Positions 1 through 64,000 of a stretch of 64,000 nt of DNA are shown piece after piece. Position 1 is the first letter of the stretch; each line of letters opens with the position of its first letter. This stretch comes from a virus. The stretch lies in the IMG/VR virus record IMGVR_UViG_3300046660_000488, positions 514,293 to 578,292 of that record. The stretch is one strand, 5' to 3'. The notes below the pieces were generated by a model, which saw nothing but the letters and a program-made list of their open reading frames with translations, had not been told where the DNA came from and searched no databases. A program made the position numbers and the translations under genes.

Positions 1-2
1 GC

Positions 3-845
3 AATGGCCAAAAGGCATCGACCGGCAATAACAACACTGGGTGGTACGGCGCTTTCGGCGTTGGTGTCCAATGGCGTGCGGCGGACGGGGGAGGCTACAG
101 CAACGTGACCTCCGGATCATTTGCTCCGTGCTACCCGAACTATGTCGTGTGGGCTTCGGACAACGTCCGTTTCCTTTGCTACGGCGGCCAAGGAGTTACG
201 CGGGGAGCAAGCGATTTGAACCCAGCACCGACGTATTATGGAAGTTTCTGGGGACAGCTTTCGGATGCTGGCGCCCTATTCTGCCAGACACCGACCGCGA
301 ACATCGCTTTCACAAAGGCGGAATGGTTCGGAAACGACGTCGTCATTTTCAACGGCACGGCGCCGAAGGCCGTGACCTATGGCTCGATCACGCCTCGAAA
401 TCTGACTATTCTCGGGGATACACCGACGATCCCAACCAGTGCGACGATCACCAAGCTATCTGAGACACGCTTCCTCGCCAGCTTCGTCAACTATCAGAAC
501 TACGCCATCGTCACCGATTTCACCTACGACGGCGTGGCCAACACACTGACCGGCCGCATCGTGACCAACACGCTGATGGGCAATACGGTCAACAACGGCA
601 ATACCCGCATTGTCGTGCCTCACATGCTAGATGACGACCGCTTGCAACTCTATTACTTCGACGGTGTCCGCCAATTCCAGCACCGGTACGTCAAGTCGGG
701 AACAGGCCCGTTCATCAAGTCGTTGAACGACTTCGCCTTCCCTCCTTTCTCGGCCGCCGCAACTTTTACATCGCACAGCAGTGGCAACGCGCTGCACGTA
801 TTCGGTTCGGGTGGTAACGTGGCACTATATAACACCTCGATTTAA
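3..845 (+). CDS. virion-type protein, C-terminal part (5' end outside window)
   Basis: The frame is open from the first bases of the window to a TAA stop, giving 280 residues of a longer protein. The sequence is rich in Gly, Asn, Thr and aromatic residues, with short alternating beta-type segments (for example the stretch around NGNTRIVVPHMLDDDR), as in phage tail or tail-fibre proteins. No enzymatic motif is visible. It is followed at once by a strong hairpin terminator, so it ends a transcription unit. Virion role is inferred from composition and position next to a late promoter; the specific component is unknown. Confidence 0.7.
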   Translation, partial: NGQKASTGNNNTGWYGAFGVGVQWRAADGGGYSNVTSGSFAPCYPNYVVWASDNVRFLCYGGQGVTRGASDLNPAPTYYGSFWGQLSDAGALFCQTPTANIAFTKAEWFGNDVVIFNGTAPKAVTYGSITPRNLTILGDTPTIPTSATITKLSETRFLASFVNYQNYAIVTDFTYDGVANTLTGRIVTNTLMGNTVNNGNTRIVVPHMLDDDRLQLYYFDGVRQFQHRYVKSGTGPFIKSLNDFAFPPFSAAATFTSHSSGNALHVFGSGGNVALYNTSI

Positions 846-850
846 TTCAA

Positions 851-893
851 GAATTTTGGTGAACGAAATAATTTCACCAAAATTCGCTTTTCT
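851..893 (+). terminator. rho-independent-type hairpin
   Basis: A perfect 12-bp inverted repeat (851-862 with 874-885, 11-base loop) is followed by a T-rich stretch. It lies six bases after the stop of the virion-type gene. Confidence 0.75.
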
Positions 894-899
894 TGTTGA

Positions 900-918
900 C
901 CGGAAAATTCGTTTCCGG
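900..918 (+). repeat. short hairpin CCGGAAA/TTTCCGG
   Basis: A 7-bp perfect inverted repeat with a 5-base loop, between the terminator and the next late promoter. It has no T-tract. Its role is unknown; it could stabilise the 3' end or insulate the promoter. Confidence 0.4.
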
Positions 919-920
919 CA

Positions 921-926
921 TAAATA
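921..926 (+). promoter_or_regulatory. late promoter TAAATA
   Basis: TAAATA preceded by CA, matching the T4 late core. The predicted start is near 932, giving a leader of about 74 bases before the small gene at 1006; this leader can form a GGTGC/GCACC hairpin. Confidence 0.6.
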
Positions 927-1005
927 GAAATATCAGGGGTGCACAACGCACCTCGGAAACCAATTCGCCCCTCGGGGCTTTCACCATCTAGGAGACTGAA
1001 TTTCA

Positions 1006-1146
1006 ATGTTCGCCGTGGCCACCCACATCCCAGCAAATTTCGTCGTCGGCGCCTTCGCCGTCGCGATGCCTGCTGTCGTGGCCCCGATGAATCAAATTCA
1101 GCCCACCGTCGCCGCCCAGTTTGGGCACGGAGGTTTGCACTCGTGA
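1006..1146 (+). CDS. small hydrophobic late protein, 46 aa
   Basis: ATG with a good ribosome site (GGAGA, 991-995) and a TGA stop. The product has a hydrophobic Ala/Val-rich middle (FVVGAFAVAMPAVVAPM, about residues 12-28), long enough for one membrane segment, and a Gln/His-rich tail. It sits alone between a late promoter at 921 and a terminator at 1186. A small membrane protein such as a holin or spanin-like factor is possible but not shown. Confidence 0.55.
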   Translation: MFAVATHIPANFVVGAFAVAMPAVVAPMNQIQPTVAAQFGHGGLHS

Positions 1147-1185
1147 TCAGAAGCTGAGAAATCAGCATCCAATCAGAGCGAAGCA

Positions 1186-1216
1186 AGCCTCCAAGGGAAA
1201 CCTCGGAGGCTTTTTC
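1186..1216 (+). terminator. terminator after small late gene
   Basis: GCCTCC (1187-1192) pairs with GGAGGC (1205-1210), followed by TTTTT. It separates the late unit from the tRNA array. Confidence 0.8.
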
Positions 1217-1247
1217 TTTGGCCTCTCTTCAACCTCCAACCGTCCCT

Positions 1248-1342
1248 CGATTGTTTCGTGGTTCATTAGCTCAGCGGTAGAGCAATCGCTTGATAAGCGA
1301 TAGGTCGCTGGTTCGAATCCAGCATGAACTACCAAACAGTCG
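1248..1342 (+). repeat. inverted repeat flanking tRNA-Ile(GAT) 1
   Basis: Arms 1248-1256 and 1334-1342 pair over 9 positions (one G-U) just outside the tRNA acceptor stem. Four other tRNAs of this array carry clearer versions. Confidence 0.5.
1260..1334 (+). tRNA. tRNA-Ile(GAT)
   Basis: Full cloverleaf: acceptor GGTTCAT with ATGAACT, D-arm GCTC/GAGC, anticodon loop TTGATAA, T-arm with GTTCGAATC, discriminator A and encoded CCA. First gene of the array. Confidence 0.93.
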
Positions 1343-1356
1343 AGAGACAACCCCGA

Positions 1357-1447
1357 GTACTTTGTTCTTCTATAGCTCAGCCCGGTAGAGCAATCGCTTG
1401 ATAAGCGATAGGCCGTAGGTTCAAATCCTACTGGAAGAACAAAGTAC
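1357..1447 (+). repeat. inverted repeat extending the acceptor stem of tRNA-Ile 2
   Basis: GTACTTTGT (1357-1365) pairs perfectly with ACAAAGTAC (1439-1447), continuing the tRNA acceptor stem for 9 more base pairs. In the transcript this would form one long helix capped by the tRNA. It could be a processing signal. Confidence 0.75.
1366..1439 (+). tRNA. tRNA-Ile(GAT), second copy
   Basis: Acceptor TCTTCTA/TGGAAGA, D-arm, anticodon arm identical to the first Ile tRNA (ATCGC-TTGATAA-GCGAT) and a T-arm with GTTCAAATC. The CCA end is not encoded (CAA follows), unlike most tRNAs here, so it depends on host CCA addition. Confidence 0.85.
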
Positions 1448-1457
1448 TTGGGTCCAC

Positions 1458-1532
1458 GGGCCTGTAGTTCAACGGGAGAACGTCTGCATTACAAGCAGAA
1501 TGTCGGGGGTTCAACTCCCTCCGGGCCTACCA
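1458..1532 (+). tRNA. tRNA-Val(TAC)
   Basis: Acceptor GGGCCTG/CGGGCCT (with wobble pairs), anticodon loop ATTACAA in a TCTGC/GCAGA stem, T-arm with GTTCAACTC, discriminator A and encoded CCA. Confidence 0.9.
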
Positions 1533-1692
1533 AAATACTGCTTGACAACGGTTCAACCGAACTTTAGGCAAGCAACCGCGCTCTTCGGGAAGCTCTCTTT
1601 GCTTACCGGACGGATTCCAAAACCTACCATAGGTGCGGAGTCGTGTAAAGGGGCCGGGGTCTTTGACATCGTTGATTTGCGTAACGAATTGG

Positions 1693-1715
1693 TCGGGCTT
1701 TACCAGAGCCCGGCC
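1693..1715 (+). repeat. 8-bp hairpin in tRNA spacer
   Basis: GTCGGGCT and AGCCCGGC pair (one G-U) around TTACCAG in the 205-base spacer 1533-1737. No T-tract follows. I see no gene or tRNA in the rest of this spacer. Confidence 0.4.
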
Positions 1716-1721
1716 GACTTC

Positions 1722-1824
1722 GGGGACGTGTGTTTGATGAGGGATAGTTCAGCGGTAGAACGCCTGTCTCTGGAACAGGATGTCGTAGGTTCGATCCCTA
1801 CTCCCTCATCAAACACACGTCCCC
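1722..1824 (+). repeat. 16-bp inverted repeat around tRNA-Gln(CTG)
   Basis: Arms 1722-1737 and 1809-1824 are perfect reverse complements. Together with the acceptor stem they make a 23-bp helix under the tRNA, the longest example in the array. Confidence 0.85.
1738..1809 (+). tRNA. tRNA-Gln(CTG)
   Basis: Acceptor TGAGGGA/TCCCTCA, anticodon loop CTCTGGA in a CCTGT/ACAGG stem, T-arm with GTTCGATCC, discriminator T. No CCA is encoded. Embedded in a long perfect inverted repeat. Confidence 0.88.
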
Positions 1825-1830
1825 ATAGGT

Positions 1831-1906
1831 TCGGGGGTAGTTCAGTTGGTAGAACGGCAGTTTTTGGTACTGCATGTCGAAGGTTCGAGTCCTTCTCCCC
1901 GATCCA
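1831..1906 (+). tRNA. tRNA-Gln(TTG)
   Basis: Acceptor TCGGGGG/TCCCCGA, anticodon loop TTTTGGT in a GCAGT/ACTGC stem, T-arm with GTTCGAGTC, discriminator T and encoded CCA. Confidence 0.9.
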
Positions 1907-1928
1907 AACACTCAGTATTCATCCTTGT

Positions 1929-2014
1929 TGGGGAATGGTGTAATGGTAACATCCCGGCCTTTGACTCCGGAGACCGAGAAGGATTTGTAGGTTCGAGCCC
2001 TACTTCCCCAGCCA
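1929..2014 (+). tRNA. tRNA-Gln(TTG)-like with long variable arm
   Basis: Acceptor TGGGGAA/TTCCCCA with discriminator G and CCA resembles bacterial tRNA-Gln. The anticodon loop CTTTGAC reads TTG with A37, in a CCGG/CCGG stem with a C-T mismatch next to the loop. The region between anticodon stem and T-arm is about 16 bases, class-II length and odd for Gln. If the loop were shifted it could be read as Ser(TGA). The amino-acid identity is therefore uncertain. Confidence 0.65.
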
Positions 2015-2030
2015 GCATGAATATTGAAGA

Positions 2031-2129
2031 CAATGTACTTTGACGCGGAGTGGAGCAGTCAGGTAGCTCGTTTGGCTCATAACCAAAAGGTCGCGGGATC
2101 GAAGCCCGCCTCCGCATCCAAGTACATTG
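2031..2129 (+). repeat. 10-bp inverted repeat around initiator-like tRNA
   Basis: CAATGTACTT (2031-2040) pairs perfectly with AAGTACATTG (2120-2129), flanking the Met tRNA. Confidence 0.75.
2044..2120 (+). tRNA. initiator-like tRNA-Met(CAT)
   Basis: The acceptor CGCGGAG/CTCCGCA has the unpaired C1-A72 that marks bacterial initiator tRNA, and the D-arm GAGC...GGTAGCTC is also fMet-like. The anticodon is CAT. The anticodon stem is TTTGG/CCAAA, so only two of the three G-C pairs typical of initiators are present. CCA is encoded. Likely initiator; the weakened GC run is unusual. Confidence 0.85.
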
Positions 2130-2149
2130 AGGCCGCGTAACAAGAGAGT

Positions 2150-2340
2150 GAAGCAGTGATGCCCCGTCATCTGTACCTGACGGGGAGGCCAGAAACAGAC
2201 CGTGCATACGCCCCACGGTCTCTAAATATGGAACACGGACCCACTGGGGCCGTGCGGGAGCCAGCACGACCCGCCGTGGTCTAAGTCCGTAAGGGGCAGA
2301 AAGCGGCACACCCGGTACTGGCGGGTAACCTATTTGGTCG
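2150..2340 (+). ncRNA. candidate structured RNA between Met tRNAs
   Basis: This 190-base stretch carries consecutive hairpins: CCCCGTCA/TGACGGGG (about 2162-2187), GACCGTG/CACGGTC (about 2200-2221), an outer CGGAC/GTCCG pair (about 2235-2289) with GTGC/GCAC inside, and ACCCG/CGGGT (about 2310-2327). No tRNA or credible reading frame was found. It may be a small structured RNA or decayed tRNA sequence. Confidence 0.3.
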
Positions 2341-2359
2341 AATGACCATCACCTTTTTT

Positions 2360-2360
<1 letters not shown>
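2335..2360 (+). terminator. weak hairpin with T-tract inside the tRNA array
   Basis: TGGTC/GACCA (5 bp, GAAT loop) is followed by CACC and seven T. The last T is the first base of the next tRNA, so it may be attenuator-like rather than a true end. Confidence 0.35.
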
Positions 2361-2437
<77 letters not shown>

Positions 2438-2440
2438 ATT

Positions 2441-2543
2441 GTCCATGTGCTTCGTCTAGGCGTAGCGCAGTCTGGTAGCGCGCCTGCTTTGGGAGCAGGA
2501 TGTCGCAGGTTCGAATCCTGCCGCCTAGACCAAGCACATGGAC
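2441..2543 (+). repeat. 12-bp inverted repeat around tRNA-Pro(TGG)
   Basis: GTCCATGTGCTT (2441-2452) pairs perfectly with AAGCACATGGAC (2532-2543), flanking the tRNA. Confidence 0.8.
2456..2532 (+). tRNA. tRNA-Pro(TGG)
   Basis: Acceptor CTAGGCG/CGCCTAG, D-arm GCGC...GCGC typical of Pro, anticodon loop TTTGGGA in a CCTGC/GCAGG stem, T-arm with GTTCGAATC, A plus CCA. Confidence 0.92.
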
Positions 2544-2639
2544 TTTCACCTACGGCAGTCGGTGAGGATGTAACAGGTTCGATCCCTGACCACAGGCTCT
2601 TGCGAGCGTGTGAGTAAGCCCATCCAAACCGACTACTGA

Positions 2640-2727
2640 TCCTCACGACCCAGCTTGGTGACGGGCGCCGACTGTTAATCGGATGACATGGAAATGTGGC
2701 AAGGTTCGAAACCTTGGTGAGGAACCA
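2640..2727 (+). tRNA. class-II-like tRNA with apparent GTT anticodon
   Basis: Acceptor TCCTCAC/GTGAGGA, D-stem CCC/GGG, anticodon loop CTGTTAA in a CCGA/TCGG stem, long variable arm containing CAT-GGAA-ATG, T-arm CAAGG-TTCGAAA-CCTTG, A plus CCA. The GTT anticodon (Asn) does not fit the class II shape normally used by Leu, Ser and Tyr. The spacer just upstream also pairs with parts of it, so folding is ambiguous. Confidence 0.6.
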
Positions 2728-2760
2728 TTTCGCAGTTGACTTGCATTTAAGTGCTTGTCA

Positions 2761-2766
2761 TAAATA
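2761..2766 (+). promoter_or_regulatory. TAAATA upstream of tRNA-Asn
   Basis: TAAATA preceded by CA, 32 bases before tRNA-Asn. It could start a late transcript through the second half of the tRNA array. Confidence 0.4.
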
Positions 2767-2797
2767 AGGAACACGAAGGTGCTTCGGCACACTTTGT

Positions 2798-2873
2798 TCT
2801 CTCGTAGCTCAGTTGGTAGAGCGTCTGACTGTTAATCAGAATGTCGTAGGTTCGAGTCCTACCGGGGGAGCCA
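2798..2873 (+). tRNA. tRNA-Asn(GTT)
   Basis: Acceptor TCTCTCG/CGGGGGA (two G-U pairs), anticodon loop CTGTTAA in a TCTGA/TCAGA stem, T-arm with GTTCGAGTC, discriminator G and CCA. Confidence 0.92.
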
Positions 2874-3011
2874 TTTCTACTACGGTGAGCAAGTAACCGC
2901 CTAACGTCCTTTGGACGAAGGTGCTCCAGCACAAGACGCTGGGCTGACAAAGCACTTGCACAATTCTCTTATCCTGCTTTTCGGTGTTTCGCCAATTTTC
3001 GGGATAACGAT

Positions 3012-3087
<76 letters not shown>

Positions 3088-3151
3088 ATTTTCTAATCTC
3101 GCGCAGGGCGCCGTGATGAACGGATAAGTCCGCTGCACGCCTTTCTTGGAT

Positions 3152-3257
3152 GGGCTGGACGCCTCCTGACATCGACGTCAGGGTAGAGGTACGGAACCTC
3201 GGGCTACGGCGACAGGGTTCGCGACCCTACGCGGTTCGATCCCGCGCCGGTCCACCA
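3152..3257 (+). pseudogene. tRNA-like element with enlarged D-arm and variable region
   Basis: The ends are tRNA-like: acceptor GGGCTGG/CCGGTCC, T-arm CGCGG-TTCGATC-CCGCG, A plus CCA. A D-stem CCTC/GAGG encloses an extra CTGAC/GTCAG hairpin, and an AGGG-TTCGCGA-CCCT hairpin could be an anticodon arm reading CGC. The 106-base length and about 30 extra bases do not fit a normal tRNA. Degenerate or interrupted tRNA, or a novel tRNA-like RNA. Confidence 0.45.
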
Positions 3258-3266
3258 AGCAGTTTT

Positions 3267-3342
3267 GGGGCATTAGCTCATCTGGTAGAGCGCGACAATC
3301 GCAATGTCGAGGTGAGCGGTTCAAGTCCGCTATGCTCCACCA
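3267..3342 (+). tRNA. tRNA-Ala(CGC)
   Basis: Acceptor GGGGCAT/ATGCTCC, anticodon loop ATCGCAA in a CGACA/TGTCG stem, T-arm with GTTCAAGTC, A plus CCA. Its last bases abut the 3' end of the minus-strand gene at 3344. Confidence 0.92.
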
Positions 3343-3343
3343 A

Positions 3344-3646
3344 TCACCGGCCGTTCAGGAATTTCTCCGAGCAGATGTAATCGCAGACGGAGAACACCAC
3401 GGCTTCCGCACCAGACTCGAAGGCGTCGCTGCTGTGATCGCCGGACCACTGGGGCTTCGCGAAACTGCACGACACGCCGTCCTCGTGGACGCCGACGTCG
3501 ATGATGTGGCCTTCGCCTTCGAACTTGGTCAGCGTCTCTTTCGCCCACACCACCGCTTCATAGAGGTCTTCGGTGATCTCGGATGGGACATTCGCATACA
3601 TGGCGAAAATCTGGTCCTTGAGCGCTTGGGGATAGTGGGCGGTCAT
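3344..3646 (-). CDS. hypothetical protein, 100 aa
   Basis: Starts at an ATG 12 bases downstream (minus strand) of the palindrome TTTGGTTTACCAAA (3659-3672) and stops beside tRNA-Ala(CGC). The product is acidic, with a helical N-terminal part and a Cys/Phe-rich C-terminal half (FSVCDYICSEKF). No family recognised. It is a small cargo gene inserted into the tRNA array on the opposite strand. Confidence 0.7.
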   Translation of the reverse strand: MTAHYPQALKDQIFAMYANVPSEITEDLYEAVVWAKETLTKFEGEGHIIDVGVHEDGVSCSFAKPQWSGDHSSDAFESGAEAVVFSVCDYICSEKFLNGR

Positions 3647-3660
3647 GACGATCTCGGGTT

Positions 3661-3670
3661 TGGTTTACCA
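3661..3670. promoter_or_regulatory. palindromic control site TGGTTTACCA
   Basis: Core of a 14-base palindrome (3659-3672), upstream of the minus-strand gene at 3646. One of 14 related intergenic sites. Confidence 0.55.
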
Positions 3671-3709
3671 AATCCTACACACAACACCCGGCGGGTTCAA
3701 CCCCGCTAC

Positions 3710-3785
3710 GGGGCATTAGCTCATCTGGTAGAGCGCCTGTTTTGCAAGCAGGAGGTGTGGGGTTCGAGTCCCCAATGCTCCACCA
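3710..3785 (+). tRNA. tRNA-Ala(TGC)
   Basis: Acceptor GGGGCAT/ATGCTCC, anticodon loop TTTGCAA in a CCTGT/GCAGG stem, T-arm with GTTCGAGTC, A plus CCA. A stray T-arm-like segment (GCGGG-TTCAACC-CCGCT, about 3691-3707) lies just upstream. Confidence 0.92.
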
Positions 3786-3791
3786 AACAAT

Positions 3792-3866
3792 GCGTCTGTA
3801 GCTCAGTGGGAGAGCGCTTCCGTGACATGGAAGAGGCCGACAGTTCAATCCTGTCCAGATGCACCA
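3792..3866 (+). tRNA. tRNA-Val(GAC)
   Basis: Acceptor GCGTCTG/CAGATGC, anticodon loop GTGACAT in a CTTCC/GGAAG stem, T-arm with GTTCAATCC, A plus CCA. Confidence 0.9.
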
Positions 3867-3940
3867 TTTCACTACCCAACCCCGGAGGATAACCAAATGA
3901 CCCCGCTAAACGCAGGAAAGTAAGCAAGAAATTCCGAAAG

Positions 3941-4219
3941 ATGATCGACGTGTACGGGATATTCACCCGAGACATTGAAGAGCATCTTGACTTCAGTGAC
4001 GACATGCTCTTGGAAATGTACCAAGCAGAGTCAGTCGGTGGAGACTGTCATCATCGGAATGGCTTCTACCATGGAAAGAAATTCATGGATGTGAGCGTCA
4101 AGATGTGGCGCGAGGACATGTCGAAAGGCACGTTGTTCCTCTGCGAACTCTACGACGATCCTCTCCTGCCCAACTGGTGGTTGGACAAAATCTTCGGTCG
4201 GTCTGGTCCTCCAGACTGA
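3941..4219 (+). CDS. hypothetical protein, 92 aa
   Basis: ATG start after a purine-rich stretch (CGAAAG), stop TGA eight bases before tRNA-Phe. The product is acidic with many aromatic and Asp/Glu residues. No family recognised. It lies between tRNA-Val(GAC) and tRNA-Phe(GAA), in the same direction as the tRNAs. Confidence 0.65.
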   Translation: MIDVYGIFTRDIEEHLDFSDDMLLEMYQAESVGGDCHHRNGFYHGKKFMDVSVKMWREDMSKGTLFLCELYDDPLLPNWWLDKIFGRSGPPD

Positions 4220-4226
4220 CCAACAT

Positions 4227-4303
4227 GTAGCCGTAGCTCAGTCTGGTAGAGCGCCTGCCTGAAAAGCAGGGCGTCGGTGGTTCAAATCCACCCGGTTGCA
4301 CCA
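4227..4303 (+). tRNA. tRNA-Phe(GAA), first
   Basis: Acceptor GTAGCCG/CGGTTGC, anticodon loop CTGAAAA in a CCTGC/GCAGG stem, T-arm with GTTCAAATC, A plus CCA. A second Phe tRNA and a PheRS-like gene lie downstream. Confidence 0.92.
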
Positions 4304-4304
4304 T

Positions 4305-4871
4305 TTACTCCTTCTGGAGTTTCTTTTCTCGCCAGAGGCGGCTGTTGGGGCCATCGCCATTCCACCCGTCAAACAGCCCTTCATCCTGTGCGGCTCGCAT
4401 CATCGGAGCAACACGAATCCACGCTTGGTACGGCATAGTTCCTCGGGTGTGGTTGCATCGAACACACGAGGTGTTGACGTTGTTCTGCAAGTGGCCAAGG
4501 CTATTGTCGATCCGGTCCAGCGTAATGCGGACCTCTGGTGGTTCAACACCGCAATAAAAGCACGGCTTGGCCACGCATTCGGCCACGAATTCGAGCGTGA
4601 GGTCGCAGTCGCGGTTCTTTCGCTTGTCGGTATAGCGGCAGTCTTGCAGCACGTTGCGGGCTACGGTCATGTGATCGTTCTCTCTCCGAGCTTTGCGACG
4701 AACCGCATGGCGACGCTCTTCGGCTTGTTGGAACCCTTCCGGGTTGCTGATGAACTGTTCGCGGCGGCAGGGGCCGCATTTCTTTCGGCGCCGACCGGCG
4801 CTCATGTGGAACGCGCTCTCGGGGCGATCCTCTCCGCAATATTTGCACAACATAGTGCCATTAAGGCACAT
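4305..4871 (-). CDS. HNH endonuclease, probable homing type
   Basis: 188 aa from the ATG at 4871. Residues about 8-30 hold two CxxC pairs (CKYC, CGPC), as in many phage HNH enzymes; a long basic linker follows (RRKARREND). The C-terminal half has the HNH/zinc core: CFYCG, then LDRIDNSLGHLQNNVN and CVRCNHTRG. HNH proteins of this type cut DNA and often spread as homing endonucleases. It is inserted antisense between tRNA-Phe and tRNA-Pro(GGG). The palindrome TGGTTAACCA lies 23 bases upstream of the start. An alternative ATG is at 4853. Confidence 0.88.
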   Translation of the reverse strand: MCLNGTMLCKYCGEDRPESAFHMSAGRRRKKCGPCRREQFISNPEGFQQAEERRHAVRRKARRENDHMTVARNVLQDCRYTDKRKNRDCDLTLEFVAECVAKPCFYCGVEPPEVRITLDRIDNSLGHLQNNVNTSCVRCNHTRGTMPYQAWIRVAPMMRAAQDEGLFDGWNGDGPNSRLWREKKLQKE

Positions 4872-4893
4872 CTGGTTTTCCAAATTCAATATT

Positions 4894-4903
4894 TGGTTAA
4901 CCA
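4894..4903. promoter_or_regulatory. palindromic control site TGGTTAACCA
   Basis: 10-base palindrome upstream of the HNH gene, just before tRNA-Pro(GGG) on the other strand. Confidence 0.5.
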
Positions 4904-4907
4904 CTTT

Positions 4908-4984
4908 CAGGGCGTAGCGCAGCATGGTAGCGCACTTGGTCGGGAACCAAGGGGTCGCAGGTTCAAATCCTGCCGTTCTGACCA
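4908..4984 (+). tRNA. tRNA-Pro(GGG)
   Basis: Acceptor CAGGGCG/CGTTCTG, D-arm GCGC type, anticodon loop TCGGGAA in a CTTGG/CCAAG stem, T-arm with GTTCAAATC, A plus CCA. Confidence 0.9.
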
Positions 4985-5003
4985 TTTCGCCTACGGGCAT
5001 TAT

Positions 5004-5080
5004 CTATGTGTAGCTCAGTCTGGTAGAGCGCTGCTTTCGGGAAGCAGAGGCCGCAGGTTCAAATCCTGCCACGTAGACCA
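5004..5080 (+). tRNA. tRNA-Pro(CGG), first
   Basis: Acceptor CTATGTG/CACGTAG, anticodon loop TTCGGGA (G37, normal for Pro) in a CTGCT/AGCAG stem, T-arm with GTTCAAATC, A plus CCA. Confidence 0.9.
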
Positions 5081-5103
5081 AAACACCGGCCACGAGCCAT
5101 CAT

Positions 5104-5180
5104 CTGAGTGTAACGCAGTCTGGTAGCGTGCCTGTTTCGGTAACAGGAGGTCGCGGGTTCAAATCCTGCCACTCAGACCA
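5104..5180 (+). tRNA. tRNA-Pro(CGG)-like with T37
   Basis: Acceptor CTGAGTG/CACTCAG, D-arm AACGC, anticodon loop TTCGGTA in a CCTGT/ACAGG stem, T-arm with GTTCAAATC, A plus CCA. The loop reads CGG but position 37 is T, not the G (m1G37) that Pro tRNAs normally need to hold the reading frame. Identity is likely but function may be altered. Confidence 0.75.
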
Positions 5181-5299
5181 ATTTCCTCGAACGAGGATAC
5201 GACTTTGGGAAGCTGACCGTTCCAGTGAGTTCGGCAGGGATGACCACCCGGCAGCTAGGCCTCGTCAGCCCGGCATGTCAGGCTAACCCAATTGACCAC

Positions 5300-5376
5300 G
5301 GTGCTGTAGCTCAGTCTGGTAGAGCAGCGGGCTCATAACTCGCTTGTCGCAGGTTCAAATCCTGCCAGCACCACCA
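5300..5376 (+). tRNA. tRNA-Met(CAT), third
   Basis: Acceptor GGTGCTG/CAGCACC, elongator-type D-arm GCTC/GAGC, anticodon loop CTCATAA in a GCGGG/CTCGC stem, T-arm with GTTCAAATC, A plus CCA. Elongator Met or Ile2 (modified CAT); these cannot be told apart here. The spacer 5181-5299 shows no gene. Confidence 0.88.
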
Positions 5377-5382
5377 ACCTTC

Positions 5383-5457
5383 GGGTGATTAGCTCAGTGG
5401 TAGAGCGCTGCTTTCACACGGCAGAGGTCACTGGTTCAAGCCCAGTATCACCCACCA
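5383..5457 (+). tRNA. tRNA-Val(CAC)
   Basis: Acceptor GGGTGAT/ATCACCC, anticodon loop TTCACAC in a CTGCT/GGCAG stem, T-arm with GTTCAAGCC, A plus CCA. With Val(TAC) and Val(GAC), all Val codons can be read. Confidence 0.9.
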
Positions 5458-5480
5458 AGAAAAAGGGGCCGAAGCCCCCT
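5458..5480 (-). terminator. terminator of the minus-strand gene at 5486
   Basis: On the minus strand GGGGC-TTC-GCCCC is followed by TTTTTC. It also marks the boundary with tRNA-Val(CAC). Confidence 0.75.
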
Positions 5481-5485
5481 GATCC

Positions 5486-5728
5486 TTACTCTTCGACGTA
5501 CTGGATTTCTCGCCAAAAATCTCCGGTCGGCGTCACGGTAAAACCACCGGTGTTGGAGACGATCCTGACGTAATGTTCTGCCAGTTCGAGCACGGCCGTT
5601 TCGAGATAGCGGCCGTCGTCTTCGGTGGTGGACGTCAGAACGACCGTGCCGGTCGTGTTGAGCGGATCGAGCGCACCGGCGCGAACGGTGTCGAGCAACG
5701 CTTCGAAGTATACGTCGTAAGTAGCCAT
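5486..5728 (-). CDS. hypothetical protein, 80 aa
   Basis: The ATG at 5728 is preceded by an AAGGA ribosome site. The product is acidic with beta-type segments (TVVLTSTTEDD, IVSNTGGFTVT). No family recognised. It is a single-gene unit closed by its own terminator, inserted antisense between tRNA-Val(CAC) and tRNA-Thr. Confidence 0.72.
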   Translation of the reverse strand: MATYDVYFEALLDTVRAGALDPLNTTGTVVLTSTTEDDGRYLETAVLELAEHYVRIVSNTGGFTVTPTGDFWREIQYVEE

Positions 5729-5803
5729 GAAATGTGTCCTTGAAATGGGTTTAGTATCCAGCCACAAGGATAGCACTGGCCGCTTATTATAAGCAAAATA
5801 TAC

Positions 5804-5879
5804 GCCGCCTTAGCTCAGTTGGTAGAGCGCGTCCTTGGTAAGGACGAGGCCACGGGTTCAAGTCCCGTAGGTGGCTCCA
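5804..5879 (+). tRNA. tRNA-Thr(GGT)
   Basis: Acceptor GCCGCCT/AGGTGGC, anticodon loop TTGGTAA in a CGTCC/GGACG stem, T-arm with GTTCAAGTC, discriminator T and CCA. Confidence 0.92.
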
Positions 5880-5893
5880 TTTTCCCTCCTGAT

Positions 5894-5968
5894 GCCGGGG
5901 TAGCTCAGGGGTAGAGCAGCGGGCTGAAAATCCGCGTGTCGGAGGTTCGAATCCTCTCCCCGGCACCA
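5894..5968 (+). tRNA. tRNA-Phe(GAA), second
   Basis: Acceptor GCCGGGG/CCCCGGC, anticodon loop CTGAAAA in a GCGGG/TCCGC stem, T-arm with GTTCGAATC, A plus CCA. It differs from the first Phe tRNA in acceptor and D-arm, so it is not a recent duplicate. Confidence 0.92.
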
Positions 5969-5969
5969 T

Positions 5970-6044
5970 GGTCGCGTAGCTCAGCGGGAGAGCGTCCCCT
6001 TGACGTGGGGAAGGTCGCAGGTTCAATCCCTGCCGCGACTACCA
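5970..6044 (+). tRNA. tRNA-Val(GAC), second
   Basis: Acceptor GGTCGCG/CGCGACT, anticodon loop TTGACGT in a TCCCC/GGGGA stem, T-arm with GTTCAATCC, A plus CCA. It starts one base after tRNA-Phe and is the last tRNA before the PheRS-like gene. Confidence 0.88.
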
Positions 6045-6074
6045 TTTTTCTCAACCAGAAAGGAACCGACTCCC

Positions 6075-7171
6075 ATGGGGTTCAGCCGCTAAGTCCAGAG
6101 AGCCTTCAACGGTATCTGGCGATCAAAGACCTAACTGACCCGGCGACGGGTAAACACGCAATCAACGTTGTCCTCCAGAAATTGACGAAGGCGGTCCAAG
6201 ACTGGGCGGGTTTACACCCGGAAGTCCTGCGTTCCTCCCCAATCGTTTCCATCCAAGACAATTACGACCGCCTCTACTATGAGGCGGACGCTGTCGCACG
6301 CTCGTCGCGCTATTCGCATTATGTGGATGACACCCACATCTTGCGGACGCACACGACGGCGGCCGTGCCCGGCTATCTGCGCGAGACCACGGACGACCGT
6401 CTGATGGTTCTGCCGGGCATCGTCTATCGCCGCGACGTCATGGACAAGATGCACGTCGGCGAACCACACCAAGTCGATCTGTGGATCGTCAAGCAGGCCC
6501 GCCTGCGGCGCCGCGATCTTGAGGCCATGATCTCGGCCATCATGACTGCGATCCTACCCGGCCGCGTGTACCGCTGCAACGAGACCATCCATCCCTACAC
6601 CGTCAACGGCCTTGAGGTCGAAGTGCAGGTTGGCGACCGTTGGGTCGAGGTCTTGGAATGCGGCGAGGCCCACCCATGGGTTCTGAACGACGCTGGGCTG
6701 TCTTCAGCCACATGGTCGGGACTGGCCATGGGCATCGGTCTGGACCGTCTGGTGATGCTCCTGAAGGGCGTGGAGGACATCCGGCTGCTACGGAGCACCG
6801 ACAAGCGCGTCTACGGCCAGATGCAGACCATGCAGCCCTATCTACCGGTCAGCGATCAGCCGAGCGCTAAGCGGGACCTGTCCATCGTCGTTGACGAAGT
6901 GGACATGGAACTGTTGGGCGACAAGGTCCGCACTTTGCTGGGCGACCGGGCCGAGTGGATGGAGGAAATCATCCACGTCGGCGACTACGGCTGGCACGAT
7001 GTTCCGGACGCTGCTCGCCAACGTCTGGGTATGGGGCAGGATCAACGGAACCTCGTTATCCGGCTGATCATGCGCTCGCCGACCCAGAGCATCCCTCGCG
7101 AGGTCGCAAACGAGGTCTACGCGCAAGTCTACGAAGGTCTGCATCAGGGCTCCACGGTCGGCTATCGCTGA
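6075..7171 (+). CDS. phenylalanyl-tRNA-synthetase-like single-chain enzyme
   Basis: About 365 aa. It has the class II synthetase core of PheRS: an N-terminal region with DNYDRL and ILRTHT, motif 2 as YRRDVMDKMHVGEPHQVDL, and motif 3 as GLAMGIGLDRLVML followed by EDIRLL. The C-terminal about 95 residues match the FDX-ACB anticodon-binding domain (KRDLSIVV onward). Catalytic plus FDX-ACB in one chain is the layout of mitochondrial PheRS and of PheRS-related proteins in some bacteria. It should charge tRNA-Phe; two tRNA-Phe genes lie upstream. Start problem: the only ATG with a ribosome site (GAAAGGA, ATG at 6075) is one frame off and meets a stop after five codons. ATGGGG allows a -1 slip on GGG into the long frame, whose family similarity begins at about 6083. 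Programmed shift, non-ATG start or a sequence error are all possible. Confidence 0.85.
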
Positions 7172-7193
7172 CCGTGGATGGTTCTGTGCCACC

Positions 7194-7199
7194 TAAATA
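7194..7199 (+). promoter_or_regulatory. late promoter TAAATA, leaderless
   Basis: With T4 spacing (element ending at -6), +1 falls on the A of the ATG at 7205. Confidence 0.65.
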
Positions 7200-7204
7200 G
7201 TTCC

Positions 7205-7594
7205 ATGGATCGTGAAGCCAAACTCGCTGAACTCATTGATCGCGTCAAGGATTTGCCGGACAAGGCGACCACGCGCGGATACACCTCATATCTGATCATC
7301 GTTCCCCATCATGACATGGCGGGCGACGTATCGATGGCCGTCTCTGAAGAATTCAGGGAATTTGGATACGGCGTTGACAAGGTGACGAAGTCTGAAGTTC
7401 GTGGAGACGAGTTTAGGGTCCTCGTGCGGCCCATCAGTGCTGCTGCGACGAACATCCACAACTTGACCTTCCACGTGTTCTGCATTCCGGGTGATGACGG
7501 ACTGACGGGTCATCAGAAGCAAACATTGCAGAAGATGCTTGAAGCGTTCAGCTACAAGGCACTGGAAACTGCTGATCTCCGCATCGTCTACTGA
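7205..7594 (+). CDS. late protein with prohead-tag-like N-terminus, 129 aa
   Basis: The ATG lies exactly where a T4-type late promoter at 7194 would start transcription, so the mRNA should lack a leader. No ribosome site is present. The N-terminus MDREAKLAELIDR contains LAE, which resembles the L/I-x-E cleavage sites of T4 prohead protease substrates. The rest has alternating beta and helical segments (YTSYLIIVPHHD, EFRVLVRP). No family recognised. A virion-internal role is inference. Confidence 0.7.
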   Translation: MDREAKLAELIDRVKDLPDKATTRGYTSYLIIVPHHDMAGDVSMAVSEEFREFGYGVDKVTKSEVRGDEFRVLVRPISAAATNIHNLTFHVFCIPGDDGLTGHQKQTLQKMLEAFSYKALETADLRIVY

Positions 7595-7600
7595 ATCTCG

Positions 7601-7628
7601 TTGACGAGATCGAAAATGTGTGCATAGT
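7601..7628 (+). promoter_or_regulatory. early-type promoter TTGACG-N16-CATAGT
   Basis: -35 at 7601-7606 and -10 at 7623-7628, spacer 16. It drives the gene at 7650 and probably the overlapping genes to 9676. Confidence 0.7.
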
Positions 7629-7649
7629 GCGATCCGAACAGGAGGCACT

Positions 7650-7865
7650 ATGGAAACTTGGGTTCTCGTAATCGTCGTGTGGATGTCGCCGAGCTTTAGC
7701 CATAGCGGTGGTTCTGGCGCGCTGGCGATCACCAACGTCCCCGGCTATGCGTCGTGGGACGAGTGCAATCGCGCGGCTGGCACGGTCTCCAAGAGCGGCG
7801 GAGAAACCAAGGGCTACTGCGTCCCCGGTCCCAAGACCATCGTCGTCAAGCCGAAGGGCAAGTGA
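7650..7865 (+). CDS. small protein with N-terminal hydrophobic segment, 71 aa
   Basis: ATG preceded by GGAGG. The N-terminus (WVLVIVVWMSP) is hydrophobic and may be a signal or anchor segment. Two Cys residues (WDECNRAAG, KGYCVPG) could form a disulfide outside the cytoplasm, and the C-terminus is basic. First gene after an early-type promoter; its stop overlaps the next start (TGATG). No family recognised. Confidence 0.7.
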   Translation: METWVLVIVVWMSPSFSHSGGSGALAITNVPGYASWDECNRAAGTVSKSGGETKGYCVPGPKTIVVKPKGK

Positions 7866-8833
7866 TGCACCCGACCCGCGACCGTCTCATCAAGATCATC
7901 GAGCGCACCGAGAACGAGATCGGCTCCGACGCGGCGGCCGACGAAATCCTCGCGCTGCTGCGTGAGCCGCCCAGAAACCACATGGACGTGGTCTGGCCGG
8001 ACGAGGACGAACTGAACGTTCGCCGGACCATGCTCATGGCCGACGTCGTCGCCTTCATCGCGCCCGAGGCGCGCAAGGATGGCAACGGCGGGTACGCGCC
8101 CTGCGACGATGCTGACATCCGGGCGCTGAACGCGCTCATCCGCGAAATCATCGACATGCGCTTCGTTCGAGACAGCGACCGTGGACAGGTCGTGGATTTC
8201 GCCACGGTCAACCGTCTCGAAAATCGCCTCCACACCTTCTACGAACCCCACTCGCCGGACATGCGGGACGAAGCCTCGCCTTCGGAGCGCACCGTCTACG
8301 CCATGCAGATCGCCACGGTCGCTGGGCTGATGGCCGCCGAGACCGGCCGCATGCTGAACCAACTGGGTCGTCGCATGCAGTTTCAAATCGAGGCCGACGA
8401 CAAGAAAGCCTTGCAGGACGCCGAAGCTCGCCGCGACATGGAGGCGGCTGAGCTTTTCGTCTCGCTGGTCTCGACCCGGCCGTTCCACCAATCGCTCTCC
8501 GACTATCGGTCGGCGGCGGCCGAGCTAGGCCCTCGCAACGAGGCGGTGAAGCTGATGCGCGACGCGCTGGCCAAGTCGATCCTGCCGGACACCGAGAACG
8601 CGGCCATCCACATCGACCGCTTGATCGACGAGAACAAGATGGACGAAGCCATCGCCGCTCTGGAGGATGGTTTCGACAAATGGTTCCGTGGCGCCTTCTC
8701 AGAGCAGCGTGAGCGCATCAACACCTACTATCGCGGACTTCGTGAGCGGGCGCGTCGCGCCAAGCTCCCGGCTGATCCGGCGTGGCAGATTTTCATTTCG
8801 CCGCAGGAACCCACGGGAGACCAGTATGCGTGA
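7865..8833 (+). CDS. hypothetical protein, 322 aa
   Basis: The ATG overlaps the stop of the previous gene. The protein is mostly helical and charged, with long predicted helices (for example around QFQIEADDKKALQDAEARRD) but no catalytic motif I can name. It overlaps the next start by eight bases, so it is translationally coupled in the 7650-9676 unit. Function unknown. Confidence 0.75.
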   Translation: MHPTRDRLIKIIERTENEIGSDAAADEILALLREPPRNHMDVVWPDEDELNVRRTMLMADVVAFIAPEARKDGNGGYAPCDDADIRALNALIREIIDMRFVRDSDRGQVVDFATVNRLENRLHTFYEPHSPDMRDEASPSERTVYAMQIATVAGLMAAETGRMLNQLGRRMQFQIEADDKKALQDAEARRDMEAAELFVSLVSTRPFHQSLSDYRSAAAELGPRNEAVKLMRDALAKSILPDTENAAIHIDRLIDENKMDEAIAALEDGFDKWFRGAFSEQRERINTYYRGLRERARRAKLPADPAWQIFISPQEPTGDQYA

Positions 8834-9179
8834 CACCGTCCGGATCGTCACCACCAACAAGGTGCTGTTCGATTTCGCCCAGAAATTCCAGACTGAGCAT
8901 CGCAGCGCGGCGCTGGGCGACCATGTCTTCCTGATTCTGAAGGGTCTGATCATGACCGGGATCGAGGACGCCATGAAGATGGCCGACAAATGCGGCTGGA
9001 CGGGCGTCGAGTTGGTTTCGGCCAGCAGCAACCGCCTGATCGAGGTCGCCAAGGAAGGCGACCCCAAGCGCAACATCGGCTCGATGACCTTCCAGCGACG
9101 CGACGAGGACCAACCTCAGCGCATGATCGCCGTCAATTTCTACGAGGACCACACCCTGTCATGCACGCTTCTGGGATGA
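8826..9179 (+). CDS. hypothetical protein, 117 aa
   Basis: The ATG overlaps the end of the preceding gene. Helical N-terminal half, then a beta-rich C-terminal part (MIAVNFYEDHTLSCTLLG). No family recognised. It is co-transcribed with its neighbours and overlaps the next start (ATGA). Confidence 0.7.
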   Translation: MRDTVRIVTTNKVLFDFAQKFQTEHRSAALGDHVFLILKGLIMTGIEDAMKMADKCGWTGVELVSASSNRLIEVAKEGDPKRNIGSMTFQRRDEDQPQRMIAVNFYEDHTLSCTLLG

Positions 9180-9676
9180 CGCCGCTCGACATCGAATTGG
9201 CCAAGCTCGCCGAGCACAAGGCCATCGGCTGGGACTTCGACAAGACACTCGTCAACAGCGAGGCGTCGGAAATCCTGCATCGCTTCATCTTGGATCACCC
9301 CGAGATCGAGCACCACATCGTCACGTTCCGCTCGCACGGCTTGCAGCACAACGTCTGGGTCGAGCTTGAGCAATACGCGGACGCGCCGGGTCGCGGCCAT
9401 TTCAAGGGCGTCGTCAACATCGACGACCACCGCTGGGAAGCGTGGAACGACGCCGTGCGGCGCCGGACGCCGGGTGGTGGCCTGAGCGGGCCGATGAGCG
9501 ACGCAGAGGTCTTCTACTGCTCGTGGAAAGGTCAGGTCTGCAAAGACCTTGGCCTGACCCTGCTGGTCGATGATGACCCGTCGTGCGTCACCTTGGGCTG
9601 CGAGGCCCACGGAATCGCCTTCTATGACCCGGACAGCCTTATCCGGGCAGTCCGACGTGGTCCAGCACCCACATAA
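9176..9676 (+). CDS. HAD-superfamily phosphatase-like protein
   Basis: 166 aa. Motif I is clear (GWDFDKTLVNSE, catalytic Asp in DFDKT). A motif II-like Ser/Thr follows in HIVTFRSHG, and motif IV is LLVDDDPSCV near residue 130. The small cap and 166-aa size fit nucleotide or 5'/3'-end phosphatases of the HAD fold. The substrate cannot be read from the sequence; a nucleic-acid-end phosphatase would fit the RNA ligase elsewhere in the window. An upstream ATG at 9161 is possible, but the ATGA overlap at 9176 is preferred. The end overlaps a minus-strand gene by 38 bases. Confidence 0.75.
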   Translation: MTPLDIELAKLAEHKAIGWDFDKTLVNSEASEILHRFILDHPEIEHHIVTFRSHGLQHNVWVELEQYADAPGRGHFKGVVNIDDHRWEAWNDAVRRRTPGGGLSGPMSDAEVFYCSWKGQVCKDLGLTLLVDDDPSCVTLGCEAHGIAFYDPDSLIRAVRRGPAPT

Positions 9677-9815
9677 CGCCGATGCTGGACACGATCATAA
9701 TGACCGTGACGCACCATGCGAACAGCATGCCGCGCGCGGGCGATAGCGGATCGGGGTTCACCCATTCCTCAGAATTCCAGTCGTTCACTGGCATCTTATC
9801 GTCTTGATCTTCCAC
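9639..9815 (-). CDS. small membrane protein, 58 aa
   Basis: GTG start at 9815 with a strong GGGAGGA ribosome site. An acidic N-terminal segment of about 28 residues is followed by one clear transmembrane helix (about residues 29-51, GMLFAWCVTVIMIVSSIGVM). It lies at the end of the minus-strand block and overlaps the HAD gene tail to tail. The palindrome TTTGGTTAACCAAA is 29 bases upstream. A lysis, exclusion or host-membrane role is open. Confidence 0.7.
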   Translation of the reverse strand: MEDQDDKMPVNDWNSEEWVNPDPLSPARGMLFAWCVTVIMIVSSIGVMWVLDHVGLPG

Positions 9816-9845
9816 AACGTGTTCCTCCCACGTAGTGATTTATTT

Positions 9846-9855
9846 TGGTTAACCA
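9846..9855. promoter_or_regulatory. palindromic control site TGGTTAACCA
   Basis: Core of the 14-base palindrome 9844-9857, upstream of the minus-strand membrane-protein gene. Confidence 0.55.
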
Positions 9856-9867
9856 AATTGTCGCTTA

Positions 9868-10125
9868 TTATTCCCACCAGCGCAATTTGAAATGGACCAC
9901 GTGCTGCGGTTTTTTGAATGCGAACACGAGCCATTCGCCGCCGGAATTGATGTAGGTCCAGTCGGCCTGCGGGGTGTACTCGGCCATCCAGACGGTCAAA
10001 TCCTCGGCCAGCTTGTCCTTCGGCATCAACTCGTCGCGGTGCTTGATCGCGATGACCAGTTCAGGGTCTCTGCCCTGCGTCACGAACTGGTAGCTCGGGT
10101 GCTTCTTGAGATCGGTGGCGTTCAT
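9868..10125 (-). CDS. hypothetical protein, 85 aa
   Basis: ATG start overlapping the stop of the upstream gene by four bases. The C-terminus HVVHFKLRWWE resembles the FKLxW-type ends of other small proteins in this window (21606, 22008, 47770). Mixed alpha/beta, function unknown. Confidence 0.75.
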   Translation of the reverse strand: MNATDLKKHPSYQFVTQGRDPELVIAIKHRDELMPKDKLAEDLTVWMAEYTPQADWTYINSGGEWLVFAFKKPQHVVHFKLRWWE

Positions 10126-10610
10126 CCGATGGCGTCCGCCATCATCAGGCCCATCATCAGCATAGAATCTGACGAGGCGTGGATCGTGAACCGGTGGTCA
10201 AGATGGTGTCCGGGGATGATCGTGATCAGGTGGTTCCCCAGCGTGTATGAGACGACTGGAGGCTTGTTGGTGTTGGGGTAATACGCCGGGTAGAGCGAGG
10301 CGACGAACCGCTCGCCTTGGCTGCTCTTAATCTCAACGAAACGGCTGAAGCGACCGGCCACGTCCTCGACGCGGATGCTCCAGCGATAGCTCCCATGATC
10401 GCCATATTGGACGAGGTGTCGGCGACTTGAGGCCTCGAAGCACATTTCGTAAAAAGCTCGCCAGACTCCGACCTGAACCGAACCGGCGAGCATGTCGCCT
10501 TCGATCTCGTCGCGGCTGACGAAGAGCTTGAGGCCCGCCGTGGCGCGTTTGCGCTTGCGGGCGCCGAGCGAAAATGGCTCGGCGACTTCGGGAACAGAAT
10601 CGAACGCCAT
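10122..10610 (-). CDS. hypothetical protein, 162 aa
   Basis: ATG start; a basic N-terminal stretch (ARKRKRATAGLKLF) precedes a beta-rich body with several His, Tyr and Trp. No family recognised. A palindromic site (10671-10680) lies 61 bases upstream, so a new transcript may begin here. Confidence 0.72.
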   Translation of the reverse strand: MAFDSVPEVAEPFSLGARKRKRATAGLKLFVSRDEIEGDMLAGSVQVGVWRAFYEMCFEASSRRHLVQYGDHGSYRWSIRVEDVAGRFSRFVEIKSSQGERFVASLYPAYYPNTNKPPVVSYTLGNHLITIIPGHHLDHRFTIHASSDSMLMMGLMMADAIG

Positions 10611-10670
10611 GATACCAGTCTGAAATGGATCGACGCCTAAATTCAGCAGCGTCCAGATCAGATTAGCACA

Positions 10671-10680
10671 TGGTTTACGA
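10671..10680. promoter_or_regulatory. palindromic control site TGGTTTACGA
   Basis: Hybrid member of the TSGTWWACSA family, between minus-strand genes ending at 10689 and starting at 10610. Confidence 0.45.
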
Positions 10681-10688
10681 GACGGAAA

Positions 10689-10943
10689 TTATTCCGTGAT
10701 CTCGACGAGACGAAAAGCGACGGCCTCGCAGGGGAACTTTTCCTTGGCGGCTTGCTTCTCGGCCTCTTCCTCGACGATCCACAGACGGTCGAAGCGATGA
10801 CCCCAGCGGTCTTCGTCGGTGTGCGTGTTGTGGGCGTTGAAGATTTGCTTGAAACGGCCGTCGCCGATCCGACGCACTTTCCACACCCGCGACGGATCGT
10901 CGGGTGTGGTGATGTGGCGAGTGTTCTCGTAGACGTAGGTCAT
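10689..10943 (-). CDS. hypothetical protein, 84 aa
   Basis: The ATG overlaps the stop of the HD-domain gene by one base. Charged protein with a helical Glu/Lys-rich C-terminal third (IVEEEAEKQAAKEKF). Translationally coupled to the HD gene. Function unknown. Confidence 0.75.
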   Translation of the reverse strand: MTYVYENTRHITTPDDPSRVWKVRRIGDGRFKQIFNAHNTHTDEDRWGHRFDRLWIVEEEAEKQAAKEKFPCEAVAFRLVEITE

Positions 10944-11620
10944 CAGGCGACTTTCGCGGCGTCTTCGGCTTCTCGTTCGGCGCGGCGCGCCGCTCGATAG
11001 TCGTTGATGATCTTCTCGACGCTCGCATAGACGGACGGATCACCGTCCTTCAGGTGCGGCAGGAGATCACGCTTCTCCGGAACGTAGCGCTGGGCGAAAT
11101 CCGGATCGTCGTTGATGATCGAATCCAAGTTGTCCTCGGAATCGACCAGCTTGATCGTCTGGACTTCGGCTGGCTGCGCGGCCGTGTGATCGCGGTTCAG
11201 CGCCATCCGGACCTTGCGGTTTCCATCCCACGGCATGGCGACGTCGGTCAGGCCGTCCACGTACAGAGCGACCAGATCGCCGAATTCCTGACGGATCAAC
11301 TCGATGGTGATGCCGGGGACCATGTACAGAACGATGTCACCAGCCTTGAAGGCCGGGCGAGAACAGAATTCGCCGGTCTTGACGATGACCTCGCCATTAC
11401 CATCAACGAATTTTCGAGTGTCCTCGACGGTGTCATGCAGCAGGGCTGCGACAACCATTTCGACGGTGGCGCCGGGCAGTGCGGCGATCCGCAGGGCCAG
11501 ACGGCGCGGGTGGACGATATACGGCTCGTCCGTATACCTACGCCGCTGACCGACAGCAGCGTGCGCGACCATGGCGAACAGGTCGGCCTTCACGATTAAA
11601 GGATGGTTCATATCTATCAT
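10943..11620 (-). CDS. HD-domain (p)ppGpp hydrolase-like protein
   Basis: 225 aa. The N-terminal half matches the SpoT/MESH1-type HD domain: YIVHPRRLALRIA (metal His), then AALLHDTVEDT (HD motif), and later IKLVDSEDNLDSI, the conserved Asp-Asn segment. In this family the domain removes pyrophosphate from (p)ppGpp. No synthetase domain is present, so it may lower the alarmone during infection. First gene of a minus-strand unit behind a strong promoter. The start is either 11620 or 11611; the predicted transcript starts within about ten bases of the first. Confidence 0.82.
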   Translation of the reverse strand: MIDMNHPLIVKADLFAMVAHAAVGQRRRYTDEPYIVHPRRLALRIAALPGATVEMVVAALLHDTVEDTRKFVDGNGEVIVKTGEFCSRPAFKAGDIVLYMVPGITIELIRQEFGDLVALYVDGLTDVAMPWDGNRKVRMALNRDHTAAQPAEVQTIKLVDSEDNLDSIINDDPDFAQRYVPEKRDLLPHLKDGDPSVYASVEKIINDYRAARRAEREAEDAAKVA

Positions 11621-11627
11621 GCCGCGC

Positions 11628-11656
11628 ATTATGCGGCATGGATACAATTTCGTCAA
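11628..11656 (-). promoter_or_regulatory. sigma70-like promoter TTGACG-N17-CATAAT
   Basis: Minus strand: -35 at 11651-11656 and -10 at 11628-11633. A GCCGC/GCGGC inverted repeat overlaps the -10 and start, a possible operator. It drives the HD gene and those after it. Confidence 0.75.
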
Positions 11657-11659
11657 CCA

Positions 11660-12385
11660 CTATTCCTTGAGCAAGCGGCCCAAGGTCAACACCCTGTCAA
11701 GTACTACTTGGTTCTGATAGTGGATTCCGCGTCTATAAAACTTCCTGCCCTCGTGCATCATATAGGCAGTCACGTAGCCTTCCTCGCAATAGGCGAAGTA
11801 GAGTTTGACGTTGAATCTCTCGATCTGGATGTTCGGCAACACCACGGCGTGCATACCGAACCGGTTCTCATAACCGATGGTGAACGGTTGGTTTCGAACC
11901 AAGGCCATGCACGGTTCGAAGAACGATCCGAGAGCCATGTCCCAAGTCGTGTTGAAGTCTTTGCTGTATTCGGGGAGACCTTTGGCGTAGGCCATAATCT
12001 TCACAACGTCATGATAGTAGGCGTCGATGTTGGCGTGCTTCGACAGGTCTTCTCTTGACGGTGAACTTCGCGGCATATACCACCCGAATTGGTCACTGCC
12101 TATCGGGTTGTGCTGCACCTTGCAGTTGCCAAGATAGCCGGGCGTTCTGGCTGCGACCGGCGGGAACGGACGGGCCAGAAGGCCGTAGTCGTCCAGAACC
12201 CAGTCAAGTTTGTGTCGATCTTCCTTGCGCGTCTGGCGAGTGAAAGACGGCTCGGGCTTTTCCGGCCATTTCCATTCGCAGATGTACAGGCGCTGGAATT
12301 CCTCAAGGCTCAGAGGTTGTCGAATCTGCTCATGCCAGTCGGCGAGCATCTTTTCAGCTTTTTCGAAAACGCCTTTGGCACTCAT
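11660..12385 (-). CDS. hypothetical protein, 241 aa
   Basis: The ATG is only three bases from the 16-base palindrome GTTTGGT-TT-ACCAAAC (12388-12403), leaving no room for a normal ribosome site. The protein has a helical N-terminal third and an aromatic-rich beta part near the C-terminus (VKLYFAYCEEGYVTAY). No family recognised. The promoter of the next gene overlaps its 3' end. Confidence 0.75.
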   Translation of the reverse strand: MSAKGVFEKAEKMLADWHEQIRQPLSLEEFQRLYICEWKWPEKPEPSFTRQTRKEDRHKLDWVLDDYGLLARPFPPVAARTPGYLGNCKVQHNPIGSDQFGWYMPRSSPSREDLSKHANIDAYYHDVVKIMAYAKGLPEYSKDFNTTWDMALGSFFEPCMALVRNQPFTIGYENRFGMHAVVLPNIQIERFNVKLYFAYCEEGYVTAYMMHEGRKFYRRGIHYQNQVVLDRVLTLGRLLKE

Positions 12386-12390
12386 CCGTT

Positions 12391-12400
12391 TGGTTTACCA
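12391..12400. promoter_or_regulatory. palindromic control site TGGTTTACCA
   Basis: Core of the longest copy (16-base palindrome, 12388-12403). It nearly touches the ATG of the minus-strand gene, so a repressor bound here would also cover the start. Confidence 0.55.
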
Positions 12401-12423
12401 AACGTTGACGGTGCGGGGCAACC

Positions 12424-12789
12424 CTAAATGTAGACGGCCGACATGATCCGGTCATGGCGCCGGGCGACCGTCAGCACGGTCTTATAGCCACGCAGCATGC
12501 CATCGCGGACTTGTGGGTTCATCCCGCCGCCTTGGAGCAGGCCGGAGACGTCGCGCACGGCGTCCTCGACGTCCTTCAGCTTGGTGGCCCCGTGGATCGA
12601 GTTGCGGACGGTCTGGTAGGCGGCCAGCGCGCCGACGATGTCGCCCAGACGGTTCATCGAGCCGACGTCGCTCAGGGCTTCGAACGAGTTGCGATTGATC
12701 GCCTCGACGAATTGCTGCTGGCGCCCACGCTCGGACGCGATCAGGGAGTCCAGTTCGTTTCGAAATCGGCCAATGAACGTGTCAGACAT
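12424..12789 (-). CDS. hypothetical helical protein, 121 aa
   Basis: ATG start overlapping the previous stop by eight bases. Entirely helical and charged (FRNELDSLIASERGRQQQF), with a Gly-rich hinge (LLQGGGMN). Last gene of the 12424-13518 coupled unit. Function unknown. Confidence 0.75.
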   Translation of the reverse strand: MSDTFIGRFRNELDSLIASERGRQQQFVEAINRNSFEALSDVGSMNRLGDIVGALAAYQTVRNSIHGATKLKDVEDAVRDVSGLLQGGGMNPQVRDGMLRGYKTVLTVARRHDRIMSAVYI

Positions 12790-13102
12790 AGAGCACCACG
12801 ATCTTGCCCGCTTTCGCGAACATGTTGAAGTTGCATTCCCCCTTGGTGCAGATGGCCTCGCGGACCTTCCTGCGTTTGCCGACGCCCTTCAGCAGGGCGC
12901 GGGCCAGAGCCAGAGCAGTTTCGTCCATGGCCGGGATCATCGTGTAGAACGACGCCTTGCGCGGGACGACCTTGATCCGGCCTGCGTACGGATTGACCTC
13001 GCCATCCTCGTAATAGTCCGGCACGTCCATGCGGTCGTACTCAGCGTAGAGTTCGCTGACCGGCATGATCTGGACGTTGGTCAACCCGTTCTGGACGCTC
13101 AT
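12782..13102 (-). CDS. hypothetical protein, 106 aa
   Basis: ATG start overlapping the previous stop by four bases. Acidic N-terminal part, basic middle (KGVGKRRKVREA) and two Cys (CTKGEC). No family recognised. Part of a coupled minus-strand unit. Confidence 0.75.
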   Translation of the reverse strand: MSVQNGLTNVQIMPVSELYAEYDRMDVPDYYEDGEVNPYAGRIKVVPRKASFYTMIPAMDETALALARALLKGVGKRRKVREAICTKGECNFNMFAKAGKIVVLYV

Positions 13103-13518
13103 GCGGGCTCACCGAAGAGCCGGGCGGCCCACGACGCCAGCCCGGTCGCGGCGACCTTCGGCGGCTGGTGCAGGACGACCTCGCGGCGGCTGCGCGCCAG
13201 ACGGCGGGGCCACTCTTCGAGGATCACGTAGACGCCGTTCTCAAAGCGCGCCAGCGTCCAGCCGTCCTCGATAGGCGGTCGGTCGGTGGGGCAATGGACG
13301 ATCTGTCCCTTCGGAAGCTGGTTCCGGTATTTCTTGTTGCGGAAATTCCAGTGGTCGGAAACCCGAAGGCTTCCTTCCGGGGTGTGACCCCACGTTTTGT
13401 CGGGCGTGTCGTACAGCGAACTGCCGAAGGGGCTCGGGAACACGACCTTCCATTCGGCCGCGATCTTGTCGGCAAGCTCGGAAGGCATGGTGCTCGGCTG
13501 TAGGAACGATGTCGGCAA
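13099..13518 (-). CDS. hypothetical protein, 139 aa
   Basis: Start taken as TTG at 13518 because GGAG lies seven bases upstream; an ATG at 13488 has no clear ribosome site. Tryptophan-rich and basic towards the C-terminus. First gene behind the promoter at 13546-13573. Function unknown. Confidence 0.7.
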   Translation of the reverse strand: MPTSFLQPSTMPSELADKIAAEWKVVFPSPFGSSLYDTPDKTWGHTPEGSLRVSDHWNFRNKKYRNQLPKGQIVHCPTDRPPIEDGWTLARFENGVYVILEEWPRRLARSRREVVLHQPPKVAATGLASWAARLFGEPA

Positions 13519-13545
13519 AGCGGGTCTCCACTAATTGTGGAGCGC

Positions 13546-13573
13546 ACTATACATGAAGCTCAAGCACAGTCAA
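13546..13573 (-). promoter_or_regulatory. early-type promoter TTGACT-N16-TATAGT
   Basis: Minus strand, -35 at 13568-13573 and -10 at 13546-13551, spacer 16. It drives the 13518-12424 unit. Confidence 0.78.
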
Positions 13574-13952
13574 CGTACTTTTCAAGCAAACCGTAGCGAC
13601 GAGGGCGATCCCAATTTGGGTCATGCTCTTTCGCGCGAGTTTCCGAGATCGCGGTGAACGGCTCTTGCTTCTCGACGTAGCAAAAGCCGTCGCCGGTGTG
13701 CTGCACCATTGGTGCGAACGGGCGACGCTTGCGCTGTTCAACCGGCGCCCAGCCAACGAACAATCCGTCAAAGCCTTTGCCGTTGATCTGGAGATACCAT
13801 CGACCAGCCCCGACGACGCCGACCTGCTCGTAATAGGCCGTGACCGTGGACAGGTACGGCTCGTCGTACTTGCCCCGAACCTCGACCAACACCAGAACCG
13901 GCCGCCCATCCGTGGGGACGGTCTTGGGGTCTCGCCACTTGATGCGGGTCAT
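13560..13952 (-). CDS. DUF551-like hypothetical protein, 130 aa
   Basis: ATG start overlapping the upstream stop by one base. The opening IKWRDPKTVPTDGRPVLVLV resembles the small phage DUF551-type fold (W...P..G.PVLV). Several Trp and Tyr follow in a beta-rich body. The function of that family is unknown. The promoter of the next unit overlaps its 3' end. Confidence 0.72.
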   Translation of the reverse strand: MTRIKWRDPKTVPTDGRPVLVLVEVRGKYDEPYLSTVTAYYEQVGVVGAGRWYLQINGKGFDGLFVGWAPVEQRKRRPFAPMVQHTGDGFCYVEKQEPFTAISETRAKEHDPNWDRPRRYGLLEKYVDCA

Positions 13953-14194
13953 CAGCTAATCCTCACCGGCTTGCCGAAGAAAGGGTTGCGCGGGCTCATC
14001 AGGCTGAACTGGTTGCGCTTGTCGGCGAAGTTGGCCGCCACGATCTCGTTCTCGGCCTCGTCCCAGCCAGCTTCCCAGAATTGCAGGAAGTACGCCCGCC
14101 GGTAGATGCGGGCACCCATGAAGCGTTCCTTGCCCTCACGCCGCGCGTGATAGCCCTTGTTCTGGATCGCCCACGTGACCTTGTTGTGCCGCAT
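13952..14194 (-). CDS. Rmf/CrpP-like small basic protein, 80 aa
   Basis: The ATG overlaps the upstream stop by one base. Residues about 12-48 follow the Rmf/CrpP pattern: a Gly-x-x-Ala-Arg helix (KGYHARREGKERF), an aromatic turn (RRAYFLQFW) and a GWDEA helix. Rmf binds ribosomes and causes hibernation; CrpP-like relatives have other roles. The canonical CPY triplet is replaced here, so the match is partial. A ribosome-directed function would suit the other translation genes in the window, but this is inference. Confidence 0.6.
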   Translation of the reverse strand: MRHNKVTWAIQNKGYHARREGKERFMGARIYRRAYFLQFWEAGWDEAENEIVAANFADKRNQFSLMSPRNPFFGKPVRIS

Positions 14195-14484
14195 CAGGCG
14201 GCGATGGGCTGGGTCTTCAGCAGCTTGGCGCGGTAGCGCTCGATCAGGCCCCAGTCGCGGGCGCGGATCGGCGTGTCGTACTCGGCCATGAAGCGCTGGT
14301 GGTCGTTGCCGTTCAGGCCGACCTTACCCGGCCCGATGTTGCGATGATGGGCGTCCATGGCGGCTTCGCGCAGGTCGTGATCGCCAGCGGCAAAGCGTTG
14401 GATGATGTCAAGGTCTTCCTGCGGCATCGTCGCCAGCACGGACGTGGCCTTAGCGGGAATCAGGCTCTTCAAAAGCGTAAGCAT
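14194..14484 (-). CDS. hypothetical protein, 96 aa
   Basis: ATG with an AGGAGG-type site just upstream (minus strand GGAGGCCCAC). Helical, with a His-rich middle (DAHHRNIGPGK). Coupled to the Rmf-like gene by a one-base overlap. No family recognised. Confidence 0.75.
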   Translation of the reverse strand: MLTLLKSLIPAKATSVLATMPQEDLDIIQRFAAGDHDLREAAMDAHHRNIGPGKVGLNGNDHQRFMAEYDTPIRARDWGLIERYRAKLLKTQPIAA

Positions 14485-14549
14485 GTGGGCCTCCTATTTT
14501 CGAATACCAAAATAGCCGGTCACGCGCCTTCACGCAACCGTCGTCAAAA

Positions 14550-14867
14550 TCAGTCGATGCTGCGGTCGCGGTCGCGCCACGCTTCGACCTTGGACATCAG
14601 GTCGGCGTCCAGCGGAAAGGGCTTCTGCCGCTCTTCCACCAAGGCGAGGAAATCAGCGGCGTCCTTCGTGTTCACGAGGATGTTCAGGTGGCGAATCTCG
14701 AAGCACACCCGAGCGAAACCGACGCCGCACGGGCTGTTGGTGATGATCTGCTCCCAGCGTTTTCCTTTCCAGAAAAACTCGTCGATGGTTTTCGCCATTA
14801 CGTCGGCGCCGTCACCCGAATAGTAGAGATCGAGGTATTGGACCGTGTCGTTGAAGCGAACTTGCAT
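14550..14867 (-). CDS. hypothetical protein, 105 aa
   Basis: ATG start downstream of AGGAG. Alpha/beta with a Trp-containing basic patch (FFWKGKRWEQII). First gene of the 14867-13560 minus block, behind a promoter at 14906-14934. Function unknown. Confidence 0.75.
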   Translation of the reverse strand: MQVRFNDTVQYLDLYYSGDGADVMAKTIDEFFWKGKRWEQIITNSPCGVGFARVCFEIRHLNILVNTKDAADFLALVEERQKPFPLDADLMSKVEAWRDRDRSID

Positions 14868-14905
14868 CTGTGCTGGTGCTCCTAAGAATTGATCGGACGC
14901 ACACT

Positions 14906-14934
14906 ATAGGACGGAAGTTCAATCTCGTCCACCA
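14906..14934 (-). promoter_or_regulatory. sigma70-like promoter TGGACG-N17-TATAGT
   Basis: Minus strand: -10 (ACTATA on the plus strand) near 14906 and -35 near 14929-14934. It faces away from uvsW across a 254-base spacer. Confidence 0.55.
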
Positions 14935-15017
14935 AAAAATTGACGGAAATTGTCCCAGTAGCGCCCTATGGGTCCGTACTGTGCCAGTTCGCGCCGAATT
15001 TCCGGCTGCATTTCGGC

Positions 15018-15023
15018 TAAATA
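15018..15023 (+). promoter_or_regulatory. late promoter TAAATA upstream of uvsW
   Basis: TAAATA about 100 bases before the uvsW start. In T4 uvsW is a late gene, so this is plausible. Confidence 0.5.
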
Positions 15024-15050
15024 CATTGAAATCACTCAGCATTTTCTGAG

Positions 15051-15060
15051 TGGTTAACGA
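15051..15060. promoter_or_regulatory. palindromic control site TGGTTAACGA
   Basis: TSGTWWACSA-type site 62 bases before uvsW, next to a CTCAG/CTGAG hairpin. Confidence 0.5.
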
Positions 15061-15121
15061 AATATTGCCCTGCTGGCCTCGGGTTCCGTACGCTGGCTCT
15101 CATACTTGAAGCATTTTGATC

Positions 15122-16612
15122 ATGAAGTCTTGGACGCTCAAAATTCTCGACGAAGTCAATATCAAATTTGACGGGCTCGAACCCCATACTCGCCGAGAGA
15201 TCGTCAATGCGTGCAAGTTCTTCATGCCGCACGCTGCGTTCTCGGAGGCGTACAAGCTAAAGCGTTGGGACGGCATGGCGAACTTCGCCACGCCCGGCGG
15301 CGGCTCGTTCATGAACATGCTGGACCGTATCCAGCCGATCCTGTGGCGTCACGGCTATTCCCCCGATCACATGGTGATCGAGGACGCCCGGAAACACTGG
15401 AACTTCCAGTGGCCGGAAGTCAAGGAAGACATGCTGGCCCACAAGGTTTGGCCGGAAGGTCACCCGGCTGAGGGTGAGCCGGTCATGCTGCGCGACTATC
15501 AGGTCGAGGTGATCGAGCGCTATCTGAAGAACCCGGCGTCGATCCAGTCGATTTCCACGGGCGCGGGCAAGACGCTGATCACGGCCGCCCTGTCGGCCAC
15601 GGTCGAGCGGTACGGCCGGTCCATCGTCATCGTGCCGTCCATCGACCTCGTGTCGCAGACCGAAGAAGACTACATCAACCTCGGGCTCGACGTCGGCGTG
15701 TTCTGCGGCGCGCGCAAGGAATGGAACCGCACGCACACGATCTGCACGTGGCAGTCGCTGGGCGCCTTCAGCAAGCGCGACCGCAATGGCGTGAGCGAAG
15801 CTGGCTGCACGCTGGAGGAATTCCTGTCCGGCGTCGTCTGCGTGATGGTGGACGAAGTTCACTCGGCCAAGGCCGACGTCCTGCACAAGATGCTGACCGG
15901 TCCCATGGCCAACATCCCCCTGCGCTGGGGCCTGACCGGCACGATTCCGAAGAAGGAATTCGAGTACATGTCGATCCTGTGCTCGCTGGGTCCGTGTGTG
16001 GGTTCGATCACGGCGCGCGAGCTTATCAATCGCGGCGTGCTGTCGGAACTGTTCATCGACATCCTTCAGCTTCAGGAAGGCGATCTCGAATTCAAGACGT
16101 TCGCTGACGAGTACAAGCACACCACCACGAACGCGCATCGGATGAAATTCCTCGCGACCTATTGCGAGGCCATCGCGCAGACCGGCAACACCCTGATCCT
16201 CGTGGATCGCATCGAGAGCGGCCGGGCTCTGCTCGAAGCCTTGGGTCCTGAGCGTGCGGTGTTCATTTCCGGCAAGGTCAAGTCGAAGGATCGCAAGAAG
16301 GAATACAAGGAAGTTCAGGGGGCCGATGGGAAGATCATCATCGCCACCTACGGCGTCGCGGCCGTGGGCATCAACATCCCCCGCATCTTCAACCTCGTGC
16401 TGCTCGAAGCTGGCAAGTCGTTCGTCCGCACGATCCAGTCGATTGGTCGTGGCATCCGTACCGCCAAGGACAAGGACTTCGTCCACGTCTACGACGTCAC
16501 GTCGAACCTGAAGCACAGCAAGAAACACCTCGCCGAGCGCAAGGGCTTCTACAAGGAAGCCGAATACGCCCACCGCATCACGAAGCTCGAATACCGGAAC
16601 CTCGTGCTATGA
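15122..16612 (+). CDS. uvsW: UvsW-type recombination helicase
   Basis: 496 aa from ATG 15122 (a TTG lies six bases earlier). SF2 helicase: an N-terminal double-strand-binding-like domain with FKLRWD-type pattern (KLKRWDGM), Walker A STGAGKT near residues 140-146, DEVH near 244, motif III LTGT, and motif VI QSIGRGIRT near the C-terminus. The order and segment GKIIIATYGVAAVGINIPR match T4 UvsW. That protein unwinds branched DNA and R-loops and switches the phage from origin- to recombination-dependent replication. It overlaps the next gene by four bases. Both a TSGTWWACSA site and a TAAATA element lie upstream. Confidence 0.95.
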   Translation: MKSWTLKILDEVNIKFDGLEPHTRREIVNACKFFMPHAAFSEAYKLKRWDGMANFATPGGGSFMNMLDRIQPILWRHGYSPDHMVIEDARKHWNFQWPEVKEDMLAHKVWPEGHPAEGEPVMLRDYQVEVIERYLKNPASIQSISTGAGKTLITAALSATVERYGRSIVIVPSIDLVSQTEEDYINLGLDVGVFCGARKEWNRTHTICTWQSLGAFSKRDRNGVSEAGCTLEEFLSGVVCVMVDEVHSAKADVLHKMLTGPMANIPLRWGLTGTIPKKEFEYMSILCSLGPCVGSITARELINRGVLSELFIDILQLQEGDLEFKTFADEYKHTTTNAHRMKFLATYCEAIAQTGNTLILVDRIESGRALLEALGPERAVFISGKVKSKDRKKEYKEVQGADGKIIIATYGVAAVGINIPRIFNLVLLEAGKSFVRTIQSIGRGIRTAKDKDFVHVYDVTSNLKHSKKHLAERKGFYKEAEYAHRITKLEYRNLVL

Positions 16613-17022
16613 AAACGTTCGATGCGCTGGACGAAGATCACAAGCGGTCAGCCATCCGGTTGGCCGCGATGATCCCTGACATGGTCGAGGCGTCCTTGTT
16701 GGTCCCCTACCATTCCATCGGGATCGTCGTCGTCCACAACGAAATCCGCCGGTTGATCAACAAGATCATCCGTCAGGAACTGGCGAAATGGGGCGCGCTC
16801 GAAGAATACAGCCCGTGGACCATCCGCGCCAAAAATGACTGCACCTTCCACGTCTCTCCGATCTCGGGCGTCGCCTACCGTGGTCGATCCATCAACAAGT
16901 TGTACCTGCCGCCGATGGACATCCTCGACACCAAGCGCCTCAACGAAATGAACTATTTCCTGTACGGCTTCATGCCGGTGATCATGAGTTGTCGTGACTG
17001 CGAAATCGTCTACAACTACTGA
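16609..17022 (+). CDS. hypothetical protein, 137 aa
   Basis: ATG overlaps the uvsW stop by four bases, so translation is coupled to the helicase. Helical N-terminal half, then a segment with CTFHVSPISGVAYRG and a Cys pair near the C-terminus (SCRDC). No family recognised. Co-expression with UvsW suggests a DNA-metabolism role, as inference. Confidence 0.78.
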   Translation: MKTFDALDEDHKRSAIRLAAMIPDMVEASLLVPYHSIGIVVVHNEIRRLINKIIRQELAKWGALEEYSPWTIRAKNDCTFHVSPISGVAYRGRSINKLYLPPMDILDTKRLNEMNYFLYGFMPVIMSCRDCEIVYNY

Positions 17023-17081
17023 TTCGTCTCAGAGAACAAGAATATTTCAAGTTATAGCGGCACTTTGCTTCTATACTACGG

Positions 17082-17087
17082 TAAATA
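17082..17087 (+). promoter_or_regulatory. TAAATA element before gene at 17159
   Basis: TAAATA preceded by GG; predicted start about 17093, leader about 65 bases. Confidence 0.45.
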
Positions 17088-17158
17088 TTGTCTGAAATTC
17101 AATACGCTGTCATATTGACGGTAGTATTGGGGCAATGATGCTCACTTGAGGACTTGTT

Positions 17159-17662
17159 TTGAGAATTTTGACGCCTGAGAACGCGCCGTTCGAAATGAAC
17201 GAAGTGCCGAACCAAGTGGATGATCTGCGGTACTGCGTGCTCGACTATTCGAACCAAGCGGATGTCGATTTCTATTTCATCCCCATGATCTTTCTGGACT
17301 CGTTCCCACGTCCAGCGGCTGACCTGATGATCGGCTCCTACCGTATCCAGATGCCTCTGGATTGGTCCGTCGTGATCGCGGACCGCAACCTTGGGAACAT
17401 GGAGATCATCGAACTGAAGCATCTGAACGACCGCGACTTCGAAGCCTTCGTTCTAAACCCCATCAGTGGGTACGCGCCGGAGTGCTTGGCCATCGAAATG
17501 GTCAACGTGTTCCCAGACGTCAACTGGTATTTCCCGAAGCTGAAACGCGGCCACATCCTCGCCGTCCCCCTGTCCGAAAAACCCGGCGCGCCGTGCGCGT
17601 ATTTCGTCAAGGACACCAACAAGCTTCCGGACGGCCTCGATATTTCGAAGGTCTTTGCATGA
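17159..17662 (+). CDS. hypothetical protein, 167 aa
   Basis: TTG start chosen because GAGGAC lies seven bases upstream and no in-frame ATG is near. Mixed alpha/beta protein with many Pro and Asn (MPLDWSVVIADRNLG). No known domain recognised. It heads a chain of four overlapping genes to 18667. Confidence 0.72.
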   Translation: MRILTPENAPFEMNEVPNQVDDLRYCVLDYSNQADVDFYFIPMIFLDSFPRPAADLMIGSYRIQMPLDWSVVIADRNLGNMEIIELKHLNDRDFEAFVLNPISGYAPECLAIEMVNVFPDVNWYFPKLKRGHILAVPLSEKPGAPCAYFVKDTNKLPDGLDISKVFA

Positions 17663-17898
17663 GCAGCGCGATCTACCAATCGCGGAGCGACGATCCTCGC
17701 ATGGTGGCCGCCATCGCACAGATGAAAGTGCGGCGGGATGCGACCACTGACGTCGAAAAACGTCAGGAAATCGGGCGCCAGATCGACCTACTGGAAGACG
17801 GTCTCATCATCTACCACCTTCTGCATGGGCCAAATCCCCCAAGCGAGGAAGAGTATTTGACAAAATACTACGCCGGTTTGGAGGACGGAACCGAATGA
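17659..17898 (+). CDS. hypothetical protein, 79 aa
   Basis: ATG overlaps the previous stop (ATGA). Helical and charged (KRQEIGRQIDLLEDGL). Overlaps the next gene by four bases. No family recognised. Confidence 0.75.
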   Translation: MSSAIYQSRSDDPRMVAAIAQMKVRRDATTDVEKRQEIGRQIDLLEDGLIIYHLLHGPNPPSEEEYLTKYYAGLEDGTE

Positions 17899-18092
17899 CA
17901 CTAGAAGAGGCGAAGCAAGCATTGGTGGTGGCATCATCAAAGCGGGACTTGGCCTTTGAAATGTGGCCGAGCAATCCAACGACCATCGCGGTAGCTGGAC
18001 ACTTTGACGACCATACCTATGCCAGAGAATGGCAAAAGTACAACGACCTGATTGAAACAATACTTAACCAATTTCCGGAGTTGAAATCATGA
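17895..18092 (+). CDS. hypothetical protein, 65 aa
   Basis: ATG overlaps the previous stop by four bases. Two-helix small protein (EEAKQALVVASSKRD; YNDLIETILNQFP). Overlaps the next start (ATGA). Function unknown. Confidence 0.72.
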   Translation: MTLEEAKQALVVASSKRDLAFEMWPSNPTTIAVAGHFDDHTYAREWQKYNDLIETILNQFPELKS

Positions 18093-18667
18093 CCACCAAG
18101 ACTGAACTTGACAACCTGCTGGCCGAGACCCTGAAGGCCAACAACCGTGGCTCCACCAAGGAAGCCATCCGCATCCTGCTGAACTCGCTGGTCCCCGCGC
18201 TGGTGGACTTCGTCGAGAACCCCGGCGTTTCGTTCGTCCCGGCCGAAGTGACCAAGGAAGAAGCCGTCGCTCAGGCTGAAGCCCTGTTCTCGCCGCCGTC
18301 CAAGGCTGACGAGATCGCGGAAGACGCCATGATCATCGAGCGCATCCAAGACTCTCCGGAGCGCAAGGTGTTCTCCGTGGACGTCGGCTCGCTGGCGCCC
18401 GAAGAGGTCGTCGCCAAGCTGGAGGAATTCAAGGAAGAATTCGCCGCCGCCAAGGTGGAAGGTGAGACCTGCGAGCCGTGCGAACCGACCGAAGAGAACC
18501 CGAACGGCGTCGCCGATCCGGTCGTGATCCCGGCCGAAGACGTGCCCGCCACTGAAGTGGCCGACGAGCCTGCCGCTGAAGTCGCCGACAAGGCGGATGA
18601 TGCTGGTGAGGACGCCCCGGCTGCGAAAACCGCGCCGAAGGGCAAGACGACCAAGAAGGCTGATTAA
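18089..18667 (+). CDS. acidic protein with portal-like signature segment, 192 aa
   Basis: ATG overlaps the previous stop. The N-terminal half is helical; residues about 88-118 read ERIQDSPERKVFSVDVGSLA, very like the PERRVFYIDVGNL signature of T4-type portal proteins (gp20), but there is no room for a portal fold. The C-terminal half is low-complexity and acidic with many Ala, Glu, Asp and Pro, ending in a basic KGKTTKKAD. It is followed by a long-loop inverted repeat. Function unknown; possibly derived from a portal fragment. Confidence 0.72.
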   Translation: MTTKTELDNLLAETLKANNRGSTKEAIRILLNSLVPALVDFVENPGVSFVPAEVTKEEAVAQAEALFSPPSKADEIAEDAMIIERIQDSPERKVFSVDVGSLAPEEVVAKLEEFKEEFAAAKVEGETCEPCEPTEENPNGVADPVVIPAEDVPATEVADEPAAEVADKADDAGEDAPAAKTAPKGKTTKKAD

Positions 18668-18682
18668 AATCAGCGAGTGAGC

Positions 18683-18727
18683 ACGCTGGCCCGCCACGAA
18701 AAAAATTGAGCGTCGTAGCGGGCCAGC
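18683..18727 (+). repeat. inverted repeat after the 15122-18667 unit
   Basis: CGCTGGCCCGC pairs with GCGGGCCAGCG around a loop of about 24 bases. No T-tract follows, so it is weak as an intrinsic terminator. Possibly an RNA 3' end or operator. Confidence 0.45.
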
Positions 18728-18767
18728 GGAGCAACCAAATAGCAGGGAGAGTGCTATCCGAAAACCT

Positions 18768-18796
18768 TTGACATGGCCGTCTACTCGTATTTATTA
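18768..18796 (+). promoter_or_regulatory. sigma70-like promoter TTGACA-N17-TTATTA
   Basis: -35 at 18768-18773 and -10 at 18791-18796. The TGGTAAACCA palindrome (18802) lies right at the predicted start, so a bound protein would block it. Confidence 0.65.
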
Positions 18797-18801
18797 TGCG
18801 T

Positions 18802-18811
18802 TGGTAAACCA
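18802..18811. promoter_or_regulatory. palindromic control site TGGTAAACCA
   Basis: 22 bases before the GTG of the gp62-like gene. The sequence from here to the start (10 bases, then AGGCCATTT) is laid out like the one before the gene at 22008. Confidence 0.6.
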
Positions 18812-18832
18812 TTTCGATTAAGGCCATTTTTC

Positions 18833-19375
18833 GTGAGTTCCCCGCCCAAAGCGCGGCCGAAGTACGTCCTCGACATGTTCAAAGAGGTACTTCCCGCCGC
18901 CGACCGACGTGACTTCGGGTTTTTCACCCGCCTATCCGACGATCAGAAAAAGGGCTTCTCGGCTCCCGTCATTCTGCGCGCCGCATCCATCATCGGGGAC
19001 GGACCCCAAGCTGCTCGGCAGATCGAGAAAGTCAACGAGCGGGCCAACCTGAACTTCCACGCGCTCTACAAACACCCAGACCTCCAGTACCGGCTTATCG
19101 CATCCTGCGGCACGGGGCGACAGCAATTCCACCCTTGGATCGCTGGAGCCAAATCAGGCAAGAAAACCGACAAGGTCACCCTGTTCTTGGCCCGGTTCCA
19201 CCCGACCGCGAACGACTTCGAGTTGGACATTCTCCTCTCCAAGTTCACCGATGAAACGTTCCGGCAGTTTGTCCGCTCCAGCGGCATCACGGATGCGGAA
19301 GAAAAAGAGGTTTTGGAAGCGTATGACCGTCTCACCGGAAAAGCAAAAAGCCCCAAGAAAAAAGCAAAAGGCTGA
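18833..19375 (+). CDS. 62: clamp-loader small subunit, gp62-like
   Basis: 180 aa from a GTG start. The layout follows T4 gp62-type proteins: FFTRLSDDQKKGFSAPVILR near the start, a middle helix region with NFHALYKHPDLQYRLIASCG, then PWIAGAKSGKK and YHPTAND-type FHPTANDFELDILLS, with a basic tail. gp62 with gp44 loads the sliding clamp on DNA. The gp44 and gp45 partners are not in this window. The assignment rests on pattern only, so it is probable rather than certain. Overlaps the next gene by 53 bases. Confidence 0.7.
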   Translation: MSSPPKARPKYVLDMFKEVLPAADRRDFGFFTRLSDDQKKGFSAPVILRAASIIGDGPQAARQIEKVNERANLNFHALYKHPDLQYRLIASCGTGRQQFHPWIAGAKSGKKTDKVTLFLARFHPTANDFELDILLSKFTDETFRQFVRSSGITDAEEKEVLEAYDRLTGKAKSPKKKAKG

Positions 19376-20054
19376 GCCGGTCGGGTTTTCCTGCGAACAC
19401 TGCAAGAAGACCTACGTCCGCGAGAGCACGCTGCTGAGCCACGTCTGCGAGCCGAAGCGCCGTTTGATGGAGAAAGACCAGAAACACGTGGTGTTCGCCT
19501 TCTGGGCCTACAACCATTTCTGGAAGATGAACATGTACGGCGCTAAGGAGCGCACGTACAAGGATTTCATGACAAGCAACGTCTACACCGCCTACGTGCG
19601 GTTCGGGCGCTACATCATGGACATCAACGCCATCAACCCGAAAGCCTACGTCGATTACTTGATGAAGAACAAGGTCAAGATCGACGATTGGGTCAAGGAC
19701 TCTGTCTACGAGCGCTACATCCGCGAACTGAATACCAAGGAAAGCGCCGACGCCGCGATCCAGCGCACGACCATGCTGATGGAAGAGTGGGCCATCAACA
19801 CCGGCAAACCGTGGGTCGATTTCTTCCGAGAGATCAATCCGAACCAAGCCACGTCGTGGATTTTGTCCGGCCGCATCAGCCCGTGGGTCATCTACACCGC
19901 CAATAGCTCGCACGAAATGTTCGACCGCATGTCGGACGAACAGCTTGCTTTGGTGCATAACTACATAAACCCGGACTTTTGGAAGCATCGCATCAAGATG
20001 CACCAGACGGACGTGGCGACAATTCGAGAGATTTTTGATTCTGTAGGTATTTGA
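19323..20054 (+). CDS. zinc-finger DNA-metabolism protein, T4-superfamily type
   Basis: 243 aa. A Lys-rich N-terminus leads into a C2H2-like finger (FSCEHCKKTYVRESTLLSHV), then a helical body with RFGRYIMDINAINP, DWVKDSVYERYI and INPNQATSWILSGRISPWV. The C-terminal part could be compared with the helicase loader gp59, but this is not secure. Similar zinc-finger proteins occur near replication genes in T4-like phages, to my knowledge without a known role. The ATG at 19323 is inside the end of the gp62-like gene, after GGAAG. Confidence 0.75.
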   Translation: MTVSPEKQKAPRKKQKAEPVGFSCEHCKKTYVRESTLLSHVCEPKRRLMEKDQKHVVFAFWAYNHFWKMNMYGAKERTYKDFMTSNVYTAYVRFGRYIMDINAINPKAYVDYLMKNKVKIDDWVKDSVYERYIRELNTKESADAAIQRTTMLMEEWAINTGKPWVDFFREINPNQATSWILSGRISPWVIYTANSSHEMFDRMSDEQLALVHNYINPDFWKHRIKMHQTDVATIREIFDSVGI

Positions 20055-20518
20055 TGAGCGATTTTGGAGAAGAGCCCCAGCGGATTGATGAAGCCGCTGT
20101 CGAGGCAGAAATCCGCCACCAGATGTACGGCCAATACCTTGGCGACGACGATGGCGGTGACGACCTGTACAGCATGTACGGCGTCCGTGACGACGACCTC
20201 GACGATCCTGCGGTTTCTCCAGAACTGCGCGCCGCGCAGATCGACGCCCTCAAGCAAATCCGCCCCGGCGCCTACGCCAAGCAGACCGTTCGGGATGTGG
20301 TCGAGATTGATCTGGGCATGGGCAAGACCGCGACCGTCGCCGGAGCCGACTACGTCAAGAAACTGGAACAGGTGATCGACAAGCAGGGCATGATGCTCCG
20401 ACAACTATTCACCCTCGTTCGACAGCAGCGTGTGGCGATCAACCAAATCAACAGCCAGAACGGCCAAGAGTTCAATTCGATCTGGAATGAACTTGAGAAG
20501 AAAATAACGATGAGGTAA
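20054..20518 (+). CDS. hypothetical acidic protein, 154 aa
   Basis: ATG overlaps the previous stop (TGATG). An acidic N-terminal third (GDDDGGDDLYSMYG) precedes a C-terminal coiled-coil-like helix (VKKLEQVIDKQGMMLRQLF, QQRVAINQINSQ). No family recognised. Same transcript as the gp62-like and zinc-finger genes. Confidence 0.75.
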   Translation: MSDFGEEPQRIDEAAVEAEIRHQMYGQYLGDDDGGDDLYSMYGVRDDDLDDPAVSPELRAAQIDALKQIRPGAYAKQTVRDVVEIDLGMGKTATVAGADYVKKLEQVIDKQGMMLRQLFTLVRQQRVAINQINSQNGQEFNSIWNELEKKITMR

Positions 20519-20527
20519 TCTTCACCT

Positions 20528-20983
20528 ATGGCTTGCGTAATCATCAACGACTTCGTGTCCGACCGCCGGACTGAGATCACCTTCAACCACCCGCAGGATT
20601 TCCAACGGGTGGACGCCATGTGGGAAGATGAAGACCAGCTTCTACGGGAGCTTCAGACCACCGAGGCCTTCAAGGGCAAGACGCGGTGGTGCGACCTCAC
20701 CCCGATGAACTACCGCTTCCTGCTGATGAACGTCCTGAACAAGGTCAGCGCCCTGTCGGACGAAGAGCAATCGGACCCCGGCCACGAGGCGATGTCGAGC
20801 CTGACGTTCTGCCTCAGCGCCTTGCTGAAATGTCTGGAAGATCGTAGCCAGAGCACGGTGGAATTGCTGCGCGTCAACCGACTCGGCGAGCAGGAAATGC
20901 TTTACGACTTCACCGCCAGCGTCAACATGCAACTCGAACGCAAGCCCACCAAAGGCTTCCGCGTCGTCGTGGACAACACCTGA
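20528..20983 (+). CDS. hypothetical protein, 151 aa
   Basis: ATG start nine bases after the previous stop. Helical, acidic, with aromatic residues (TPMNYRFLLMNVLNKV). It overlaps the DnaE-like gene by one base. No family recognised; replication-region context. Confidence 0.75.
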   Translation: MACVIINDFVSDRRTEITFNHPQDFQRVDAMWEDEDQLLRELQTTEAFKGKTRWCDLTPMNYRFLLMNVLNKVSALSDEEQSDPGHEAMSSLTFCLSALLKCLEDRSQSTVELLRVNRLGEQEMLYDFTASVNMQLERKPTKGFRVVVDNT

Positions 20984-21609
20984 TGGGCAAGGTCACTACC
21001 GACATCGACATCGACTTCGCGGATCGCGAAGGCGCGCTCGACGCCCTGATGGTCGTGTCGGCCAGCATGAGCAAGGATGGCGTCCGCAGGCGCCACCCGA
21101 CCAGCGTCTATTTCCAGAACATCCCGACCGATCCCATCGACGGCTACGCGGCCATCGAGTACGAGCCTGCGGCCGATAACGGCTACTTCAAGATCGACTT
21201 CCTGAACAACAGCATCTACAACGGCATTCGGGACGAAGAGCATCTTGACGCCCTGATCAATACGCCGGTGGACTGGGACCTGTTCCTGATCCCCGAAGTC
21301 GTGTCTGAACTCGCCCACATCAAATCCCATTTCAACGTCGTCCAATTCGTCAAGCCTAAGAGCATCGACGATCTGGCCGTGATCCTCGCCCTGATCCGTC
21401 CGGGCAAGCGTCACCTGATCGGCGCGCCGCGCCACAAGATCGACGCCGAAATCTGGTCGGCCGGGAACGAGGACTACACCTTCAAGCGTGCCCACGCCTG
21501 TGCGTACGCCGTCAGCATCATCGTCCAGTTGAACAAACTGTTCGAGGAATTGGCGCCCTTGCTCGACGACAACAGCCAGCACGGAGACTCGTCGGAGTTC
21601 TTCTCTTGA
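20983..21609 (+). CDS. miniature DnaE-like (DNA polymerase III alpha) protein, 208 aa
   Basis: Four segments follow the order of the bacterial DnaE palm and fingers: DIDIDFADR near residue 6 (the Asp-x-Asp catalytic pair), YFKIDFLNN near 68 (the third catalytic Asp), SIDDLAVILALIRPGK near 126 (compare ALFRPGP) and YTFKRAHACAYAVS near 165 (compare YGFNKSHSAAYA). DnaE is about 1,100 aa with PHP, thumb, tau-binding and OB parts, all absent here. The three acidic catalytic positions seem kept, so it may bind or use nucleotides, or be a decoy subunit. ATG overlaps the previous stop. Confidence 0.72.
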   Translation: MGKVTTDIDIDFADREGALDALMVVSASMSKDGVRRRHPTSVYFQNIPTDPIDGYAAIEYEPAADNGYFKIDFLNNSIYNGIRDEEHLDALINTPVDWDLFLIPEVVSELAHIKSHFNVVQFVKPKSIDDLAVILALIRPGKRHLIGAPRHKIDAEIWSAGNEDYTFKRAHACAYAVSIIVQLNKLFEELAPLLDDNSQHGDSSEFFS

Positions 21610-21962
21610 TCGTCACGCGCAAGTCGCCGTGTCAGTTGGTCTACGAAGGCGTGGAATCCACGAACCGCGTGATCGATCTGCCTGTGCTTGACCTGCACGA
21701 AAACGAAATCGGTCTCGACTCCGGCCGCTTCAAGCATTTCACCCGTGAAAAGCAGGAATTGAAGGTCAAGCTGACGCTGGCCCGCGATCCTGAAGAGACC
21801 CGCTTCATGATGCGTGAGCGCGTCGAGTGGATCGCCCGACATACCGACGAGCCATGGTCGATGGACGTCACCTACAAATCCATGGAACAGCCGCTGGAGG
21901 CGACATTCTGGTTCGCCGAGACCACGGCGGCCGTCCTATTCAAGCTTGTATGGTACGACTGA
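21606..21962 (+). CDS. hypothetical protein with FKLxW end, 118 aa
   Basis: TTG start overlapping the previous stop (TTGA). Beta-rich body with charged helices; the C-terminus TAAVLFKLVWYD is like that of several other small proteins here. No catalytic motif seen. Confidence 0.72.
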   Translation: MIVTRKSPCQLVYEGVESTNRVIDLPVLDLHENEIGLDSGRFKHFTREKQELKVKLTLARDPEETRFMMRERVEWIARHTDEPWSMDVTYKSMEQPLEATFWFAETTAAVLFKLVWYD

Positions 21963-21977
21963 TCGGGTTATAGGAAA

Positions 21978-21987
21978 TGGTAAACCA
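21978..21987. promoter_or_regulatory. palindromic control site TGGTAAACCA
   Basis: 21 bases before the ATG at 22008, same layout as at 18802 (AGGCCATTT follows at the same distance). Confidence 0.6.
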
Positions 21988-22007
21988 TATTTTTGTAGGC
22001 CATTTCC

Positions 22008-22703
22008 ATGGGTCGTTTGATCCCCATCGCTCCGAATTTCAAGATCGAAGATCAAAAAACCGGGCCTCCGGTTCAAATGTCGAGAGTGGTCCATCTGGCC
22101 GATAAGGACGGCGTGCCGCTTTCGAACATGAGCGGGTTGGTGATAGTCAACGAACCGGCGTCTGCACCAGCGGTAAAGAACGACGCTTTCATTCGCCCGT
22201 CGAACATCATCTATCAAATCGTCGGCGATCTGAACAGCGCAAGCTACGACAATCCCGAAAAGCCTCATCGAAACCAACCGTTCAAAATGAGACATCGACC
22301 CGCCTCTGACCGGGTCGTGATGAGTATTGACGCCGACCCAAACCAGTCATTCTGGACGTTCGACGAATTCGAAGAATTCGTTCACGGGCTGAAACATGAC
22401 GTCTACATCAGCGAATTCCAATTCGCCCAACTGAACGTCAAATCATCCACAGTCACGCTTTATACGACCAGTATGATTGACCATGCGAACTTGACGGCCC
22501 GAATCCGGTCTCCGCGAAAGCCGCCACTGAAATTCGACATTGATGAAAACGAGCTTGGCGAACTGGCCGAGTGGTGCACCAAGAACCTGCTCGGCATGTT
22601 CGATCTCGAAGTGTCAAACTGGGGTCCAGTGCGGAACGCTTATCTTCGCGTTAAGGATGACGTAGAAGAGGTGCATGCAAAGCTGCGATGGTGCGGCAAC
22701 TAA
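22008..22703 (+). CDS. hypothetical protein with FKLxW-type end, 231 aa
   Basis: ATG start. Pro-rich N-terminal part, then a beta-rich domain (SSTVTLYTTSMIDH), a helix with ELGELAEWCTKN and the end VHAKLRWCGN. It opens a new unit after the palindromic site. No family recognised. Confidence 0.75.
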   Translation: MGRLIPIAPNFKIEDQKTGPPVQMSRVVHLADKDGVPLSNMSGLVIVNEPASAPAVKNDAFIRPSNIIYQIVGDLNSASYDNPEKPHRNQPFKMRHRPASDRVVMSIDADPNQSFWTFDEFEEFVHGLKHDVYISEFQFAQLNVKSSTVTLYTTSMIDHANLTARIRSPRKPPLKFDIDENELGELAEWCTKNLLGMFDLEVSNWGPVRNAYLRVKDDVEEVHAKLRWCGN

Positions 22704-22706
22704 GAC

Positions 22707-22734
22707 TTGCAATATTTGACAACTGTGCTACAGG
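22707..22734 (+). promoter_or_regulatory. early-type promoter TTGCAA-N16-TACAGG
   Basis: -35 at 22707-22712 and -10 at 22729-22734. A TTGACA at 22716 is an alternative -35 with a poor -10. Confidence 0.5.
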
Positions 22735-22760
22735 TTCGGCTTCGATAGCAGGAGACCGCG

Positions 22761-23015
22761 TTGTCCCTATTCGGTAATCGCATCGCGCGCCCCATCGGGG
22801 CCGCCGACATGGAGCACTATGAATCGGGCCTCGTGCTCCGGTTCGCTATTGTCATGTCCGGCCGCAGCGAGACCGACTGGGCCGCGCTGTCGCCACGGAC
22901 TAAGGGCCGTTGGCTCGACAAATCCCGCGACGCCCTCTGCGCTGTCCTGAACGAAAAGGAAGTGGTGGCCAAGCTCCCGCTTCTCGTCAATAACCTGACG
23001 CAGAGGGATCAATGA
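22761..23015 (+). CDS. hypothetical protein, 84 aa
   Basis: TTG start with AGGAGA upstream. Small helical protein with a basic Trp segment (RTKGRWLDKSRDAL). Overlaps the next gene by four bases. No family recognised. Confidence 0.72.
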   Translation: MSLFGNRIARPIGAADMEHYESGLVLRFAIVMSGRSETDWAALSPRTKGRWLDKSRDALCAVLNEKEVVAKLPLLVNNLTQRDQ

Positions 23016-23266
23016 CCCAGCCCACCAAGCTCATCGTCACCGACGAGATCGTCGCCCACGTTCTGCTGGCTACCTTCGATTCCATCATCGAAGGCCGCAA
23101 GGAACCGAACATCGTCGATTTCCTTCTGGCCGAAGGGATCGCTCAGGCGGTGTTGCAAACGGCCTTTCCCGAGGTGAAGGATCGCGAGAGCGTGGCTGAT
23201 CACGGCCAAACCGTCGTGGTCTGGCGCGACCTGCGCGCCGAGCAGAAAGCTAAGCGGGGGTACTGA
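23012..23266 (+). CDS. hypothetical protein, 84 aa
   Basis: ATG overlaps the previous stop. Helical with a basic C-terminus (LRAEQKAKRGY). Function unknown. Confidence 0.72.
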   Translation: MTQPTKLIVTDEIVAHVLLATFDSIIEGRKEPNIVDFLLAEGIAQAVLQTAFPEVKDRESVADHGQTVVVWRDLRAEQKAKRGY

Positions 23267-23268
23267 AC

Positions 23269-23715
23269 ATGAGAGTCACCTTCCACGGCGAGGAATTCTC
23301 GCACACGATCAACCTGAACCCGATGGGCGCCATCAAGGAATGGCTGGAGGCGCGCGCCAAGCGCAAGGCCAAGAACGATCTCGCCATCCTGCTCAAGCAA
23401 GCGGCGATGAACGAGTTTCAATGGAACACCAACGTCATCCGGGCGACGGACAATAACGGGCGCCTGAGCGTCGGGTCCTCGCTGAACCGGGATTTCGACG
23501 ACACCATCGCGGTCGGGTTCTATCTCGGGAACAGCACGTGGCGGCACGTCAACATCAGCACCTCGCGTGCGCGCCTGATGGCCAAGATGCTTGTCGAGCG
23601 CGCTGACGCCATCGAAGAAATCGACGGCCAAGCTCACGACATCGACAAGCCGCAGGAATTCATCGACGGCCTGAAGCCGGGTGACCAGTACTACAACCTC
23701 TACCACAAGGCCTGA
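23269..23715 (+). CDS. hypothetical protein, 148 aa
   Basis: ATG two bases after the previous stop. A basic helix (EARAKRKAKNDLAILLK) precedes a beta-rich part and an acidic C-terminal helix. No family recognised; co-transcribed with the thermonuclease. Confidence 0.72.
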   Translation: MRVTFHGEEFSHTINLNPMGAIKEWLEARAKRKAKNDLAILLKQAAMNEFQWNTNVIRATDNNGRLSVGSSLNRDFDDTIAVGFYLGNSTWRHVNISTSRARLMAKMLVERADAIEEIDGQAHDIDKPQEFIDGLKPGDQYYNLYHKA

Positions 23716-23716
23716 T

Positions 23717-24232
23717 ATGAAGCCCCACACGGCATTGCTCTTCGGTCTGGGCTTGGGACTGACGGCTGGTATCCTCGGGATGATGTCGCTGGATCGCTCG
23801 CTCGACCACGTCGAGAAAAAATCGGCGGCCAGCGTTCAGGTCAAAGTGGACAACGACAACGGCAACGACCGGGTCGTCTACGTCACCGCGATCTACGACG
23901 GCGACACCTTCAGCTTCAACATGCCGGGCCTGCCGCCCAAGCTGAACCCCCTGAAGATCAGGGTGCGGGGCGTGGACACGCCCGAGCGCGGCGGTAAGGC
24001 CAAGTGCGACGCCGAGCGGAATGCGGCAGATCGCGCACGCGAGTTCACCAAGAAACTGATCCACGGCAATGGCGACAAGGTGCTGCTGAAGAACCTCGAC
24101 TGGGACAAATACGGCGGGCGGGTTGATGCTGACGTCTACGTCGGAGACACGCTGCTCTCGGATCGCCTGATCGCTGGCGGCTACGGCCGCGAGTACCACG
24201 GCGAGAAACGCGACATCGGGTGGTGCAACTGA
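23717..24232 (+). CDS. membrane-anchored or secreted thermonuclease (SNase-like)
   Basis: 171 aa. Residues 5-25 form a hydrophobic segment (LLFGLGLGLTAGILGMM), either a signal peptide or an anchor. The rest matches the staphylococcal-nuclease fold: VYVTAIYDGDTFSFN (metal Asp), IRVRGVDTPERGGKAKC (catalytic Arg and Asp), GRVDADVYVGDTLL and a second Arg region. Such enzymes cut DNA and RNA with calcium. The export-type N-terminus suggests it acts outside the cytoplasm, for example against incoming DNA of rival phages; that is inference. Confidence 0.85.
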   Translation: MKPHTALLFGLGLGLTAGILGMMSLDRSLDHVEKKSAASVQVKVDNDNGNDRVVYVTAIYDGDTFSFNMPGLPPKLNPLKIRVRGVDTPERGGKAKCDAERNAADRAREFTKKLIHGNGDKVLLKNLDWDKYGGRVDADVYVGDTLLSDRLIAGGYGREYHGEKRDIGWCN

Positions 24233-24233
24233 C

Positions 24234-24458
24234 ATGGGCGTGAAATCGACAGTTCATCTGTCTCGCGAAGAGGCAGAGCGGCGCTACATCGACCACATTA
24301 TCGACACGGTGCTTCGGCCCCGTCTGGTCAGTCAGGTCTCGTTCTTGAGCGACACTGAGCTTGAGGATGTGATCGAGCGGTTCAACGACGAGAAATATGA
24401 GAGCGGCGGCGGGTTCGACAACTACATCATCGACGCCCGGACTGACGTCCGTACGTGA
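24234..24458 (+). CDS. hypothetical protein, 74 aa
   Basis: ATG one base after the nuclease stop. Acidic, helical (EEAERRYIDHIIDTVL) with a Gly-rich C-terminal part. Its stop overlaps a 12-bp inverted repeat, 24457-24503. Function unknown. Confidence 0.7.
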   Translation: MGVKSTVHLSREEAERRYIDHIIDTVLRPRLVSQVSFLSDTELEDVIERFNDEKYESGGGFDNYIIDARTDVRT

Positions 24459-24503
24459 TCTGAAGGAAACCGTTCGCTCGCGCTCACTTTCTTCCTTCAG
24501 ATC
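24457..24503 (+). repeat. 12-bp inverted repeat at the end of the unit
   Basis: GATCTGAAGGAA (24457-24468) pairs perfectly with TTCCTTCAGATC (24492-24503), loop 23 bases. No T-tract follows. It may protect the 3' end of the upstream mRNA. Confidence 0.6.
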
Positions 24504-24558
24504 GAAGCTCTCTATGTGAGTTTCGAATCATATGTCCCTAGATTTACAGTCTCTTTCT

Positions 24559-24635
24559 CCCCCTGTCGTGGTGACGCGCTTATCCAATGGTCGCACTGAT
24601 GCGATTTGAAGAAGGGCAGTCACCACGACAGGGGG
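24559..24635. repeat. 17-bp perfect inverted repeat
   Basis: CCCCCTGTCGTGGTGAC (24559-24575) and its exact complement (24619-24635) enclose a 43-base loop. The stability is far beyond chance; no T-tract follows, so it is not a simple terminator. Confidence 0.85.
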
Positions 24636-25201
24636 ATTTCGGTCGTTACGTCCCTGAGTTCGTATCGCCTTTCGATAGCAACTGGACACGTTTATAGTGT
24701 CAGCAGGCGGTCTCCCTAGACCTGCATGCCATTGCCCAATCCCGGCCGCTTCACCTGAAGAGAGGGGTTTTGGGGCTGTGGTCTCGATGTGTGCTCGCGC
24801 ACCTTTTCATCGGCCAGCCTTGCACCCCCGGTAAGCTTTTGTGCCAGACGGTTATGATTTGTTGGATCAAGCTCGTGAGCACGGCAATCGAAGAACCGCA
24901 CTCACGCGGGCGGCGGTCAAATTCTCCAGACCGGACCGCCCTCGTTTTCGTGGTGCCTTTTTACATGCCTGAAGCATGTGGAGGGGCCGTTACTGCTTTC
25001 CGCATGTCCGCCTCCGTGGTTGCTCTACCCCTGCACCGGTCACCAGTTAGGCCCAGTCTTTTCCAGTTTTGCGGTGGGGTGAACCGCTGTATACCCCTGA
25101 GCACTATATGAGTCCTTGTATAGAATCCTTTATCAAATACTGTCGATAAAATAGTAGGCACAGAATTCCGAATCAGAGGTAGTGACCTCTGCGTGACGAT
25201 C

Positions 25202-25211
25202 TCGTAAACCA
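25202..25211. promoter_or_regulatory. palindromic control site TCGTAAACCA
   Basis: TSGTWWACSA-type site 84 bases before the outer-membrane gene. A sigma70-like pair (TTGACC at about 25216, TATATG at about 25237) follows at once. Confidence 0.5.
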
Positions 25212-25295
25212 TTTATTGACCAGAAAATACCTGACCTATATGGTGCAGAAATCAGGTGGAAACGCCTGTTATTTCAACAAAGGTATTTGAGTTAG

Positions 25296-25823
25296 ATGAA
25301 GTTTCTCGCCCCTCTGGCCGCCATTGCGGCCCTCGCTATCGCCGGTTCGGCCGCCGCTGCTCCCTCGAACTACGTCCAAGGTTCGGTCGGTGGTCAATTC
25401 CAAGCCAACCGCGCTGACGCCACTTCCTACTCGGCCGCTGTCGGCCGCGACTTCGGCACGGTCCGCGTCGAAGGCGAATACGTCGCCTCGCGTGGTTCGG
25501 ACAATGCCAAGCTCGGCACGGTCGAAGCCAATCTGGGCAACGTCAACGTGTTCGTCGAGCCGGTGACGGTCTACGGCATCACTCCCTTCGTCGGCGCGGG
25601 CGTCGGCTACGGCTCGCTGTACGGCGCCGGTGTCAAGGGTGATCGCAACGGCACGGTGTTCAACGCCCAAGTCGGCGCCACCTACAAGCTGACCCCGAAG
25701 CTGGACGTGGTGGGCTCGTACCGCTACTGGCTGGCCGCCGACGTGGACGTCCAAAAGGCGCCCAAGATCGTCGAGCAGTATCGCGCCGAGACCCTGTCGG
25801 TGGGCCTGCGCTACAGCTTCTAA
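25296..25823 (+). CDS. outer-membrane beta-barrel protein with signal peptide
   Basis: 175 aa. Residues 1-22 are a classical signal peptide (Lys, then an Ala/Leu-rich core ending GSAAAA-PS). The mature part is a run of about eight amphipathic strands (for example VRVEGEYVAS, PFVGAGVGYGS, KLDVVGSYRYWLA) and ends in LSVGLRYSF, with the terminal Phe used for outer-membrane insertion by BAM. This is the small OmpA/OmpX-like porin fold. It has its own unit with an AAAGG ribosome site and a strong terminator. Such a gene is very unusual in a lytic T4-type phage. Changing the host surface, blocking superinfection, or recent host origin are possible reasons. Confidence 0.88.
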   Translation: MKFLAPLAAIAALAIAGSAAAAPSNYVQGSVGGQFQANRADATSYSAAVGRDFGTVRVEGEYVASRGSDNAKLGTVEANLGNVNVFVEPVTVYGITPFVGAGVGYGSLYGAGVKGDRNGTVFNAQVGATYKLTPKLDVVGSYRYWLAADVDVQKAPKIVEQYRAETLSVGLRYSF

Positions 25824-25849
25824 TCCTTCGGGATATGAGGTACGGATGA

Positions 25850-25877
25850 GGCCGGGAGAAATCCCGGCCTTTTTCTT
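25850..25877 (+). terminator. terminator after outer-membrane gene
   Basis: GGCCGGGA-GAAA-TCCCGGCC stem followed by TTTTTC. The DHFR ribosome site lies just beyond, so DHFR may be read by leak-through. Confidence 0.9.
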
Positions 25878-25890
25878 TTGGGGAACGAGA

Positions 25891-26430
25891 ATGACCATCG
25901 CCTTGATCGCAGCCATGGACCTCAACGGCGTCATCGGCAAGGACGGAACCCTACCGTGGAAGCTGCGGGACGACATGGTCCTGTTCAAGATGCAGACCTA
26001 CGGCCACAACGTCTACATGGGCCGCAAGACTTGGGAGTCCATCGGCGCCAAACCCCTGCCCGGCCGCGACAACATCGTGTTCTCCAACCAGTTGGCGGCG
26101 AAGGCCGGGGAAAACTCCTGCGAAATTCTCCAATTTGGAAATGAGTTTGTGGACGTTTACCGCGTTCACCAGATCGACAACGTTCTGAGCGACATCGGCG
26201 CTAATTACCACAGCAAGAAGCAGTTCGTCATCGGCGGGGCGAAGCTCTACGAAGCCACGCTACCTGATGCTGACGAACTGTACATCACCCGCGTGCTGGC
26301 CGAAGTCGAGGGCGACACGGTTTTCCCCGACATCGACCTCCACGAATGGAAGTTGATCACCCGCCTCGATTTCCCTAAGAACGACCGAAACGACCACGCT
26401 TTCTTCCACGCTTACTACGTTCGCAAGTAG
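25891..26430 (+). CDS. frd: dihydrofolate reductase
   Basis: 179 aa from ATG 25891. The DHFR landmarks are in order: IALIAAMDLNGVIGKDGTLPW (substrate pocket, Trp), MGRKTWESIG (NADPH site), PLPGRDNIVFS, FVIGGAKLYEATLPDADELYIT and the C-terminal strand. The enzyme makes tetrahydrofolate for dTMP synthesis, a common T4-superfamily function supporting phage DNA synthesis. It follows the outer-membrane gene after a terminator; GAGA upstream of the ATG may serve as ribosome site. Confidence 0.95.
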   Translation: MTIALIAAMDLNGVIGKDGTLPWKLRDDMVLFKMQTYGHNVYMGRKTWESIGAKPLPGRDNIVFSNQLAAKAGENSCEILQFGNEFVDVYRVHQIDNVLSDIGANYHSKKQFVIGGAKLYEATLPDADELYITRVLAEVEGDTVFPDIDLHEWKLITRLDFPKNDRNDHAFFHAYYVRK

Positions 26431-26436
26431 AGCGGC

Positions 26437-26464
26437 TTGACAACAGTATAGATTCTGATACTCT
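26437..26464 (+). promoter_or_regulatory. early-type promoter TTGACA-N16-TACTCT
   Basis: -35 at 26437-26442 and -10 at 26459-26464. The ATG at 26471 follows within seven bases of the -10, so the transcript is nearly or fully leaderless. Confidence 0.65.
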
Positions 26465-26470
26465 GCTTGG

Positions 26471-27103
26471 ATGATCGTAGAGACCATCACAGCAGAGTGC
26501 AGCCAGTATCTGGCCGCCTTCGACCACACCCGGCCCCTCCTACGGGGTCTGGAGGGCATGAAGGCTGACCATCTGCTGATGATGCCCACCGACCGCTCCA
26601 AGCGCTCTGGCGCCGAATTGGGCGTCGAGCAGCACACCGACGCTTACCTGAAGAAAAACAAGTTCAAGGCCATGCGTCTCCAGAGTGCGTTCTGCACTCA
26701 CGAGGCCACGTACGCCGAGCAATACGGTGACCTGTTCTATTTCTTCCCCAAGGACGGCTACTCGTTCGCTTATGGCGCGGGTCGGGACCTGATCCCGACC
26801 GTTGAGAAATGGCTGATCGAGGACGCGAATTACGAAGCCCGCCAGATGGGCTTGGGGCCGGGTGTGCAGGACATGCTCCACGACGCACGCTCGGACATAT
26901 GGACCTTCGGTGTCTATCTGGATCGCGCCCCCAAGATGCGGAAGCTGTACCACGCCTACCTCGACCGCTATGGTCTGTCGCAGACTGATCTGCGGGCTGG
27001 CCTCGACGCCAACGCCGAATTCTGGTTCACCGGCGAGTACCATGTGGTCCGCAAGGAAAGTCAGATGGGCTGGGAAGTATGGAAAGCCTTCGGGCTTTTC
27101 TGA
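26471..27103 (+). CDS. hypothetical protein, 210 aa
   Basis: The ATG sits at about +1 of the promoter above, with no ribosome site visible. Alpha/beta protein with aromatic-rich stretches (GDLFYFFPKDGYSFAYG) and a helical C-terminal half. No family recognised. Single-gene unit followed by another promoter. Confidence 0.75.
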   Translation: MIVETITAECSQYLAAFDHTRPLLRGLEGMKADHLLMMPTDRSKRSGAELGVEQHTDAYLKKNKFKAMRLQSAFCTHEATYAEQYGDLFYFFPKDGYSFAYGAGRDLIPTVEKWLIEDANYEARQMGLGPGVQDMLHDARSDIWTFGVYLDRAPKMRKLYHAYLDRYGLSQTDLRAGLDANAEFWFTGEYHVVRKESQMGWEVWKAFGLF

Positions 27104-27137
27104 AACCACAGTTTTCCATCTATACTTGAAATAGTGC

Positions 27138-27165
27138 TTGCAATAAGCACTGCGTGTGCTACTGT
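27138..27165 (+). promoter_or_regulatory. early-type promoter TTGCAA-N16-TACTGT
   Basis: -35 at 27138-27143 and -10 at 27160-27165. A GTGCTT/AAGCAC hairpin overlaps the -35. It drives a chain of five genes to 29452. Confidence 0.65.
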
Positions 27166-27195
27166 GTGTTCTCGGATCAACGAACGGAGCGCCCC

Positions 27196-27660
27196 ATGTC
27201 GTCGAAGACCTCCATCGTCTACGTGAACCACTATCACACCCACACGGTGGAATCGCTCGACAAGGCGCTGGCGCTCCTGACGATGCTGGCCCCGATGAAA
27301 ATGTCGCCTGATGTTTATCAGCCGGTCGCGCGCGAATCCGTCCGCGAAATGATCTGGGTGCACAACGTCCTGTCGCGCATGACCGAACAGCCGCAGATCG
27401 AAATCAAGACCACCGGCATCGACAACGACGAGACCGGCAAGGTGAAGGTCTACGACCTGACCGATAAGCACAACATGGAGTACACCAAGAAGGTGTTCGA
27501 CATGGTCAAGGGCGCCGTCAGCGACCCGTTCATCCACGGCAACGACCCGGTCGGCTGCGAAGGCTTCCGCGAGGCGGCCATTACCAACCTGCACAAGGCG
27601 CGCTATCTGATGGCGGCGCTGCTGGCTGGCGTGTTCGTCAAGGAAGAGGCCAAGGCCTAA
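27196..27660 (+). CDS. hypothetical protein, 154 aa
   Basis: ATG with a CGGAG ribosome site. Helical and mixed-charge, with a His-rich opening (YVNHYHTHTVE). Its stop overlaps the next start. First of five tightly packed genes. No family recognised. Confidence 0.78.
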   Translation: MSSKTSIVYVNHYHTHTVESLDKALALLTMLAPMKMSPDVYQPVARESVREMIWVHNVLSRMTEQPQIEIKTTGIDNDETGKVKVYDLTDKHNMEYTKKVFDMVKGAVSDPFIHGNDPVGCEGFREAAITNLHKARYLMAALLAGVFVKEEAKA

Positions 27661-28244
27661 TGTCTAACCACCACGCCTACTATCTGGACAAGACCAACAC
27701 CCTGTCGCCGGACGAGTACCGCGAGCAGTACGATTTGGGCTACGCGGCGATGAAGGCCGGTGTGGACCGCACGTCCGGCCTACCGCGCGGCGACCTGCGC
27801 GACATGACCATGGCGCTGGCGTGGCGGAACGGCTGGTGGGTGGCGTGGAAGGAAACTCAGCCGGTGGTCCGCGAAATGCCGTCCAAGGACTTCGAGAACA
27901 TCGCTGTGCTCTATCGCGAAGCGGCACAAGGCTTCCGCTATCTGGGCCTCTATGCTGAGCCCGCGCTGGGCGGCGAGCAGTCCAACAACGCCATCCATCT
28001 GGCCGACATGGGCGCCAGCCTGAAGCGCCTGTCGGAACAGCAACTGGCGGACGGTGACAAGGCTCTGGCCAAATCGACCGGCGACATGGCCGAAATCTTG
28101 CTGGCTTTCCGCAACTGGCCCAAGGAACCCGGTGACGAGTCGTTCTGGGACAAGTGCGACCCGGCCGCCGACGAGGCGTCCAAGATCGCCGGACAGTACG
28201 AATTTCTGGCGGTTCAGGCCGCCCAACGCGAACAGGAGGTCTAG
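27660..28244 (+). CDS. hypothetical protein, 194 aa
   Basis: ATG overlaps the previous stop by one base. Helical with a Trp-rich segment (LAWRNGWWVAWKE), common in small phage host-takeover proteins. No domain recognised. Four bases before the next gene. Confidence 0.78.
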   Translation: MSNHHAYYLDKTNTLSPDEYREQYDLGYAAMKAGVDRTSGLPRGDLRDMTMALAWRNGWWVAWKETQPVVREMPSKDFENIAVLYREAAQGFRYLGLYAEPALGGEQSNNAIHLADMGASLKRLSEQQLADGDKALAKSTGDMAEILLAFRNWPKEPGDESFWDKCDPAADEASKIAGQYEFLAVQAAQREQEV

Positions 28245-28247
28245 GCC

Positions 28248-28784
28248 ATGGAATTCACCAAGATCGACGGCTGGTATCTCCGCGAAGGCTCACGCAAGTG
28301 CACCTCGCCGCCCACGGTCGAAGACATGACCATCCGGCCCGAGAACATCCACCACATCCATGGGCTGTCGAGCGGCATCACCCGGCTGGAGCAAGTGGCT
28401 GAAGACGCCGTGACCGAAACGGCCGACGACATCCGCCGTCAGGAGTTGGCGCGCTGGGCGTTCAAGCACCTGATCTCGCTGCACAACAGCCTCGCCCAGT
28501 ACATCGGCGACAAGGACGGCCTGCTGTCCCTGCGGAAATTCGAGGCGTTCGAGAAGGACGCGCGGACGAACCGCGACAGCCTGCTGGTGGTGTCCTACCT
28601 CGGCGACAAGACTTTCCGCGACATCATCGCGCTGGCGCGTGTGATCGACGCTGACTACCTGCACGACTACAACCCGCTGTTCGAGCAGGGCATGGCCATC
28701 AACATCCTGAAGCTGCGGGCGCGCATCTGCCTGTTCATCCGCGCGCTGACCGGCAACATGGACCTGAAGAGGGAAGCCGCCTGA
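28248..28784 (+). CDS. hypothetical protein, 178 aa
   Basis: ATG with an AGGAGG site upstream. Mostly helical; the C-terminal half has long amphipathic helices (INILKLRARICLFIRALTG). Overlaps the next start by one base. Function unknown. Confidence 0.78.
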   Translation: MEFTKIDGWYLREGSRKCTSPPTVEDMTIRPENIHHIHGLSSGITRLEQVAEDAVTETADDIRRQELARWAFKHLISLHNSLAQYIGDKDGLLSLRKFEAFEKDARTNRDSLLVVSYLGDKTFRDIIALARVIDADYLHDYNPLFEQGMAINILKLRARICLFIRALTGNMDLKREAA

Positions 28785-29074
28785 TGCAGCGCAAGTACGT
28801 CATCCTCGTGGACGCACACCCCGAGAGCCATCAGGCGTCGGAATTCCCGGTCCTGATCGATAACCGGATCGCCCACCGCTCCGTCCACCAGTGGGCGCGC
28901 GAGAACGACACCGGCTATCGCCACGGCGTGCGGACCTACACCAAGCCGGTGTCGGCCGGGTTCTTCTCCATCGTGGACGGCAAGGTTCAGGTCGGCGGCT
29001 ACAGCGAGACCTTGGACCTGCACTCCCGGCCGGAAGACGCCGACATCATCAGCAAATTCCTGTTCGGAGCCTGA
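28784..29074 (+). CDS. hypothetical protein, 96 aa
   Basis: ATG overlaps the previous stop. Small alpha/beta protein opening with a strand (KYVILVDAHPES). No family recognised. Confidence 0.75.
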   Translation: MQRKYVILVDAHPESHQASEFPVLIDNRIAHRSVHQWARENDTGYRHGVRTYTKPVSAGFFSIVDGKVQVGGYSETLDLHSRPEDADIISKFLFGA

Positions 29075-29077
29075 TCC

Positions 29078-29452
29078 ATGGCCTGCATCATCAAGGCCAT
29101 CGGCCGCAACCTCGACGACATGGTCTACATCACGCAGGACCCGGCTGGCTGGGTTACTCGCAATCGGGCTGACGCTCAGGTCATCGAAGATGAGGGCGCC
29201 GCCCGCCAGCAGGCTGAGCGGTACAGCCTTCGCGCTCTGCATTCCGGAGAGGGCTACGTCTTCACTGTCGAGTACCTGTCCGAGATCACGATCAAAAACT
29301 GGCACACCGACATCGACAAGCTGGCCACGGCGCTGGCCCATTTCGATCAGGAGTCGCACGGCTGGCCAAAAGTTGAACTGGAGCGCGTGTCGGACCCCGA
29401 GCACTATCGCCAGCAGGCTCGCATGATTTTTGCGGCCTTCGCAAAATCGTAA
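29078..29452 (+). CDS. hypothetical protein, 124 aa
   Basis: ATG three bases after the previous stop. Beta-rich N-terminal half (DDMVYITQDPAGWVT) and helical C-terminal part. Its stop lies inside a TSGTWWACSA-like site (29447-29456). Last gene of the five-gene chain. Confidence 0.75.
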   Translation: MACIIKAIGRNLDDMVYITQDPAGWVTRNRADAQVIEDEGAARQQAERYSLRALHSGEGYVFTVEYLSEITIKNWHTDIDKLATALAHFDQESHGWPKVELERVSDPEHYRQQARMIFAAFAKS

Positions 29453-29456
29453 ACGA
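29447..29456. promoter_or_regulatory. palindromic site TCGTAAACGA
   Basis: Perfect 10-base palindrome spanning the stop of the previous gene, 68 bases before the receiver-domain gene. Confidence 0.4.
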
Positions 29457-29523
29457 AATATATCGACCGAAATCCAACGCCGTCGTATCCTGACCAAATA
29501 GGGCGTTGTGAGTATTTTTGGTC

Positions 29524-29922
29524 ATGGTCAAGCTGTTCATTGACGACGAGCGCTTCCCGCCGGGGGACGGCGAGGGATGGATCGTCGTGCGGACAATGGA
29601 AGAGGGTCAGGCGTACATCGCCCAGCACGGTTGCCCGACCTTCATCAGCTTCGACCATGACCTTGGGTACGACGGCCTCGCCCTTCTCCCGACCGGCTAC
29701 GACTTCGCCAAATGGCTGGTAGATCAGGATATGGACGCCAAGGGCCATTTCTTCCCAGACGGTTTCTGGTACTACGTCCACAGCCAGAACCCGGTCGGCG
29801 CTCGCAACATCGACGAGTTGATGTCGAGCTATTTGCTTGTGCACCGTGAAATGCCGGAGGGGATTACTATCGGATGGACGGCTGAGCCGACCACAGCGGG
29901 CTTCAGCATCCGCTATCGGTAG
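29524..29922 (+). CDS. cyclic-phosphate-processing receiver-domain protein
   Basis: 132 aa. Matches the cREC (receiver-like) family: LFIDDERFPPGDGEGW with the DDE acidic triad, VVRTMEEGQAYI, then ISFDHDLGYDGLALLPTGYDFAKWLV and a C-terminal HSQNP segment. These domains are predicted to process cyclic phosphates on RNA ends and are frequent in phages with RNA-repair genes. Direct proof of the reaction is lacking for this protein. A role in healing cleaved tRNA would fit the tRNA array and RNA ligase. Confidence 0.78.
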   Translation: MVKLFIDDERFPPGDGEGWIVVRTMEEGQAYIAQHGCPTFISFDHDLGYDGLALLPTGYDFAKWLVDQDMDAKGHFFPDGFWYYVHSQNPVGARNIDELMSSYLLVHREMPEGITIGWTAEPTTAGFSIRYR

Positions 29923-29928
29923 CACAGA

Positions 29929-29956
29929 TTGACTTCACAACTGAACTGTGCATAAT
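29929..29956 (+). promoter_or_regulatory. early-type promoter TTGACT-N16-CATAAT
   Basis: -35 at 29929-29934 and -10 at 29951-29956. Drives the 29989-31296 genes. Confidence 0.78.
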
Positions 29957-29984
29957 GGCCTCCAAGTTCAACTTCGGAGGCCAT
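29955..29984 (+). promoter_or_regulatory. hairpin hiding the ribosome site
   Basis: ATGGCCTCC (29955-29963) pairs with GGAGGCCAT (29976-29984), loop 12. The GGAGG of the right arm is the ribosome site for the ATG at 29989. If the transcript includes the left arm, the site is masked, a possible translational switch; the left arm lies near the predicted start. Confidence 0.55.
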
Positions 29985-29988
29985 TTGC

Positions 29989-30636
29989 ATGTCCAAGGGC
30001 GAGATCATTCTGATCAAGGGTCGCGTGATCGACCAAGACGGCAAGCTGGCCGACATCGGCCGCTACGTCGCGCCCGTGAGCATGAAGGCCGATTTCGACG
30101 ACGAGGGCTATCCCTGCCTGTCGTTCCAGATGATCCATCGCATCCCCAGCCAGATGCTGGACGCCCTGCGCGACATCGTCATGACCAACGCCAACGGCGG
30201 CTTCTCCTACGAGTTCACCGCGCTGAAGATCGTCGGTGGCCAGATGGTCGCCCAATTCTCGCGCGGCTGCGGCCAAGTCGGTGAACGGAAGACCGTTCGC
30301 GAAGGCCTGTCGTTCTGGATGATCGACCGGCCGCACGTCATCCTCCCCTCGACCGTCCTCGAAGGCGATCCGCGCACCGGACCGTGGGAGCTTCCGGAAT
30401 ACATGACCGCATGGCTGGAGACCAACTGCGGCTTCGAGGCCGTCAGCGAAGAGCGCGTGAACGAGGCGCGTGGCTGGAATTGGGCCATCGCCGAGATCAA
30501 GCCCAAGGTCGTCAAGACGCTTTCCGACCGGTTCGTCGCCAGCATCGTCTTCCATGAGCCCGAGACGGCTCACGCTTTCGTCGCTAAATTTGGCCTGAAG
30601 ACGCTGAACATCGACGTTCTGCGTCAGGGAGGATAA
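29989..30636 (+). CDS. hypothetical protein, 215 aa
   Basis: ATG with GGAGG inside a hairpin (see 29955). Beta-rich N-terminal half (KGEIILIKGRVIDQDGK), helical C-terminal half (WNWAIAEIKPKVVKTLSD). No family recognised. Heads a three-gene early unit. Confidence 0.78.
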   Translation: MSKGEIILIKGRVIDQDGKLADIGRYVAPVSMKADFDDEGYPCLSFQMIHRIPSQMLDALRDIVMTNANGGFSYEFTALKIVGGQMVAQFSRGCGQVGERKTVREGLSFWMIDRPHVILPSTVLEGDPRTGPWELPEYMTAWLETNCGFEAVSEERVNEARGWNWAIAEIKPKVVKTLSDRFVASIVFHEPETAHAFVAKFGLKTLNIDVLRQGG

Positions 30637-30640
30637 GACC

Positions 30641-30853
30641 GTGTACGACGTCACTTCCGGCATCGCCGAAGCCGGGCGCCTCGACCCGATCCGTTCGAGC
30701 CTGCAAACGGCACGCCAATTCCAGCGAGACGCTGACACCCGTCTTGCCAGTTTCAGGGAAGGCACGTCGCACCACGACAGCGCCGTCGAGGACAAGAAAC
30801 GCGCGGATGCCATGTTGGACGCCGCCCTCGCCCAGCTTGAAAGCCTGCGCTGA
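30641..30853 (+). CDS. hypothetical helical protein, 70 aa
   Basis: GTG start with AGGGAGGA upstream. Single long helix-rich protein (KKRADAMLDAALAQLESLR). Overlaps the next start by one base. Function unknown. Confidence 0.72.
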   Translation: MYDVTSGIAEAGRLDPIRSSLQTARQFQRDADTRLASFREGTSHHDSAVEDKKRADAMLDAALAQLESLR

Positions 30854-31296
30854 TGGCTGTCCCCAAATTCATCTACGTCGTCAGCGGACAGCAGCATTGG
30901 ATGTTCGCGCTCAGCAACTGGCGCCTGATCGTCGAGCGCGCCGTCATGACCGGCCAACCTGCCGAGATCAAGGACAAGTGGAAGCTCAAGCACCCGGTAA
31001 AGCCGGGCTGGGGCCGCACGATCATCAACATCACCGCTTGGACGTCGGACGACTACGTCAAGGTGCTGAACGACATGAACAAAGGATACAAGATCGACCC
31101 AGATCACCTGTTCCGCGTCCGCAGCGTCTATGACGGCGCCATCCTGAAGACCGGACGTTCGAGGGAAATCCTCGAAGGCTATCGCGACGATTCCTCACCG
31201 GCTGGCTACGGCAAGATTGTCGTCGAGCCGATCCCCGGCCGGGAGGCGGATTGCCCCAAGCCGATCTTCCTCAAGAACGAGCCGATCTTCGACTGA
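30853..31296 (+). CDS. hypothetical protein, 147 aa
   Basis: ATG overlaps the previous stop. Basic and Trp/Tyr-rich with alternating strands (FIYVVSGQQHWMFALSNW). No family recognised. Last of the unit before the ArfA-like gene. Confidence 0.76.
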   Translation: MAVPKFIYVVSGQQHWMFALSNWRLIVERAVMTGQPAEIKDKWKLKHPVKPGWGRTIINITAWTSDDYVKVLNDMNKGYKIDPDHLFRVRSVYDGAILKTGRSREILEGYRDDSSPAGYGKIVVEPIPGREADCPKPIFLKNEPIFD

Positions 31297-31304
31297 ATTC
31301 AATC

Positions 31305-31314
31305 TGGTTGACCA
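31305..31314. promoter_or_regulatory. palindrome-like site TGGTTGACCA
   Basis: One mismatch from the TSGTWWACSA family, overlapping a possible -35 (TTGACC). 51 bases before the ArfA-like gene. Confidence 0.4.
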
Positions 31315-31331
31315 AACTGTCCTTTCTCTGG

Positions 31332-31337
31332 TAAATA
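31332..31337 (+). promoter_or_regulatory. TAAATA before ArfA-like gene
   Basis: TAAATA with predicted start about 31343; the AGGAAGAAGG ribosome site follows. It may also serve as -10 for the TTGACC at 31309. Confidence 0.5.
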
Positions 31338-31364
31338 GAGTTTCCTCTAACAGGAAGAAGGACA

Positions 31365-31568
31365 ATGGCGAAGCGACCCCCGCGCAACCCGCGCAACCCG
31401 CACGCCCAAGCCCTCTTCACCTGCAAGCTCTTCGCTCCGAAGTCCGTGCCGGTGAAAAAGGGAAAGGGCATGAAGTACGACCGCAAGAAGGATCGGGGAG
31501 TGGACCTCTCCGGTCCTTATTTTTTGCCTGAATACTTGGGGTTTTTGAGACCAGTGTTTTTCGCTTAA
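31365..31568 (+). CDS. arfA: ArfA-like ribosome-rescue factor with internal terminator
   Basis: Full frame 67 aa. Residues about 10-45 resemble ArfA: NPHAQALFTCKLFAPKSVPV, then KKGKGMKYDRKKDRG, the basic tail that enters the empty mRNA channel. ArfA recruits RF2 to ribosomes stalled on mRNAs without a stop codon. A strong intrinsic terminator (31488-31526) lies inside the frame just after the KGKG/RKK part, before any stop codon. Most transcripts should therefore be non-stop. Bacterial arfA genes use the same trick, so the protein is made only when tmRNA fails. The mature product would be about 50-53 aa. Identification is from motif and gene design; it is short, so homology should be checked. 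Confidence 0.75.
   Translation: MAKRPPRNPRNPHAQALFTCKLFAPKSVPVKKGKGMKYDRKKDRGVDLSGPYFLPEYLGFLRPVFFA
31488..31526 (+). terminator. intrinsic terminator inside the ArfA-like frame
   Basis: 13-bp stem (31488-31500 with 31506-31518, two wobble pairs), 5-base loop TGGAC, then ATTTTTT. The stop codon of the frame is 40 bases further on. Confidence 0.88.
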
Positions 31569-31628
31569 CCTGAAATTAACGTCCCCCTGCTACATCGTGC
31601 CGCATGTACAAACAGAGGGAGATCAGCA

Positions 31629-31922
31629 GTGTCGCAAGTCACCAAGATTCGTCAAGTCCTCCGAGCGCGTATCGCGGCGGCGCTGGCCGACCGCGCGGGC
31701 ATTTGCGACGAACGGCTCGATGAAATCGAGTCCATCGCCTACAACTCGGTCCAGTCTCTGAAGCCGAACGTGCTCCGCAATCTGATGCAGCACCACATGC
31801 GGAAGATGGAAGACGGCCACATCCTCATCGAAATCCCGTTCATCATCGCCGCCGAGTTGGCCTTGGAAATTATCCAAGCACGCGCGGACGACTACCACAA
31901 CTATGACCAAATCTGTGCTTGA
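31629..31922 (+). CDS. hypothetical helical protein, 97 aa
   Basis: GTG start with a GAGGGAGA ribosome site. Entirely helical, with a basic first helix (TKIRQVLRARIAAALADRAG). No family recognised. The next promoter begins within its last codons. Confidence 0.72.
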   Translation: MSQVTKIRQVLRARIAAALADRAGICDERLDEIESIAYNSVQSLKPNVLRNLMQHHMRKMEDGHILIEIPFIIAAELALEIIQARADDYHNYDQICA

Positions 31923-31946
31923 CTCCAAGTATAGATTGTAGTACAC
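31919..31946 (+). promoter_or_regulatory. early-type promoter TTGACT-N16-GTACAC
   Basis: -35 at 31919-31924; the -10 at 31941-31946 is poor, but AAGTATAGATT inside the spacer is shared with the 26437 promoter. Confidence 0.5.
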
Positions 31947-31981
31947 ACACCATATTGTCTGAAGCGATTTGGAGGCCCACG

Positions 31982-32743
31982 ATGACTTTTGAATTCAAGA
32001 GCGCGTCCTACCCCTACGGCATCGTGGAAAGCCTGATCAGCGAAGAGCAAGCCCAGACGGTTCTGGACATGCTGGCCGAAGCTGGCATCGACAGCGTCTT
32101 CAACAGCGCCACCACCACCGACGCCGCCAGCCGCGAACTGCGGTGGAAGTCCGTACCGGCGATTGTCCAGTACGTCGAGAATTTCCCGGCGTCGTGGATG
32201 TTCGAGGTCTCCGGTTTCCAGAGCAACCAGCGCGCGCTCAAGAATTTGGAAGCGGTCCGCGAGAGCTATGCCGCCATCGAGAACCCGGCGATCCGGGGCG
32301 AGTTGCTGAGCAAGCTGAACGACGTGCGCGAGACCCCGCGCGGCTTCCGCAAGGCAGAGATCACCGATTGCTCGCACTGGGCGCGCACGGCGGCCGTCGA
32401 TAACACCCGCAAGAGCACCGACAGCAAGGGCCGCGCCTTCACGGTCGGCAAGCCCGCCTACAAGCCCGAGCCGGGCTGCAAGGCCGCGCTGCTGGTCAAG
32501 GAAGCTGTCCATTTCAGCTACATCCAAGACTCGTGGGCCGACTATTCGGAATATCTGGTTCCGATCAAGATCGAAGACGGCGCCGATCTGGCCGTCTGCC
32601 GCCGCAACCTCGCGGCCTTCGCCCGGTCGCTGAGCACCCACAACGGCATGGCCGGTTCGGGCTCGGAATGGACCTTCACCTTGGAAGAGTTTCCGGCCGG
32701 TACGGTCGTCCGCGCCGTCGCCCGCCATTCCATCGCTGACTAA
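31982..32743 (+). CDS. hypothetical protein, 253 aa
   Basis: ATG with a GGAGG ribosome site. Alpha/beta protein; the middle has KAEITDCSHWARTAAVDNTRK, the C-terminal third is beta-rich (SEWTFTLEEFPAGTVVRAV). No family recognised. Single-gene unit behind the 31919 promoter, followed by a GGTGGCC/GGCCACC hairpin. Confidence 0.78.
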   Translation: MTFEFKSASYPYGIVESLISEEQAQTVLDMLAEAGIDSVFNSATTTDAASRELRWKSVPAIVQYVENFPASWMFEVSGFQSNQRALKNLEAVRESYAAIENPAIRGELLSKLNDVRETPRGFRKAEITDCSHWARTAAVDNTRKSTDSKGRAFTVGKPAYKPEPGCKAALLVKEAVHFSYIQDSWADYSEYLVPIKIEDGADLAVCRRNLAAFARSLSTHNGMAGSGSEWTFTLEEFPAGTVVRAVARHSIAD

Positions 32744-32747
32744 TGGG

Positions 32748-32766
32748 TGGCCATCGGCCACCCTCT
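32748..32766 (+). repeat. hairpin GGGTGGCC/GGCCACCC
   Basis: 8-bp stem with a 2-base centre directly after the previous stop. It lacks a T-tract. A TATAAT-like sequence follows at about 32771. Confidence 0.5.
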
Positions 32767-32800
32767 CAGCTATAATTCGTTTCCCAGTTTCGGAGTCCCC

Positions 32801-33223
32801 ATGTCGTCCCTGAAGATCAAGAGCAAGGCCGCCAAAAAGGTCCACACCTACGTCAAGGTCGAAGACCTCGACCGCGCGGTGCTGGCCATCATTGGCCCGG
32901 ACATCTTCATGAAAGACCTGCATGACCGCCCGAAGCGTCACCAGATCGCTCTGGACATGATCGAGGCCGGTAAGCTGACCGGGACCGACGTGGAAACCGT
33001 CCTGACGGCCAAGGCTGAACTGGACCGCTACGGCTCCTACGAGCAGCCCCTGCCCGGCATGGAGCTTCGCTCAGCCCGCGCCCATTTCGAATTCGAAGAA
33101 TTCGACCCCATCAGCGGCATCTACGCCTTCAAGTGCGTGAAGCCGTCCAAGATGTGGAAGCTCGGGACGCTGGTCGGCGTGGACACCCACGGCATCTTCG
33201 GCGGCGTCATCCACCGCGCCTAG
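32801..33223 (+). CDS. hypothetical protein, 140 aa
   Basis: ATG with CGGAG upstream. A basic start (KIKSKAAKKVHTYVK) and an acidic beta-rich end. Converges with the minus-strand gene at 33220 with a 4-base overlap. No family recognised. Confidence 0.76.
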   Translation: MSSLKIKSKAAKKVHTYVKVEDLDRAVLAIIGPDIFMKDLHDRPKRHQIALDMIEAGKLTGTDVETVLTAKAELDRYGSYEQPLPGMELRSARAHFEFEEFDPISGIYAFKCVKPSKMWKLGTLVGVDTHGIFGGVIHRA

Positions 33224-33462
33224 ATGTCGTCGTTCATCCACATGACGACAAGGTCATCGCCCAAGACCGTCGTCTTGTAGCGGTCGCCGTTGCGGCGGAT
33301 CAGGTTCAGCCGCATCAGGGCGGCCAAGTCGGTCGTGGACAGGCTCTGGTGATCGACGATCCCGTAATTGGGGTTGGCGATCACGCAGAGCAGGCAGAGT
33401 AGGTCAGCCTGCGATTTGGACAACGTGTCGCCCAGTCGCACCATCGCTGATGCTTCGGTCAT
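33220..33462 (-). CDS. small winged-helix-like hypothetical protein, 80 aa
   Basis: ATG at 33462 with a GGAGG ribosome site. Helix-rich with SKSQADLLCLLCVIA and STTDLAALMRLNLIRR, then a beta-hairpin-like YKTTVLGDDLVVM, the order seen in small winged-helix transcription factors. The assignment is tentative. Coupled (4-base overlap) to the upstream minus gene. Confidence 0.68.
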   Translation of the reverse strand: MTEASAMVRLGDTLSKSQADLLCLLCVIANPNYGIVDHQSLSTTDLAALMRLNLIRRNGDRYKTTVLGDDLVVMWMNDDI

Positions 33463-33866
33463 GCAAATGCCTCCAGAAGGGTCTGGTGAGCTTGCCGGTC
33501 CGGAACGTGGTTGTCGAGGTCCGCGCTGAGATTTTCCATGAATGTGCTCATCAAACGCACAGCCAGATCGCACGTTGAGTAGACGCCGTCGCGCCATGCG
33601 GTCGGACTCTCGGCGTGTTCCTTTCGGAAGATGCGCGCCCGGTCGTTGATGTAGGCGGACAGCAGTTCAGCATCTTGCACGCTGAACCCGTTGGCCTTGA
33701 TCCGCCCGAAGGCTTTGTGGACGTGATCGAGTGGGGTGAACGGGATGCGGCGATCATTCGGCGCGGTGTAGTACACGTCCTTGCCAATCAAGTTGTAGGC
33801 TTGGATCGCGTGATTGATGTCCGCCATGTCTTCGACGAGCAAGGTGATGATCGGGGTAAGCTGCAT
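33459..33866 (-). CDS. hypothetical protein, 135 aa
   Basis: ATG at 33866 with AGGAGA. Helical (MADINHAIQAYNLIGKDV; LLSAYINDRARIFRKEH). No family recognised. First gene of a two-gene minus unit; a TACAGT -10-like sequence lies near 33886. Confidence 0.74.
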   Translation of the reverse strand: MQLTPIITLLVEDMADINHAIQAYNLIGKDVYYTAPNDRRIPFTPLDHVHKAFGRIKANGFSVQDAELLSAYINDRARIFRKEHAESPTAWRDGVYSTCDLAVRLMSTFMENLSADLDNHVPDRQAHQTLLEAFA

Positions 33867-33947
33867 CTGTGGTCTCCTACACATACTGTAGCGCAGGATC
33901 GGCGAGACCTTAACCGGCGCGAACGAAATTTTTCAGTCGTGGATTCC

Positions 33948-33953
33948 TAAATA
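33948..33953 (+). promoter_or_regulatory. late promoter TAAATA
   Basis: Core preceded by CC; predicted start about 33959, leader 18 bases with a GGAGA ribosome site. Confidence 0.65.
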
Positions 33954-33976
33954 CCCTACACGATTGGAGAAACACC

Positions 33977-34210
33977 ATGGAAAATTGGTATCGCGATTAC
34001 AAGAACCTCGTCGAGAGCACGGTTGAAGCTCCGTCGTACGGCGCCCGGCTGCAACAGGCTGTCATGAACGCCGAGAGCGCCATGTTCCACGTTCTGGCGG
34101 ATGGTGGCTTCAACGGCCCGGCCGACCTCGCAGCGATGCAGGAAGCCCACGCCGCGTTGCGCGCGCTGATGGCTGAACCGGAATACAAGATGCTGGGCGT
34201 TCAGGGCTGA
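33977..34210 (+). CDS. hypothetical late protein, 77 aa
   Basis: ATG with GGAGA. Helical (WYRDYKNLVESTVEA) with repeated Ala. No family recognised. It sits between two late promoters. Confidence 0.74.
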   Translation: MENWYRDYKNLVESTVEAPSYGARLQQAVMNAESAMFHVLADGGFNGPADLAAMQEAHAALRALMAEPEYKMLGVQG

Positions 34211-34216
34211 TAAATA
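34211..34216 (+). promoter_or_regulatory. late promoter TAAATA, leaderless
   Basis: Predicted +1 is the A of the ATG at 34222. Confidence 0.7.
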
Positions 34217-34221
34217 TCGCC

Positions 34222-34881
34222 ATGGAACGTTCAGACGACATGCGTAGCCTGCTGGACCTCGTCGAGGCTGATGTGCCCGTCGAGGCCGGTGTGGAGGACA
34301 CGATCTTCGAAGCCTTCAAGGGCTGGAGCACGCTCAGCGAAAGCTACCGCTACGCAGGCAACTGCACCGGGCTGGCGGCCGACGATCTTCACGACATGAT
34401 GGACAAGGCTCGGCAGGTCACCTACTCGACCTTCGTCAAGGCCATTGGTCTCGACCAACTGCGTGAACTGTTCGCCGACTACGGTTGGGGACACCAGCGC
34501 GGTTTCGTCCGCATGAAGACTGATCCGCACATCACCTACTATCGCAGCATCTTCAAGGGCAAGCACTGCTACTACGTCCGCGAGTCCGGCATCGAGTACA
34601 TCTTCGTCGATGACGACAAGCCGAGCGCCGAAATGCAGGTCAAGCCGAACCGGTTCACGATCACCGCCGATGGCGCCGTGATCAAGGGTTTCTCGCGCGG
34701 TGTGTTCAACGGCGCCAAGACCCCCGACAGCCTGAAGATCACGTGGACGTCCACGCCCAGCAGCAAGGCCGCAGAGACGCTGACCCGCATGGTTCGGCAG
34801 TCGAAACTGGAAGAGATCATTTTGGACGACGAGCCGACATCGGCCGAGAACGTCATCGCGCAGCTTAAGCGCTTCCTCTAA
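34222..34881 (+). CDS. late protein with prohead-tag-like N-terminus, 219 aa
   Basis: The ATG coincides with the predicted +1 of the late promoter at 34211, with no ribosome site. The N-terminus MERSDDMRSLLDLVEADV ends in LVE-A, a good L-x-E prohead-protease-type site. The body is alpha/beta with YGWGHQRGFVRMKTDPHIT and a beta-rich middle. No enzymatic family recognised. Likely packaged in the head (inference). Confidence 0.72.
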   Translation: MERSDDMRSLLDLVEADVPVEAGVEDTIFEAFKGWSTLSESYRYAGNCTGLAADDLHDMMDKARQVTYSTFVKAIGLDQLRELFADYGWGHQRGFVRMKTDPHITYYRSIFKGKHCYYVRESGIEYIFVDDDKPSAEMQVKPNRFTITADGAVIKGFSRGVFNGAKTPDSLKITWTSTPSSKAAETLTRMVRQSKLEEIILDDEPTSAENVIAQLKRFL

Positions 34882-34890
34882 TCCTTTTCG

Positions 34891-34918
34891 TTGACGAAAT
34901 CGGTTATCGTGTTACTCG
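34891..34918 (+). promoter_or_regulatory. early-type promoter TTGACG-N16-TACTCG
   Basis: -35 at 34891-34896 and -10 at 34913-34918. It drives the single gene at 34938. Confidence 0.68.
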
Positions 34919-34937
34919 TTGGCAAACAGGAGTTCCC

Positions 34938-35315
34938 GTGTCCGATCTCGATCACAGCGCCGTAATTTTCAAGATCAAGACGACCATCCATTCCCTGTCG
35001 GACGAGGATGGCTTCAACCATTACCGCACGCGGAAAATGGTGTCGGAGAGCTTCAGCTTTTCGGATTTGGAAGGCGACGTGCGCGGCACGGTCCTGATGT
35101 TGATGGACCTACCAGACGAACTTCGGAACAAGGTTGTCGTCGGCGGCGTGGAATCGCTTGATCACCTGCCGCAAAATTTCACTAAGGTCAGGTTGTTCGG
35201 TGCCGTTTTCATGCCGTTGGATGGAATCATCCTGCCTAGTCAGCATGGGGTCGCTCAGTGGTTCGCCACGATCAAGCTCGTGTCTGACGGCGACCCTTTG
35301 GCATTTTTCTCGTAA
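34938..35315 (+). CDS. hypothetical protein, 125 aa
   Basis: GTG start with AGGAG. Beta-rich and acidic (FSFSDLEGDVRGTVLMLMD). Ends directly against the convergent minus-strand gene. No family recognised. Confidence 0.74.
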   Translation: MSDLDHSAVIFKIKTTIHSLSDEDGFNHYRTRKMVSESFSFSDLEGDVRGTVLMLMDLPDELRNKVVVGGVESLDHLPQNFTKVRLFGAVFMPLDGIILPSQHGVAQWFATIKLVSDGDPLAFFS

Positions 35316-35693
35316 TCAGTCGATTTTTTTCAGCAGGGTGACCTGACGCTTCCGCACGCGGCGAGCGATGGTCTCTTGCAGGCTGACAGACGGCCCCGAT
35401 TGCAGGTCGAATTCCTTGCGCGCGAAATGCTTCAGGTACGGCCGGAAAATCTTGAACTTGTCCTTCAAGAAAATGTTGATCGGGATTTGCCGATTGCTAC
35501 CCCACCACCACTCTTCGCCCGACTTCAGGAAGATGCGGCGAAGGTTCTCATCGGGGATCGAGTCGAGCACGTACATCGACAGCAGTTGGCTGTCGGAATT
35601 CTGCACGATTCCGAGGTAGGGTGTTTCCAGAAGCACGCCGTAGCTGAGGAACGGGTACTTCTCAAGAATAGCGGCGATGCGCGCGTCGTCCAT
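35316..35693 (-). CDS. hypothetical late protein, 125 aa
   Basis: ATG at 35693 downstream of a minus-strand TAAATA (35719-35724). Contains GEEWWWGSNRQIPINIFLKDKF and a basic C-terminus (RRVRKRQVTLLKKID). I have the impression of a recurrent phage family of unknown role, but cannot name it. Late expression suggests a virion or assembly function. Confidence 0.74.
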   Translation of the reverse strand: MDDARIAAILEKYPFLSYGVLLETPYLGIVQNSDSQLLSMYVLDSIPDENLRRIFLKSGEEWWWGSNRQIPINIFLKDKFKIFRPYLKHFARKEFDLQSGPSVSLQETIARRVRKRQVTLLKKID

Positions 35694-35718
35694 GATTCTG
35701 TACAAGCTATTATGCGAG

Positions 35719-35724
35719 TATTTA
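35719..35724 (-). promoter_or_regulatory. late promoter TAAATA (minus strand)
   Basis: Plus-strand TATTTA; predicted start about 35713, leader 20 bases to the ATG at 35693. Confidence 0.6.
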
Positions 35725-35774
35725 GGTCAGAAAAATCTGCTCATTTTCCACTTCGGCGTAGCAACGCACATGGG

Positions 35775-35780
35775 TAAATA
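35775..35780 (+). promoter_or_regulatory. late promoter TAAATA, leaderless
   Basis: Predicted +1 is the A of the ATG at 35786. Confidence 0.7.
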
Positions 35781-35785
35781 GTTCC

Positions 35786-36373
35786 ATGCGCGATTATATG
35801 AAATTGATGGAAGATTTCGTCACTGGTGAACAAGAAACCAAGTGGGATTTCTGGGACTTTGCAAGGCATCTTGGCCTCGACGAATTCAAAGAGAAGTTCG
35901 ATGATGCCACCATCAACTGGCATAATCGCAACACTCGTACGCCTATTGACCGGATGGTCAAGAACAAGAAAGCCAAGTTGCTTTCCATGCTTCGTCTGTG
36001 GTTCAAGAAGGACGGGCCGCAGATGTACAGCACCCCTTTCGCCACGATGGACGACTTCAAGCAGGCGGCCAACGCGCCGGTCACCATGTGGCGCGGTGGT
36101 GGCGGTGAGTACAATCCGGACTACCCCGGACACCACTGGGTGAGCTTCACCCTCAGCGAGCGCCGGGTGACGACTTTCTCCGAGTACGACGGCACGCGGG
36201 CGACCCGATCCTACATGCTCCCCAAGCGACGCCAATACTGGGTCGTCGAACTGACGATCCCCCTGAGCGAAATCCTGCTTTACCTGCCCAACGGCGGGGA
36301 CGAGGAAGTTATCGTTTCGGCTGAGACAGCCAAGAAGGCCAAGGTGATCAAGCAGGTGACCGTCGATGCGTGA
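35786..36373 (+). CDS. ADP-ribosyltransferase-like late protein, R-S-E type
   Basis: 195 aa, ATG at the predicted +1 of a late promoter. The N-terminus MRDYMKLMEDF has an LME prohead-type tag. The C-terminal half follows the R-S-E layout: MWRGG (Arg about 103), WVSFTLSE (SFT about 120-122), then beta strands and GDEEVIV (Glu 173-174). T4 injects the ADP-ribosyltransferase Alt with its DNA and makes ModA/ModB later; this could be a functional counterpart acting on host proteins. The E-x-E spacing is not canonical, so activity is unproven. It overlaps a second ART-like gene by eight bases. Confidence 0.68.
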   Translation: MRDYMKLMEDFVTGEQETKWDFWDFARHLGLDEFKEKFDDATINWHNRNTRTPIDRMVKNKKAKLLSMLRLWFKKDGPQMYSTPFATMDDFKQAANAPVTMWRGGGGEYNPDYPGHHWVSFTLSERRVTTFSEYDGTRATRSYMLPKRRQYWVVELTIPLSEILLYLPNGGDEEVIVSAETAKKAKVIKQVTVDA

Positions 36374-37076
36374 GTGGATCAACCTGTTCGAGGCCGCGCC
36401 CACCGCAGGCACGATTTACTACCACGGCACGCCGTTGGAAGCAGCGGCCAAGGCCATCATGAAGACCGGCCTGAAGGGTGCGGAGGTGCAAGGTCGTGGA
36501 ATGATGGCGCCGGTGGCCGGGCGCGTCTACATGACGCCCAGCCTCGCCTACGCCATCATCTATGCGATTGGTGGCGCGTACGCGGGGCACGAAGCTCCGG
36601 AAAGCATGATCGCGAAATCTCGCTACGGCTATGTGTTCGTCATCGACGGCAACGATCTGGACACGGTTGAGCCCGATGAAGATTCCATCGGCGAATGGCT
36701 GCACAACAACGGTAAGCGAAGCGACGGCGGCAGTTCGTCGTTCGGAAACCGGCGTTTGGGCTCGATCCAATATGAGCCGAAATTCAAGCACGGCGATCCA
36801 CTCTTCCGGCTATGGCACAACGTCAAGAACGCCATGACGCCGCGTCAGTTCGAGTTGACCATGCAGGCGGAGTACGCGGCTTGGGCACACGGCGGAAAGC
36901 GCGCCTTGAAGGTTCTGAGCGATAACGACAAGGCCCTGCTCGTCGCGCAGGGAACCCACGTCCACCACGCCAGCGGCATCATGCCCTCGCAGTGCTGGAA
37001 GCTCGACAAAAAGCGCACTCAGGATTTGGCTGCGGACGGTTCCAATTTCTTCGAGATCGCCACACGGGTCTCATAA
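36366..37076 (+). CDS. ADP-ribosyltransferase-like late protein, H-Y type
   Basis: 236 aa. The N-terminus MREWINLFEAAP holds an LFE-A prohead-type tag. Then TIYYHGTPLEAAAKAIMKTG and AGRVYMTPSLAYAIIYA follow the H...Y pattern of PARP/Tpt1-like and other HYE transferases. The last conserved acidic residue cannot be placed with certainty. The rest is alpha/beta without clear relatives. Co-transcribed with the preceding R-S-E-type protein, which suggests a pair of injected modifiers; this is inference from tag and fold motifs. Confidence 0.65.
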   Translation: MREWINLFEAAPTAGTIYYHGTPLEAAAKAIMKTGLKGAEVQGRGMMAPVAGRVYMTPSLAYAIIYAIGGAYAGHEAPESMIAKSRYGYVFVIDGNDLDTVEPDEDSIGEWLHNNGKRSDGGSSSFGNRRLGSIQYEPKFKHGDPLFRLWHNVKNAMTPRQFELTMQAEYAAWAHGGKRALKVLSDNDKALLVAQGTHVHHASGIMPSQCWKLDKKRTQDLAADGSNFFEIATRVS

Positions 37077-37079
37077 ATA
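37074..37079 (+). promoter_or_regulatory. late promoter TAAATA, near-leaderless
   Basis: Overlaps the previous stop (TCATAAATA). Predicted +1 is one base before the ATG at 37086. Confidence 0.68.
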
Positions 37080-37085
37080 CTCTTC

Positions 37086-37886
37086 ATGACCGCCACGATC
37101 AATGTCTACAAGCTGCCACAAGTCGTCACATTGACCATGGGCGGAAACACGGGAGCCGCACTGATGAACTATCCTATGGTCCGCACTGACTTCAAAGTCA
37201 CGAAGGGTGTGAAGAACGAAATTCTGTTCTTCATTCGCAACGTGGATCGCAAGGTTGTTCAACTTGACGGCACGCCGCGCGCGGTGATCGTTGACACCCG
37301 CGACAACAAGCTGCTGCTCGAACGTGACCTGACGGTCTACGACGCCCCCAAGGGAATCTGGATGCTGTCGGTCTCGGCCGTGGACGCCGAGTTTTGGCCG
37401 CTGGGCTATCTGAAGTACAGCGTCGTCTTCCACCGTGAATCCGACGACGAAAACATCGCCCTCTACACCGACCGCGCCTACGGTCCGGATAGCTCCATCG
37501 AAGTCATCCAAGGCCCCTACCCGTCGCCGCCAGAGGCCCAGACGGTGCTGCTGGCCGACATGACTGAGCCGCAACTGAACACCATGATCAGCGGCTCGTA
37601 TCTGGGCGGCGCCAGCATCGGCAACGTGCTCGGCTATCACACCTTCCAATGGTCGGTCACCAATTTCATCGGGAAGCTGATCGTGCAGGGATCGCTGGAA
37701 CAGCAGCCCGCCGAGCAGGACTCCAACTGGTTCGACGTCAGCACGACGGAATTCGAGGTTGAAGCCCCCGGCAACGGCTCCATCTTCGTGGACAAGACCG
37801 GCCACTATCTGTGGCTGCGGTTCAAGGTCGTCTACGACGTGATGAACACCGGGACGTTCGAGAAGGTCGTCTTCCGTCCGATCTAA
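37086..37886 (+). CDS. virion structural protein, beta-rich, 266 aa
   Basis: The ATG lies one base from the predicted +1. All-beta protein: YPMVRTDFKVTKGVKNEILFF, then RAVIVDTRDNKLLLERDLTV and LYTDRAYGPDSSIEVI, a layout I associate with structural proteins of T4-like phages (fibre- or baseplate-linked). The C-terminal domain is also beta (FEVEAPGNGSIFVDKTG). No prohead tag, so a tail role is more likely. The exact component is not known. Confidence 0.7.
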   Translation: MTATINVYKLPQVVTLTMGGNTGAALMNYPMVRTDFKVTKGVKNEILFFIRNVDRKVVQLDGTPRAVIVDTRDNKLLLERDLTVYDAPKGIWMLSVSAVDAEFWPLGYLKYSVVFHRESDDENIALYTDRAYGPDSSIEVIQGPYPSPPEAQTVLLADMTEPQLNTMISGSYLGGASIGNVLGYHTFQWSVTNFIGKLIVQGSLEQQPAEQDSNWFDVSTTEFEVEAPGNGSIFVDKTGHYLWLRFKVVYDVMNTGTFEKVVFRPI

Positions 37887-37910
37887 ATGGTCAGGAATTT
37901 CCCGACCTGA

Positions 37911-37916
37911 TAAACA
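37911..37916 (+). promoter_or_regulatory. late-promoter variant TAAACA
   Basis: GATAAACA; predicted +1 at 37922, one base before the ATG at 37923. The position supports function despite the T-to-C change. Confidence 0.5.
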
Positions 37917-37922
37917 TGAACG

Positions 37923-38243
37923 ATGAGCTATTGGGGTCCGTTAAAAGTCAGCAACGTTTCGGTCCGCGAGTTGCCGGATGGTCGTGTCCAGTTATTCGTC
38001 CGTGACCACACGTGGTCGCAGCTTTCTTACTGTGACAGTGGCCGATATGATGCGACGAACTGGAACGCCATGCGTACTGACACAGAAATGGGCCAGTGGT
38101 GTTCAAAGAACTTGACCCTTGCGGTGTATGTCGGTGGAGTATTCGATGTGTGCGGTAATGGAAACACTCTGACGTTCTTCAATATGGAAGACGCTGAAAA
38201 GTTTATGGAGAAATGGACTAAGCACAATCACGACGAATACTAA
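37923..38243 (+). CDS. hypothetical protein, 106 aa
   Basis: ATG one base from the predicted +1 of a TAAACA element. Beta-rich with four Cys/Trp-containing segments (HTWSQLSYCDSG, WCSKNLTLAVYVGG) and an acidic C-terminal helix (MEDAEKFMEKW). No family recognised. Confidence 0.72.
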   Translation: MSYWGPLKVSNVSVRELPDGRVQLFVRDHTWSQLSYCDSGRYDATNWNAMRTDTEMGQWCSKNLTLAVYVGGVFDVCGNGNTLTFFNMEDAEKFMEKWTKHNHDEY

Positions 38244-38264
38244 ACGTCGGTGTTTATTTCGTCG

Positions 38265-38270
38265 TAAATA
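38265..38270 (+). promoter_or_regulatory. late promoter TAAATA, near-leaderless
   Basis: Predicted +1 (38276) is one base inside the ATG at 38275, so the real start is probably shifted slightly. Confidence 0.6.
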
Positions 38271-38274
38271 TTTG

Positions 38275-39033
38275 ATGCGTATCCATATTCTCTCTGATCT
38301 CCATTTCGAAAAACACAAGATGGACCCAGACTACGTCCCGCCTGAGTGCGACGTGGTCGTGCTGGCTGGCGACATTTCGCCGGGCCTGCCGGGCATCGAG
38401 TGGGCCAAGGCCACCTTTAGCGTCCCTGTGATCTACGTCATGGGCAATCACGAGTACTGGCATCAGCGCGGCTTCTACAAGATCGTGGACAAGCTGAAGG
38501 CTGCGACCGCAGGGTCCAACGTCCACCTGCTCCAGAACGAGGCGGTGGTCATTGACGGTGTGCGTTTCATCGGCGCCACCTTGTGGGCGGATTTCAACCT
38601 GACCGGCCTTGGACCCTACAGCAAGGTCGTCTGCCATCGCGCGCTGGCGGACTATGACGCAGCGATCCACCTCGACGACGGAACGTTCCTTGGAACCGAC
38701 GAGGCCATGGACGAGCATTTCATGTCGAGGGATTACATCCACACCCAGTTGCGTGAGCAATTTGACGGCAAGACCGTGGTCGTCACCCACTACGGCTGTT
38801 CGCCGAAATCGGTTCATCCGCGCTGGGTGTCTAACCTCGCAACGCCGGGTTACGTCTCCGACCTCGACTACATGATGCACGAGTGTGGGCCGGTCCTATG
38901 GATTCATGGCCACGTCCACGACGCCTTCGACTATCAGGTCGCCGAGACGCGCGTGGTCACCAACCCGCGCGGCTATCCGGCCGAGCGCGAGGCTGGGAAC
39001 GGTTTCATCCGTGAGTTGGTGGTGACGATCTAG
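38275..39033 (+). CDS. calcineurin-like metallophosphoesterase
   Basis: 252 aa. The metal-binding set is complete: ILSDLHFE (D-x-H) near residue 7, LAGDISPG (GD) near 32, VMGNHEYW (GNHE) near 57, VVVTHYG (H) and WIHGHVHDAF (G-H-x-H) near the C-terminus. Two metals hydrolyse phosphoesters; substrates in this family range from nucleotides to RNA ends and protein phosphates, so the target is open. The N-terminus has no prohead tag. Expressed from a late-type promoter, which is unusual for a repair enzyme. Converges with the minus-strand gene at 39030. Confidence 0.9.
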   Translation: MRIHILSDLHFEKHKMDPDYVPPECDVVVLAGDISPGLPGIEWAKATFSVPVIYVMGNHEYWHQRGFYKIVDKLKAATAGSNVHLLQNEAVVIDGVRFIGATLWADFNLTGLGPYSKVVCHRALADYDAAIHLDDGTFLGTDEAMDEHFMSRDYIHTQLREQFDGKTVVVTHYGCSPKSVHPRWVSNLATPGYVSDLDYMMHECGPVLWIHGHVHDAFDYQVAETRVVTNPRGYPAEREAGNGFIRELVVTI

Positions 39034-39632
39034 CTCGTCAGGCCTTCAAGGGATTCGAGGTCGGCGAGGATAGCGTCGATCTCGGCCCGGTCTCTCGCCA
39101 ATTCCTCTGGTGATTTCTGGCGCTTGGGGCGGTCATCCATCCAAGGCGTCGGTGGCATACCATGGACCGGCGGCTTGGGGATCGTGCGTTTCAGATCGAA
39201 CGAGGTGAAGACCTTTCGACCGCGCACGACCTTCACCTGCATCTGGTAGCCAAGGCCATCGAATTTGGCGCCCAGCTTCAGGGCCATGCGGTTGTAAAGC
39301 TCATCGCGCCCAGTGTCGTGGAAGCCGACGAAGCCGATCTGTCCGGGGAACTGGTTCTTGATGAAATGAGCCAGACAGTTGATGGCGTAGCCGAACACCT
39401 TCGTTGCCGAAGCGCCCTGCCCGCCGATGTTGTCGTGACGGCCGACCTTGTCGGGGTTTTCGAGATTGGGGACGTCGGCCGTGAAGGCAAACTCGTAGTA
39501 ATCTCCGCCGCCACCGTCGCGTTGGAACGTGGCGGTATAGGGCACGCCGTTGACCGCGAAGGTCGCCTTTGTCGGGCTATGCCACTGGACGCCTTGGCTG
39601 TCGAAGGCTTCGGTGATCTCTTTGTAACGCAT
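39030..39632 (-). CDS. late protein with MRYKEITEA prohead-type tag, 200 aa
   Basis: The start is ATG at 39632, the exact predicted +1 of a minus-strand late promoter (39638-39643). The first nine residues MRYKEITEA contain ITE-A, matching the I-x-E cleavage rule. The body has a Gly-rich part (FQRDGGGGDYYEFAF), a FVGFHDTGRDELYNRMALKLG segment and a charged C-terminal helix. No enzyme family recognised. Probably carried in the head and injected. Confidence 0.74.
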   Translation of the reverse strand: MRYKEITEAFDSQGVQWHSPTKATFAVNGVPYTATFQRDGGGGDYYEFAFTADVPNLENPDKVGRHDNIGGQGASATKVFGYAINCLAHFIKNQFPGQIGFVGFHDTGRDELYNRMALKLGAKFDGLGYQMQVKVVRGRKVFTSFDLKRTIPKPPVHGMPPTPWMDDRPKRQKSPEELARDRAEIDAILADLESLEGLTS

Positions 39633-39636
39633 GCCC

Positions 39637-39852
39637 TTATTTAGGGTTGGCGTCCGCAATAATCCGGCGCTCGACTTCAGCCTTGGCTCGCGCCAGACCT
39701 TCGTCATCGCGAAAGCCGATGATCCCGCAGCGAGTGCTGTGGGTCACGCCGACCTTGTAGACCTCGTAGGTCCCTTTCTTCTTGCCGTAGGGGACGCGGA
39801 GCACCCAGTAGTCGCCTTTCTCGAAAGCGATGTCTTTTTCTTGGTAGCTCAA
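39637..39852 (-). CDS. hypothetical protein, 71 aa
   Basis: TTG start overlapping the previous stop (TTGA), with GGAGGG upstream. Basic with beta segments (YWVLRVPYGKKKGTYEVYKVG). Its stop overlaps the late promoter of the next gene, so two transcription classes abut here. No family recognised. Confidence 0.7.
   Translation of the reverse strand: MSYQEKDIAFEKGDYWVLRVPYGKKKGTYEVYKVGVTHSTRCGIIGFRDDEGLARAKAEVERRIIADANPK
39638..39643 (-). promoter_or_regulatory. late promoter TAAATA, leaderless (minus strand)
   Basis: Plus-strand TATTTA. Predicted +1 is the A of the ATG at 39632. Confidence 0.68.
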
Positions 39853-40190
39853 GCGGCCCTCCGTGCGGTCAGGATCGTGTGGTTCCGATTGAAATTGGGG
39901 TGTAGCGGCTCACCGACCGGGTAGATGCCGGTGGTGTGCCAGACACCATCGTGCTCGAACACCGGCGCCAAGGCGGTTTCGTCATGGACGAAGTACGAGC
40001 GTTTTCGCTTGGTCGAGCCGTCCGGCATGTCGATCAGGAACGTCGTGGCTTTCTTCCCAGCCGTCGCCGACGTCCCACCCTTGCGGCCGTAGCCTGCGGA
40101 GACGCGACGAAGGCTAGGCCGAAGCACGTTCAGACGCTCCATGGCGTCTTGCACCTTCGCTCGTGCGATGACGCGCTCGTCTTCGGTCAT
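39849..40190 (-). CDS. hypothetical protein, 113 aa
   Basis: ATG at 40190 overlapping the upstream stop by four bases. Basic, with a helical N-terminal third and a Gly/Lys-rich middle (GYGRKGGTSATAGKK). No family recognised. Part of the coupled minus-strand unit 40692-39637. Confidence 0.72.
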   Translation of the reverse strand: MTEDERVIARAKVQDAMERLNVLRPSLRRVSAGYGRKGGTSATAGKKATTFLIDMPDGSTKRKRSYFVHDETALAPVFEHDGVWHTTGIYPVGEPLHPNFNRNHTILTARRAA

Positions 40191-40528
40191 CCGAGCACGC
40201 TGATGTCCCAGCGCATCTTCCGGCCCTCGGTGGTGTACGGCGTCTTGAACGGCACACCAAGGCTGGCGCGGGTGACTTGCTGCTCCGGCGGCAGAGCGAT
40301 GGTCTCCGAACCGTAGGGCTCGATGGTCCACCCGGCGGCCTTCAGCGCGTTGATCAGTTGATCGCGGACGGCGTTGAGGTCGTCGCCCCACACTTGGATG
40401 CCGTGGCGGTTCACTTCATAGCGCGCGTGCAGCGGGTCGCGCTCGATCTCGATGGTCTCGCCATTCTGATCGCGCAGCATGGTCCACAGGGCGCGGCGAA
40501 GCTTGGCTTTCTGGTTGGAGCTTGCCAT
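40187..40528 (-). CDS. hypothetical protein, 113 aa
   Basis: ATG two bases after the stop of the 53-aa gene. Basic N-terminal helix (NQKAKLRRALWTMLRD) then beta-rich. No family recognised. Coupled to its neighbours. Confidence 0.72.
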   Translation of the reverse strand: MASSNQKAKLRRALWTMLRDQNGETIEIERDPLHARYEVNRHGIQVWGDDLNAVRDQLINALKAAGWTIEPYGSETIALPPEQQVTRASLGVPFKTPYTTEGRKMRWDISVLG

Positions 40529-40530
40529 GA

Positions 40531-40692
40531 TCAGTTGACCTCCATCCAGTTGCGCTCGTCCGAGCCACGACCGGAGAGCAGAATCTTCGAACCATCGGTG
40601 AAGATGATCTCGACCCAGCTAGAGCCGGTCTCGACGCTTTCGACGGTCTTGCCGACAATTTCTTGGCAGGTTTCGCTGTCTTGGCTGTCCAT
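40531..40692 (-). CDS. small hypothetical protein, 53 aa
   Basis: ATG at 40692 with a strong GGAGG ribosome site, stop TGA directly before the next gene. Acidic with a strand pair (SSWVEIIFTDGSKILLSG), like a tiny KTSC- or SH3-type beta unit. First gene behind the promoter at 40725-40751. Confidence 0.72.
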   Translation of the reverse strand: MDSQDSETCQEIVGKTVESVETGSSWVEIIFTDGSKILLSGRGSDERNWMEVN

Positions 40693-40724
40693 GTCGGCCT
40701 CCGTACTTCGAAAGAGGTGATCCT

Positions 40725-40751
40725 TCTATAGTATTGGAAGCACAGTGTCAA
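40725..40751 (-). promoter_or_regulatory. early-type promoter TTGACA-N15-TATAGA
   Basis: Minus strand, -35 at 40746-40751 and -10 at 40725-40730. Drives the 40692-39637 genes. Confidence 0.65.
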
Positions 40752-40762
40752 GCACAGTTATG

Positions 40763-40933
40763 CTATGTCTTGGGACGCCGCTGAAGCTGCAAAGCGAGGG
40801 CCGCGCTTTGGTCGTGCCAGTCGTCTTGGGCCTTGCGGCGCTGGCGGTCACCCGATTCCTTGACGATCATGACCAGAAGATCACGAAGCTCTTCATCGGT
40901 CAGGACGCTGATTTGCTCGGCAGTGATCGGCAT
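40763..40933 (-). CDS. small hypothetical protein, 56 aa
   Basis: ATG at 40933 with GGGAGG. Helical and charged (TDEELRDLLVMIVKESGD), basic C-terminus. It ends just before the next promoter and follows the RNA ligase gene in the same direction. Function unknown. Confidence 0.7.
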   Translation of the reverse strand: MPITAEQISVLTDEELRDLLVMIVKESGDRQRRKAQDDWHDQSAALALQLQRRPKT

Positions 40934-40983
40934 AGGAACCTCCCTGAAAGTTGAAAGGGGCCAGATCGCTCTGACCCCTTCCG

Positions 40984-41517
40984 TTACCACTTGATCGCGA
41001 AGTCCTTCCGCCGGACCTTGGCCATCCGACCATCGGGGTGGTGGAACACCAGCCCTTCATGGTCGTGAGCCATCAGCCACGCGACGAGCGCATCATGGGT
41101 GCGCTCGACCTCGACGATCACCGACCCATGCTTCCACAGTTCGTGGTGGGCCAGCTTGTACGGGTTGCTCTGGACCTTCGGGCCAACAAGCTCGTAGGTT
41201 CCATCGCTCAGCCCGTCCTTGAACGCTTCGGCGTGCCAACGGCTCGCCGGATCGTCCATGTCAACCGGAACCCAGTGCGGCCAGTGACCAGTCACCGGGT
41301 CAGCAGCGGGTTCGCAGGGGATCGCCCCGGCCGGAGGGGATTTGCCGTGCTTGGCGTCGAAACGCTTGAACAGCTTCCCGTCACGGATCATGCACGACGT
41401 TCCATCGTGCTTGATAGTGGCGACACCTTCACCGTCCATGACCCACTGAACTTGAACCTCGTCGGTTGCCCTACGGGTAGCCCGGTCAATCACGAACACA
41501 GTCTTCATCTTTTGCAT
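40984..41517 (-). CDS. RNA ligase-like nucleotidyltransferase
   Basis: 177 aa from ATG 41517 (alternative 41508). Motif I is IKHDGTSC, with the Lys that takes AMP. KLFKRFDAKHGKSPP follows, then a YELVGPKVQSNPYKL region (motif III/IIIa type), and HEGLVFHHPDGRMAKVRRKDF holds motifs IV and V. This is the compact phage RNA-ligase type of covalent nucleotidyltransferase (the DUF5565-like group comes to mind). It would seal RNA breaks, for example cut tRNAs. Early-type promoter upstream (41591-41618). Followed by a 56-aa gene. Confidence 0.82.
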   Translation of the reverse strand: MQKMKTVFVIDRATRRATDEVQVQWVMDGEGVATIKHDGTSCMIRDGKLFKRFDAKHGKSPPAGAIPCEPAADPVTGHWPHWVPVDMDDPASRWHAEAFKDGLSDGTYELVGPKVQSNPYKLAHHELWKHGSVIVEVERTHDALVAWLMAHDHEGLVFHHPDGRMAKVRRKDFAIKW

Positions 41518-41590
41518 GGTTCTCGAAAACTCCTCTGTCTGGGGTTTTCGAATCCTACCCGCAGAGGTGCTTCGAGAAGAAGCAAAGCCA

Positions 41591-41618
41591 ATAGAGCACA
41601 TCACATGCTTCAAGTCAA
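41591..41618 (-). promoter_or_regulatory. early-type promoter TTGACT-N16-CTCTAT
   Basis: Minus strand, -35 at 41613-41618 and -10 at 41591-41596, in front of the RNA ligase. Confidence 0.62.
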
Positions 41619-41734
41619 CAGCACAGATTCACATTCTATACTTTTGCCCTGAACGCCCGTCGATAAGCGACCGGTTACCTCGCGCCACATAATTTTGACG
41701 GCGAATTTTCCGGCTCCTATGGTGGGTTTCTGAT

Positions 41735-41744
41735 TGGTAAACGA
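41735..41744. promoter_or_regulatory. palindromic control site TGGTAAACGA
   Basis: TSGTWWACSA-type site 20-30 bases before the primase start. Confidence 0.55.
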
Positions 41745-41764
41745 GTATCGCCGGAACCCCGACC

Positions 41765-42886
41765 TTGAGCAACATGCTGAACACCATCCTGCACGACGAT
41801 TTCGTGTGGACGGCGATCACCGGCGCTCTCTCCGGTCGGAGGGGTGTGTCCAACACGAACTTCCTGAATTTCAACTGCCCGATGTGCCCGCGCCGTGGGA
41901 AGACGCCGGACAAGGATCGGAAGTGCGGTGCCAAAAAGGACGCCCAAGGCATCGGCATCAACTGCTTCCGCTGCGGCTTCCGCACGCGCTATCAGGTCGG
42001 CGACATGGTGTCCGCCAACCTGAAGGGCTTCCTCGGCGCGCTGGGCGTTCCAGAGCGCGAGGTCATGAAGATCGGCCACAAGGCTTTCCAGTATCACAAG
42101 ATGCTGGCCAGCAATCCGGCCGCAGCCGCGCACGTGCCGTCGCTCGCAGTTCCGACTTTCCCGACCGTGTCTCTGCCGAGCGGGGCCAAGAGCTTCAGCC
42201 AACTGGCCAACGAGGGCTGCACGGACCCGGATTTCATGGCGGTGGTCGGCTATGCGGCCAGCCGGGGCATGGCCGTGTTCAACGGGGCCGAATATTACTG
42301 GACGCCGTCCAAGCTCGACGACATGAACCGTCGCATGATCCTGCCCTTCATCTACAAGGGCAAGATCGTCGGCTACACCGGACGCCTGATCGACGAGGCC
42401 ACCAAGACCAAGCCGCGCTACACCGGCAACGTCCCCTCGCATTTCCTGTTCAACAACCAGTTCCTTGAGGGGAGCCATCGGGTCTACGCCTTCATCTTCG
42501 AAGGCGTGCTCGACGCTGTCGCCGTGGACGGGGTCTCGACCTTGGGCTCGAAGCTGAGCAACGAGCAGGCCCACTGGTTGACGACGTCGGGCAAGATCAA
42601 CATCGTGGTCGCCGACCCGGACGTCGCCGGTCAGCGGATGATCGACCACGCCCTGACCCACAAGTGGCATGTGTCGTTCCCCAAGCTGCGCGAAGGGTCT
42701 GGTTTCGACAACTGGTGGGAGCGTGACGTCAAGGACGCGGCCGAAGCCACCAAGCGCTATGGCAAGCTCTACGTGACCCGCTCGATCATCGAAACGGCGA
42801 CCAACAACCCGCTCGAAATCCGGATGAAACGCAAGCTCATGTACTTCGAAAAACCCAAGGAGGAAGCTCCCAGAGTCAGCCAGTAA
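41765..42886 (+). CDS. 61: DNA primase, T4 gp61-like
   Basis: 373 aa. The N-terminal zinc-binding segment (CPMCPRRGKTPD, CGAKKDAQG, CFRCGF) reads template DNA. The Toprim core follows: YAFIFEGVLDAVAVDG (EG motif) and INIVVADPDVAGQRM (DxD-like). The primase lays RNA primers for lagging-strand synthesis and works with the gp41 helicase, encoded next. The start is TTG at 41765 or ATG at 41774; neither has a strong ribosome site. Expression is probably linked to the TSGTWWACSA site. Confidence 0.92.
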   Translation: MSNMLNTILHDDFVWTAITGALSGRRGVSNTNFLNFNCPMCPRRGKTPDKDRKCGAKKDAQGIGINCFRCGFRTRYQVGDMVSANLKGFLGALGVPEREVMKIGHKAFQYHKMLASNPAAAAHVPSLAVPTFPTVSLPSGAKSFSQLANEGCTDPDFMAVVGYAASRGMAVFNGAEYYWTPSKLDDMNRRMILPFIYKGKIVGYTGRLIDEATKTKPRYTGNVPSHFLFNNQFLEGSHRVYAFIFEGVLDAVAVDGVSTLGSKLSNEQAHWLTTSGKINIVVADPDVAGQRMIDHALTHKWHVSFPKLREGSGFDNWWERDVKDAAEATKRYGKLYVTRSIIETATNNPLEIRMKRKLMYFEKPKEEAPRVSQ

Positions 42887-42974
42887 TATATTGAGTTCAC
42901 AATTTTGGGCTCGGTATAACTAGGACTCCCTACTGAAAAACTCACCGTCACGGCAAGCAATTTGGCCCCGTGCG

Positions 42975-44588
42975 ATGAAGCTGGAATTTGCCAGCCCGGT
43001 ATTATTGAAAGCCATTTCTTTAATGTATACTCAAGCCAAAGCTGCCTCTTCGAACGAAGAGTTCAATTACGATGTGCAACTGCTCCTGCTTCGGACGATG
43101 ATGTCCGATTCGGATGTGTATGCTCGCAGCCAGAACATCATCAACCCTGATTTCTTCGACGACGTGCTGCGACCGGCGGCCCGTTTCATCAAGGAATACA
43201 CTGACAAGTACGCCAAGGTCCCGTCGCCGGAGATCGTCTACGCGAACACGAGAACGGACGTCCAACTGTTCCCTCACGCCAAGCAACACAGCGACTGGTA
43301 TCTCCAGACCATCGAGAAATTCTGCCAATACCGGGCGCTTGAACTAGCGGTTCTGAACGGCCTCGAACTGATCCAGAACGGCGAAGGCGCCAAGCTGGAG
43401 GCCATGGTCAAGGAAGCCATGACCATCAGCCTGATGACGGATTTGGGCACGTCCTACTTCCTCGATCCGGCCATGCGTCTTGAGCGCCTGAACGAGAACT
43501 CCAATTTCATGAAGACGGGGTGGGACATCCTCGACAAGAAACTTGGCGGCGGTCTGGCCGTTCAGGGTCTGCACATCTTCGCCGGTGGCTCGGGTTCTGG
43601 CAAGTCGCTCTTCCTGCAAAACCTCGCCCTGACGTGGGCGTTGGACGGCAAGAACGTCGTCTACATCACTCTCGAACTGTCTGAAGATTTCGCGGCCGTG
43701 CGTCTCGACTCCATGCTCACCGGGCTGGGAACGAAGGCGGTGCGGACGAACATCAGCGACGCGGCGCTGAAGATCGTCATGACCGGGAAGAAGCAGAAGG
43801 CGGGCGACCTCCGGATCAAGAAATTCCCCGAGGGCGGCACGAACTGCAACACGATCCGGGCCTTCCTGAAGGAATACGAGATCAAGGAAGGGTTCAAGCC
43901 GGACGTAATCCTGATCGACTATCTGGACCTGCTCCACCCGAACAACGCCAAGATCAACCCGTCCGACGCCTTCGTGAAGGACAAGTACGTCTCGGAAGAA
44001 ATGCGCTCCATCGCGTTCGACTGGAATTGCCCGGTCGTCACGGCGTCGCAGTTGAACCGCCAGTCGGTGGATGCTCCCGAGTACGATCACAGCCACATCG
44101 CTGGCGGTATCTCGAAGATCAACACCGCCGACAACCTGTTCGGCATCATCACCTCGAAGACCATGAAGGAGCGCGGCGAGTTCCGTCTGCAATTCCTGAA
44201 GTGCCGTTCGGCGCCGTGCGTGGGTCAGACCATCACGCTGGCCTTCGACCAACTGTCCATGCGGATCAGCAACTGGACGCAAGGGCCGATGGATGATGAC
44301 GACGACTTCCTGCCTGCCGAGCAAGCGGCTGAGCACGACCGTCGTCTGACGGGTCTGCGCGAAAGCCTGCGGCATGGGTCATCGGTCGGCGAAAGCCCGG
44401 TCATCGAAAGCCGGACGGTCGCGCCCGGCCAGCGGATCAGCGAGGCGGCCCACCCGGCACAGACGCCTCGCGTCCAAATCGAACAGGAAGTTGCATCCCG
44501 CATTCCTGAACCCGCCCTCGCGGCGGCCAACCCCGTCCGTGCGAACATCATGGACCTGATCAACAAGACTAGGAACGGCAACCAATGA
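42975..44588 (+). CDS. 41: replicative DNA helicase, T4 gp41-like
   Basis: 537 aa. DnaB-fold: a helical N-terminal domain, then a RecA core with Walker A AGGSGSGKSLF (about residues 204-212), a VVYITLELSED strand, Walker B DVILIDYLDLL and a VVTASQLNRQS sensor loop. The last 80 residues are an acidic, disordered extension (DDDDDFLPAEQAAEHD onward) longer than in T4 gp41. It forms a hexamer that unwinds DNA at the fork. It follows the primase by 88 bases and overlaps the next gene by four. Confidence 0.95.
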   Translation: MKLEFASPVLLKAISLMYTQAKAASSNEEFNYDVQLLLLRTMMSDSDVYARSQNIINPDFFDDVLRPAARFIKEYTDKYAKVPSPEIVYANTRTDVQLFPHAKQHSDWYLQTIEKFCQYRALELAVLNGLELIQNGEGAKLEAMVKEAMTISLMTDLGTSYFLDPAMRLERLNENSNFMKTGWDILDKKLGGGLAVQGLHIFAGGSGSGKSLFLQNLALTWALDGKNVVYITLELSEDFAAVRLDSMLTGLGTKAVRTNISDAALKIVMTGKKQKAGDLRIKKFPEGGTNCNTIRAFLKEYEIKEGFKPDVILIDYLDLLHPNNAKINPSDAFVKDKYVSEEMRSIAFDWNCPVVTASQLNRQSVDAPEYDHSHIAGGISKINTADNLFGIITSKTMKERGEFRLQFLKCRSAPCVGQTITLAFDQLSMRISNWTQGPMDDDDDFLPAEQAAEHDRRLTGLRESLRHGSSVGESPVIESRTVAPGQRISEAAHPAQTPRVQIEQEVASRIPEPALAAANPVRANIMDLINKTRNGNQ

Positions 44589-44866
44589 TTCCGGCCGCTG
44601 AACTCTTCTCCCGCATGCTCATGGATGCGGCGATGTTGCAAGCAGAAGTCATCGAATTCGAGCCTGAAATGGGCGTGGACAACGACACATTGTTCCACGA
44701 CCTTCAGATGGAGAGGGACGGCGTGTTCCTCTCCATGATCCACTACGTCAACACCCACGGTCAAGAGATCGTGGACGCGATCCGCGAAGAACGGTCTTCG
44801 CGCTTTGCCAAGACGCAAAACGTGCAAGATCACCCGTTTTTCAAAGCGATCAACGGCATCACCTGA
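44585..44866 (+). CDS. hypothetical protein, 93 aa
   Basis: ATG overlaps the helicase stop (ATGA). Helical and acidic (MLQAEVIEFEPEMGVDNDT). No family recognised; coupled to the helicase. Confidence 0.74.
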   Translation: MIPAAELFSRMLMDAAMLQAEVIEFEPEMGVDNDTLFHDLQMERDGVFLSMIHYVNTHGQEIVDAIREERSSRFAKTQNVQDHPFFKAINGIT

Positions 44867-44888
44867 AACTCTTGCTGATGTCTGTTGC

Positions 44889-44894
44889 TAAATA
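44889..44894 (+). promoter_or_regulatory. late promoter TAAATA, leaderless
   Basis: Predicted +1 is the A of the ATG at 44900. Marks the change from replication to late genes. Confidence 0.7.
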
Positions 44895-44899
44895 ACGTG

Positions 44900-45199
44900 A
44901 TGGGCGATCAGCAAAACTTTCAGCAGATGAGAGAGTTCATCTACCTGACTGAACAACAGGTCTATGCGGACTACGCAGACTTGTTTGAACAGCAGGTGGG
45001 TGAACCTTTGCTCGAAGAACAACAAGAAGTCTTCGAACATCCTATTCTGCATGACTGCCGCGAACTCGTCTTCAAACTAAGAGCCTTCATGGAAAGTGAG
45101 GGCGGTGATTACGCGATGGGTGTTGAGACCGGTATGCAGCGGGCTGCTGAAATGGTCGAGAATATCATCCGCCGCTATGAGAAGGGTGACGATGAGTAA
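44900..45199 (+). CDS. hypothetical acidic late protein, 99 aa
   Basis: ATG at the predicted +1 of a late promoter, no ribosome site. Strongly acidic and helical (YLTEQQVYADYADLFEQQ, EEQQEVFEHPILHD). LFE occurs at residues about 33-35, but not at the usual N-terminal place. It heads a chain of coupled late genes to 48045. Confidence 0.74.
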   Translation: MGDQQNFQQMREFIYLTEQQVYADYADLFEQQVGEPLLEEQQEVFEHPILHDCRELVFKLRAFMESEGGDYAMGVETGMQRAAEMVENIIRRYEKGDDE

Positions 45200-45452
45200 C
45201 CAGAAATTCCGCAGCATCCTCGACGAACTGGCCGGGTCAACAGCCGCGCCTGCGCGCGACCGCGACCAGTTTATCGAATACCAAGCCCAGCAGGTCATGG
45301 CGAGCGTCAGCCACCTCATGAACCTGATCCGCGAAACGTATGACCCGGAGACTGCCGAAGACCTGCAAAAGCGTCTGGTCAATTCGATCCGGACTGAAGA
45401 CGAGCGCAAGTTCCGTCGCAAGATGAAAGAGCTTCGCGAGGCCAAGAAGTGA
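45192..45452 (+). CDS. hypothetical helical late protein, 86 aa
   Basis: ATG overlaps the previous gene by eight bases. Coiled-coil-like, with a basic end (ERKFRRKMKELREAKK). The start FRSILDELAG contains LDE-L, a possible prohead cut site. Function unknown. Confidence 0.73.
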   Translation: MSNQKFRSILDELAGSTAAPARDRDQFIEYQAQQVMASVSHLMNLIRETYDPETAEDLQKRLVNSIRTEDERKFRRKMKELREAKK

Positions 45453-46834
45453 AAATCGAGCTAAAAGCCGTCAGCAAGAAATCCAAGCTCATCCACATCG
45501 ACGGTGAGCGCGCCGGAATCGTGGACTGGGAATCCCAGTCCATGCCGAACACCTTGAGCGGTCCCGGCCGCAGGGCGTCGTTCTGGTCGGGTTTCGTTCG
45601 CTGGGACGGCCAGAAGCTTGGCCTGAACAAGATCGAGAAGGCGTCGGACATCGTCGCCAAGATCGAGCGCGAGATCGCGCGCCATGAAGCCCAGAAGACG
45701 GCTCCGTCGCTGGAAGAAGCCGGGATGATCTCCCGTCTTGCGAACCGTGCCGTGAACGGCATCAAGTCGGCCGCCGCCGACACCAAGGATCGTTTGGCCT
45801 ACGGGTTTGGTGACCATGGCGCTCTGGGTGAAATCGGACTGCGCTCGGCGACCAAGGAACTGACAAACCAGTGGAGCGTCTATGCGCGTCGGAACGCGCG
45901 GGCTGAGAAAGATCAGTCCTATCTGACGAACCCGAACCTCGAACAACTCGCGGACTTTCTCCAATTTCAGTACGGCTTGACGCTGACGCCAGAGCAGATC
46001 ACTGCGGCGATGAGCGGCAAGAAAGCAGCCCCCGCGAAAGCTGAAGCACCGGCCGTCGCGCCTCAAACCGCGACGGAAGCCATCCTGCAACGTCTTGCGA
46101 TCAAGGCCGTCATCAGCGAGGCGCCGACTATGCCGCCGGTTGATGCTCCGGACGAAGAAGAGCACGAAGCCGGTCCCGCCGACATCACGTTCGACCCCAA
46201 GCAACTGTTCCCGCGTCTGGCGAACATGCTGATGAATGCTGGCCTGTTGAAGGTAGACTTCAAAGGCGGCGTCAGCGTCGGGTCGCTTCACGGCAAAGGC
46301 GCGGAAGAAGAAAATGACGGCCCAGTCGCCGTGACGCCGGAGCAGGCCGCGCAGATCGCATCCAAGATCACCGATGATGGCTATCACCTCGACATGATCA
46401 AGCTGAGCAAGCAGCTTGGCGCGAAAAACGTGTCGCTGGCCCAGATGAACTGGCTCCAGCAGAACATCCACACGCCGATGGACGTTCGCCAAGTCATGCT
46501 GCGTCAGAAGGACGAGAAGACTGACAACCGCGACACCGTAGAGTTGCTGACCACAGTCGCCACGACGATTGCGGATTGCTTCACCAAGCAAGAACTGAAG
46601 GGCAACAACATCACCAGCCTTGGGTCCACCGTGGACGTTGACAAGATGGCGAAGATGCTCAAGGCCGAAAACATCGACGGAACCGTGCTCCAGATCATGG
46701 CCAACGCCGCGAAGGACCCGGACAAATTCGCGGCTCTGCTGATCCGTGAGAACGACGCCGCGACCCGCGCCGTTGCGGGCGTGATCAAAGCGTTCTCGGC
46801 ATCCATGGTGCGTGCCACGAAGGGCAAGAAGTGA
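45449..46834 (+). CDS. large late protein, possible virion or core component, 461 aa
   Basis: GTG start overlapping the previous stop. N-terminal domain beta-rich with IDGERAGIVDWESQS, a helical region, a Pro/Ala-rich linker (KKAAPAKAEAPAVAPQ) and a second domain with ITFDPKQLFPRLANML, then long helices. No enzyme motif seen. Genomic place among late genes and the modular linker suggest a virion or head-core protein. Overlaps the next gene by four bases. Confidence 0.72.
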   Translation: MKIELKAVSKKSKLIHIDGERAGIVDWESQSMPNTLSGPGRRASFWSGFVRWDGQKLGLNKIEKASDIVAKIEREIARHEAQKTAPSLEEAGMISRLANRAVNGIKSAAADTKDRLAYGFGDHGALGEIGLRSATKELTNQWSVYARRNARAEKDQSYLTNPNLEQLADFLQFQYGLTLTPEQITAAMSGKKAAPAKAEAPAVAPQTATEAILQRLAIKAVISEAPTMPPVDAPDEEEHEAGPADITFDPKQLFPRLANMLMNAGLLKVDFKGGVSVGSLHGKGAEEENDGPVAVTPEQAAQIASKITDDGYHLDMIKLSKQLGAKNVSLAQMNWLQQNIHTPMDVRQVMLRQKDEKTDNRDTVELLTTVATTIADCFTKQELKGNNITSLGSTVDVDKMAKMLKAENIDGTVLQIMANAAKDPDKFAALLIRENDAATRAVAGVIKAFSASMVRATKGKK

Positions 46835-47595
46835 GCTTTGAGTTCATCAACACCCTATCCGAAAGCCGTCTGATCCCGTCGAAGACATCGTACCGCCAGT
46901 ACGACGCCCAAGACATTTCGGAAATGGTGGCGCTGTATCTGTGCACCCTCTACATTCTGTACTGCGAGCGCGAAAGCCGCGAGACGGCGATCTCCTACGC
47001 CCGCCGCACGCTCCAGTACGGCATCCACTTCGGGACGTGGCACACCGGGGGCACGGACCTCTATGCCCTGCTGCACGGCATCACGGACGGGACAGACATC
47101 GACTTCCGCAATCAGAGCCGCAGCGAGCGTTTTCGCCACCAGCTTCCCATGGACGAAATCCTGATCGTTCGCTGGATTCGCGAACTGAGCCAAGGGTCGA
47201 TCCGTCCGGGCACGCACCGTCAATTGTTCATCCGTCTGGATTTCAACCTCAAGATCGAGAACCAGTCTATCCGGTCGGTTCGCCGTCTGGTCATGGACTG
47301 GAAGGATTTGGCCGAGCCTGAAGCTCGACTGGCCACCACGCGCCTGCTTCAGCTTCTCCGCAACCGCGCGCCGCGCAGCGAATTGCTGGGCACGCTGAAG
47401 GACATGGCCGACCGCCACCATCTGGAAATCAACGGCGCCCGTAACAAAGAAGCGGGCATCCCGAAATACAACGAGCCGCCCAAGGACATCAACGTCCCGG
47501 CGGCAGAGCCGAAGTCTAACCTGCTCCGGAGCCTCGCCACGGTTGGCGCTGGATACGCGGCCGGTCGTTTCATCGGCTCGCGACTGAGGAAGTAA
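46831..47595 (+). CDS. late virion-type protein with C-terminal glycine-rich segment, 254 aa
   Basis: GTG start overlapping the previous stop (GTGA). Helical N-terminal two thirds (ISEMVALYLCTLYILYC), Arg-rich middle, and a C-terminal LATVGAGYAAGRFIGSRLRK that looks membrane-active or glycine-zipper-like. Such tails occur on proteins injected with DNA or on lysis factors. Function unknown. Confidence 0.72.
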   Translation: MSFEFINTLSESRLIPSKTSYRQYDAQDISEMVALYLCTLYILYCERESRETAISYARRTLQYGIHFGTWHTGGTDLYALLHGITDGTDIDFRNQSRSERFRHQLPMDEILIVRWIRELSQGSIRPGTHRQLFIRLDFNLKIENQSIRSVRRLVMDWKDLAEPEARLATTRLLQLLRNRAPRSELLGTLKDMADRHHLEINGARNKEAGIPKYNEPPKDINVPAAEPKSNLLRSLATVGAGYAAGRFIGSRLRK

Positions 47596-47596
47596 C

Positions 47597-47773
47597 ATGC
47601 GTTGGAAAGAAATCGTCGAAACAGCATCTTGTGGAGCGACCGGGTCGGCGAGCATCGCCACGGCTCCGGGTGGTCTGGGTATGGGCTTTGACCCCAAGGG
47701 GGACAAGGGCATCTACCAGAACAAGAAGAAGCGCAAGAAGACCGACGAAAGCATGCCCATCATCCGTCGATGA
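47597..47773 (+). CDS. small late protein with MRWKEIVE prohead-type tag, 58 aa
   Basis: ATG one base after the previous stop. The tag MRWKEIVETAS carries IVE-T. Then a Gly-rich GGLGMGFDPKGDKGIY and a basic KKKRKK end. Short tagged proteins of this kind (tag, then GGLGMGFDP) are, to my knowledge, found in other large T4-like phages. After cleavage the basic remainder would be an internal-head, DNA-associated peptide. Confidence 0.74.
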   Translation: MRWKEIVETASCGATGSASIATAPGGLGMGFDPKGDKGIYQNKKKRKKTDESMPIIRR

Positions 47774-48045
47774 ATGTAGACTACAAATACATAGACGACC
47801 GCCGCACCAAAGAAGGTGATCTGGCTCGGGAAGGATACGTCTACCGGTTCTACTTCACAACGAAGGACCGGGACGATCTCAAGCATGTCTATGAATGGCT
47901 CGACGAGCACGTCCGGTCTGAAGTCAATAAGATGGAAATGTCGTCAAGCGGCAATGCTTTTCTAGGTCGTCCGACCGAATACATCCTCACGCTGTGCTTC
48001 AAGGACGACAAAGACGCTGTATTGTGCCGTTTGCGCTGGTGTTGA
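47770..48045 (+). CDS. hypothetical protein with FKLRW-like end, 91 aa
   Basis: ATG overlaps the previous stop (ATGA). A charged beta/alpha protein with GYVYRFYFTTKDRDD and the end DAVLCRLRWC, similar to the FKLxW ends at 9868, 21606 and 22008. Function unknown. Confidence 0.74.
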   Translation: MNVDYKYIDDRRTKEGDLAREGYVYRFYFTTKDRDDLKHVYEWLDEHVRSEVNKMEMSSSGNAFLGRPTEYILTLCFKDDKDAVLCRLRWC

Positions 48046-48056
48046 GCCTTCGAGGA

Positions 48057-48062
48057 TAAATA
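48057..48062 (+). promoter_or_regulatory. late promoter TAAATA
   Basis: Predicted +1 is the A of an ATG at 48068 that opens a 19-codon reading frame; the real gene starts at 48109 with its own ribosome site. Confidence 0.68.
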
Positions 48063-48067
48063 CTTTC

Positions 48068-48127
48068 ATGGCCTTCGGCCCCAATCTCTCCTTTGAAAGG
48101 AAAACACAATGTATAGCAATAAAGTGA
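48068..48127 (+). CDS. possible leaderless leader peptide, 19 aa
   Basis: ATG at the predicted +1, TGA at 48125-48127, overlapping the start of the next gene in another frame. Its translation would run over the ribosome site of that gene. No coding evidence beyond position. Confidence 0.3.
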   Translation: MAFGPNLSFERKTQCIAIK

Positions 48128-48468
48128 ACGGTCACGCCTTTGCTGGCGAGCACCTGACTTCGAACATCGACTACTTCACCGTTTCGACCCCGGTCAACCT
48201 GACCGCCGCCGTCGCCAACGGTATCTCGGCCCTCGACAAGCTCGTCGAAGTCGTCTCCCTGCGTGGCCAGCCGGTCATCATGGGCGCCGTCACGGGTACG
48301 GGTCCGTACGTCCTGAAGTTCGCAACGGAACACAAGGGCTCGTGGAACGTCTCGGGCGACCAAGTCACCGACAACTCGGCGGCTGACCTGAAGGCTGCGA
48401 TCATCGCCCACGGTGTTGGTTTCGGCTTTGACGCCAACACGACCGTCACGGTTTCGGCCTCGCTGTAA
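48109..48468 (+). CDS. probable small capsid-decoration or tail structural protein, 119 aa
   Basis: ATG with a GAAAGGA ribosome site. Ala/Val/Thr-rich single-domain protein with regular strands (YFTVSTPVNLTAAVANG, FATEHKGSWNVSGDQV). It has its own late promoter and a strong terminator, the arrangement of a highly expressed virion protein. Codon usage is tidy and GC-ending. The specific role (decoration or minor structural) is inference. Confidence 0.66.
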   Translation: MYSNKVNGHAFAGEHLTSNIDYFTVSTPVNLTAAVANGISALDKLVEVVSLRGQPVIMGAVTGTGPYVLKFATEHKGSWNVSGDQVTDNSAADLKAAIIAHGVGFGFDANTTVTVSASL

Positions 48469-48494
48469 TCCAGCACTGACGTAGTCTCAAGATT

Positions 48495-48528
48495 AGCCCC
48501 GGTGGTTCTCCACCGGGGCTTTTTCTTT
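48495..48528 (+). terminator. terminator after 48109 gene
   Basis: AGCCCCGGTGG (48495-48505) pairs with CCACCGGGGCT (48510-48520), then TTTTTC. Confidence 0.92.
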
Positions 48529-48554
48529 GTCCGTCAAGTTGAGGCGAGCGCAGC

Positions 48555-48560
48555 TAAATA
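48555..48560 (+). promoter_or_regulatory. late promoter TAAATA
   Basis: GCTAAATA; predicted start about 48566, leader 28 bases to the ATG at 48594. Confidence 0.65.
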
Positions 48561-48593
48561 CACAATCAGTGCTGAGGATGCGTTCCTTTTACC

Positions 48594-48740
48594 ATGACGA
48601 TTAATGAAATGTTCGAGAACTCGGGCAACCGCAAGACGATCTGGACGAAGCGTGGGGGTGAACTCTCCAAGCGCTCGACGATGGCTGCTGTCGCACCGCG
48701 AACCAAGTTCGAGCAGGTCAAGGCCGGTGAGCAGAAATGA
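48594..48740 (+). CDS. small late protein with MFE tag, 48 aa
   Basis: ATG, TGA stop overlapping the next start. MTINEMFENS resembles a prohead tag; the rest is basic (NRKTIWTKRGGELSKRST). Likely a small internal or assembly peptide. Confidence 0.62.
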   Translation: MTINEMFENSGNRKTIWTKRGGELSKRSTMAAVAPRTKFEQVKAGEQK

Positions 48741-50671
48741 GCACCACCAAATTCGAAGACGACCTGCACAAGCTTCTTGGCGTCGATAAGGATCAGATCG
48801 CAAGTCTGATTACCAAACTCGACTACGACGATCTTGAGCGTCTTCGCGACGTCTCTGACGGTAAAAGCTCCGAAGACAAAGAAGAAGCAAAGAAGATCGT
48901 CAGTAAAGCTGCTGATGATAACACGGAAGTGGATGAAGAACTCAATTCTCTTCTGCTCCCGAAGTCGGAGCTTAAGAAATCGTCGAAGAATTCGAAAATC
49001 CTCAAGAAGTCAAAGAGCGGCAAACGCCGCAATCACAATGCGACCTTTGCCATCGGCAGTGAAGTGGCGGTCAAAGGTCATAGCGCAACAGTCAAGAAGC
49101 CTAAAGCGCCGGGCGGCACGGTAGGCGTCATGATCAACGGAGAAACCAAAATGGTCGATAAGAAAGACGTTCACCCTCTTGAAGAGGGCATCATGGGTAT
49201 GTCGAGGATGCCCGGCCTTCGTCGTATCCAAGAACTGGCAGGCATCGCGCCGCAGCCCGGTTCTTTCGATGAACCCGAGCCCGCCGTGGTTCCGGGTGCT
49301 GAAGCCAGCCCGCTGGCTCCCGGTGCAGTTCCGGTCGAAGACCCGATGACTGCTGGCATGAGCGATGACATGGGCATGGATGACGGCATGGGTGACCATG
49401 ACGATCTGGGCATGGACGAATTCGGCGCCGACATGGACGCCGGTCTGGACGGCGGCATGGACGCTGGTATGGATGCGGGCATGGACGCAGGTTCCGAAAT
49501 GGGTCCTGAGCCGATGAGCGCTGCTCCGATGACGCCGGTCGCTCCGGCGCCGGGCGTTGCTGGCCTGCCGGGTCTGTCGATGGGTGCGGACGACGCATCC
49601 AACCTCGACCAGATGATCACCGACATCGAGAACCTGATCCCGAACGTCAAGATCAGCGAGTTCAAGTCGATCATCGCTCGTCTGGACGGTCTGGTCTCGC
49701 TGGCCAAGAACGCTGGCCGCGCTGCTCTGTCGGAAGCGCAAGCTCGCCGCCGCGCTGCTGCTCTGGCTGAAGACTTCGGTCCGCGCAAGAAGCGCCCGGT
49801 TCGCTACGGTGACGACCACGAAGACACGGCCGCCGCCGACCACTGGCTGCACGGCGACGACGAAGAAGACCTCGGTGACATGATGGGCCGTTCGCGCGGT
49901 TCGCGCACAGGCCACGGCGTTGACGAAGAAGCTCCTTCGAAGCCGAAGAAGCGCCCGACGCGCTACGGCGACGATCTGGAAGACACGTCGGCTGCTGACC
50001 GCTTTGCGTTCGGCGATGATGACGACGACGATCTGGGTGATGCTCTGGGTATGTCGCGCGGCGAGCGTCGAGGCCACGGCTTCGACGAATCGTTCGACGA
50101 CGAAGACACCGAAGCCGCTGACAAGTGGCTGCACGGCGACGACGAAGAAGACTCCGACCTGCAAGACTATCTGGGCCACTCGCGTGGTTCGGCGAGCCGT
50201 CACCGCTCGTTCGACGAAGACTCGATCAAGTCCGGCATCGACACCATCAGCGTCGCTCGCGACATCATGAAGCGTGGCGAAGCCAAGGAAAAGGGTCTCG
50301 GCAAGCGTCGTGGTGAGGAAGAAGACGCTCCGCCCAGCGATGGCGAAGACGTCAGCCGCAAGTCGCTGTTCGATTTCGTGAAGGAAGCTGAAGCTGACGG
50401 CATGGAAACCATCGGCGCCAACCGCAACGACGCCATCAAGGCAATGCAGGCCCGCATGGGTCCGGGCACGCCTTCGACGGCTGCTGCGGCGGCTCTGGAC
50501 GGCATGATCAAGGCCGGTTCGATCCAGCAGAAGGGCGCCAGCTTCACGATGAAGCCGACCGACGACGCGACGTTCCACAACACCATGAACGCCACGGTCA
50601 ATCCGGCCAACAAGCAACCTATCCAACCTTCGACGTCTGCGACGTCGTCGGTCACGGGTGGCATGGGCTAA
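48737..50671 (+). CDS. large acidic repeat protein, probable prohead core/scaffold, 644 aa
   Basis: ATG overlaps the previous stop. N-terminal helical part, a basic linker (KKSSKNSKILKKSKSGKRR), a low-complexity Met/Asp/Gly zone (GMDAGMDAGMDAG, about residues 215-260), a helical core (ITDIENLIPNVKISEFKSII), then three related units of about 45-55 residues (K/RKRP-RYGDD-ED, AAD, HGDDEED, SRG). The C-terminal part has FDFVKEAEAD and a Ser/Thr-rich end. Very acidic, disordered, late-expressed: this suggests a head-core scaffold or packaged protein. No T4 counterpart can be named. Confidence 0.72.
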   Translation: MSTTKFEDDLHKLLGVDKDQIASLITKLDYDDLERLRDVSDGKSSEDKEEAKKIVSKAADDNTEVDEELNSLLLPKSELKKSSKNSKILKKSKSGKRRNHNATFAIGSEVAVKGHSATVKKPKAPGGTVGVMINGETKMVDKKDVHPLEEGIMGMSRMPGLRRIQELAGIAPQPGSFDEPEPAVVPGAEASPLAPGAVPVEDPMTAGMSDDMGMDDGMGDHDDLGMDEFGADMDAGLDGGMDAGMDAGMDAGSEMGPEPMSAAPMTPVAPAPGVAGLPGLSMGADDASNLDQMITDIENLIPNVKISEFKSIIARLDGLVSLAKNAGRAALSEAQARRRAAALAEDFGPRKKRPVRYGDDHEDTAAADHWLHGDDEEDLGDMMGRSRGSRTGHGVDEEAPSKPKKRPTRYGDDLEDTSAADRFAFGDDDDDDLGDALGMSRGERRGHGFDESFDDEDTEAADKWLHGDDEEDSDLQDYLGHSRGSASRHRSFDEDSIKSGIDTISVARDIMKRGEAKEKGLGKRRGEEEDAPPSDGEDVSRKSLFDFVKEAEADGMETIGANRNDAIKAMQARMGPGTPSTAAAAALDGMIKAGSIQQKGASFTMKPTDDATFHNTMNATVNPANKQPIQPSTSATSSVTGGMG

Positions 50672-50675
50672 AACG

Positions 50676-51086
50676 ATGTATGTTCTGCTCGGTGAGAATC
50701 GTAGCGAGGCAGTCAACCGGTTCCAAGAAAGCTTGGGACCGGTGACGCCGCGCCCTCTTGCCGAGCAGACATTTCGCGTCTTCGAGAAGAAGGGTTTCAT
50801 CGTCGAGCAAGACGGAAAGTACCTGATCGAAGACTCAGTCGGCCAAGCCGACATGCGTACTCAGGCGACCGCAGAGGTCGTCAAAGCTGCTGACGCCACG
50901 ACGCAGGCTCACTCGAAAAGCCGCTCCAAGGGTGGCATGCACCACTTCAACGTCAACTCGTCCAATTTCCAGCGCGCACGGATCGCGAATTCGTGGAGCC
51001 CGCAGATGGCGTCAGTGTTCGCCCCCTCCCTGTTTCAGGCGTTGGGCATGACGAACCCCAATCCCGCCGACGCATCCGACGATTAA
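50676..51086 (+). CDS. hypothetical late protein, 136 aa
   Basis: ATG four bases after the previous stop. N-terminal winged-helix-like pattern (TFRVFEKKGFIVEQDGKYLIED), then an Ala/Thr-rich helix and an Asn/Pro-rich end. No family recognised. Confidence 0.72.
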   Translation: MYVLLGENRSEAVNRFQESLGPVTPRPLAEQTFRVFEKKGFIVEQDGKYLIEDSVGQADMRTQATAEVVKAADATTQAHSKSRSKGGMHHFNVNSSNFQRARIANSWSPQMASVFAPSLFQALGMTNPNPADASDD

Positions 51087-51105
51087 TATTGCCGGGAATA
51101 GAGCC

Positions 51106-51111
51106 TAAATA
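51106..51111 (+). promoter_or_regulatory. late promoter TAAATA
   Basis: CCTAAATA; predicted start about 51117, leader 20 bases to the ATG at 51137. Confidence 0.65.
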
Positions 51112-51136
51112 GGATAATAACCTATTCGGTCATTCA

Positions 51137-51361
51137 ATGCGCTATCATGAGATTTCCGGCGGGTTCCGTGTTCCGGTTTCCGAGGAAGAACAAGAAATCA
51201 TCAGCTTGATCCAAGAAAAGGATCAAGTAAAGAAGGCTGATCTCGATGAACGTCAGCGCGAAATCGCGCGCCTGATGGTATCGCGGGGTCTCCTCAACCG
51301 TGGGCGCGATGATGACCAAGTTGTTTTGACTTTGAACAGCCCGGACTTGTGGAGAAACTGA
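51137..51361 (+). CDS. late protein with MRYHEISG tag-like start, 74 aa
   Basis: ATG after the late promoter at 51106. The start MRYHEISGG resembles the MRxxEI tags but lacks the final Glu. The rest is a helix-turn-helix-like charged protein (LIQEKDQVKKADLDERQREI). Overlaps the next gene by one base. Confidence 0.7.
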   Translation: MRYHEISGGFRVPVSEEEQEIISLIQEKDQVKKADLDERQREIARLMVSRGLLNRGRDDDQVVLTLNSPDLWRN

Positions 51362-52203
51362 TGCCTGACGTGAACGCGAATGACGCCGCTGAAATGCAGC
51401 GTTTCATTGACATGATGGAAGGCCGCAATCCCGGCCCGACACCGCTCCAGCGCGGTGGCAACATGCAGCAGCATGCACCTTTGCCTGTGGACGACGGCGG
51501 CGCCTCGGCCATGAAGGACATCCTGTTGGCGATGTACGAAGCAGCCCCTGAACTGCAAACGGCTGGCCGTCACCTGAACGGCGGCGGCGATGACTTCGAT
51601 CCGGTCGGCGCGGCTTATCAGCAGCAGCAGATGGAAGCTGGCGGCGGCTACATCCCGGAAATGGACGAGTACGGCAACGAGAACCCGGCCTACACCCGTC
51701 AGCAGGCGGTTCACGCCGCGCGAGCCGCCCAGTCCTACGCCCCTCCGGCGTTCGATCCGGCTGGCCTGATGGTCGAGCGCGCCAAGGGCGACCGCGAACT
51801 GCGCGAAGCCATGATGACGAGCGTCAACGATGACGGCGTCCGCATCGGCAAGTACCAGATCGTCGTCAACGAGAACGACGCTGGCCTGAAGAGCTTCGAC
51901 ATCACCAACGCCAAGACCGCCGAAGCTATCGCCACCGACCTGACCCTGTACGAAGCCGCGCGCGGCATCGTGCGTCACCTCAACGAAGGCCTGATGATCA
52001 ACAGCCGGGAAATCCGCGAAATCCTGAACACCGAAGCGATCTACGGCCGCTCGCGCCAGAACGCGGCGGAAGCCCGTGAGCGCCAGCGCGTCTACGAGCG
52101 TCGCAACGACCCGAGCAAGGCGAACCTCATGGAAGCTCGCTACAGCGATTCGCTGGCCAAGGCCAAAGCGGCGAAAGCCCGTCTGATTGACCTGACCAAG
52201 TAA
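51361..52203 (+). CDS. late virion-type protein, 280 aa
   Basis: ATG overlaps the previous stop (TGATG). Gln/Gly/Met-rich N-terminal half (AAYQQQQMEAGGGYIPEMD), then a domain with IGKYQIVVNENDAGLKSFDI and long helices at the end. No enzyme motif. Place and composition suggest a head or tail structural or assembly protein. Confidence 0.72.
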   Translation: MPDVNANDAAEMQRFIDMMEGRNPGPTPLQRGGNMQQHAPLPVDDGGASAMKDILLAMYEAAPELQTAGRHLNGGGDDFDPVGAAYQQQQMEAGGGYIPEMDEYGNENPAYTRQQAVHAARAAQSYAPPAFDPAGLMVERAKGDRELREAMMTSVNDDGVRIGKYQIVVNENDAGLKSFDITNAKTAEAIATDLTLYEAARGIVRHLNEGLMINSREIREILNTEAIYGRSRQNAAEARERQRVYERRNDPSKANLMEARYSDSLAKAKAAKARLIDLTK

Positions 52204-53879
52204 TGCGTTTTCGGGAGATCATCGCGGAGAAGCGTCGCAACGCTTCGGTGAACAAGAAAGAAAGCGGCCTGTCGCAACTCTTGAAGTACAAGGGGCAGGC
52301 CGACGTCTTCGTGTCTTTCACCAGCGATGTGGGTACTGCGTCCAATCCCACCGAAATCACCCCGCACGACACACAGACCGGCGTCCGCGCCAGAGGCGGC
52401 AACCACAACGCCCGTGGCTCGAAGATCGGCATCAATCCCCAGACCGAATTCGACACCCCGGTGGGCATCTACGCCTATCCGGTGGACTACGTCATCGAGA
52501 AGCAGACGCGGATGGAATTTGCCGCGTCACGCCCGTACATGTACGTATTCCGCGCCCAAGGCAACGTTCTCGATCTGCGCTCCTACACCGACGCCGACTT
52601 GAAGCAAGACGTCGCCAAGCTGATGAAACTCTACGATTTCTCGGAGAGCGAAGTTAAGCGCGCGATGCGTGACGCCACAACCCAGACCCCCGGTGGCCAA
52701 ATCTGGAACATCACCCGGATGGTTTCGATTGCCGTCACGAAGCGTGAAGAAGCCCGCAAGGGCTTCGACAACTACGACGAATACGAGCCGCAGGAAGATG
52801 ACTTCGATTCCTTCGAGGAATACGAAGCCGAGTACATGGACTGGGAGCAGAACAAGCCTAAGTCCAAGGTGAAGACCAAGGGCGACGCCGGGGAGGAAAC
52901 CGCCGCGCCGATGAAATGGAACACCGTCTGGCGAGCGCTCGGATATTCAGCGGTGATCGATCTGGATGGTCTCGGCATCATTCACGAGAACGAAGCCACA
53001 CAGGGCGTGTTCTTCAGCATCAAGTCCATCAAGGCTCTGGAAGTCATCGACAGCATCGACCCACAACCGGAATGGAAACTGACCCGTGTGTGGGCCGACA
53101 AGCCTGAGTTGTTCATCAGCCAGATGCAAAAGGGCAAGATCGCGCTCGAAGACATCATCGAGTTCATGAAAGAGCACGAGTACATGTTCTCGCATGTTCC
53201 GTTCGATGCGTTCCCCAACGATTTCAAGAAGTACATCTTCGCGCATCCGCTTGAATTCTTGAAGCGAAGCTACGCGATGCACCATGTGCCATTCCCTCCG
53301 GCAACCCAGATCATGATCATTGATCACGATCCGAGGCAGGTTCAGGCGTTGCACAAGCCGCTTGCCCGGCCGGTTCTGGCGTATATTGCCAAGAATTTCA
53401 GCCGGTTCGCGAAGGAAGTCCCAGAAGTCATCGACCGGCTCCCTCCCGCACAGCAGGTCGCTGAGATCACCAAGAACCCGGCCCTGATTACCTATCTGCC
53501 GGGGTCACCGACGATGGTTGCGGCGCCGGTTCTGGCGGCGATCATCGACATCGATCCGTCGTTGTTCATGCGGTACTACCATAGCTACGACGCTCCGAAG
53601 ATTCATCCTTCGGTGATCGCTAAATTCTACAAGCAAGTCGTCGTGCCTCGCAAGCACCAAACGCTGGAATTTCTGTCGCTGATCGCGTCGAAGTATCCGG
53701 CCGCGACGCTGGGTGCTTGTCTGGCGGTTACAGACAAAAGGACCGCCCGCGCTTTCTACAAGCTGGCGAGCGGCCCCATGGATGGAAATCTGGTTCAGAA
53801 GGATTGGACGCGGAATACGAGCAAGCCGCCGAGCATGCTGGCGAAGCTGATCCTGAAATACCGCCCCGATCTGGCTTAG
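52203..53879 (+). CDS. large late protein with MRFREIIAE tag, 558 aa
   Basis: ATG overlaps the previous stop. The tag MRFREIIAEKRRN fits the prohead pattern (IIAE or IxE variants). An N-terminal domain holds VFVSFTSDVGT, GSKIGINPQTEF and TPVGIYAYPVDYVIEKQTRM, a strand pattern that could belong to an enzyme domain; ART-like proteins have a similar order, but the key residues are not clear. The C-terminal 300 residues are helical repeats with many Pro turns. Likely injected with the DNA. Converges with the minus gene at 53876. Confidence 0.72.
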   Translation: MRFREIIAEKRRNASVNKKESGLSQLLKYKGQADVFVSFTSDVGTASNPTEITPHDTQTGVRARGGNHNARGSKIGINPQTEFDTPVGIYAYPVDYVIEKQTRMEFAASRPYMYVFRAQGNVLDLRSYTDADLKQDVAKLMKLYDFSESEVKRAMRDATTQTPGGQIWNITRMVSIAVTKREEARKGFDNYDEYEPQEDDFDSFEEYEAEYMDWEQNKPKSKVKTKGDAGEETAAPMKWNTVWRALGYSAVIDLDGLGIIHENEATQGVFFSIKSIKALEVIDSIDPQPEWKLTRVWADKPELFISQMQKGKIALEDIIEFMKEHEYMFSHVPFDAFPNDFKKYIFAHPLEFLKRSYAMHHVPFPPATQIMIIDHDPRQVQALHKPLARPVLAYIAKNFSRFAKEVPEVIDRLPPAQQVAEITKNPALITYLPGSPTMVAAPVLAAIIDIDPSLFMRYYHSYDAPKIHPSVIAKFYKQVVVPRKHQTLEFLSLIASKYPAATLGACLAVTDKRTARAFYKLASGPMDGNLVQKDWTRNTSKPPSMLAKLILKYRPDLA

Positions 53880-54202
53880 GCCGCCTTGGCGAAGAGCTTT
53901 TCGTAGGTCATCCAGTCGAACCGGCTGACGTTTTCGTAGAAATCGCCCGGCAGGGTGGCGATGTAATCGCGCACGGTCTGCTCCATGTCTTCCGGCACGC
54001 CGACGAACAGCGTCAGTTGGTAGGTCGTAGCGATCTCGCGCACGTCGCAGGCCGGAGCTTCGGTCAGGGCCTTGGCTTCGTCGAGGCGGCCGGTGAGGAA
54101 ATCCTTCGCGTCATTCACGTCCAGCAGGCAGATGCGGCAGACGGCGTCCAGCAGAGCAATCATGCGAGGGGTCGGGTAGTAGAACTTAACGTCGCGCGAC
54201 AT
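53876..54202 (-). CDS. hypothetical protein, 108 aa
   Basis: ATG at 54202 with GGAGA. Helical with four Cys in the first third (VCRICLLDV, PACDV). No family recognised. It lies opposite to its late neighbours, divergent from the gene at 54341. Confidence 0.72.
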   Translation of the reverse strand: MSRDVKFYYPTPRMIALLDAVCRICLLDVNDAKDFLTGRLDEAKALTEAPACDVREIATTYQLTLFVGVPEDMEQTVRDYIATLPGDFYENVSRFDWMTYEKLFAKAA

Positions 54203-54299
54203 GAATGGTTCTCCGTGCTGTTCCGATGACCTCAAGCTACCACAATATTTTCAATTTGCAAGTGGAAATGTTGAATCAGAAGAGAAAAGATCGCCAGCA

Positions 54300-54305
54300 T
54301 AAATA
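54300..54305 (+). promoter_or_regulatory. late promoter TAAATA
   Basis: CATAAATA, predicted start about 54311, leader 30 bases with TTGGAG before the ATG at 54341. Confidence 0.65.
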
Positions 54306-54340
54306 CAACACACAGACTGTGTTGGCTGCTTGGAGTAATC

Positions 54341-54628
54341 ATGGCTATCCGCGAGATTCGCGAACGAGCAATTCAGAAGCTCAAACCACTGAACGAACGT
54401 ATGGATCGTCAGTATGGGGTGAAGCTCGACCTGAATTCAGATCGCGACCATCTTCGGACGGTTTATGAGCACTACAAAGCTAAGCGTGAAACTATTCGCG
54501 CGAAGCTTGGCGAAGCAGCCGCCATCACAGACCCCGACTATGCCAAGGCCGTCTTCATCAGCGAGGCCGCCCGGCTATTTCTGCGGGAAATTTCGCCGAA
54601 GCGCATCCGCAAGAAAACCAAGAAATAA
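54341..54628 (+). CDS. small basic late protein, 95 aa
   Basis: ATG with GGAG. The start MAIREIRERA holds IRE-R, a possible prohead tag. Helical and very basic, ending KRIRKKTKK. The size, charge and position before a large acidic core-like protein recall the small prohead core proteins of T4, but no sequence link is claimed. Confidence 0.72.
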   Translation: MAIREIRERAIQKLKPLNERMDRQYGVKLDLNSDRDHLRTVYEHYKAKRETIRAKLGEAAAITDPDYAKAVFISEAARLFLREISPKRIRKKTKK

Positions 54629-54639
54629 CAGGAGCCATT

Positions 54640-56166
54640 ATGATTAAGAAGACCGTGAAGGAAACGGCTCAGGCCAAGGGTCTGGCTTTCCTCATCGAAA
54701 GCGAACTGGACAAGGCTGAGGTCGTCATCGCGGCCAAGGGCATCCTGTCCAAGCTGCAAGGCATGGCCGAAGACCTCGCCAAGATCGAGGCCGACGACAT
54801 CATGCCGATCCTCGACAACATGCGTCTGACCTTCGGGCCGGAACTGACCGACAGCTTCAACGACATCACGACGGCGAAAATTCGTCAGACGATGGAAGCT
54901 GTGAAGGGCGCCAAGGAAGCCATCACCCGCGAAGTCGGCCGTCTGGAGAACACGGTCAACGGCGAGCCCACCAACGATCTGGGCATGGGCGACGAAGGCA
55001 TGGGTATGGATGGCGACATGGCTGACGGTAGCTTCGATGCTCCGGAAGACAATGATCTCGACGTTCCGCCGATGCCTGACGCGGCTGACCCGGACGCGGT
55101 TCCGACCGCTGATCTCGCCGCTGGCGGCGAAGAAGGCCCCGACGCCGGTGGTCTGGCCGACGAACTGGACGCTGCTTTCGACAAGGAAGCGACCGCCGGT
55201 GGTGCTGCTGGCCGCGCCCGCAAGGAAAGCGCCATGGTCTCGCGCAACGTCAAGGCTCTTCGCGAATCGAAGAACCCGGACATGCTGATCTACGCTGCGT
55301 TCAAGCGCACGATGAAGGAAAGCCGCAAGATCGTCGAGTCCGCTCGCGCTGTGGCCAAGGCATTCGCCATCGACTTCGATGACGTCGCCACCATCGTGAA
55401 GGAACACGCTGTCAAGGAAAGCAAGACTCGTAAGGACGAGAAGGGCCGCAAGGACAAGAACGACGACCGCTCCGAGGATCGCAAGACCAAGAAGCGCGAA
55501 CGCCCCACGGACATCGACGAAGGCAAGACCTTCAAGGACGAGGAAGGCAAGACGTCGAAGAACAAGGACCGTTCGGAAGACCGCGCCACCAAGAAGCGCG
55601 AGCGTCCGAAGGACATCGACGAAGGCAAGACCTTCAAGGACGAAGACGGCAAGACCGACAAGAACAAGGATCGCTCCGAGGATCGCAAGACCAAGAAGCG
55701 CGAACGTCCTTCGGACCTCGACGAAGCCAAGAAGTCTTTTAAGGCTGGCGGCATCGCGGGTAAGCCGAGCGATGCACCGGTCGAAGAAAGCGTCCTGAAC
55801 CGTTTTCAGCCCCGTAAGGGTCTGAGCGACTTCCGCACCCGTCGCATCGACGTGGTGTCACAGGAAGACGGTACGGCTCGCGCCGTGAAGGATTACAACG
55901 ACCACGTCAATCGCACGATGGAAGTGCCGTATATCTACGCGATGGTGGACGGCGAAGCTCGCCAGTTCAACAGCCATTCCGGCGATCCCTTCATCATCCG
56001 CGTGTCGAAGACGATGCCGGAGCTTGTGAAGCGCTGGAACGGTGAAAACCTCAGCCCGCGTTGGCAGGTGAAAGTCGAGAATGGACAGGGCGTTGTGCCG
56101 CCCGACGTCAAGTCCGGCTTCATCGACGCTCCGGGTTATCGTTTCCTGCCACAACGGCCGCGATAA
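54640..56166 (+). CDS. repeat-containing late protein, probable prohead core component, 508 aa
   Basis: ATG with AGGAG. Domains: helical N-terminus (residues 1-110), an acidic Met/Gly/Asp zone (about 110-190), a helical segment (YAAFKRTMKESRKIVESARA), three tandem copies of a highly charged unit of about 34 residues (KNKDRSEDRKTKKRERP, DIDEGKTFKDEEGKT), and a C-terminal beta-rich domain of about 130 residues. The alternating acid/base repeat resembles scaffold or DNA-organising proteins. Expressed from the 54300 late promoter with its own terminator. Confidence 0.74.
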   Translation: MIKKTVKETAQAKGLAFLIESELDKAEVVIAAKGILSKLQGMAEDLAKIEADDIMPILDNMRLTFGPELTDSFNDITTAKIRQTMEAVKGAKEAITREVGRLENTVNGEPTNDLGMGDEGMGMDGDMADGSFDAPEDNDLDVPPMPDAADPDAVPTADLAAGGEEGPDAGGLADELDAAFDKEATAGGAAGRARKESAMVSRNVKALRESKNPDMLIYAAFKRTMKESRKIVESARAVAKAFAIDFDDVATIVKEHAVKESKTRKDEKGRKDKNDDRSEDRKTKKRERPTDIDEGKTFKDEEGKTSKNKDRSEDRATKKRERPKDIDEGKTFKDEDGKTDKNKDRSEDRKTKKRERPSDLDEAKKSFKAGGIAGKPSDAPVEESVLNRFQPRKGLSDFRTRRIDVVSQEDGTARAVKDYNDHVNRTMEVPYIYAMVDGEARQFNSHSGDPFIIRVSKTMPELVKRWNGENLSPRWQVKVENGQGVVPPDVKSGFIDAPGYRFLPQRPR

Positions 56167-56172
56167 ACAACA

Positions 56173-56202
56173 AAGGGGCCGCTCACCAGCGGCCCCTTCT
56201 TT
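56173..56202 (+). terminator. terminator after 54640 gene
   Basis: AAGGGGCCGCT/AGCGGCCCCTT 11-bp stem, 4-base loop, then CTTTCT. Confidence 0.85.
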
Positions 56203-56220
56203 CTATGAGTGCTGGAACCC

Positions 56221-56580
56221 ATGTACCTATTTGAACTCTTCGACGAACAGTCCTTGGACGTGACAGACAACATCAAGTCGTCGCTGATGGACATCCTGAC
56301 GCCGCTCGTGGCGTCGGAAGTGCCATTTGTCACGTTCAACCAGTTGATCGACAAGATGAACAGCAGCGGTACAGGTCTGTCCATCGACCGCGCTCTGATC
56401 ATGGACCTGCTGGACCCGGATAAGGTCAAGATGGTCAGCAAGATCGAGGGCGACCGCATCTACCTGACGTCGCCGGACGGCGCCGACCGCTCAGTGACGA
56501 AAGACGACGCTGTGAAGGATCAGGAGCACGTCTCGAAGATGGCCACGGACCAAGCGTCCAAGTCCATGGACAGCCTCTAA
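56221..56580 (+). CDS. late protein with LFE tag, 119 aa
   Basis: ATG at 56221 with GGA six bases upstream. MYLFELFDEQS contains LFE-L. The rest is a winged-helix-like fold (FNQLIDKMNSSGTGLSIDRA) and an acidic end. Its own promoter is not evident, so it may be read through the preceding terminator. No family recognised. Confidence 0.68.
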   Translation: MYLFELFDEQSLDVTDNIKSSLMDILTPLVASEVPFVTFNQLIDKMNSSGTGLSIDRALIMDLLDPDKVKMVSKIEGDRIYLTSPDGADRSVTKDDAVKDQEHVSKMATDQASKSMDSL

Positions 56581-57032
56581 TCCAGCACGACGCCTTCGAT
56601 GGCGACGATGACGCCGCGTTCGTTCAAACGCACCACGATCATTTCCGGGCGACGGAAATGCTCCATCACGAAATCCGGTGATTCCGGCGTGATCAGGTCG
56701 GCCTCGTAGGTCCGATCCTCGTCTTCATCCGCCCATACGCGCACCTGCGCGACGAAATCCGGATGCCACTTGCCGTTCACCCGATGAGCCCACAGTTGTC
56801 CGCGCGGATAGTGGAGGTGGCTGCGCTGTTCGACGCCATCGACGAATTCCCGGCCCACCAGATCGTTGAATGTCTCGATGATGTTCTCGTCTTCGATGCG
56901 CTGAAGCGCACGCAGGAGGGCGTCAGCTTCGATGATCTCGACCTCTCCCGACGTGGTTTCCACGGTCGTCGTCGCGTTCTTGATGATCGTGAACAGCGCC
57001 GCAGCCGTGAGGTTCACCGGAAGAAAAGCCAT
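56577..57032 (-). CDS. hypothetical protein, 151 aa
   Basis: ATG at 57032 with GGAGGTG. Acidic, with a helical N-terminal part and a beta-rich C-terminal part (MIVVRLNERGVIVAIEG). Convergent with the gene ending at 56580. No family recognised. Confidence 0.74.
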   Translation of the reverse strand: MAFLPVNLTAAALFTIIKNATTTVETTSGEVEIIEADALLRALQRIEDENIIETFNDLVGREFVDGVEQRSHLHYPRGQLWAHRVNGKWHPDFVAQVRVWADEDEDRTYEADLITPESPDFVMEHFRRPEMIVVRLNERGVIVAIEGVVLD

Positions 57033-57128
57033 CGAAGCACCTCCAAATATTGATCTCAAGTATTCATAGCACAGTTGCTGCGAAAAGCAAGCCAGAAAGA
57101 TATGGCGCTCAATTTTACCGGCGGAGTA

Positions 57129-57138
57129 CGGTTAACCA
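57129..57138. promoter_or_regulatory. palindrome-like site CGGTTAACCA
   Basis: One base off the TSGTWWACSA family, 29 bases before the exonuclease GTG. A GCCATTTCGTG follows, as at 18833. Confidence 0.5.
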
Positions 57139-57166
57139 TTGATTGACCCGTATTGGACGCCATTTC

Positions 57167-57913
57167 GTGATCCCGATTCTGAACGACTTCAAGTACGTAC
57201 GCCTCCAACGCAACACCGCTGACGATGGCATGCGTTTCTACACGTGTCCGGAAACGGGAGCATTTCTTCCCAGCGTCACCACCATCCTTGGCCACACCAA
57301 GGACAAGACCTTCCTGATCGAGTGGAAGAAGCGGATTGGTGAGAAAGAGGCCGACCGCATCCGCGACGAGGCGGGCAAGATCGGCACGCTGATGCACACC
57401 CACCTCGAAAACCACATCCAAGGCAAGCCTCGCCCCGGCGGCAACAACAAAATCCGGGTGCTGGCCGCCGGGCTGGCCGACACCATCATCGAGAAGGGTC
57501 TGTGCAAGGTCTCAGAGGCTTGGGGCTTCGAGGTCCCGCTGTACTTCCCCGGCATGTACGCGGGAACGACCGACCTCGTCGGCATCCACGAAGGCTCCCC
57601 CGCCATCATGGACTACAAGAACTCGCGGAAGATCAAGACCAAGGAGCAGATCGAGGATTACTTCTGCCAGTGTGCCGCCTACGCGCTGGCTCACAATTAC
57701 GCCTTCGGGACCAACGTCGCCAAGGTCGTGATCTTCATGGTGGACCGCGAACGCAACTTCAAGGAATTCGTCATCCAAGGCAACGAGTTCTTCAAATACT
57801 GCGACATCTGGATGAAGCGGATCGACCAATACGCGGCCACGGGCGGCGCGTTGCAGTTCAATCCGGGCGCCAATGTCAACGTCACATGGGTGGAGCCGAA
57901 CACCAGCGAGTAG
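57167..57913 (+). CDS. PD-(D/E)XK exonuclease, MGME1/RecB-like
   Basis: 248 aa from a GTG start. The nuclease core is clear: GTLMHTHLENHIQG (conserved Glu-type helix), YAGTTDLVGIHEGSPAIMDYKNS (Asp and D-x-K) and EDYFCQCAAYALAHN (Gln of motif IV). This layout is that of the mitochondrial MGME1-like and Cas4/RecB-like single-strand exonucleases found in T4-like phages. It probably processes ends or flaps during replication and recombination. Expression linked to the TSGTWWACSA-like site. Confidence 0.85.
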   Translation: MIPILNDFKYVRLQRNTADDGMRFYTCPETGAFLPSVTTILGHTKDKTFLIEWKKRIGEKEADRIRDEAGKIGTLMHTHLENHIQGKPRPGGNNKIRVLAAGLADTIIEKGLCKVSEAWGFEVPLYFPGMYAGTTDLVGIHEGSPAIMDYKNSRKIKTKEQIEDYFCQCAAYALAHNYAFGTNVAKVVIFMVDRERNFKEFVIQGNEFFKYCDIWMKRIDQYAATGGALQFNPGANVNVTWVEPNTSE

Positions 57914-57919
57914 TGGGGC

Positions 57920-57925
57920 TAAATA
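57920..57925 (+). promoter_or_regulatory. late promoter TAAATA
   Basis: GCTAAATA; predicted start about 57931, leader 19 bases to the ATG at 57950. Confidence 0.65.
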
Positions 57926-57949
57926 CAGGGTCAAGTTTTGGATGAACCC

Positions 57950-58543
57950 ATGTACGTTTTGATCAGCAAGTTCCAACTCCGTCGCGGACCAGAGGCTAAG
58001 CTTCCGGGCGCTCCGACTTCTTTGGAACCCCTGCAAATGAGCGCAGGTCTGGATAACGGTGAGGTCGCCATGACCGCCGATACCGGCCGCGTGTTCATCG
58101 GGCACATCCCAGCGCCGGGCGACGTCAACTATCGCCGGGCGGCCTTCCCCTACCAGAACATCGAAGTCCTGACCGAAGCGTCCCCGCGCATCCGCGAACT
58201 GATCAGCGAATTCACCCGCGATCAGGGCACGGATTCGTTCTATCTGCCGCTGCAAATCCAGTCGGACGGCAGTTACGCCGTCCCGACCGGCTATTCCGAT
58301 CCGACCGAAATCCCGAACGAGTGTTCGGCGACGTTCGAGTACCACGCCTTCGACGGCAACGGGAACCCGATGCAGCAAGGCGTCGTCCGAGCGGCCACGG
58401 GACTGGGTGTCTCGGCGACCGAAAAGATCGGAAGCGGCGTCACCTTCACCCTGACCCCCAACGGCTCGGTGACCAACCTAACGATCCTGCCGAACCAAAC
58501 CTGCATCATCTACCTTCGGCGGACCATCATCAACAGTGTCTAA
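57950..58543 (+). CDS. tail-fibre-type structural protein, paralogue of 59003 N-terminus, 197 aa
   Basis: ATG at 57950 (TTG 12 bases earlier is possible). The start ISKFQLRRGPEAKLPG is like the entry strand of many phage tail-fibre domains. The motifs EVLTEASPRIREL and SATFEYHAFDG recur in the protein at 59003 (EVLTEASPRVREL, SATFEYHAFSG), showing a duplication. It likely forms part of the tail-fibre or baseplate complex. Confidence 0.76.
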   Translation: MYVLISKFQLRRGPEAKLPGAPTSLEPLQMSAGLDNGEVAMTADTGRVFIGHIPAPGDVNYRRAAFPYQNIEVLTEASPRIRELISEFTRDQGTDSFYLPLQIQSDGSYAVPTGYSDPTEIPNECSATFEYHAFDGNGNPMQQGVVRAATGLGVSATEKIGSGVTFTLTPNGSVTNLTILPNQTCIIYLRRTIINSV

Positions 58544-59006
58544 AGTTTCGGTGAAAATCATGAACCCCTTCGTACTTGAGCCCAGTGCATTGCTGGCAGA
58601 GTGGAAGAAGCTTCGAGCAGACATGGCAGGCAAGCCTGACGTGGATCAACTGCACATGGTTATGGAATTCTGGTCGATGGCGCCACTCGTGAAGATCGCC
58701 TACGACCCGGAAGGCTTGGACACGTATCCCACTGCTTGGGAAATGATGAACTTCAACGACTGGTGCGAGAATTCCGTCGCAGTCGGCATGGAGTTTACGC
58801 TTCGTCTGGCTGGATGGTCTGCTGATCGACTGCGCGTCGTGATGCTGAAGGACTATGATGCTTCGATCCAGCGTTTGGTGCTCGAAGTCGATGGTAAATA
58901 CTACCTCAATTACGAATACCGTGAGGTGACGGAAATCCCGCAGACGAACCATTCGTCGCTGGAGATTTGGCAGTTCAACGGTCGAAAGTACCAGCGACTG
59001 ACATGA
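58536..59006 (+). CDS. hypothetical late protein, 156 aa
   Basis: GTG start overlapping the previous stop, or ATG at 58560 (148 aa). Helical N-terminal half with LAEWKKLRADMAGKP, then a beta-rich end (LVLEVDGKYYLNYEYREV). It sits between two fibre-type genes, so an adaptor or assembly role is plausible. No family recognised. Confidence 0.72.
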   Translation: MSKVSVKIMNPFVLEPSALLAEWKKLRADMAGKPDVDQLHMVMEFWSMAPLVKIAYDPEGLDTYPTAWEMMNFNDWCENSVAVGMEFTLRLAGWSADRLRVVMLKDYDASIQRLVLEVDGKYYLNYEYREVTEIPQTNHSSLEIWQFNGRKYQRLT

Positions 59007-60826
59007 CCATCACATCCGTCACGAAAATCCAGTTCTTCCCCATGACAGAGGGTGAATTCGCCGCAGCAGATGCTGGTCAGGCGATTTTCCTGACGGATAC
59101 CGCACGCATCGTGGTCGGCGCTGACCCGACCCACGGCAACCCCTACCACATCCGGGCGGCGGACAAGGAAAACCGTTTCCCGTTTGAGGCCATCGAAGTC
59201 CTGACCGAAGCGTCCCCGCGCGTACGCGAGCTTTACGGCCTGAACATCCGCAATACCGATCAGGCCGCCGCGCTGGCGCCGGTCGTCATTCCGGCCGGTG
59301 AGACGGTCCCGGCCGCGTACGCATACGTCTACGGTGGCCAAGCCATCCCGATCAGCTTCACCGGCAACATGTCGGCGACGTTCGAGTACCATGCCTTCTC
59401 GGGTGGCTCGCCAGCACAGACCGGCTTGCTCCGCTTGCTTGGTGGGTCCTCGCCGGTGTTCGCCACCAGCGGTGATGTCGGGACGTCCCTGACGTTCACG
59501 CTGGAGAGCATGGGCGACACCTGCACGATCATGTGCACCAACAACTCGGCCGATCCTGTTCGCCTGATTGTTCGCGCCACCATCATCATTCCGACGCTGA
59601 GCGAAGGCGGTCCGCCAGTCTCGACCGATCAGCCGCCGGTCTGGGGCACGACGGCAGGCCCGCTGGGCGAGTACGACGCTTCGGTCACCATCCAGTTCCA
59701 AGCCTCCGACCCGGAAGGCGAGCCGGTCACGTTCGCCGTATCGAATGGAACCTCCATTCCGAACGGCCTGACCCTGTCGAGTGATGGCCTGATGCTGGGC
59801 ACGGTTGTTCGCACCAGCGTCGAGGTCATCAACCACTTCACCCTGTCGGCCAGCGATGGCGTCAACACGGTCTACCGTGATTTCACCCTGACAGTTCCGG
59901 CCGCCGTGGTGCAGAACTTGCCGCCTGTCTGGCAGTCGCCGACCGCAGGCAATCTGGGATCGTTCACGCAGAACCAGCCGCTGAGCATTGCGCTGTTCGC
60001 GTCAGACCCGGAAGGCCAGAACGTCACCTACGTCTCGGCCTTCACCACGGGCGTCGAGGCCCCCTTCAGTTCGATCATTCCGGGCCTGACCCTAGACCCC
60101 GGCACGGCCACGATCAGCGGCACGCCGACCACGTCGTCTTCGTACAATTTCCGCATTTACGCCAGCGACCCGGCGGGCAACCGCACGTCGCGAGATTTCT
60201 CGCTGACGGTCGGCGCCCAGAACCTGCCCGCTGTCTGGACGACGACGGCCGGTGGCCTTGGATCGTTCGTCGAAGGCTCGGCCGTCTCGGTGCAGGTCAC
60301 GGCGACCGATCCGGAAGGCTTGGTGATCTCGTACTCGTCGCCCGATCTGCCGTCCGGTCTCACCCTCAACGCTTCGACGGGTGCGATTACTGGAACTGCC
60401 CCGGCTGTCAGCGGCACGTCCACCCTCAGCTTCACGGTCAACGCCGTGGACAACAGCGGCGTGCCGGTGGGTCGCCAGTTCTCGATTACGGTGCTCGACA
60501 CCGCGTCCCTGCCGAACTGCCCCTCGACCTATGCCGACATGACCATCACCGGTCGCCTGCTCGGGCAGGAGCCCCACCAGAACCTTCCGGGGTTCGGTTC
60601 TGGCACGGTCTGGGGGACGGCCACCTACGGCTACACCAACGATTCAAACATGTCGGCCGCAGCCGTCCACGCTGGCCTGCTTCAGGTGGGCGAGACGGGG
60701 GTTATCCGCTTCGCCCTAACCAACCCCGTCTACAAGACCAACTACCCTTCCAGCACCGCTCACGGGGTCACGACGACGCCTTGGGAGACCGGTTGGTGCG
60801 GGGTCACGCTGTCGCGCATTTCCTAA
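59003..60826 (+). CDS. tail-fibre adhesin with Ig-like repeats and LCCL domain, 607 aa
   Basis: ATG overlaps the previous stop by four bases. Residues 1-190 are paralogous to the 57950 protein. Then three Ig/cadherin-like repeats of about 100 residues each, marked by PPVWGTTAGPLGEY, PPVWQSPTAGNLGSF and PAVWTTTAGGLGSF, with inner ASDPEG and LTLSSDG segments (He_PIG type). The last about 100 residues match an LCCL domain (FGSGTVWGTATYGYTNDS, AAAVHAGLLQVGETG, two Cys). Such modules bind surface sugars or proteins, so this is probably a host-recognition fibre. Confidence 0.85.
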   Translation: MTITSVTKIQFFPMTEGEFAAADAGQAIFLTDTARIVVGADPTHGNPYHIRAADKENRFPFEAIEVLTEASPRVRELYGLNIRNTDQAAALAPVVIPAGETVPAAYAYVYGGQAIPISFTGNMSATFEYHAFSGGSPAQTGLLRLLGGSSPVFATSGDVGTSLTFTLESMGDTCTIMCTNNSADPVRLIVRATIIIPTLSEGGPPVSTDQPPVWGTTAGPLGEYDASVTIQFQASDPEGEPVTFAVSNGTSIPNGLTLSSDGLMLGTVVRTSVEVINHFTLSASDGVNTVYRDFTLTVPAAVVQNLPPVWQSPTAGNLGSFTQNQPLSIALFASDPEGQNVTYVSAFTTGVEAPFSSIIPGLTLDPGTATISGTPTTSSSYNFRIYASDPAGNRTSRDFSLTVGAQNLPAVWTTTAGGLGSFVEGSAVSVQVTATDPEGLVISYSSPDLPSGLTLNASTGAITGTAPAVSGTSTLSFTVNAVDNSGVPVGRQFSITVLDTASLPNCPSTYADMTITGRLLGQEPHQNLPGFGSGTVWGTATYGYTNDSNMSAAAVHAGLLQVGETGVIRFALTNPVYKTNYPSSTAHGVTTTPWETGWCGVTLSRIS

Positions 60827-60834
60827 GCCGGTTC

Positions 60835-60844
60835 TCGTTTACCA
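60835..60844. promoter_or_regulatory. palindromic control site TCGTTTACCA
   Basis: TSGTWWACSA-type site 119 bases before nrdA, close to TTGACG (about 60855). Confidence 0.45.
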
Positions 60845-60926
60845 GTTTAGAAATTGACGAAAAATCGTCTGAAAATCTACGATCTGAAAATAGGTTCTGA
60901 AGGGCTTTAACGAGTTTCCAAGGGGC

Positions 60927-60932
60927 TAAATA
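60927..60932 (+). promoter_or_regulatory. TAAATA before nrdA
   Basis: GCTAAATA, predicted start about 60938, leader 26 bases. Ribonucleotide reductase under a late-type element would be unusual. Confidence 0.5.
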
Positions 60933-60963
60933 CCTCTCCCTCAGATCAGATTTAGGACATCAT

Positions 60964-63441
60964 ATGCGCGTTCGTAAGAGAAACGGTACTATCGAGGCCG
61001 TTGACCTCAACAAGATTGTCAACTCCATTTCAAAGGTCGTGTCAGACCTCGAAGACGTCGATGTATTCAAGGTCGCGACCAAGACGGTCGGCGGTCTTGT
61101 TGACGGCGTTTCGACCCGTGAACTCGACCTCCTGTCGATCCGCAACGCGGTCGGCCTCATCATCGAAGACCCGGTCTACTCCAAGGTCGCGGCACGTCTT
61201 CTGTCCAACTTCATCAACAAGGAAGTTGACGGCCAAGACATCCAGTCCTTCTCGCAATCCATTCAGATCGGCTACGACGAAGGCCTGATCAACGAGCAGA
61301 CCTACAAGCTCGTCATGGCCAACAAGCGCAAGCTGAACGCGGCCATCAAGATCGAGCGCGACTGGAATTTCGAATACCACGGCATCCAAACGGTTTACGA
61401 CCGTTATCTGCTGAAGCATCCCTCGCGCATCATCACGGGCGACGACGGCAAGAAGACCCGCGCCGTCATCGAGACGCCGCAGTACTTCCTGATGCGCGTG
61501 GCCTCCGGTCTGGCCAACGACGCCACCGAAGCGGTCGAACTGTACACCCTGCTGTCCAGCCTCGAATACATGACCTCGACGCCGACCCTGTTCAACTCGG
61601 GCACGAGCCACAGCCAGATGTCGTCGTGCTACCTGCTGGACAGCCCGCAGGACGATCTGGGCGACATCTACAAGCGCTACAGCGACATCGCCTCGCTGTC
61701 GAAGTTTGCTGGCGGCATCGGCGTCTCGGCGTCGCGCATCCGTTCGGCCGGTTCGCACATCAAGGGCACGAACGGCAAGTCGAACGGCATCGTTCCGTGG
61801 CTGCACACCCTGTCGGCTTCGGTCGCGGCGGTGAACCAAGGCGGCAAGCGCAAGGGCGCCGCCTGCGTCTATCTGGAACCGCACCACCCGGACATCATGC
61901 AGTTCCTTGAACTGCGCGACAACACCGGTGAGAAGGAAAAGCGCGCCTACAACCTGAACATCGCCAACTGGGTTTCGGACCTGTTCATGCTGCGCGTGAA
62001 GGCTGACGCCCTGTGGTCCCTGATCGACCCGGCCGCTGCTCCGGAACTGACCGACCTCTACGGCTCGGCCTACGAGGCTCGCTACCTCGAACTCGAAGCT
62101 GCTGGCCGTGTCGTCGAGCAAATCCCGGCTCGCAAGCTCTACGCGCGCATGATGCGTACGCTCGCGGAAACCGGCAACGGCTGGATGTGCTTCAAGGACA
62201 CGTCGAACCGTCGCGGCAACCAAGTCGGTGAAGGTGGCATCATCCACCTGTCGAACCTGTGCACGGAAATCCTCGAAGTCACGTCGTCAGGCAAGAAGGT
62301 TCGCCTGACCCGCGAGCAGATGATGTCCACCACGGCGGCCGAGATGGTCGAGAAGAACATCCGCATCACCGGCTTCAACGTCGCTGCGGACGAATTCGAA
62401 GCCATCGAAGGCATGGAGACGGCGGTCTGCAACCTCGGTTCGATCAACGTGGGTCGCGGCTACGTCAAGAACGGCAAGCTCGACAAGGAAAAGCTGCGGA
62501 AGAACGTCGCCATCGCGGTCAAGTACCTCGACCGCGTCATCGACCGCAATTTCTACCCGATCCCCGAAGCCGAGTCCTCGAACAACCGCTGGCGTCCGGT
62601 GGGTCTGGGCCTGATGGGTCTGGCCGATTTCTTCGCTCAACTGCGTCTGCCGTTCGAGAGCGACGAGGCTATCCGCCTTTCGGCCGAGATTCAGGAGGAA
62701 ATCTACTTCCAAGCCCTGAAGACCTCGAACGAACTGGCCAAGGTCCACGGTCCGCACCGCGACTTCGCGCTCACCCGCGCGGCCAAGGGTGAACTCCAGC
62801 ACGATCTGGCTGGCGTCGTTCCCAAGGACGAGGCCCGGTGGGAAGCTCTGCGTTCGGAGATCGTCGAGCACGGTCTGCGTAACTCGCTGCTGATCGCCAT
62901 CGCCCCGACCGCGACCATCGCCCACATCACGGGCGCTGAAGAGTGCATCGAGCCGATCAAGTCGAACCTGCTGAAGCGCGAAACCCTGTCGGGCGAATTC
63001 GTCGCGATCAACAAGCACCTCGTGGCCGATCTGAAGAAGCTGGGCCGATGGACGCCGGAGACCATCAACCGCCTGAAGGTGGACGAAGGGTCGATGCAGG
63101 GTATCGAGGGTCTTCCGGCCGAACTGTACGACCTGTACAAGACGGTCTGGGAAATCAGCCAGAAGAAGATCATCGAGCACGGCGCCGCCCGTGGCGTCTG
63201 GATCGACCAGTCGCAATCGCTGAACATCTTCATCGACCTGAACAAGTTCCCTGAAGACAAGCGCATCGGCGTCCTGTCGTCGGTCTACATGCTGGCGTGG
63301 GAAAGCGGACTGAAGACCACCTACTACTTCCGCAGCCGTTCGGGTTCGCGGATCGCGCAGGTGACCACTGACCGCCCGAGCATTGCGGTAGCCGCCCCGG
63401 TGGCTGCTGAAGAGCCGGAAGTGTGCGACGCCTGCATGTAA
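60964..63441 (+). CDS. nrdA: ribonucleoside-diphosphate reductase, large subunit (class I)
   Basis: 825 aa. An N-terminal ATP-cone (VRKRNGTIEAVDLNKIV) is followed by the barrel: SSCYLLDS (first redox Cys, about residue 222), LSNLCTEIL (radical Cys, about 432), AVCNLGSINVG (second redox Cys), and the end CDACM (the C-terminal CxxC that is re-reduced by thioredoxin or glutaredoxin). It turns ribonucleotides into deoxyribonucleotides for phage DNA. The NrdB radical subunit is not in this window. Strong terminator after it. Confidence 0.96.
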   Translation: MRVRKRNGTIEAVDLNKIVNSISKVVSDLEDVDVFKVATKTVGGLVDGVSTRELDLLSIRNAVGLIIEDPVYSKVAARLLSNFINKEVDGQDIQSFSQSIQIGYDEGLINEQTYKLVMANKRKLNAAIKIERDWNFEYHGIQTVYDRYLLKHPSRIITGDDGKKTRAVIETPQYFLMRVASGLANDATEAVELYTLLSSLEYMTSTPTLFNSGTSHSQMSSCYLLDSPQDDLGDIYKRYSDIASLSKFAGGIGVSASRIRSAGSHIKGTNGKSNGIVPWLHTLSASVAAVNQGGKRKGAACVYLEPHHPDIMQFLELRDNTGEKEKRAYNLNIANWVSDLFMLRVKADALWSLIDPAAAPELTDLYGSAYEARYLELEAAGRVVEQIPARKLYARMMRTLAETGNGWMCFKDTSNRRGNQVGEGGIIHLSNLCTEILEVTSSGKKVRLTREQMMSTTAAEMVEKNIRITGFNVAADEFEAIEGMETAVCNLGSINVGRGYVKNGKLDKEKLRKNVAIAVKYLDRVIDRNFYPIPEAESSNNRWRPVGLGLMGLADFFAQLRLPFESDEAIRLSAEIQEEIYFQALKTSNELAKVHGPHRDFALTRAAKGELQHDLAGVVPKDEARWEALRSEIVEHGLRNSLLIAIAPTATIAHITGAEECIEPIKSNLLKRETLSGEFVAINKHLVADLKKLGRWTPETINRLKVDEGSMQGIEGLPAELYDLYKTVWEISQKKIIEHGAARGVWIDQSQSLNIFIDLNKFPEDKRIGVLSSVYMLAWESGLKTTYYFRSRSGSRIAQVTTDRPSIAVAAPVAAEEPEVCDACM

Positions 63442-63450
63442 TGCAGGCAG

Positions 63451-63479
63451 AGGGCCACGGGGAAACTCGTGGCCCTTTT
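63451..63479 (+). terminator. terminator after nrdA
   Basis: AGGGCCACG/CGTGGCCCT 9-bp stem, 8-base loop, then TTTTG. Confidence 0.88.
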
Positions 63480-63531
63480 GCTATCCAAAAAGCGATGATA
63501 GGGTCACCCTCGTAACGAGTGGAGACCCTAC

Positions 63532-63861
63532 ATGGTTGACTATGGCCTGCCGCCGCTGAGCAAGGCTTCCCGCGAGATCGACCGCTCGGTTCGAAGCGCG
63601 ATCAAGCAAGTTCAGGAAACGGGGCAATTGGCTCCGGGCGACCGCGTGGAGTACGCCTTCCTGATCGTCCGCGAAAAGCTGGACAGGATGGAGAATGACG
63701 CTCAGTACGAGCACCTGATGATCAGCTTCACCGACGCGGCCATGCAGACGGCCGTCGTCAACGAGATCAAGCGCAGCTTGGGCGTCGAAACCGAAGTCCG
63801 TTCGCATTACCCGGACGACCTGTCGGAGATCGCCAAGCACGGCCTCTCGTTCGTCGCATGA
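63532..63861 (+). CDS. hypothetical protein, 109 aa
   Basis: ATG with a GGAGA site. Helical (KASREIDRSVRSAIKQVQET) with an EYAFLIVREKLDRME helix. No family recognised. Overlaps the next start (ATGA). Confidence 0.74.
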   Translation: MVDYGLPPLSKASREIDRSVRSAIKQVQETGQLAPGDRVEYAFLIVREKLDRMENDAQYEHLMISFTDAAMQTAVVNEIKRSLGVETEVRSHYPDDLSEIAKHGLSFVA

Positions 63862-64000
63862 TGGAAGCCACCCTCACCATCACGTTCCCACCCGGCACAA
63901 CCGGGCAGGAGGTGAGGGATTACGGCATGAGCATGATCGCCACGATGCTCGTGGAAGTGGCCAGAGCGACGCCGGGCGGCATGGACGTTCTCATGGCGGA
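63858..64000 (+). CDS. hypothetical protein, 5' part (continues beyond window)
   Basis: ATG overlaps the previous stop. The visible 47 residues start with a strand (ATLTITFPPGTT) and a helix (YGMSMIATMLVEVAR). Too short to classify. Confidence 0.6.
   Translation, partial: MMEATLTITFPPGTTGQEVRDYGMSMIATMLVEVARATPGGMDVLMA

Follow-up and report, generated by a model that had tools for sequence, protein, structure and literature searches.

A megaphage gene for a small ArfA-like protein carries a terminator hairpin and T-tract within its own reading frame, and related megaphages with diverged sequence also have an in-frame hairpin in this gene. The likely and best explanation, in our view, is that the phage makes an ArfA-type rescue factor from a non-stop mRNA; the protein similarity, the in-frame terminator and the recurrence of the hairpin are shown, and termination, control by transfer-messenger RNA (tmRNA) and rescue are inferred. 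The gene was analysed in a 64,000-nucleotide stretch of viral DNA, here called the window (bases 514293–578292 of a virus record of 578,292 bases). This DNA comes from a T4-type megaphage of 578 kb, a relative of Agrobacterium phage Atu_ph07. A previous sequence-only reading had assigned the DNA to a T4-type phage, and this held: the phage has genes for a DnaB-like helicase, a primase and a ribonucleotide reductase, as well as TAAATA promoter-like sites. The closest relatives of the helicase are from Atu_ph07 and Sinorhizobium phage Phosso, so the host is likely to be alphaproteobacterial, which has not been shown.

Rescue factors under non-stop control were previously known from bacterial genes. 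In Escherichia coli, a stem–loop within the arfA frame leads to a non-stop mRNA, either because RNase III cleaves the transcript or because transcription terminates early (PMC3989581). The ArfA made from this mRNA is tagged by tmRNA and accumulates once trans-translation is overwhelmed (PMC3989581, PMC8012679); full-length ArfA is unstable owing to a hydrophobic tail (PMC8012679). The brfA gene of Bacillus subtilis has a Rho-independent terminator in frame ahead of its stop codon (PMC6881298). BrfA acts in RF2-dependent rescue and is silenced by trans-translation, which we propose likewise for the phage gene, although BrfA is bacterial and has been described as distinct from ArfA (PMC6881298). 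Every sequence element of the arfA/brfA scheme is present in the phage gene, and it is on this analogy that we propose non-stop control.

The sequence-only reading had claimed a small basic protein of the ArfA type at 31365–31568 and had suggested a comparison with the ArfA family PF03889 as a check. The claim held with both PF03889 and a bacterial-only ArfA HMM. Within the whole Pfam library, residues 15–42 match positions 15–41 of the 44-position PF03889 profile (E = 7e-4); however, the score (19.4–20.5 bits) does not reach the curated cut-off of 25.5 bits, and we therefore file the protein as ArfA-like, a remote homologue rather than a certified family member. With the bacterial-only HMM, the window frame ranks first among 1664 six-frame segments (E = 4.4e-5; next, 2.2) and the protein outscores 2000 of 2000 shuffled versions of itself. 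Nearly all of its phage relatives (18 of 19) match PF03889, the best at 7.8e-11. Like E. coli ArfA, the phage product is short and basic, with the order N-A-x-A-L...LF...KKGKG...RK. Residues A18, L19, L24, F25 and KKGKG of E. coli ArfA, which has a solved structure, correspond without gaps to A16, L17, L22, F23 and KKGKG of the window protein; by spacing, it has both the RF2-contact segment (A18..F25, of which F25 is an RF2 contact; PMC8012679) and the KKGKG mRNA-channel motif. R40 is invariant across a 13-sequence alignment. Unlike in E. coli ArfA, one residue is inserted after KGKG, where the usual Ser of KGKGS is missing, and identity is only about 36% over 33 residues; pairwise BLAST between the two is weak (E = 0.013). 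The window protein has no match in NCBIfam or PHROGs, and single-sequence searches of phages, plasmids, viral contigs and genome contigs also returned nothing; for so short and divergent a protein, alignments are required. The similarity is thus shown, and recruitment of RF2 and rescue activity are inferred.

One alternative is that this basic ArfA-like peptide no longer rescues ribosomes and instead, for example, binds the ribosome or RF2 to block host translation control, or binds nucleic acid. In its favour are the score below the Pfam cut-off, the loss of KGKG from the homologues in Atu_ph07 and a 607-kb relative, and the fact that longer marine-phage proteins start with the same motif and continue into unrelated tails. 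Against it, the whole A..L..F..KKGKG..Y.RK pattern is intact in the window protein, spacing included, and RF2-dependent rescue factors are known to be characterized by a non-stop layout. We consider this alternative unlikely.

The gene has its own putative expression signals (Table 1). A copy of TAAATA, which resembles a late promoter, sits 27 nt 5′ of the ATG. This hexamer occurs 23 times in the window against an expectation of 3.4 ± 1.8, 20 of the 23 copies are on the + (coding) strand, and many are a few bases 5′ of start codons. Each of four homologues (L086, L200, L191 and L186) also has TAAATA upstream. A protein resembling the T4 late sigma factor has been reported in Atu_ph07 (PMC6102473), which fits the interpretation of TAAATA as a late promoter. 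Further promoter-like copies on the + strand, just 5′ of many open reading frames, include those at 33948, 34211, 37074, 57920 and 60927.

Table 1 Features of the arfA-like gene and its surroundings, in window coordinates
Feature	Position	Strand	Details and basis
cREC (cyclic-phosphate processing receiver) gene	29518..29922	+	PF20274, E = 4.6e-23; neighbourhood only
TAAATA, late-promoter-like element of the arfA-like gene	31332..31337	+	Hexamer enrichment and upstream copies in homologues
Shine–Dalgarno-like AGGAAGAAGG	31352..31361	+	Sequence inspection; 3 nt 5′ of ATG
arfA-like open reading frame	31365-31568	+	ATG at 31365, TAA at 31566-31568; 67 aa
ArfA-like coding core MAKRPPRNPRNPHAQALFTCKLFAPKSVPVKKGKGMKYDRKKDRGVDLSGPYF	31365..31523	+	PF03889 and bacterial-only HMM; 50% identity to the 415-kb homologue
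13-bp terminator hairpin AAGGATCGGGGAG-TGGAC-CTCTCCGGTCCTT	31488..31518	+	-20.2 kcal/mol
T-tract ATTTTTT	31519..31525	+	Predicted transcript 3′ end, ahead of any stop codon
Read-through extension LPEYLGFLRPVFFA and stop TAA (31566-31568)	31524..31568	+	Translation

The sequence-only reading had also placed a 13-bp intrinsic terminator inside the reading frame, just after the RKK tail. Both points held, with the small correction that the hairpin begins at codon K42, directly after RKK, and that termination in the T-tract would leave about 53 codons. The hairpin and T-tract are in the arfA-like frame, and the only stop codon is 40 nt further on. The layout thereby meets the criterion for a non-stop gene, namely a terminator or RNase III hairpin that lies in frame between the functional core and the first stop codon. 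It had further been claimed that transcripts end before the stop codon; the in-frame terminator supports this, and the hairpin and T-tract should yield a non-stop mRNA, but the end itself and termination in vivo are inferred, without RNA data. We would expect a terminated mRNA of about 53 codons, and the read-through extension would seldom be made. The extension is hydrophobic, which is partly forced by its T-rich codons. The phage gene has a strong T-tract, whereas E. coli arfA depends chiefly on RNase III and to some extent on termination (PMC3989581). Only four terminator-like hairpins of ≤ -19 kcal/mol occur in the 64 kb, this one included; the other three are positioned in gaps between main open reading frames, which leaves the arfA-like hairpin as the sole one within a frame. 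No equally stable hairpin arose on the + strand of the window in ten dinucleotide shuffles. In a local shuffle test, a hairpin and T-tract following the KGKG..R motif had p = 0.001, and the fold of the RNA has z = -3.2.

In-frame hairpins recur in related megaphages. The closest record with a large contig is 415 kb in length, has a terminase that is 75% identical and carries a homologue (L086) that is 50% identical to the window protein over the core and has an in-frame hairpin of its own, followed by a T-rich tail (fold z = -4.5). A 561-kb record (terminase 62% identical to that of the window phage) has a homologue, L200, the in-frame hairpin of which has the L086 stem but differs in its loop and is followed by a weaker tail. 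Both hairpins are at the same codons as that of the window. Atu_ph07 has an unannotated homologue and the 607-kb record a weak one; both lack KGKG, and each has an in-frame hairpin from which the T-tract is missing, which weighs against the non-stop ArfA reading. From the codon after R40, the frames of the window, L086, L200 and Atu_ph07 align gaplessly, codon for codon, and yet the 5′ arm of the window hairpin is identical to those of the other three at only 5–8 of 17 positions; each 5′ arm pairs with its own 3′ arm, and the pairing is in different registers. Such sequence turnover with pairing retained argues that selection acts on the hairpin. The claim that the gene has the same non-stop design as bacterial arfA is therefore supported by recurrence of the layout, which resembles E. 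coli arfA in having an in-frame hairpin past the functional core and a hydrophobic read-through tail; control by tmRNA remains inferred. We dropped the idea that the frame of the 607-kb relative runs into a tRNA excised from the mRNA, because the tRNA is on the opposite strand.

ArfA-like genes are frequent in phages: two overlapping searches yielded 361 and 332 viral contigs with confirmed examples. A hairpin in frame before any stop codon was found at 21 of 85 unique loci, a count that includes near-copies and one or two cases (for example, L143) that appear to be due to chance. Hairpin and T-tract are both in frame in the group of the window and L086, the L102/L137 group, L203, L244 and Pseudomonas phage Y3. 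Only the L102/L137 group lacks support in the local shuffle test, which misses it because the hairpin begins one codon earlier. In-frame terminators are thus present, as a sequence feature, in several unrelated lineages of phage arfA. Not all phages share the design: most sampled phage arfA-like genes have an ordinary stop codon within a few codons of KGKGSxxR. One such stop-codon locus, L090, has a nominal terminator-like signal after its stop (p = 0.004), the sole one among the surveyed loci. We did not count the weak profile matches at L087, L192 (G010) and L190 (a 267-aa protein) as ArfA. Separately, NPxAKxL...KGKGSYTRK heads longer marine-phage proteins (L104, L113 and L159) that share a conserved tail, NKAGNYTKPTMRKRLF, of unknown function; the long-tailed proteins with KGKGSYTRK (L104, L113 and others) were set aside.

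These data bear on a second alternative, in which the product is of the ArfA type but the hairpin serves merely as a normal 3′ terminator, overlapping an open frame by chance, and the working protein comes from read-through to the TAA. An open frame over about 12 codons is not in itself improbable, and the intrinsic terminators of the window phage are real. However, none of the other three strong hairpins of the window lies in a frame; the in-frame placement recurs, with diverged arms, in related megaphages and in unrelated phage arfA lineages; L090 alone has even a nominal signal 3′ of the stop; and the read-through tail is hydrophobic, like that of unstable full-length E. coli ArfA. Chance overlap therefore seems improbable to us.

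Under the preferred reading of a non-stop ArfA-type factor, transcription would start near the gene's own TAAATA and end in the T-tract before the stop codon, and ribosomes would stall at the 3′ end of the mRNA after about 53 codons. While host tmRNA–SmpB is free, the nascent peptide would be tagged and degraded. Saturation of trans-translation, for instance when mRNA is cleaved or decays late in infection, would allow peptide to be released untagged, to bind ribosomes with an empty mRNA channel, to recruit RF2 and to free these ribosomes. This rescue would extend to ribosomes on the arfA-like mRNA itself, such that the level of the peptide rises. We did not find SmpB in the window phage; the full-length tmRNA model (RF00023) gave no match over the cut-off in the phage, and the permuted alpha-type model did not cover the whole record. 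Silencing is therefore assumed to fall to host tmRNA. In the absence of RNA or activity data, it is only by inference that transcripts terminate in vivo, that tmRNA controls the product, that rescue depends on RF2 and that the phage benefits. ArfA–RF2 pairs are species specific (PMC6881298); that the host and its RF2 are unidentified weighs, as does the score below the Pfam cut-off, against the ArfA-type rescue reading.

A third possibility is that the non-stop mRNA is itself an active decoy, an abundant late transcript that occupies host tmRNA–SmpB, with the peptide secondary. Non-stop mRNAs are substrates of tmRNA, and the gene is equipped with a promoter-like element and a terminator of its own. 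Against this, a decoy would have no need for the conservation that the protein shows between megaphages (50% identity), and we regard the decoy as very unlikely.

Phage ArfA proteins as such are already known: g10 of Citromicrobium phage RXM (PMC8953757) and gp30 of pelagiphage HTVC027P, the transcription of which was followed (PMC12753301), are annotated as ArfA. Together with that of Brevundimonas phage Bambus, which is likewise annotated, these ArfA-like proteins are from phages of alphaproteobacteria, as the window gene probably is. The RXM gene has an 11-bp hairpin in frame, followed by a weak T-tract, a feature that goes unremarked in PMC8953757; the Bambus gene, unlike that of the window, has a normal stop codon. 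Neither the RXM nor the HTVC027P paper mentions a non-stop design, and ArfA is absent from a jumbo-phage review in which RNA repair and ribosome rescue are covered (PMC7824862). We found no description of a non-stop arfA design in phages in the open-access literature searched, which is not proof. The sequence-only reading had claimed novelty, and this held only in part: on the basis of open-access literature, it is the self-limiting, non-stop design that appears to be unreported in a virus.

ArfA is rare in Alphaproteobacteria: PF03889 exceeds its cut-off in 8 of 387 sampled genomes, and a published survey found ArfA in 0 of 2376 (PMC11633108). On a bolder reading, which we offer tentatively and think more apt to fail than to hold, megaphages exploit the trans-translation capacity of the host as a damage sensor. 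A late non-stop arfA would stay silent until mRNA cleavage driven by the phage or by host defence saturates tmRNA, and RF2-dependent rescue would then be switched on in alphaproteobacterial hosts that mostly lack ArfA; alongside RNA-end processing (cREC), this would amount to counter-defence of the translation machinery. If true, several megaphage lineages monitor and exploit trans-translation in a host group largely without ArfA. The freeing of ribosomes by phages under mRNA cleavage becomes directly testable with a 53-codon gene, and a possible function is suggested for phage families listed as unknown (phrog_20887, phrog_37108 and phrog_2701). In the 415-kb relative, a cREC gene (L086:1122-1430; E = 1.6e-24) is directly upstream of arfA. 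No partner family dominates among 90 flanking proteins, where cREC and RtcB each appear a single time, so the RNA-repair link is merely a lead. In Caulobacter phage Cr30, an RNA ligase gene is one gene away from arfA.

On the host side, many SAR11 genomes (L285, L287-L295 and other Pelagibacteraceae loci) encode an ArfA-like protein of about 35 residues with a normal stop codon and an end resembling KGKGSFKRKKK. One tested SAR11 genome exceeds the Pfam cut-off (31.4 bits), whereas the published survey reports no arfA in Alphaproteobacteria. L373 and L374, in alphaproteobacterial genomes, are ArfA-like genes with an apparent in-frame, long-loop hairpin and T-tract after KGKGSYRR, and are a possible host-side source.

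The window phage encodes 24 tRNAs, in an array adjoined by a phenylalanyl-tRNA synthetase-like gene (5936-7171). Outside the window, at about 29988-30683 of phage genome G000 (L193:1174-1869), is a gene for an RF1-like release factor that contains a TGA in frame (L193:1279-1281). RF1 homology is in the same frame on both sides of the TGA, tblastn aligns 98% of the gene as one piece, and the phage uses TGA as the stop codon of other genes. The TGA could be read through, be bypassed by an internal start, mark a broken gene or result from a sequence error; the arrangement is reminiscent of the autoregulation of bacterial RF2.

Follow-up and report, generated by a model that had tools for sequence, protein, structure and literature searches.

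How a huge phage comes to encode a protein in which a conserved virion module is joined to an LCCL domain, and what such a protein may do for the particle, is the question raised by the locus described here. The locus lies in a 64,000-nucleotide stretch of DNA (the window, by which the whole stretch analysed is meant), comprising bases 514293-578292 of virus record IMGVR_UViG_3300046660_000488 and forming the final part of that record of 578,292 bases. The record contains a profile match to the T4-type major capsid protein Gp23 (E 3.9e-91; full capsid gene at 336193-337164 in record coordinates) and one to the large terminase (1.1e-21), which together indicate a huge tailed phage of the T4-like kind. 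A preliminary description of this DNA had proposed that a fibre gene was duplicated here, and that the larger copy carries three Ig-like repeats and a C-terminal LCCL domain as a likely receptor-binding tip. The features concerned, in window coordinates, are the following.

57143..57913, plus strand: exonuclease gene, the upstream edge of the conserved slot
57950..58543, plus strand: ORF1, 197 aa, N-module protein, homologue of the RaK2-like 'virion structural protein' (121Q gp31, GAP32_297)
58159..58189, plus strand: 31-nt stretch in ORF1, identical to 59191-59221 of ORF2
58560..59006, plus strand: small gene lying between the two ORFs; its homologues are Phosso gp474 and Atu_ph07 AUZ94842
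59003..60826, plus strand: ORF2, 607 aa, the additional paralogue, carrying Ig-like repeats and an LCCL tip
59003..59614, plus strand: N-module of ORF2, the part that is paralogous to ORF1 and presumed to be the virion anchor
59191..59221, plus strand: 31-nt stretch in ORF2, identical to 58159-58189 of ORF1
59621..59893, plus strand: Ig-like (He_PIG) repeat 1, limits approximate
59909..60208, plus strand: Ig-like (He_PIG) repeat 2, limits approximate
60209..60502, plus strand: Ig-like (He_PIG) repeat 3, limits approximate
60515..60823, plus strand: LCCL-family domain without the canonical cysteine pair
60964..63441, plus strand: nrdA, the downstream edge of the conserved slot

The ORF2 frame is open as far back as a TTG at 58967; the likelier start, however, is the ATG at 59003, which overlaps the stop codon of the small gene.

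Comparison with named phages indicated which of the two N-module genes is the resident one. ORF1 matched the structural protein gp31 of phage 121Q (E 1e-5) and gp472 of Phosso (E 6e-12); relatives of GAP32_297 occur in 43 phage records, and the kin of ORF1 are annotated as virion structural proteins in GAP32, RaK2, CBB and others. The small gene matched Phosso gp474 (E 3e-22) and Atu_ph07 AUZ94842 (E 2e-18). In GAP32, 121Q, PBECO4 and Erwinia phage Hallingskeid, the genes run in the order structural genes, exonuclease, hypothetical gene, (virion) structural protein, nrdA, so that the RaK2-like virion structural protein (GAP32_297, 121Q gp31; phrog_15647) is a homologue of ORF1 in the same exonuclease/nrdA slot. 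Unlike ORF2, however, it has no Ig or LCCL part, and no adjacent second copy is present in the annotated stretches of these four phages. The corresponding locus of Phosso and Atu_ph07 (gp472-gp474; AUZ94844-AUZ94842) has an N-module gene and the same small gene, as found here, but with an extra gene between the two that bears no similarity to ORF2.

The same arrangement was then seen on a larger scale. Two scans of IMG/VR with N-module alignments returned 16 and 22 loci, together 31 distinct kin records; in the stretches fetched, an exonuclease lies upstream of the N-module in 27 of the 31, and nrdA is likewise present in 27. The small gene and nrdA were both visible in 20 kin, 19 of which have no N-module gene between them, including those nearest by nrdA identity (84.5, 83, 78 and 77%). 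The sole exception is L027 (516.8 kb), where a 194-aa N-module gene, without Ig or LCCL, is found at this position. Judged by these comparisons, related phages share the gene order exonuclease - ORF1 - small gene - nrdA, and the rarity of a paralogue before nrdA (1 of 20 kin) marks ORF1 as the conserved gene and ORF2 as an extra, lineage-specific one. Other irregularities were noticed at the locus in the kin: the nrdA match is split over two frames in L130 (6166-9348) and L133 (6109-9962), perhaps by an intron, intein or frameshift, and L131 has another insert, a 633-aa frame (6427-8328) that separates the N-module gene from the small gene and by eye resembles a subtilisin-type protease followed by Ig-like repeats.

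That ORF1 and the N-terminal part of ORF2 are paralogues is shown by the alignment of the two. Over the first ~200 residues of ORF2, 66 of 177 positions are identical to ORF1 (37%, E 3e-22), and the alignment score of 213 compares with a maximum of 59 over 2,000 shuffles of the ORF2 N-terminus; these were the only two N-module copies found in the whole record. The paralogy that had been read from the shared EVLTEASPR and SATFEYHAF blocks is thus well founded, and the blocks themselves are real down to their codons. IEVLTEASPR, which falls inside the 31-nt exact DNA match, uses the same codon at 10/10 positions (4.5 expected from codon usage) and SATFEYHAF at 8/9 (4.9 expected), while the remaining 47 identical residues share the codon at 26 (22.3 expected). 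It is to be noted that this test was post hoc (P 2e-4 for the first block); the codon identity may possibly reflect gene conversion. Shared ancestry of ORF2 with the second N-module gene of L027 was also considered and was not adopted, as all four inner branches of the tree were open and one or two duplications both fit.

The part of ORF2 that follows the N-module was recognised as Ig-like with little ambiguity. Three stretches matched He_PIG (PF05345) at 99.6 bits against a cut-off of 24 (whole-protein E 1.4e-28), in agreement with the three repeats described earlier, and they are mutually 39-45% identical. He_PIG is frequent in this record, with 47 matches, most of them in very large frames (3593, 3286, 2222, 1874, 1178, and 695 aa); the giant Ig-repeat proteins at 204531-213455, 228540-232790, 283080-286990, 53791-58551, and 265904-266869 (record coordinates) are candidate main adhesins.

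The C-terminus of ORF2 scored above the curated cut-off of the LCCL family (PF03815; E 1.2e-5, 25.8 bits against 22.6), and in a search of the whole record ORF2 was the only match, at 29.2 bits. A profile of bacterial LCCL domains (78 rows, from which the phage row, L042 and L095 were left out) gave ORF2 54.9 bits (E 6.6e-16), compared with 8.1 bits for the best of 1,000 shuffled ORF2 domains and 5.7 bits for the next of 559 window frames. An LCCL alignment that did include the phage row (70 of 81 rows, 11 near-copies or cut rows being omitted) yielded a profile that matched the cochlin LCCL domain (3.2e-19) and Rxt3 (7.5e-11) in the PDB. The LCCL motif, given as YxxxSxxCxAAVHxGVI with a conserved histidine in a review (PMC10892792), reads YTNDSNMSAAAVHAGLL in ORF2, in which the histidine is kept and the cysteine is absent. 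We therefore assign the C-terminus of ORF2 to the LCCL family in the broad sense, as had been claimed from the letters. Structure prediction led to the same fold. The predicted tip (pLDDT 80.8, pTM 0.75), a helix between two sheets, superposed on the cochlin LCCL domain (1jbi) with Z 9.4 and rmsd 2.2 over 86 residues, and Foldseek alone placed it with cochlin LCCL at E 4.1e-3 and probability 1.00; the model was built from an alignment of LCCL relatives, so that the fold match depends on the sequence match. Of the 403 chains compared, only three more reached a Z of 2 or above, all of them Sin3/HDAC (Rxt3) entries; Rxt3 itself scored Z 8.3. By profile and by model, the tip would therefore belong with cochlin LCCL and the bacterial LCCL proteins, but it differs from them in lacking the canonical cysteine pair, in being joined to a phage module, and in that no signal peptide could be seen by eye at the start of ORF2. 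Rxt3 resides in an intracellular complex; it is a chromatin complex subunit, and a function in common with ORF2 is not expected.

The missing cysteines proved to be a property of a small set of sequences. Among 80 rows (L043, identical to L042, having been dropped beforehand, and L095, cut by a contig end, being kept out of both the rows and the tree), 75 have both canonical cysteines, none has just one, and five have neither, namely the phage, L042, L044, L045 and L052. In ORF2 both sites are occupied by other residues, and its two other cysteines lie close to either end of the domain. On this count the phage domain falls in a rare group without the canonical pair, and is not predicted to be a canonical disulfide-bonded module. 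We infer that the loss suits a protein that folds in the cytoplasm, a reducing compartment; that the LCCL fold can exist under such conditions is shown by its chromatin-complex relative Rxt3.

As to where the domain came from, the preliminary description had called LCCL a fold better known from eukaryotic extracellular proteins. The family assignment stood, but not the emphasis on eukaryotes, because 116 stretches of the bacterial and archaeal collection matched the pattern when it was scanned, and 91 of these encode LCCL relatives. The 79 loci that were retained come from Myxococcota, Pseudomonadota, Actinomycetota, Acidobacteriota, Chloroflexota and Nitrospirota, among other phyla. Plasmid rows L016-L018 served in alignment A2 only. 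In a tree from the short alignment, the phage row grouped with L042 (95/80), beside L044 and L045 (85/87), on long branches that leave the placement unsure. A eukaryotic origin was set aside, the nearest LCCL rows being bacterial or from a virus-labelled contig, with eukaryotes represented by PDB sequences and Pfam only; so widespread an occurrence in bacteria makes a bacterial source likelier. The virus-labelled contig is L042, whose LCCL row is the closest to that of the phage; its frame (1990-4422) has a SUEL lectin domain N-terminal of the LCCL domain, Thr-rich stretches and a hydrophobic C-terminus, and the N-module is absent.

Further phage copies were sought widely. In the viral contig collection, neither ORF2 nor its LCCL domain found a relative when scanned as a single sequence, the 70-row LCCL alignment produced one pattern match but no relative, and a 4-row LCCL alignment recovered L042 and L043, which are identical stretches. 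In public phages, tblastn with the phage LCCL domain gave one chance-level match (E 8) and with two bacterial LCCL domains none at E 1, searches that remote copies could escape. LCCL was found in 0/31 IMG/VR kin records (11 in a first search and 20 in a second), many of them fragments, and not in Phosso. The first search did detect LCCL in the record of L042, and for the second the positive control was a separate run of the same search, which detected it in 3/3 bacterial genomes. Titles and abstract openings in the literature yielded no phage LCCL protein. The combination thus appears to be a modular phage adhesin, a known kind, with an LCCL tip not met before in the searches made.

A domain seen in one genome only calls for the question of whether its joining to a phage gene might be an artefact of assembly or recombination, by which a bacterial gene was fused to a phage gene. 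Some 3 kb separate the LCCL end from the terminus of the record, and ORF2 has a G+C content of 64% compared with 58% in the window, as such an accident would predict. However, the frame is intact, both of its flanks match kin, its start overlaps the upstream stop as described above, the window letters contain no N, and G+C is alike in the N-module (63%) and the Ig part (65%), all of which make the artefact extremely improbable.

If ORF2 is a genuine gene, its role is best approached through the N-module, since the same module carries other C-termini in the kin. Most kin proteins are short, about 200-240 aa. In others, the N-module is followed by a pectate-lyase-like domain (L030, with Mtd_N above cut-off), by a pectate-lyase-like domain and CBM_5_12 (L034), by CBM_5_12 in four stretches (L039), or, in the 1,224-aa protein of L132 (Mtd_N above cut-off), by a weak CBM_4_9 match and a collagen-like GPVGPTGPTGPAG run. 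L026 has three neighbouring N-module copies with different ends, the L131 repeats resemble tail fibre by eye, and one gene of the corresponding Phosso locus is annotated as tail fiber. These huge-phage proteins (L030, L034, L039, L132) share with ORF2 the N-module followed by a large, exchangeable C-terminus, differing in that their tips are pectate-lyase-like, CBM or collagen-like and that of ORF2 is LCCL. The simplest reading of such architectures is that the N-module would anchor to the virion a range of exchangeable tips, many of them directed at sugars, and they favour the fibre or adhesin interpretation put forward earlier.

Other evidence on the module is less uniform. The match of ORF1 to phrog_15647 (virion structural protein) was weak (E 0.23), while 6/12 rows of an N-module alignment matched it, the best at E 1.2e-110; the alignment consisted of chosen rows, of which two are the window sequences and 10 belong to loci of the first IMG/VR scan (7 of its 16). 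For Mtd_N (PF18454), ORF1 scored 16.3 bits, below the cut-off of 26.3, and ORF2 gave no match, so that neither is counted as a member of that family. Mtd of Bordetella phage has such an N-terminus, weak in ORF1 and above cut-off in L030 and L132 as noted, and a tip of the C-type lectin fold. The Mtd tip is diversified by a retroelement, unlike the LCCL tip of ORF2, whose record lacks a reverse transcriptase; a target of a diversity-generating retroelement was accordingly rejected (RVT_1, 0 matches in the record; 3/14 control genomes positive in the same search). The predicted fold of ORF1 had no significant match in the PDB. For residues 91-197 of the model (pLDDT 65.5), the best match was T4 gp9, the long tail fibers connector (Z 7.2), followed by phage tailspikes; with Z under 8, this likeness is suggestive, a lead only.

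A serious, if unlikely, alternative is that ORF2 decorates the head or the tail shaft, its Ig-like and LCCL domains being weakly and generally sticky to glycans, mucus or particles, with the true receptor-binding proteins elsewhere, e.g., among the large He_PIG proteins. The PHROGs category of the ORF1 family is head and packaging, and most of the He_PIG matches are in other, much larger frames, as this alternative would have it; the kin proteins built on the same N-module, on the other hand, resemble spikes and fibres. The CBB orthologue, which is CBB_302 by inferred gene order, does not appear in the CBB mass-spectrometry table (PMC5259590), and this, like the PHROGs category, speaks against a simple tail reading.

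We consider it somewhat more probable than its contraries that ORF2 is a lineage-specific virion adhesin, consisting of a duplicated ORF1 module, Ig-like spacers, and an LCCL domain that would touch the host envelope. In such a scheme, the gene for the conserved virion protein would have been duplicated into the gap before nrdA, and to the copy would have been added three Ig-like spacers and an LCCL domain that probably came from bacteria. ORF2 would be fixed to the particle by its N-module, the Ig repeats would hold the tip outward, and the LCCL domain would contact the host envelope, perhaps at a glycan of the surface, be it the lipid A/core of LPS or a different one, by analogy with animal LCCL domains. 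Five elements of this picture are read from the sequences themselves: the gene was duplicated, ORF2 has the architecture described, its tip is of the LCCL family, the gene slot is conserved, and the C-termini on the N-module are exchangeable in kin.

The LCCL domain as a receptor-binding tip is plausible by analogy. Animal LCCL domains bind bacteria, as described for Akhirin (PMC12839204), and the review (PMC10892792) speaks of LCCL proteins interacting with bacterial cell wall components and cites a title stating that both LCCL domains of CRISPLD2 have high affinity for lipid A. Against this, glycosaminoglycans were not bound by the isolated cochlin LCCL domain (PMC9987951). The named phages with ORF1 kin have mostly Gram-negative hosts according to their records, which makes LPS a possible target. 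The most specific version, in which a huge phage took a bacterial LCCL domain, dropped its cysteine pair for cytoplasmic folding, and placed it on a duplicated fibre as a receptor-binding tip that recognises the lipid A/core of LPS, is quite unlikely as a whole; if true, the same fold would grip Gram-negative cells in a virus and in animal innate immunity.

It is also conceivable, and in our estimate very unlikely, that ORF2 is not directed at the host at all, being a duplicated structural part whose added domains make intra-virion contacts or are functionless passengers. The absence of LCCL from all 31 kin records implies that the domain is dispensable to the group, and no ligand is known for the ORF2 tip. 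That the LCCL form is known from one genome only also weakens the adhesin reading, in which selection would keep the tip. Nonetheless, the 607-aa frame is intact, and the LCCL motif (YT.DS...AA.VHAG) has been kept in a fast-changing tip, which argues against a passenger.

With the adhesin reading, LCCL would join the set of phage tip domains, and the locus exonuclease - N-module - small gene - nrdA would be a site at which huge phages swap adhesins while keeping the anchor, which helps in annotating host-recognition proteins in uncultivated huge phages. An LCCL domain without the canonical disulfide would also suit expression in laboratory E. coli, for testing bacterial ligands of LCCL domains.

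Several features away from the locus deserve mention. A second, partial Gp23-like match with a TGA inside it was found just upstream of the terminase gene (434398-434676, record coordinates). A cluster of 24 predicted tRNA genes occupies window positions 1260-6044, with several anticodons repeated and some of the genes overlapping open frames. Lastly, a 102-bp tandem repeat of 2.8 copies (window 55453-55732) lies inside a virion-protein-like gene (54640-56166); in its L027 homologue, the equivalent middle region contains charged repeats of another kind.
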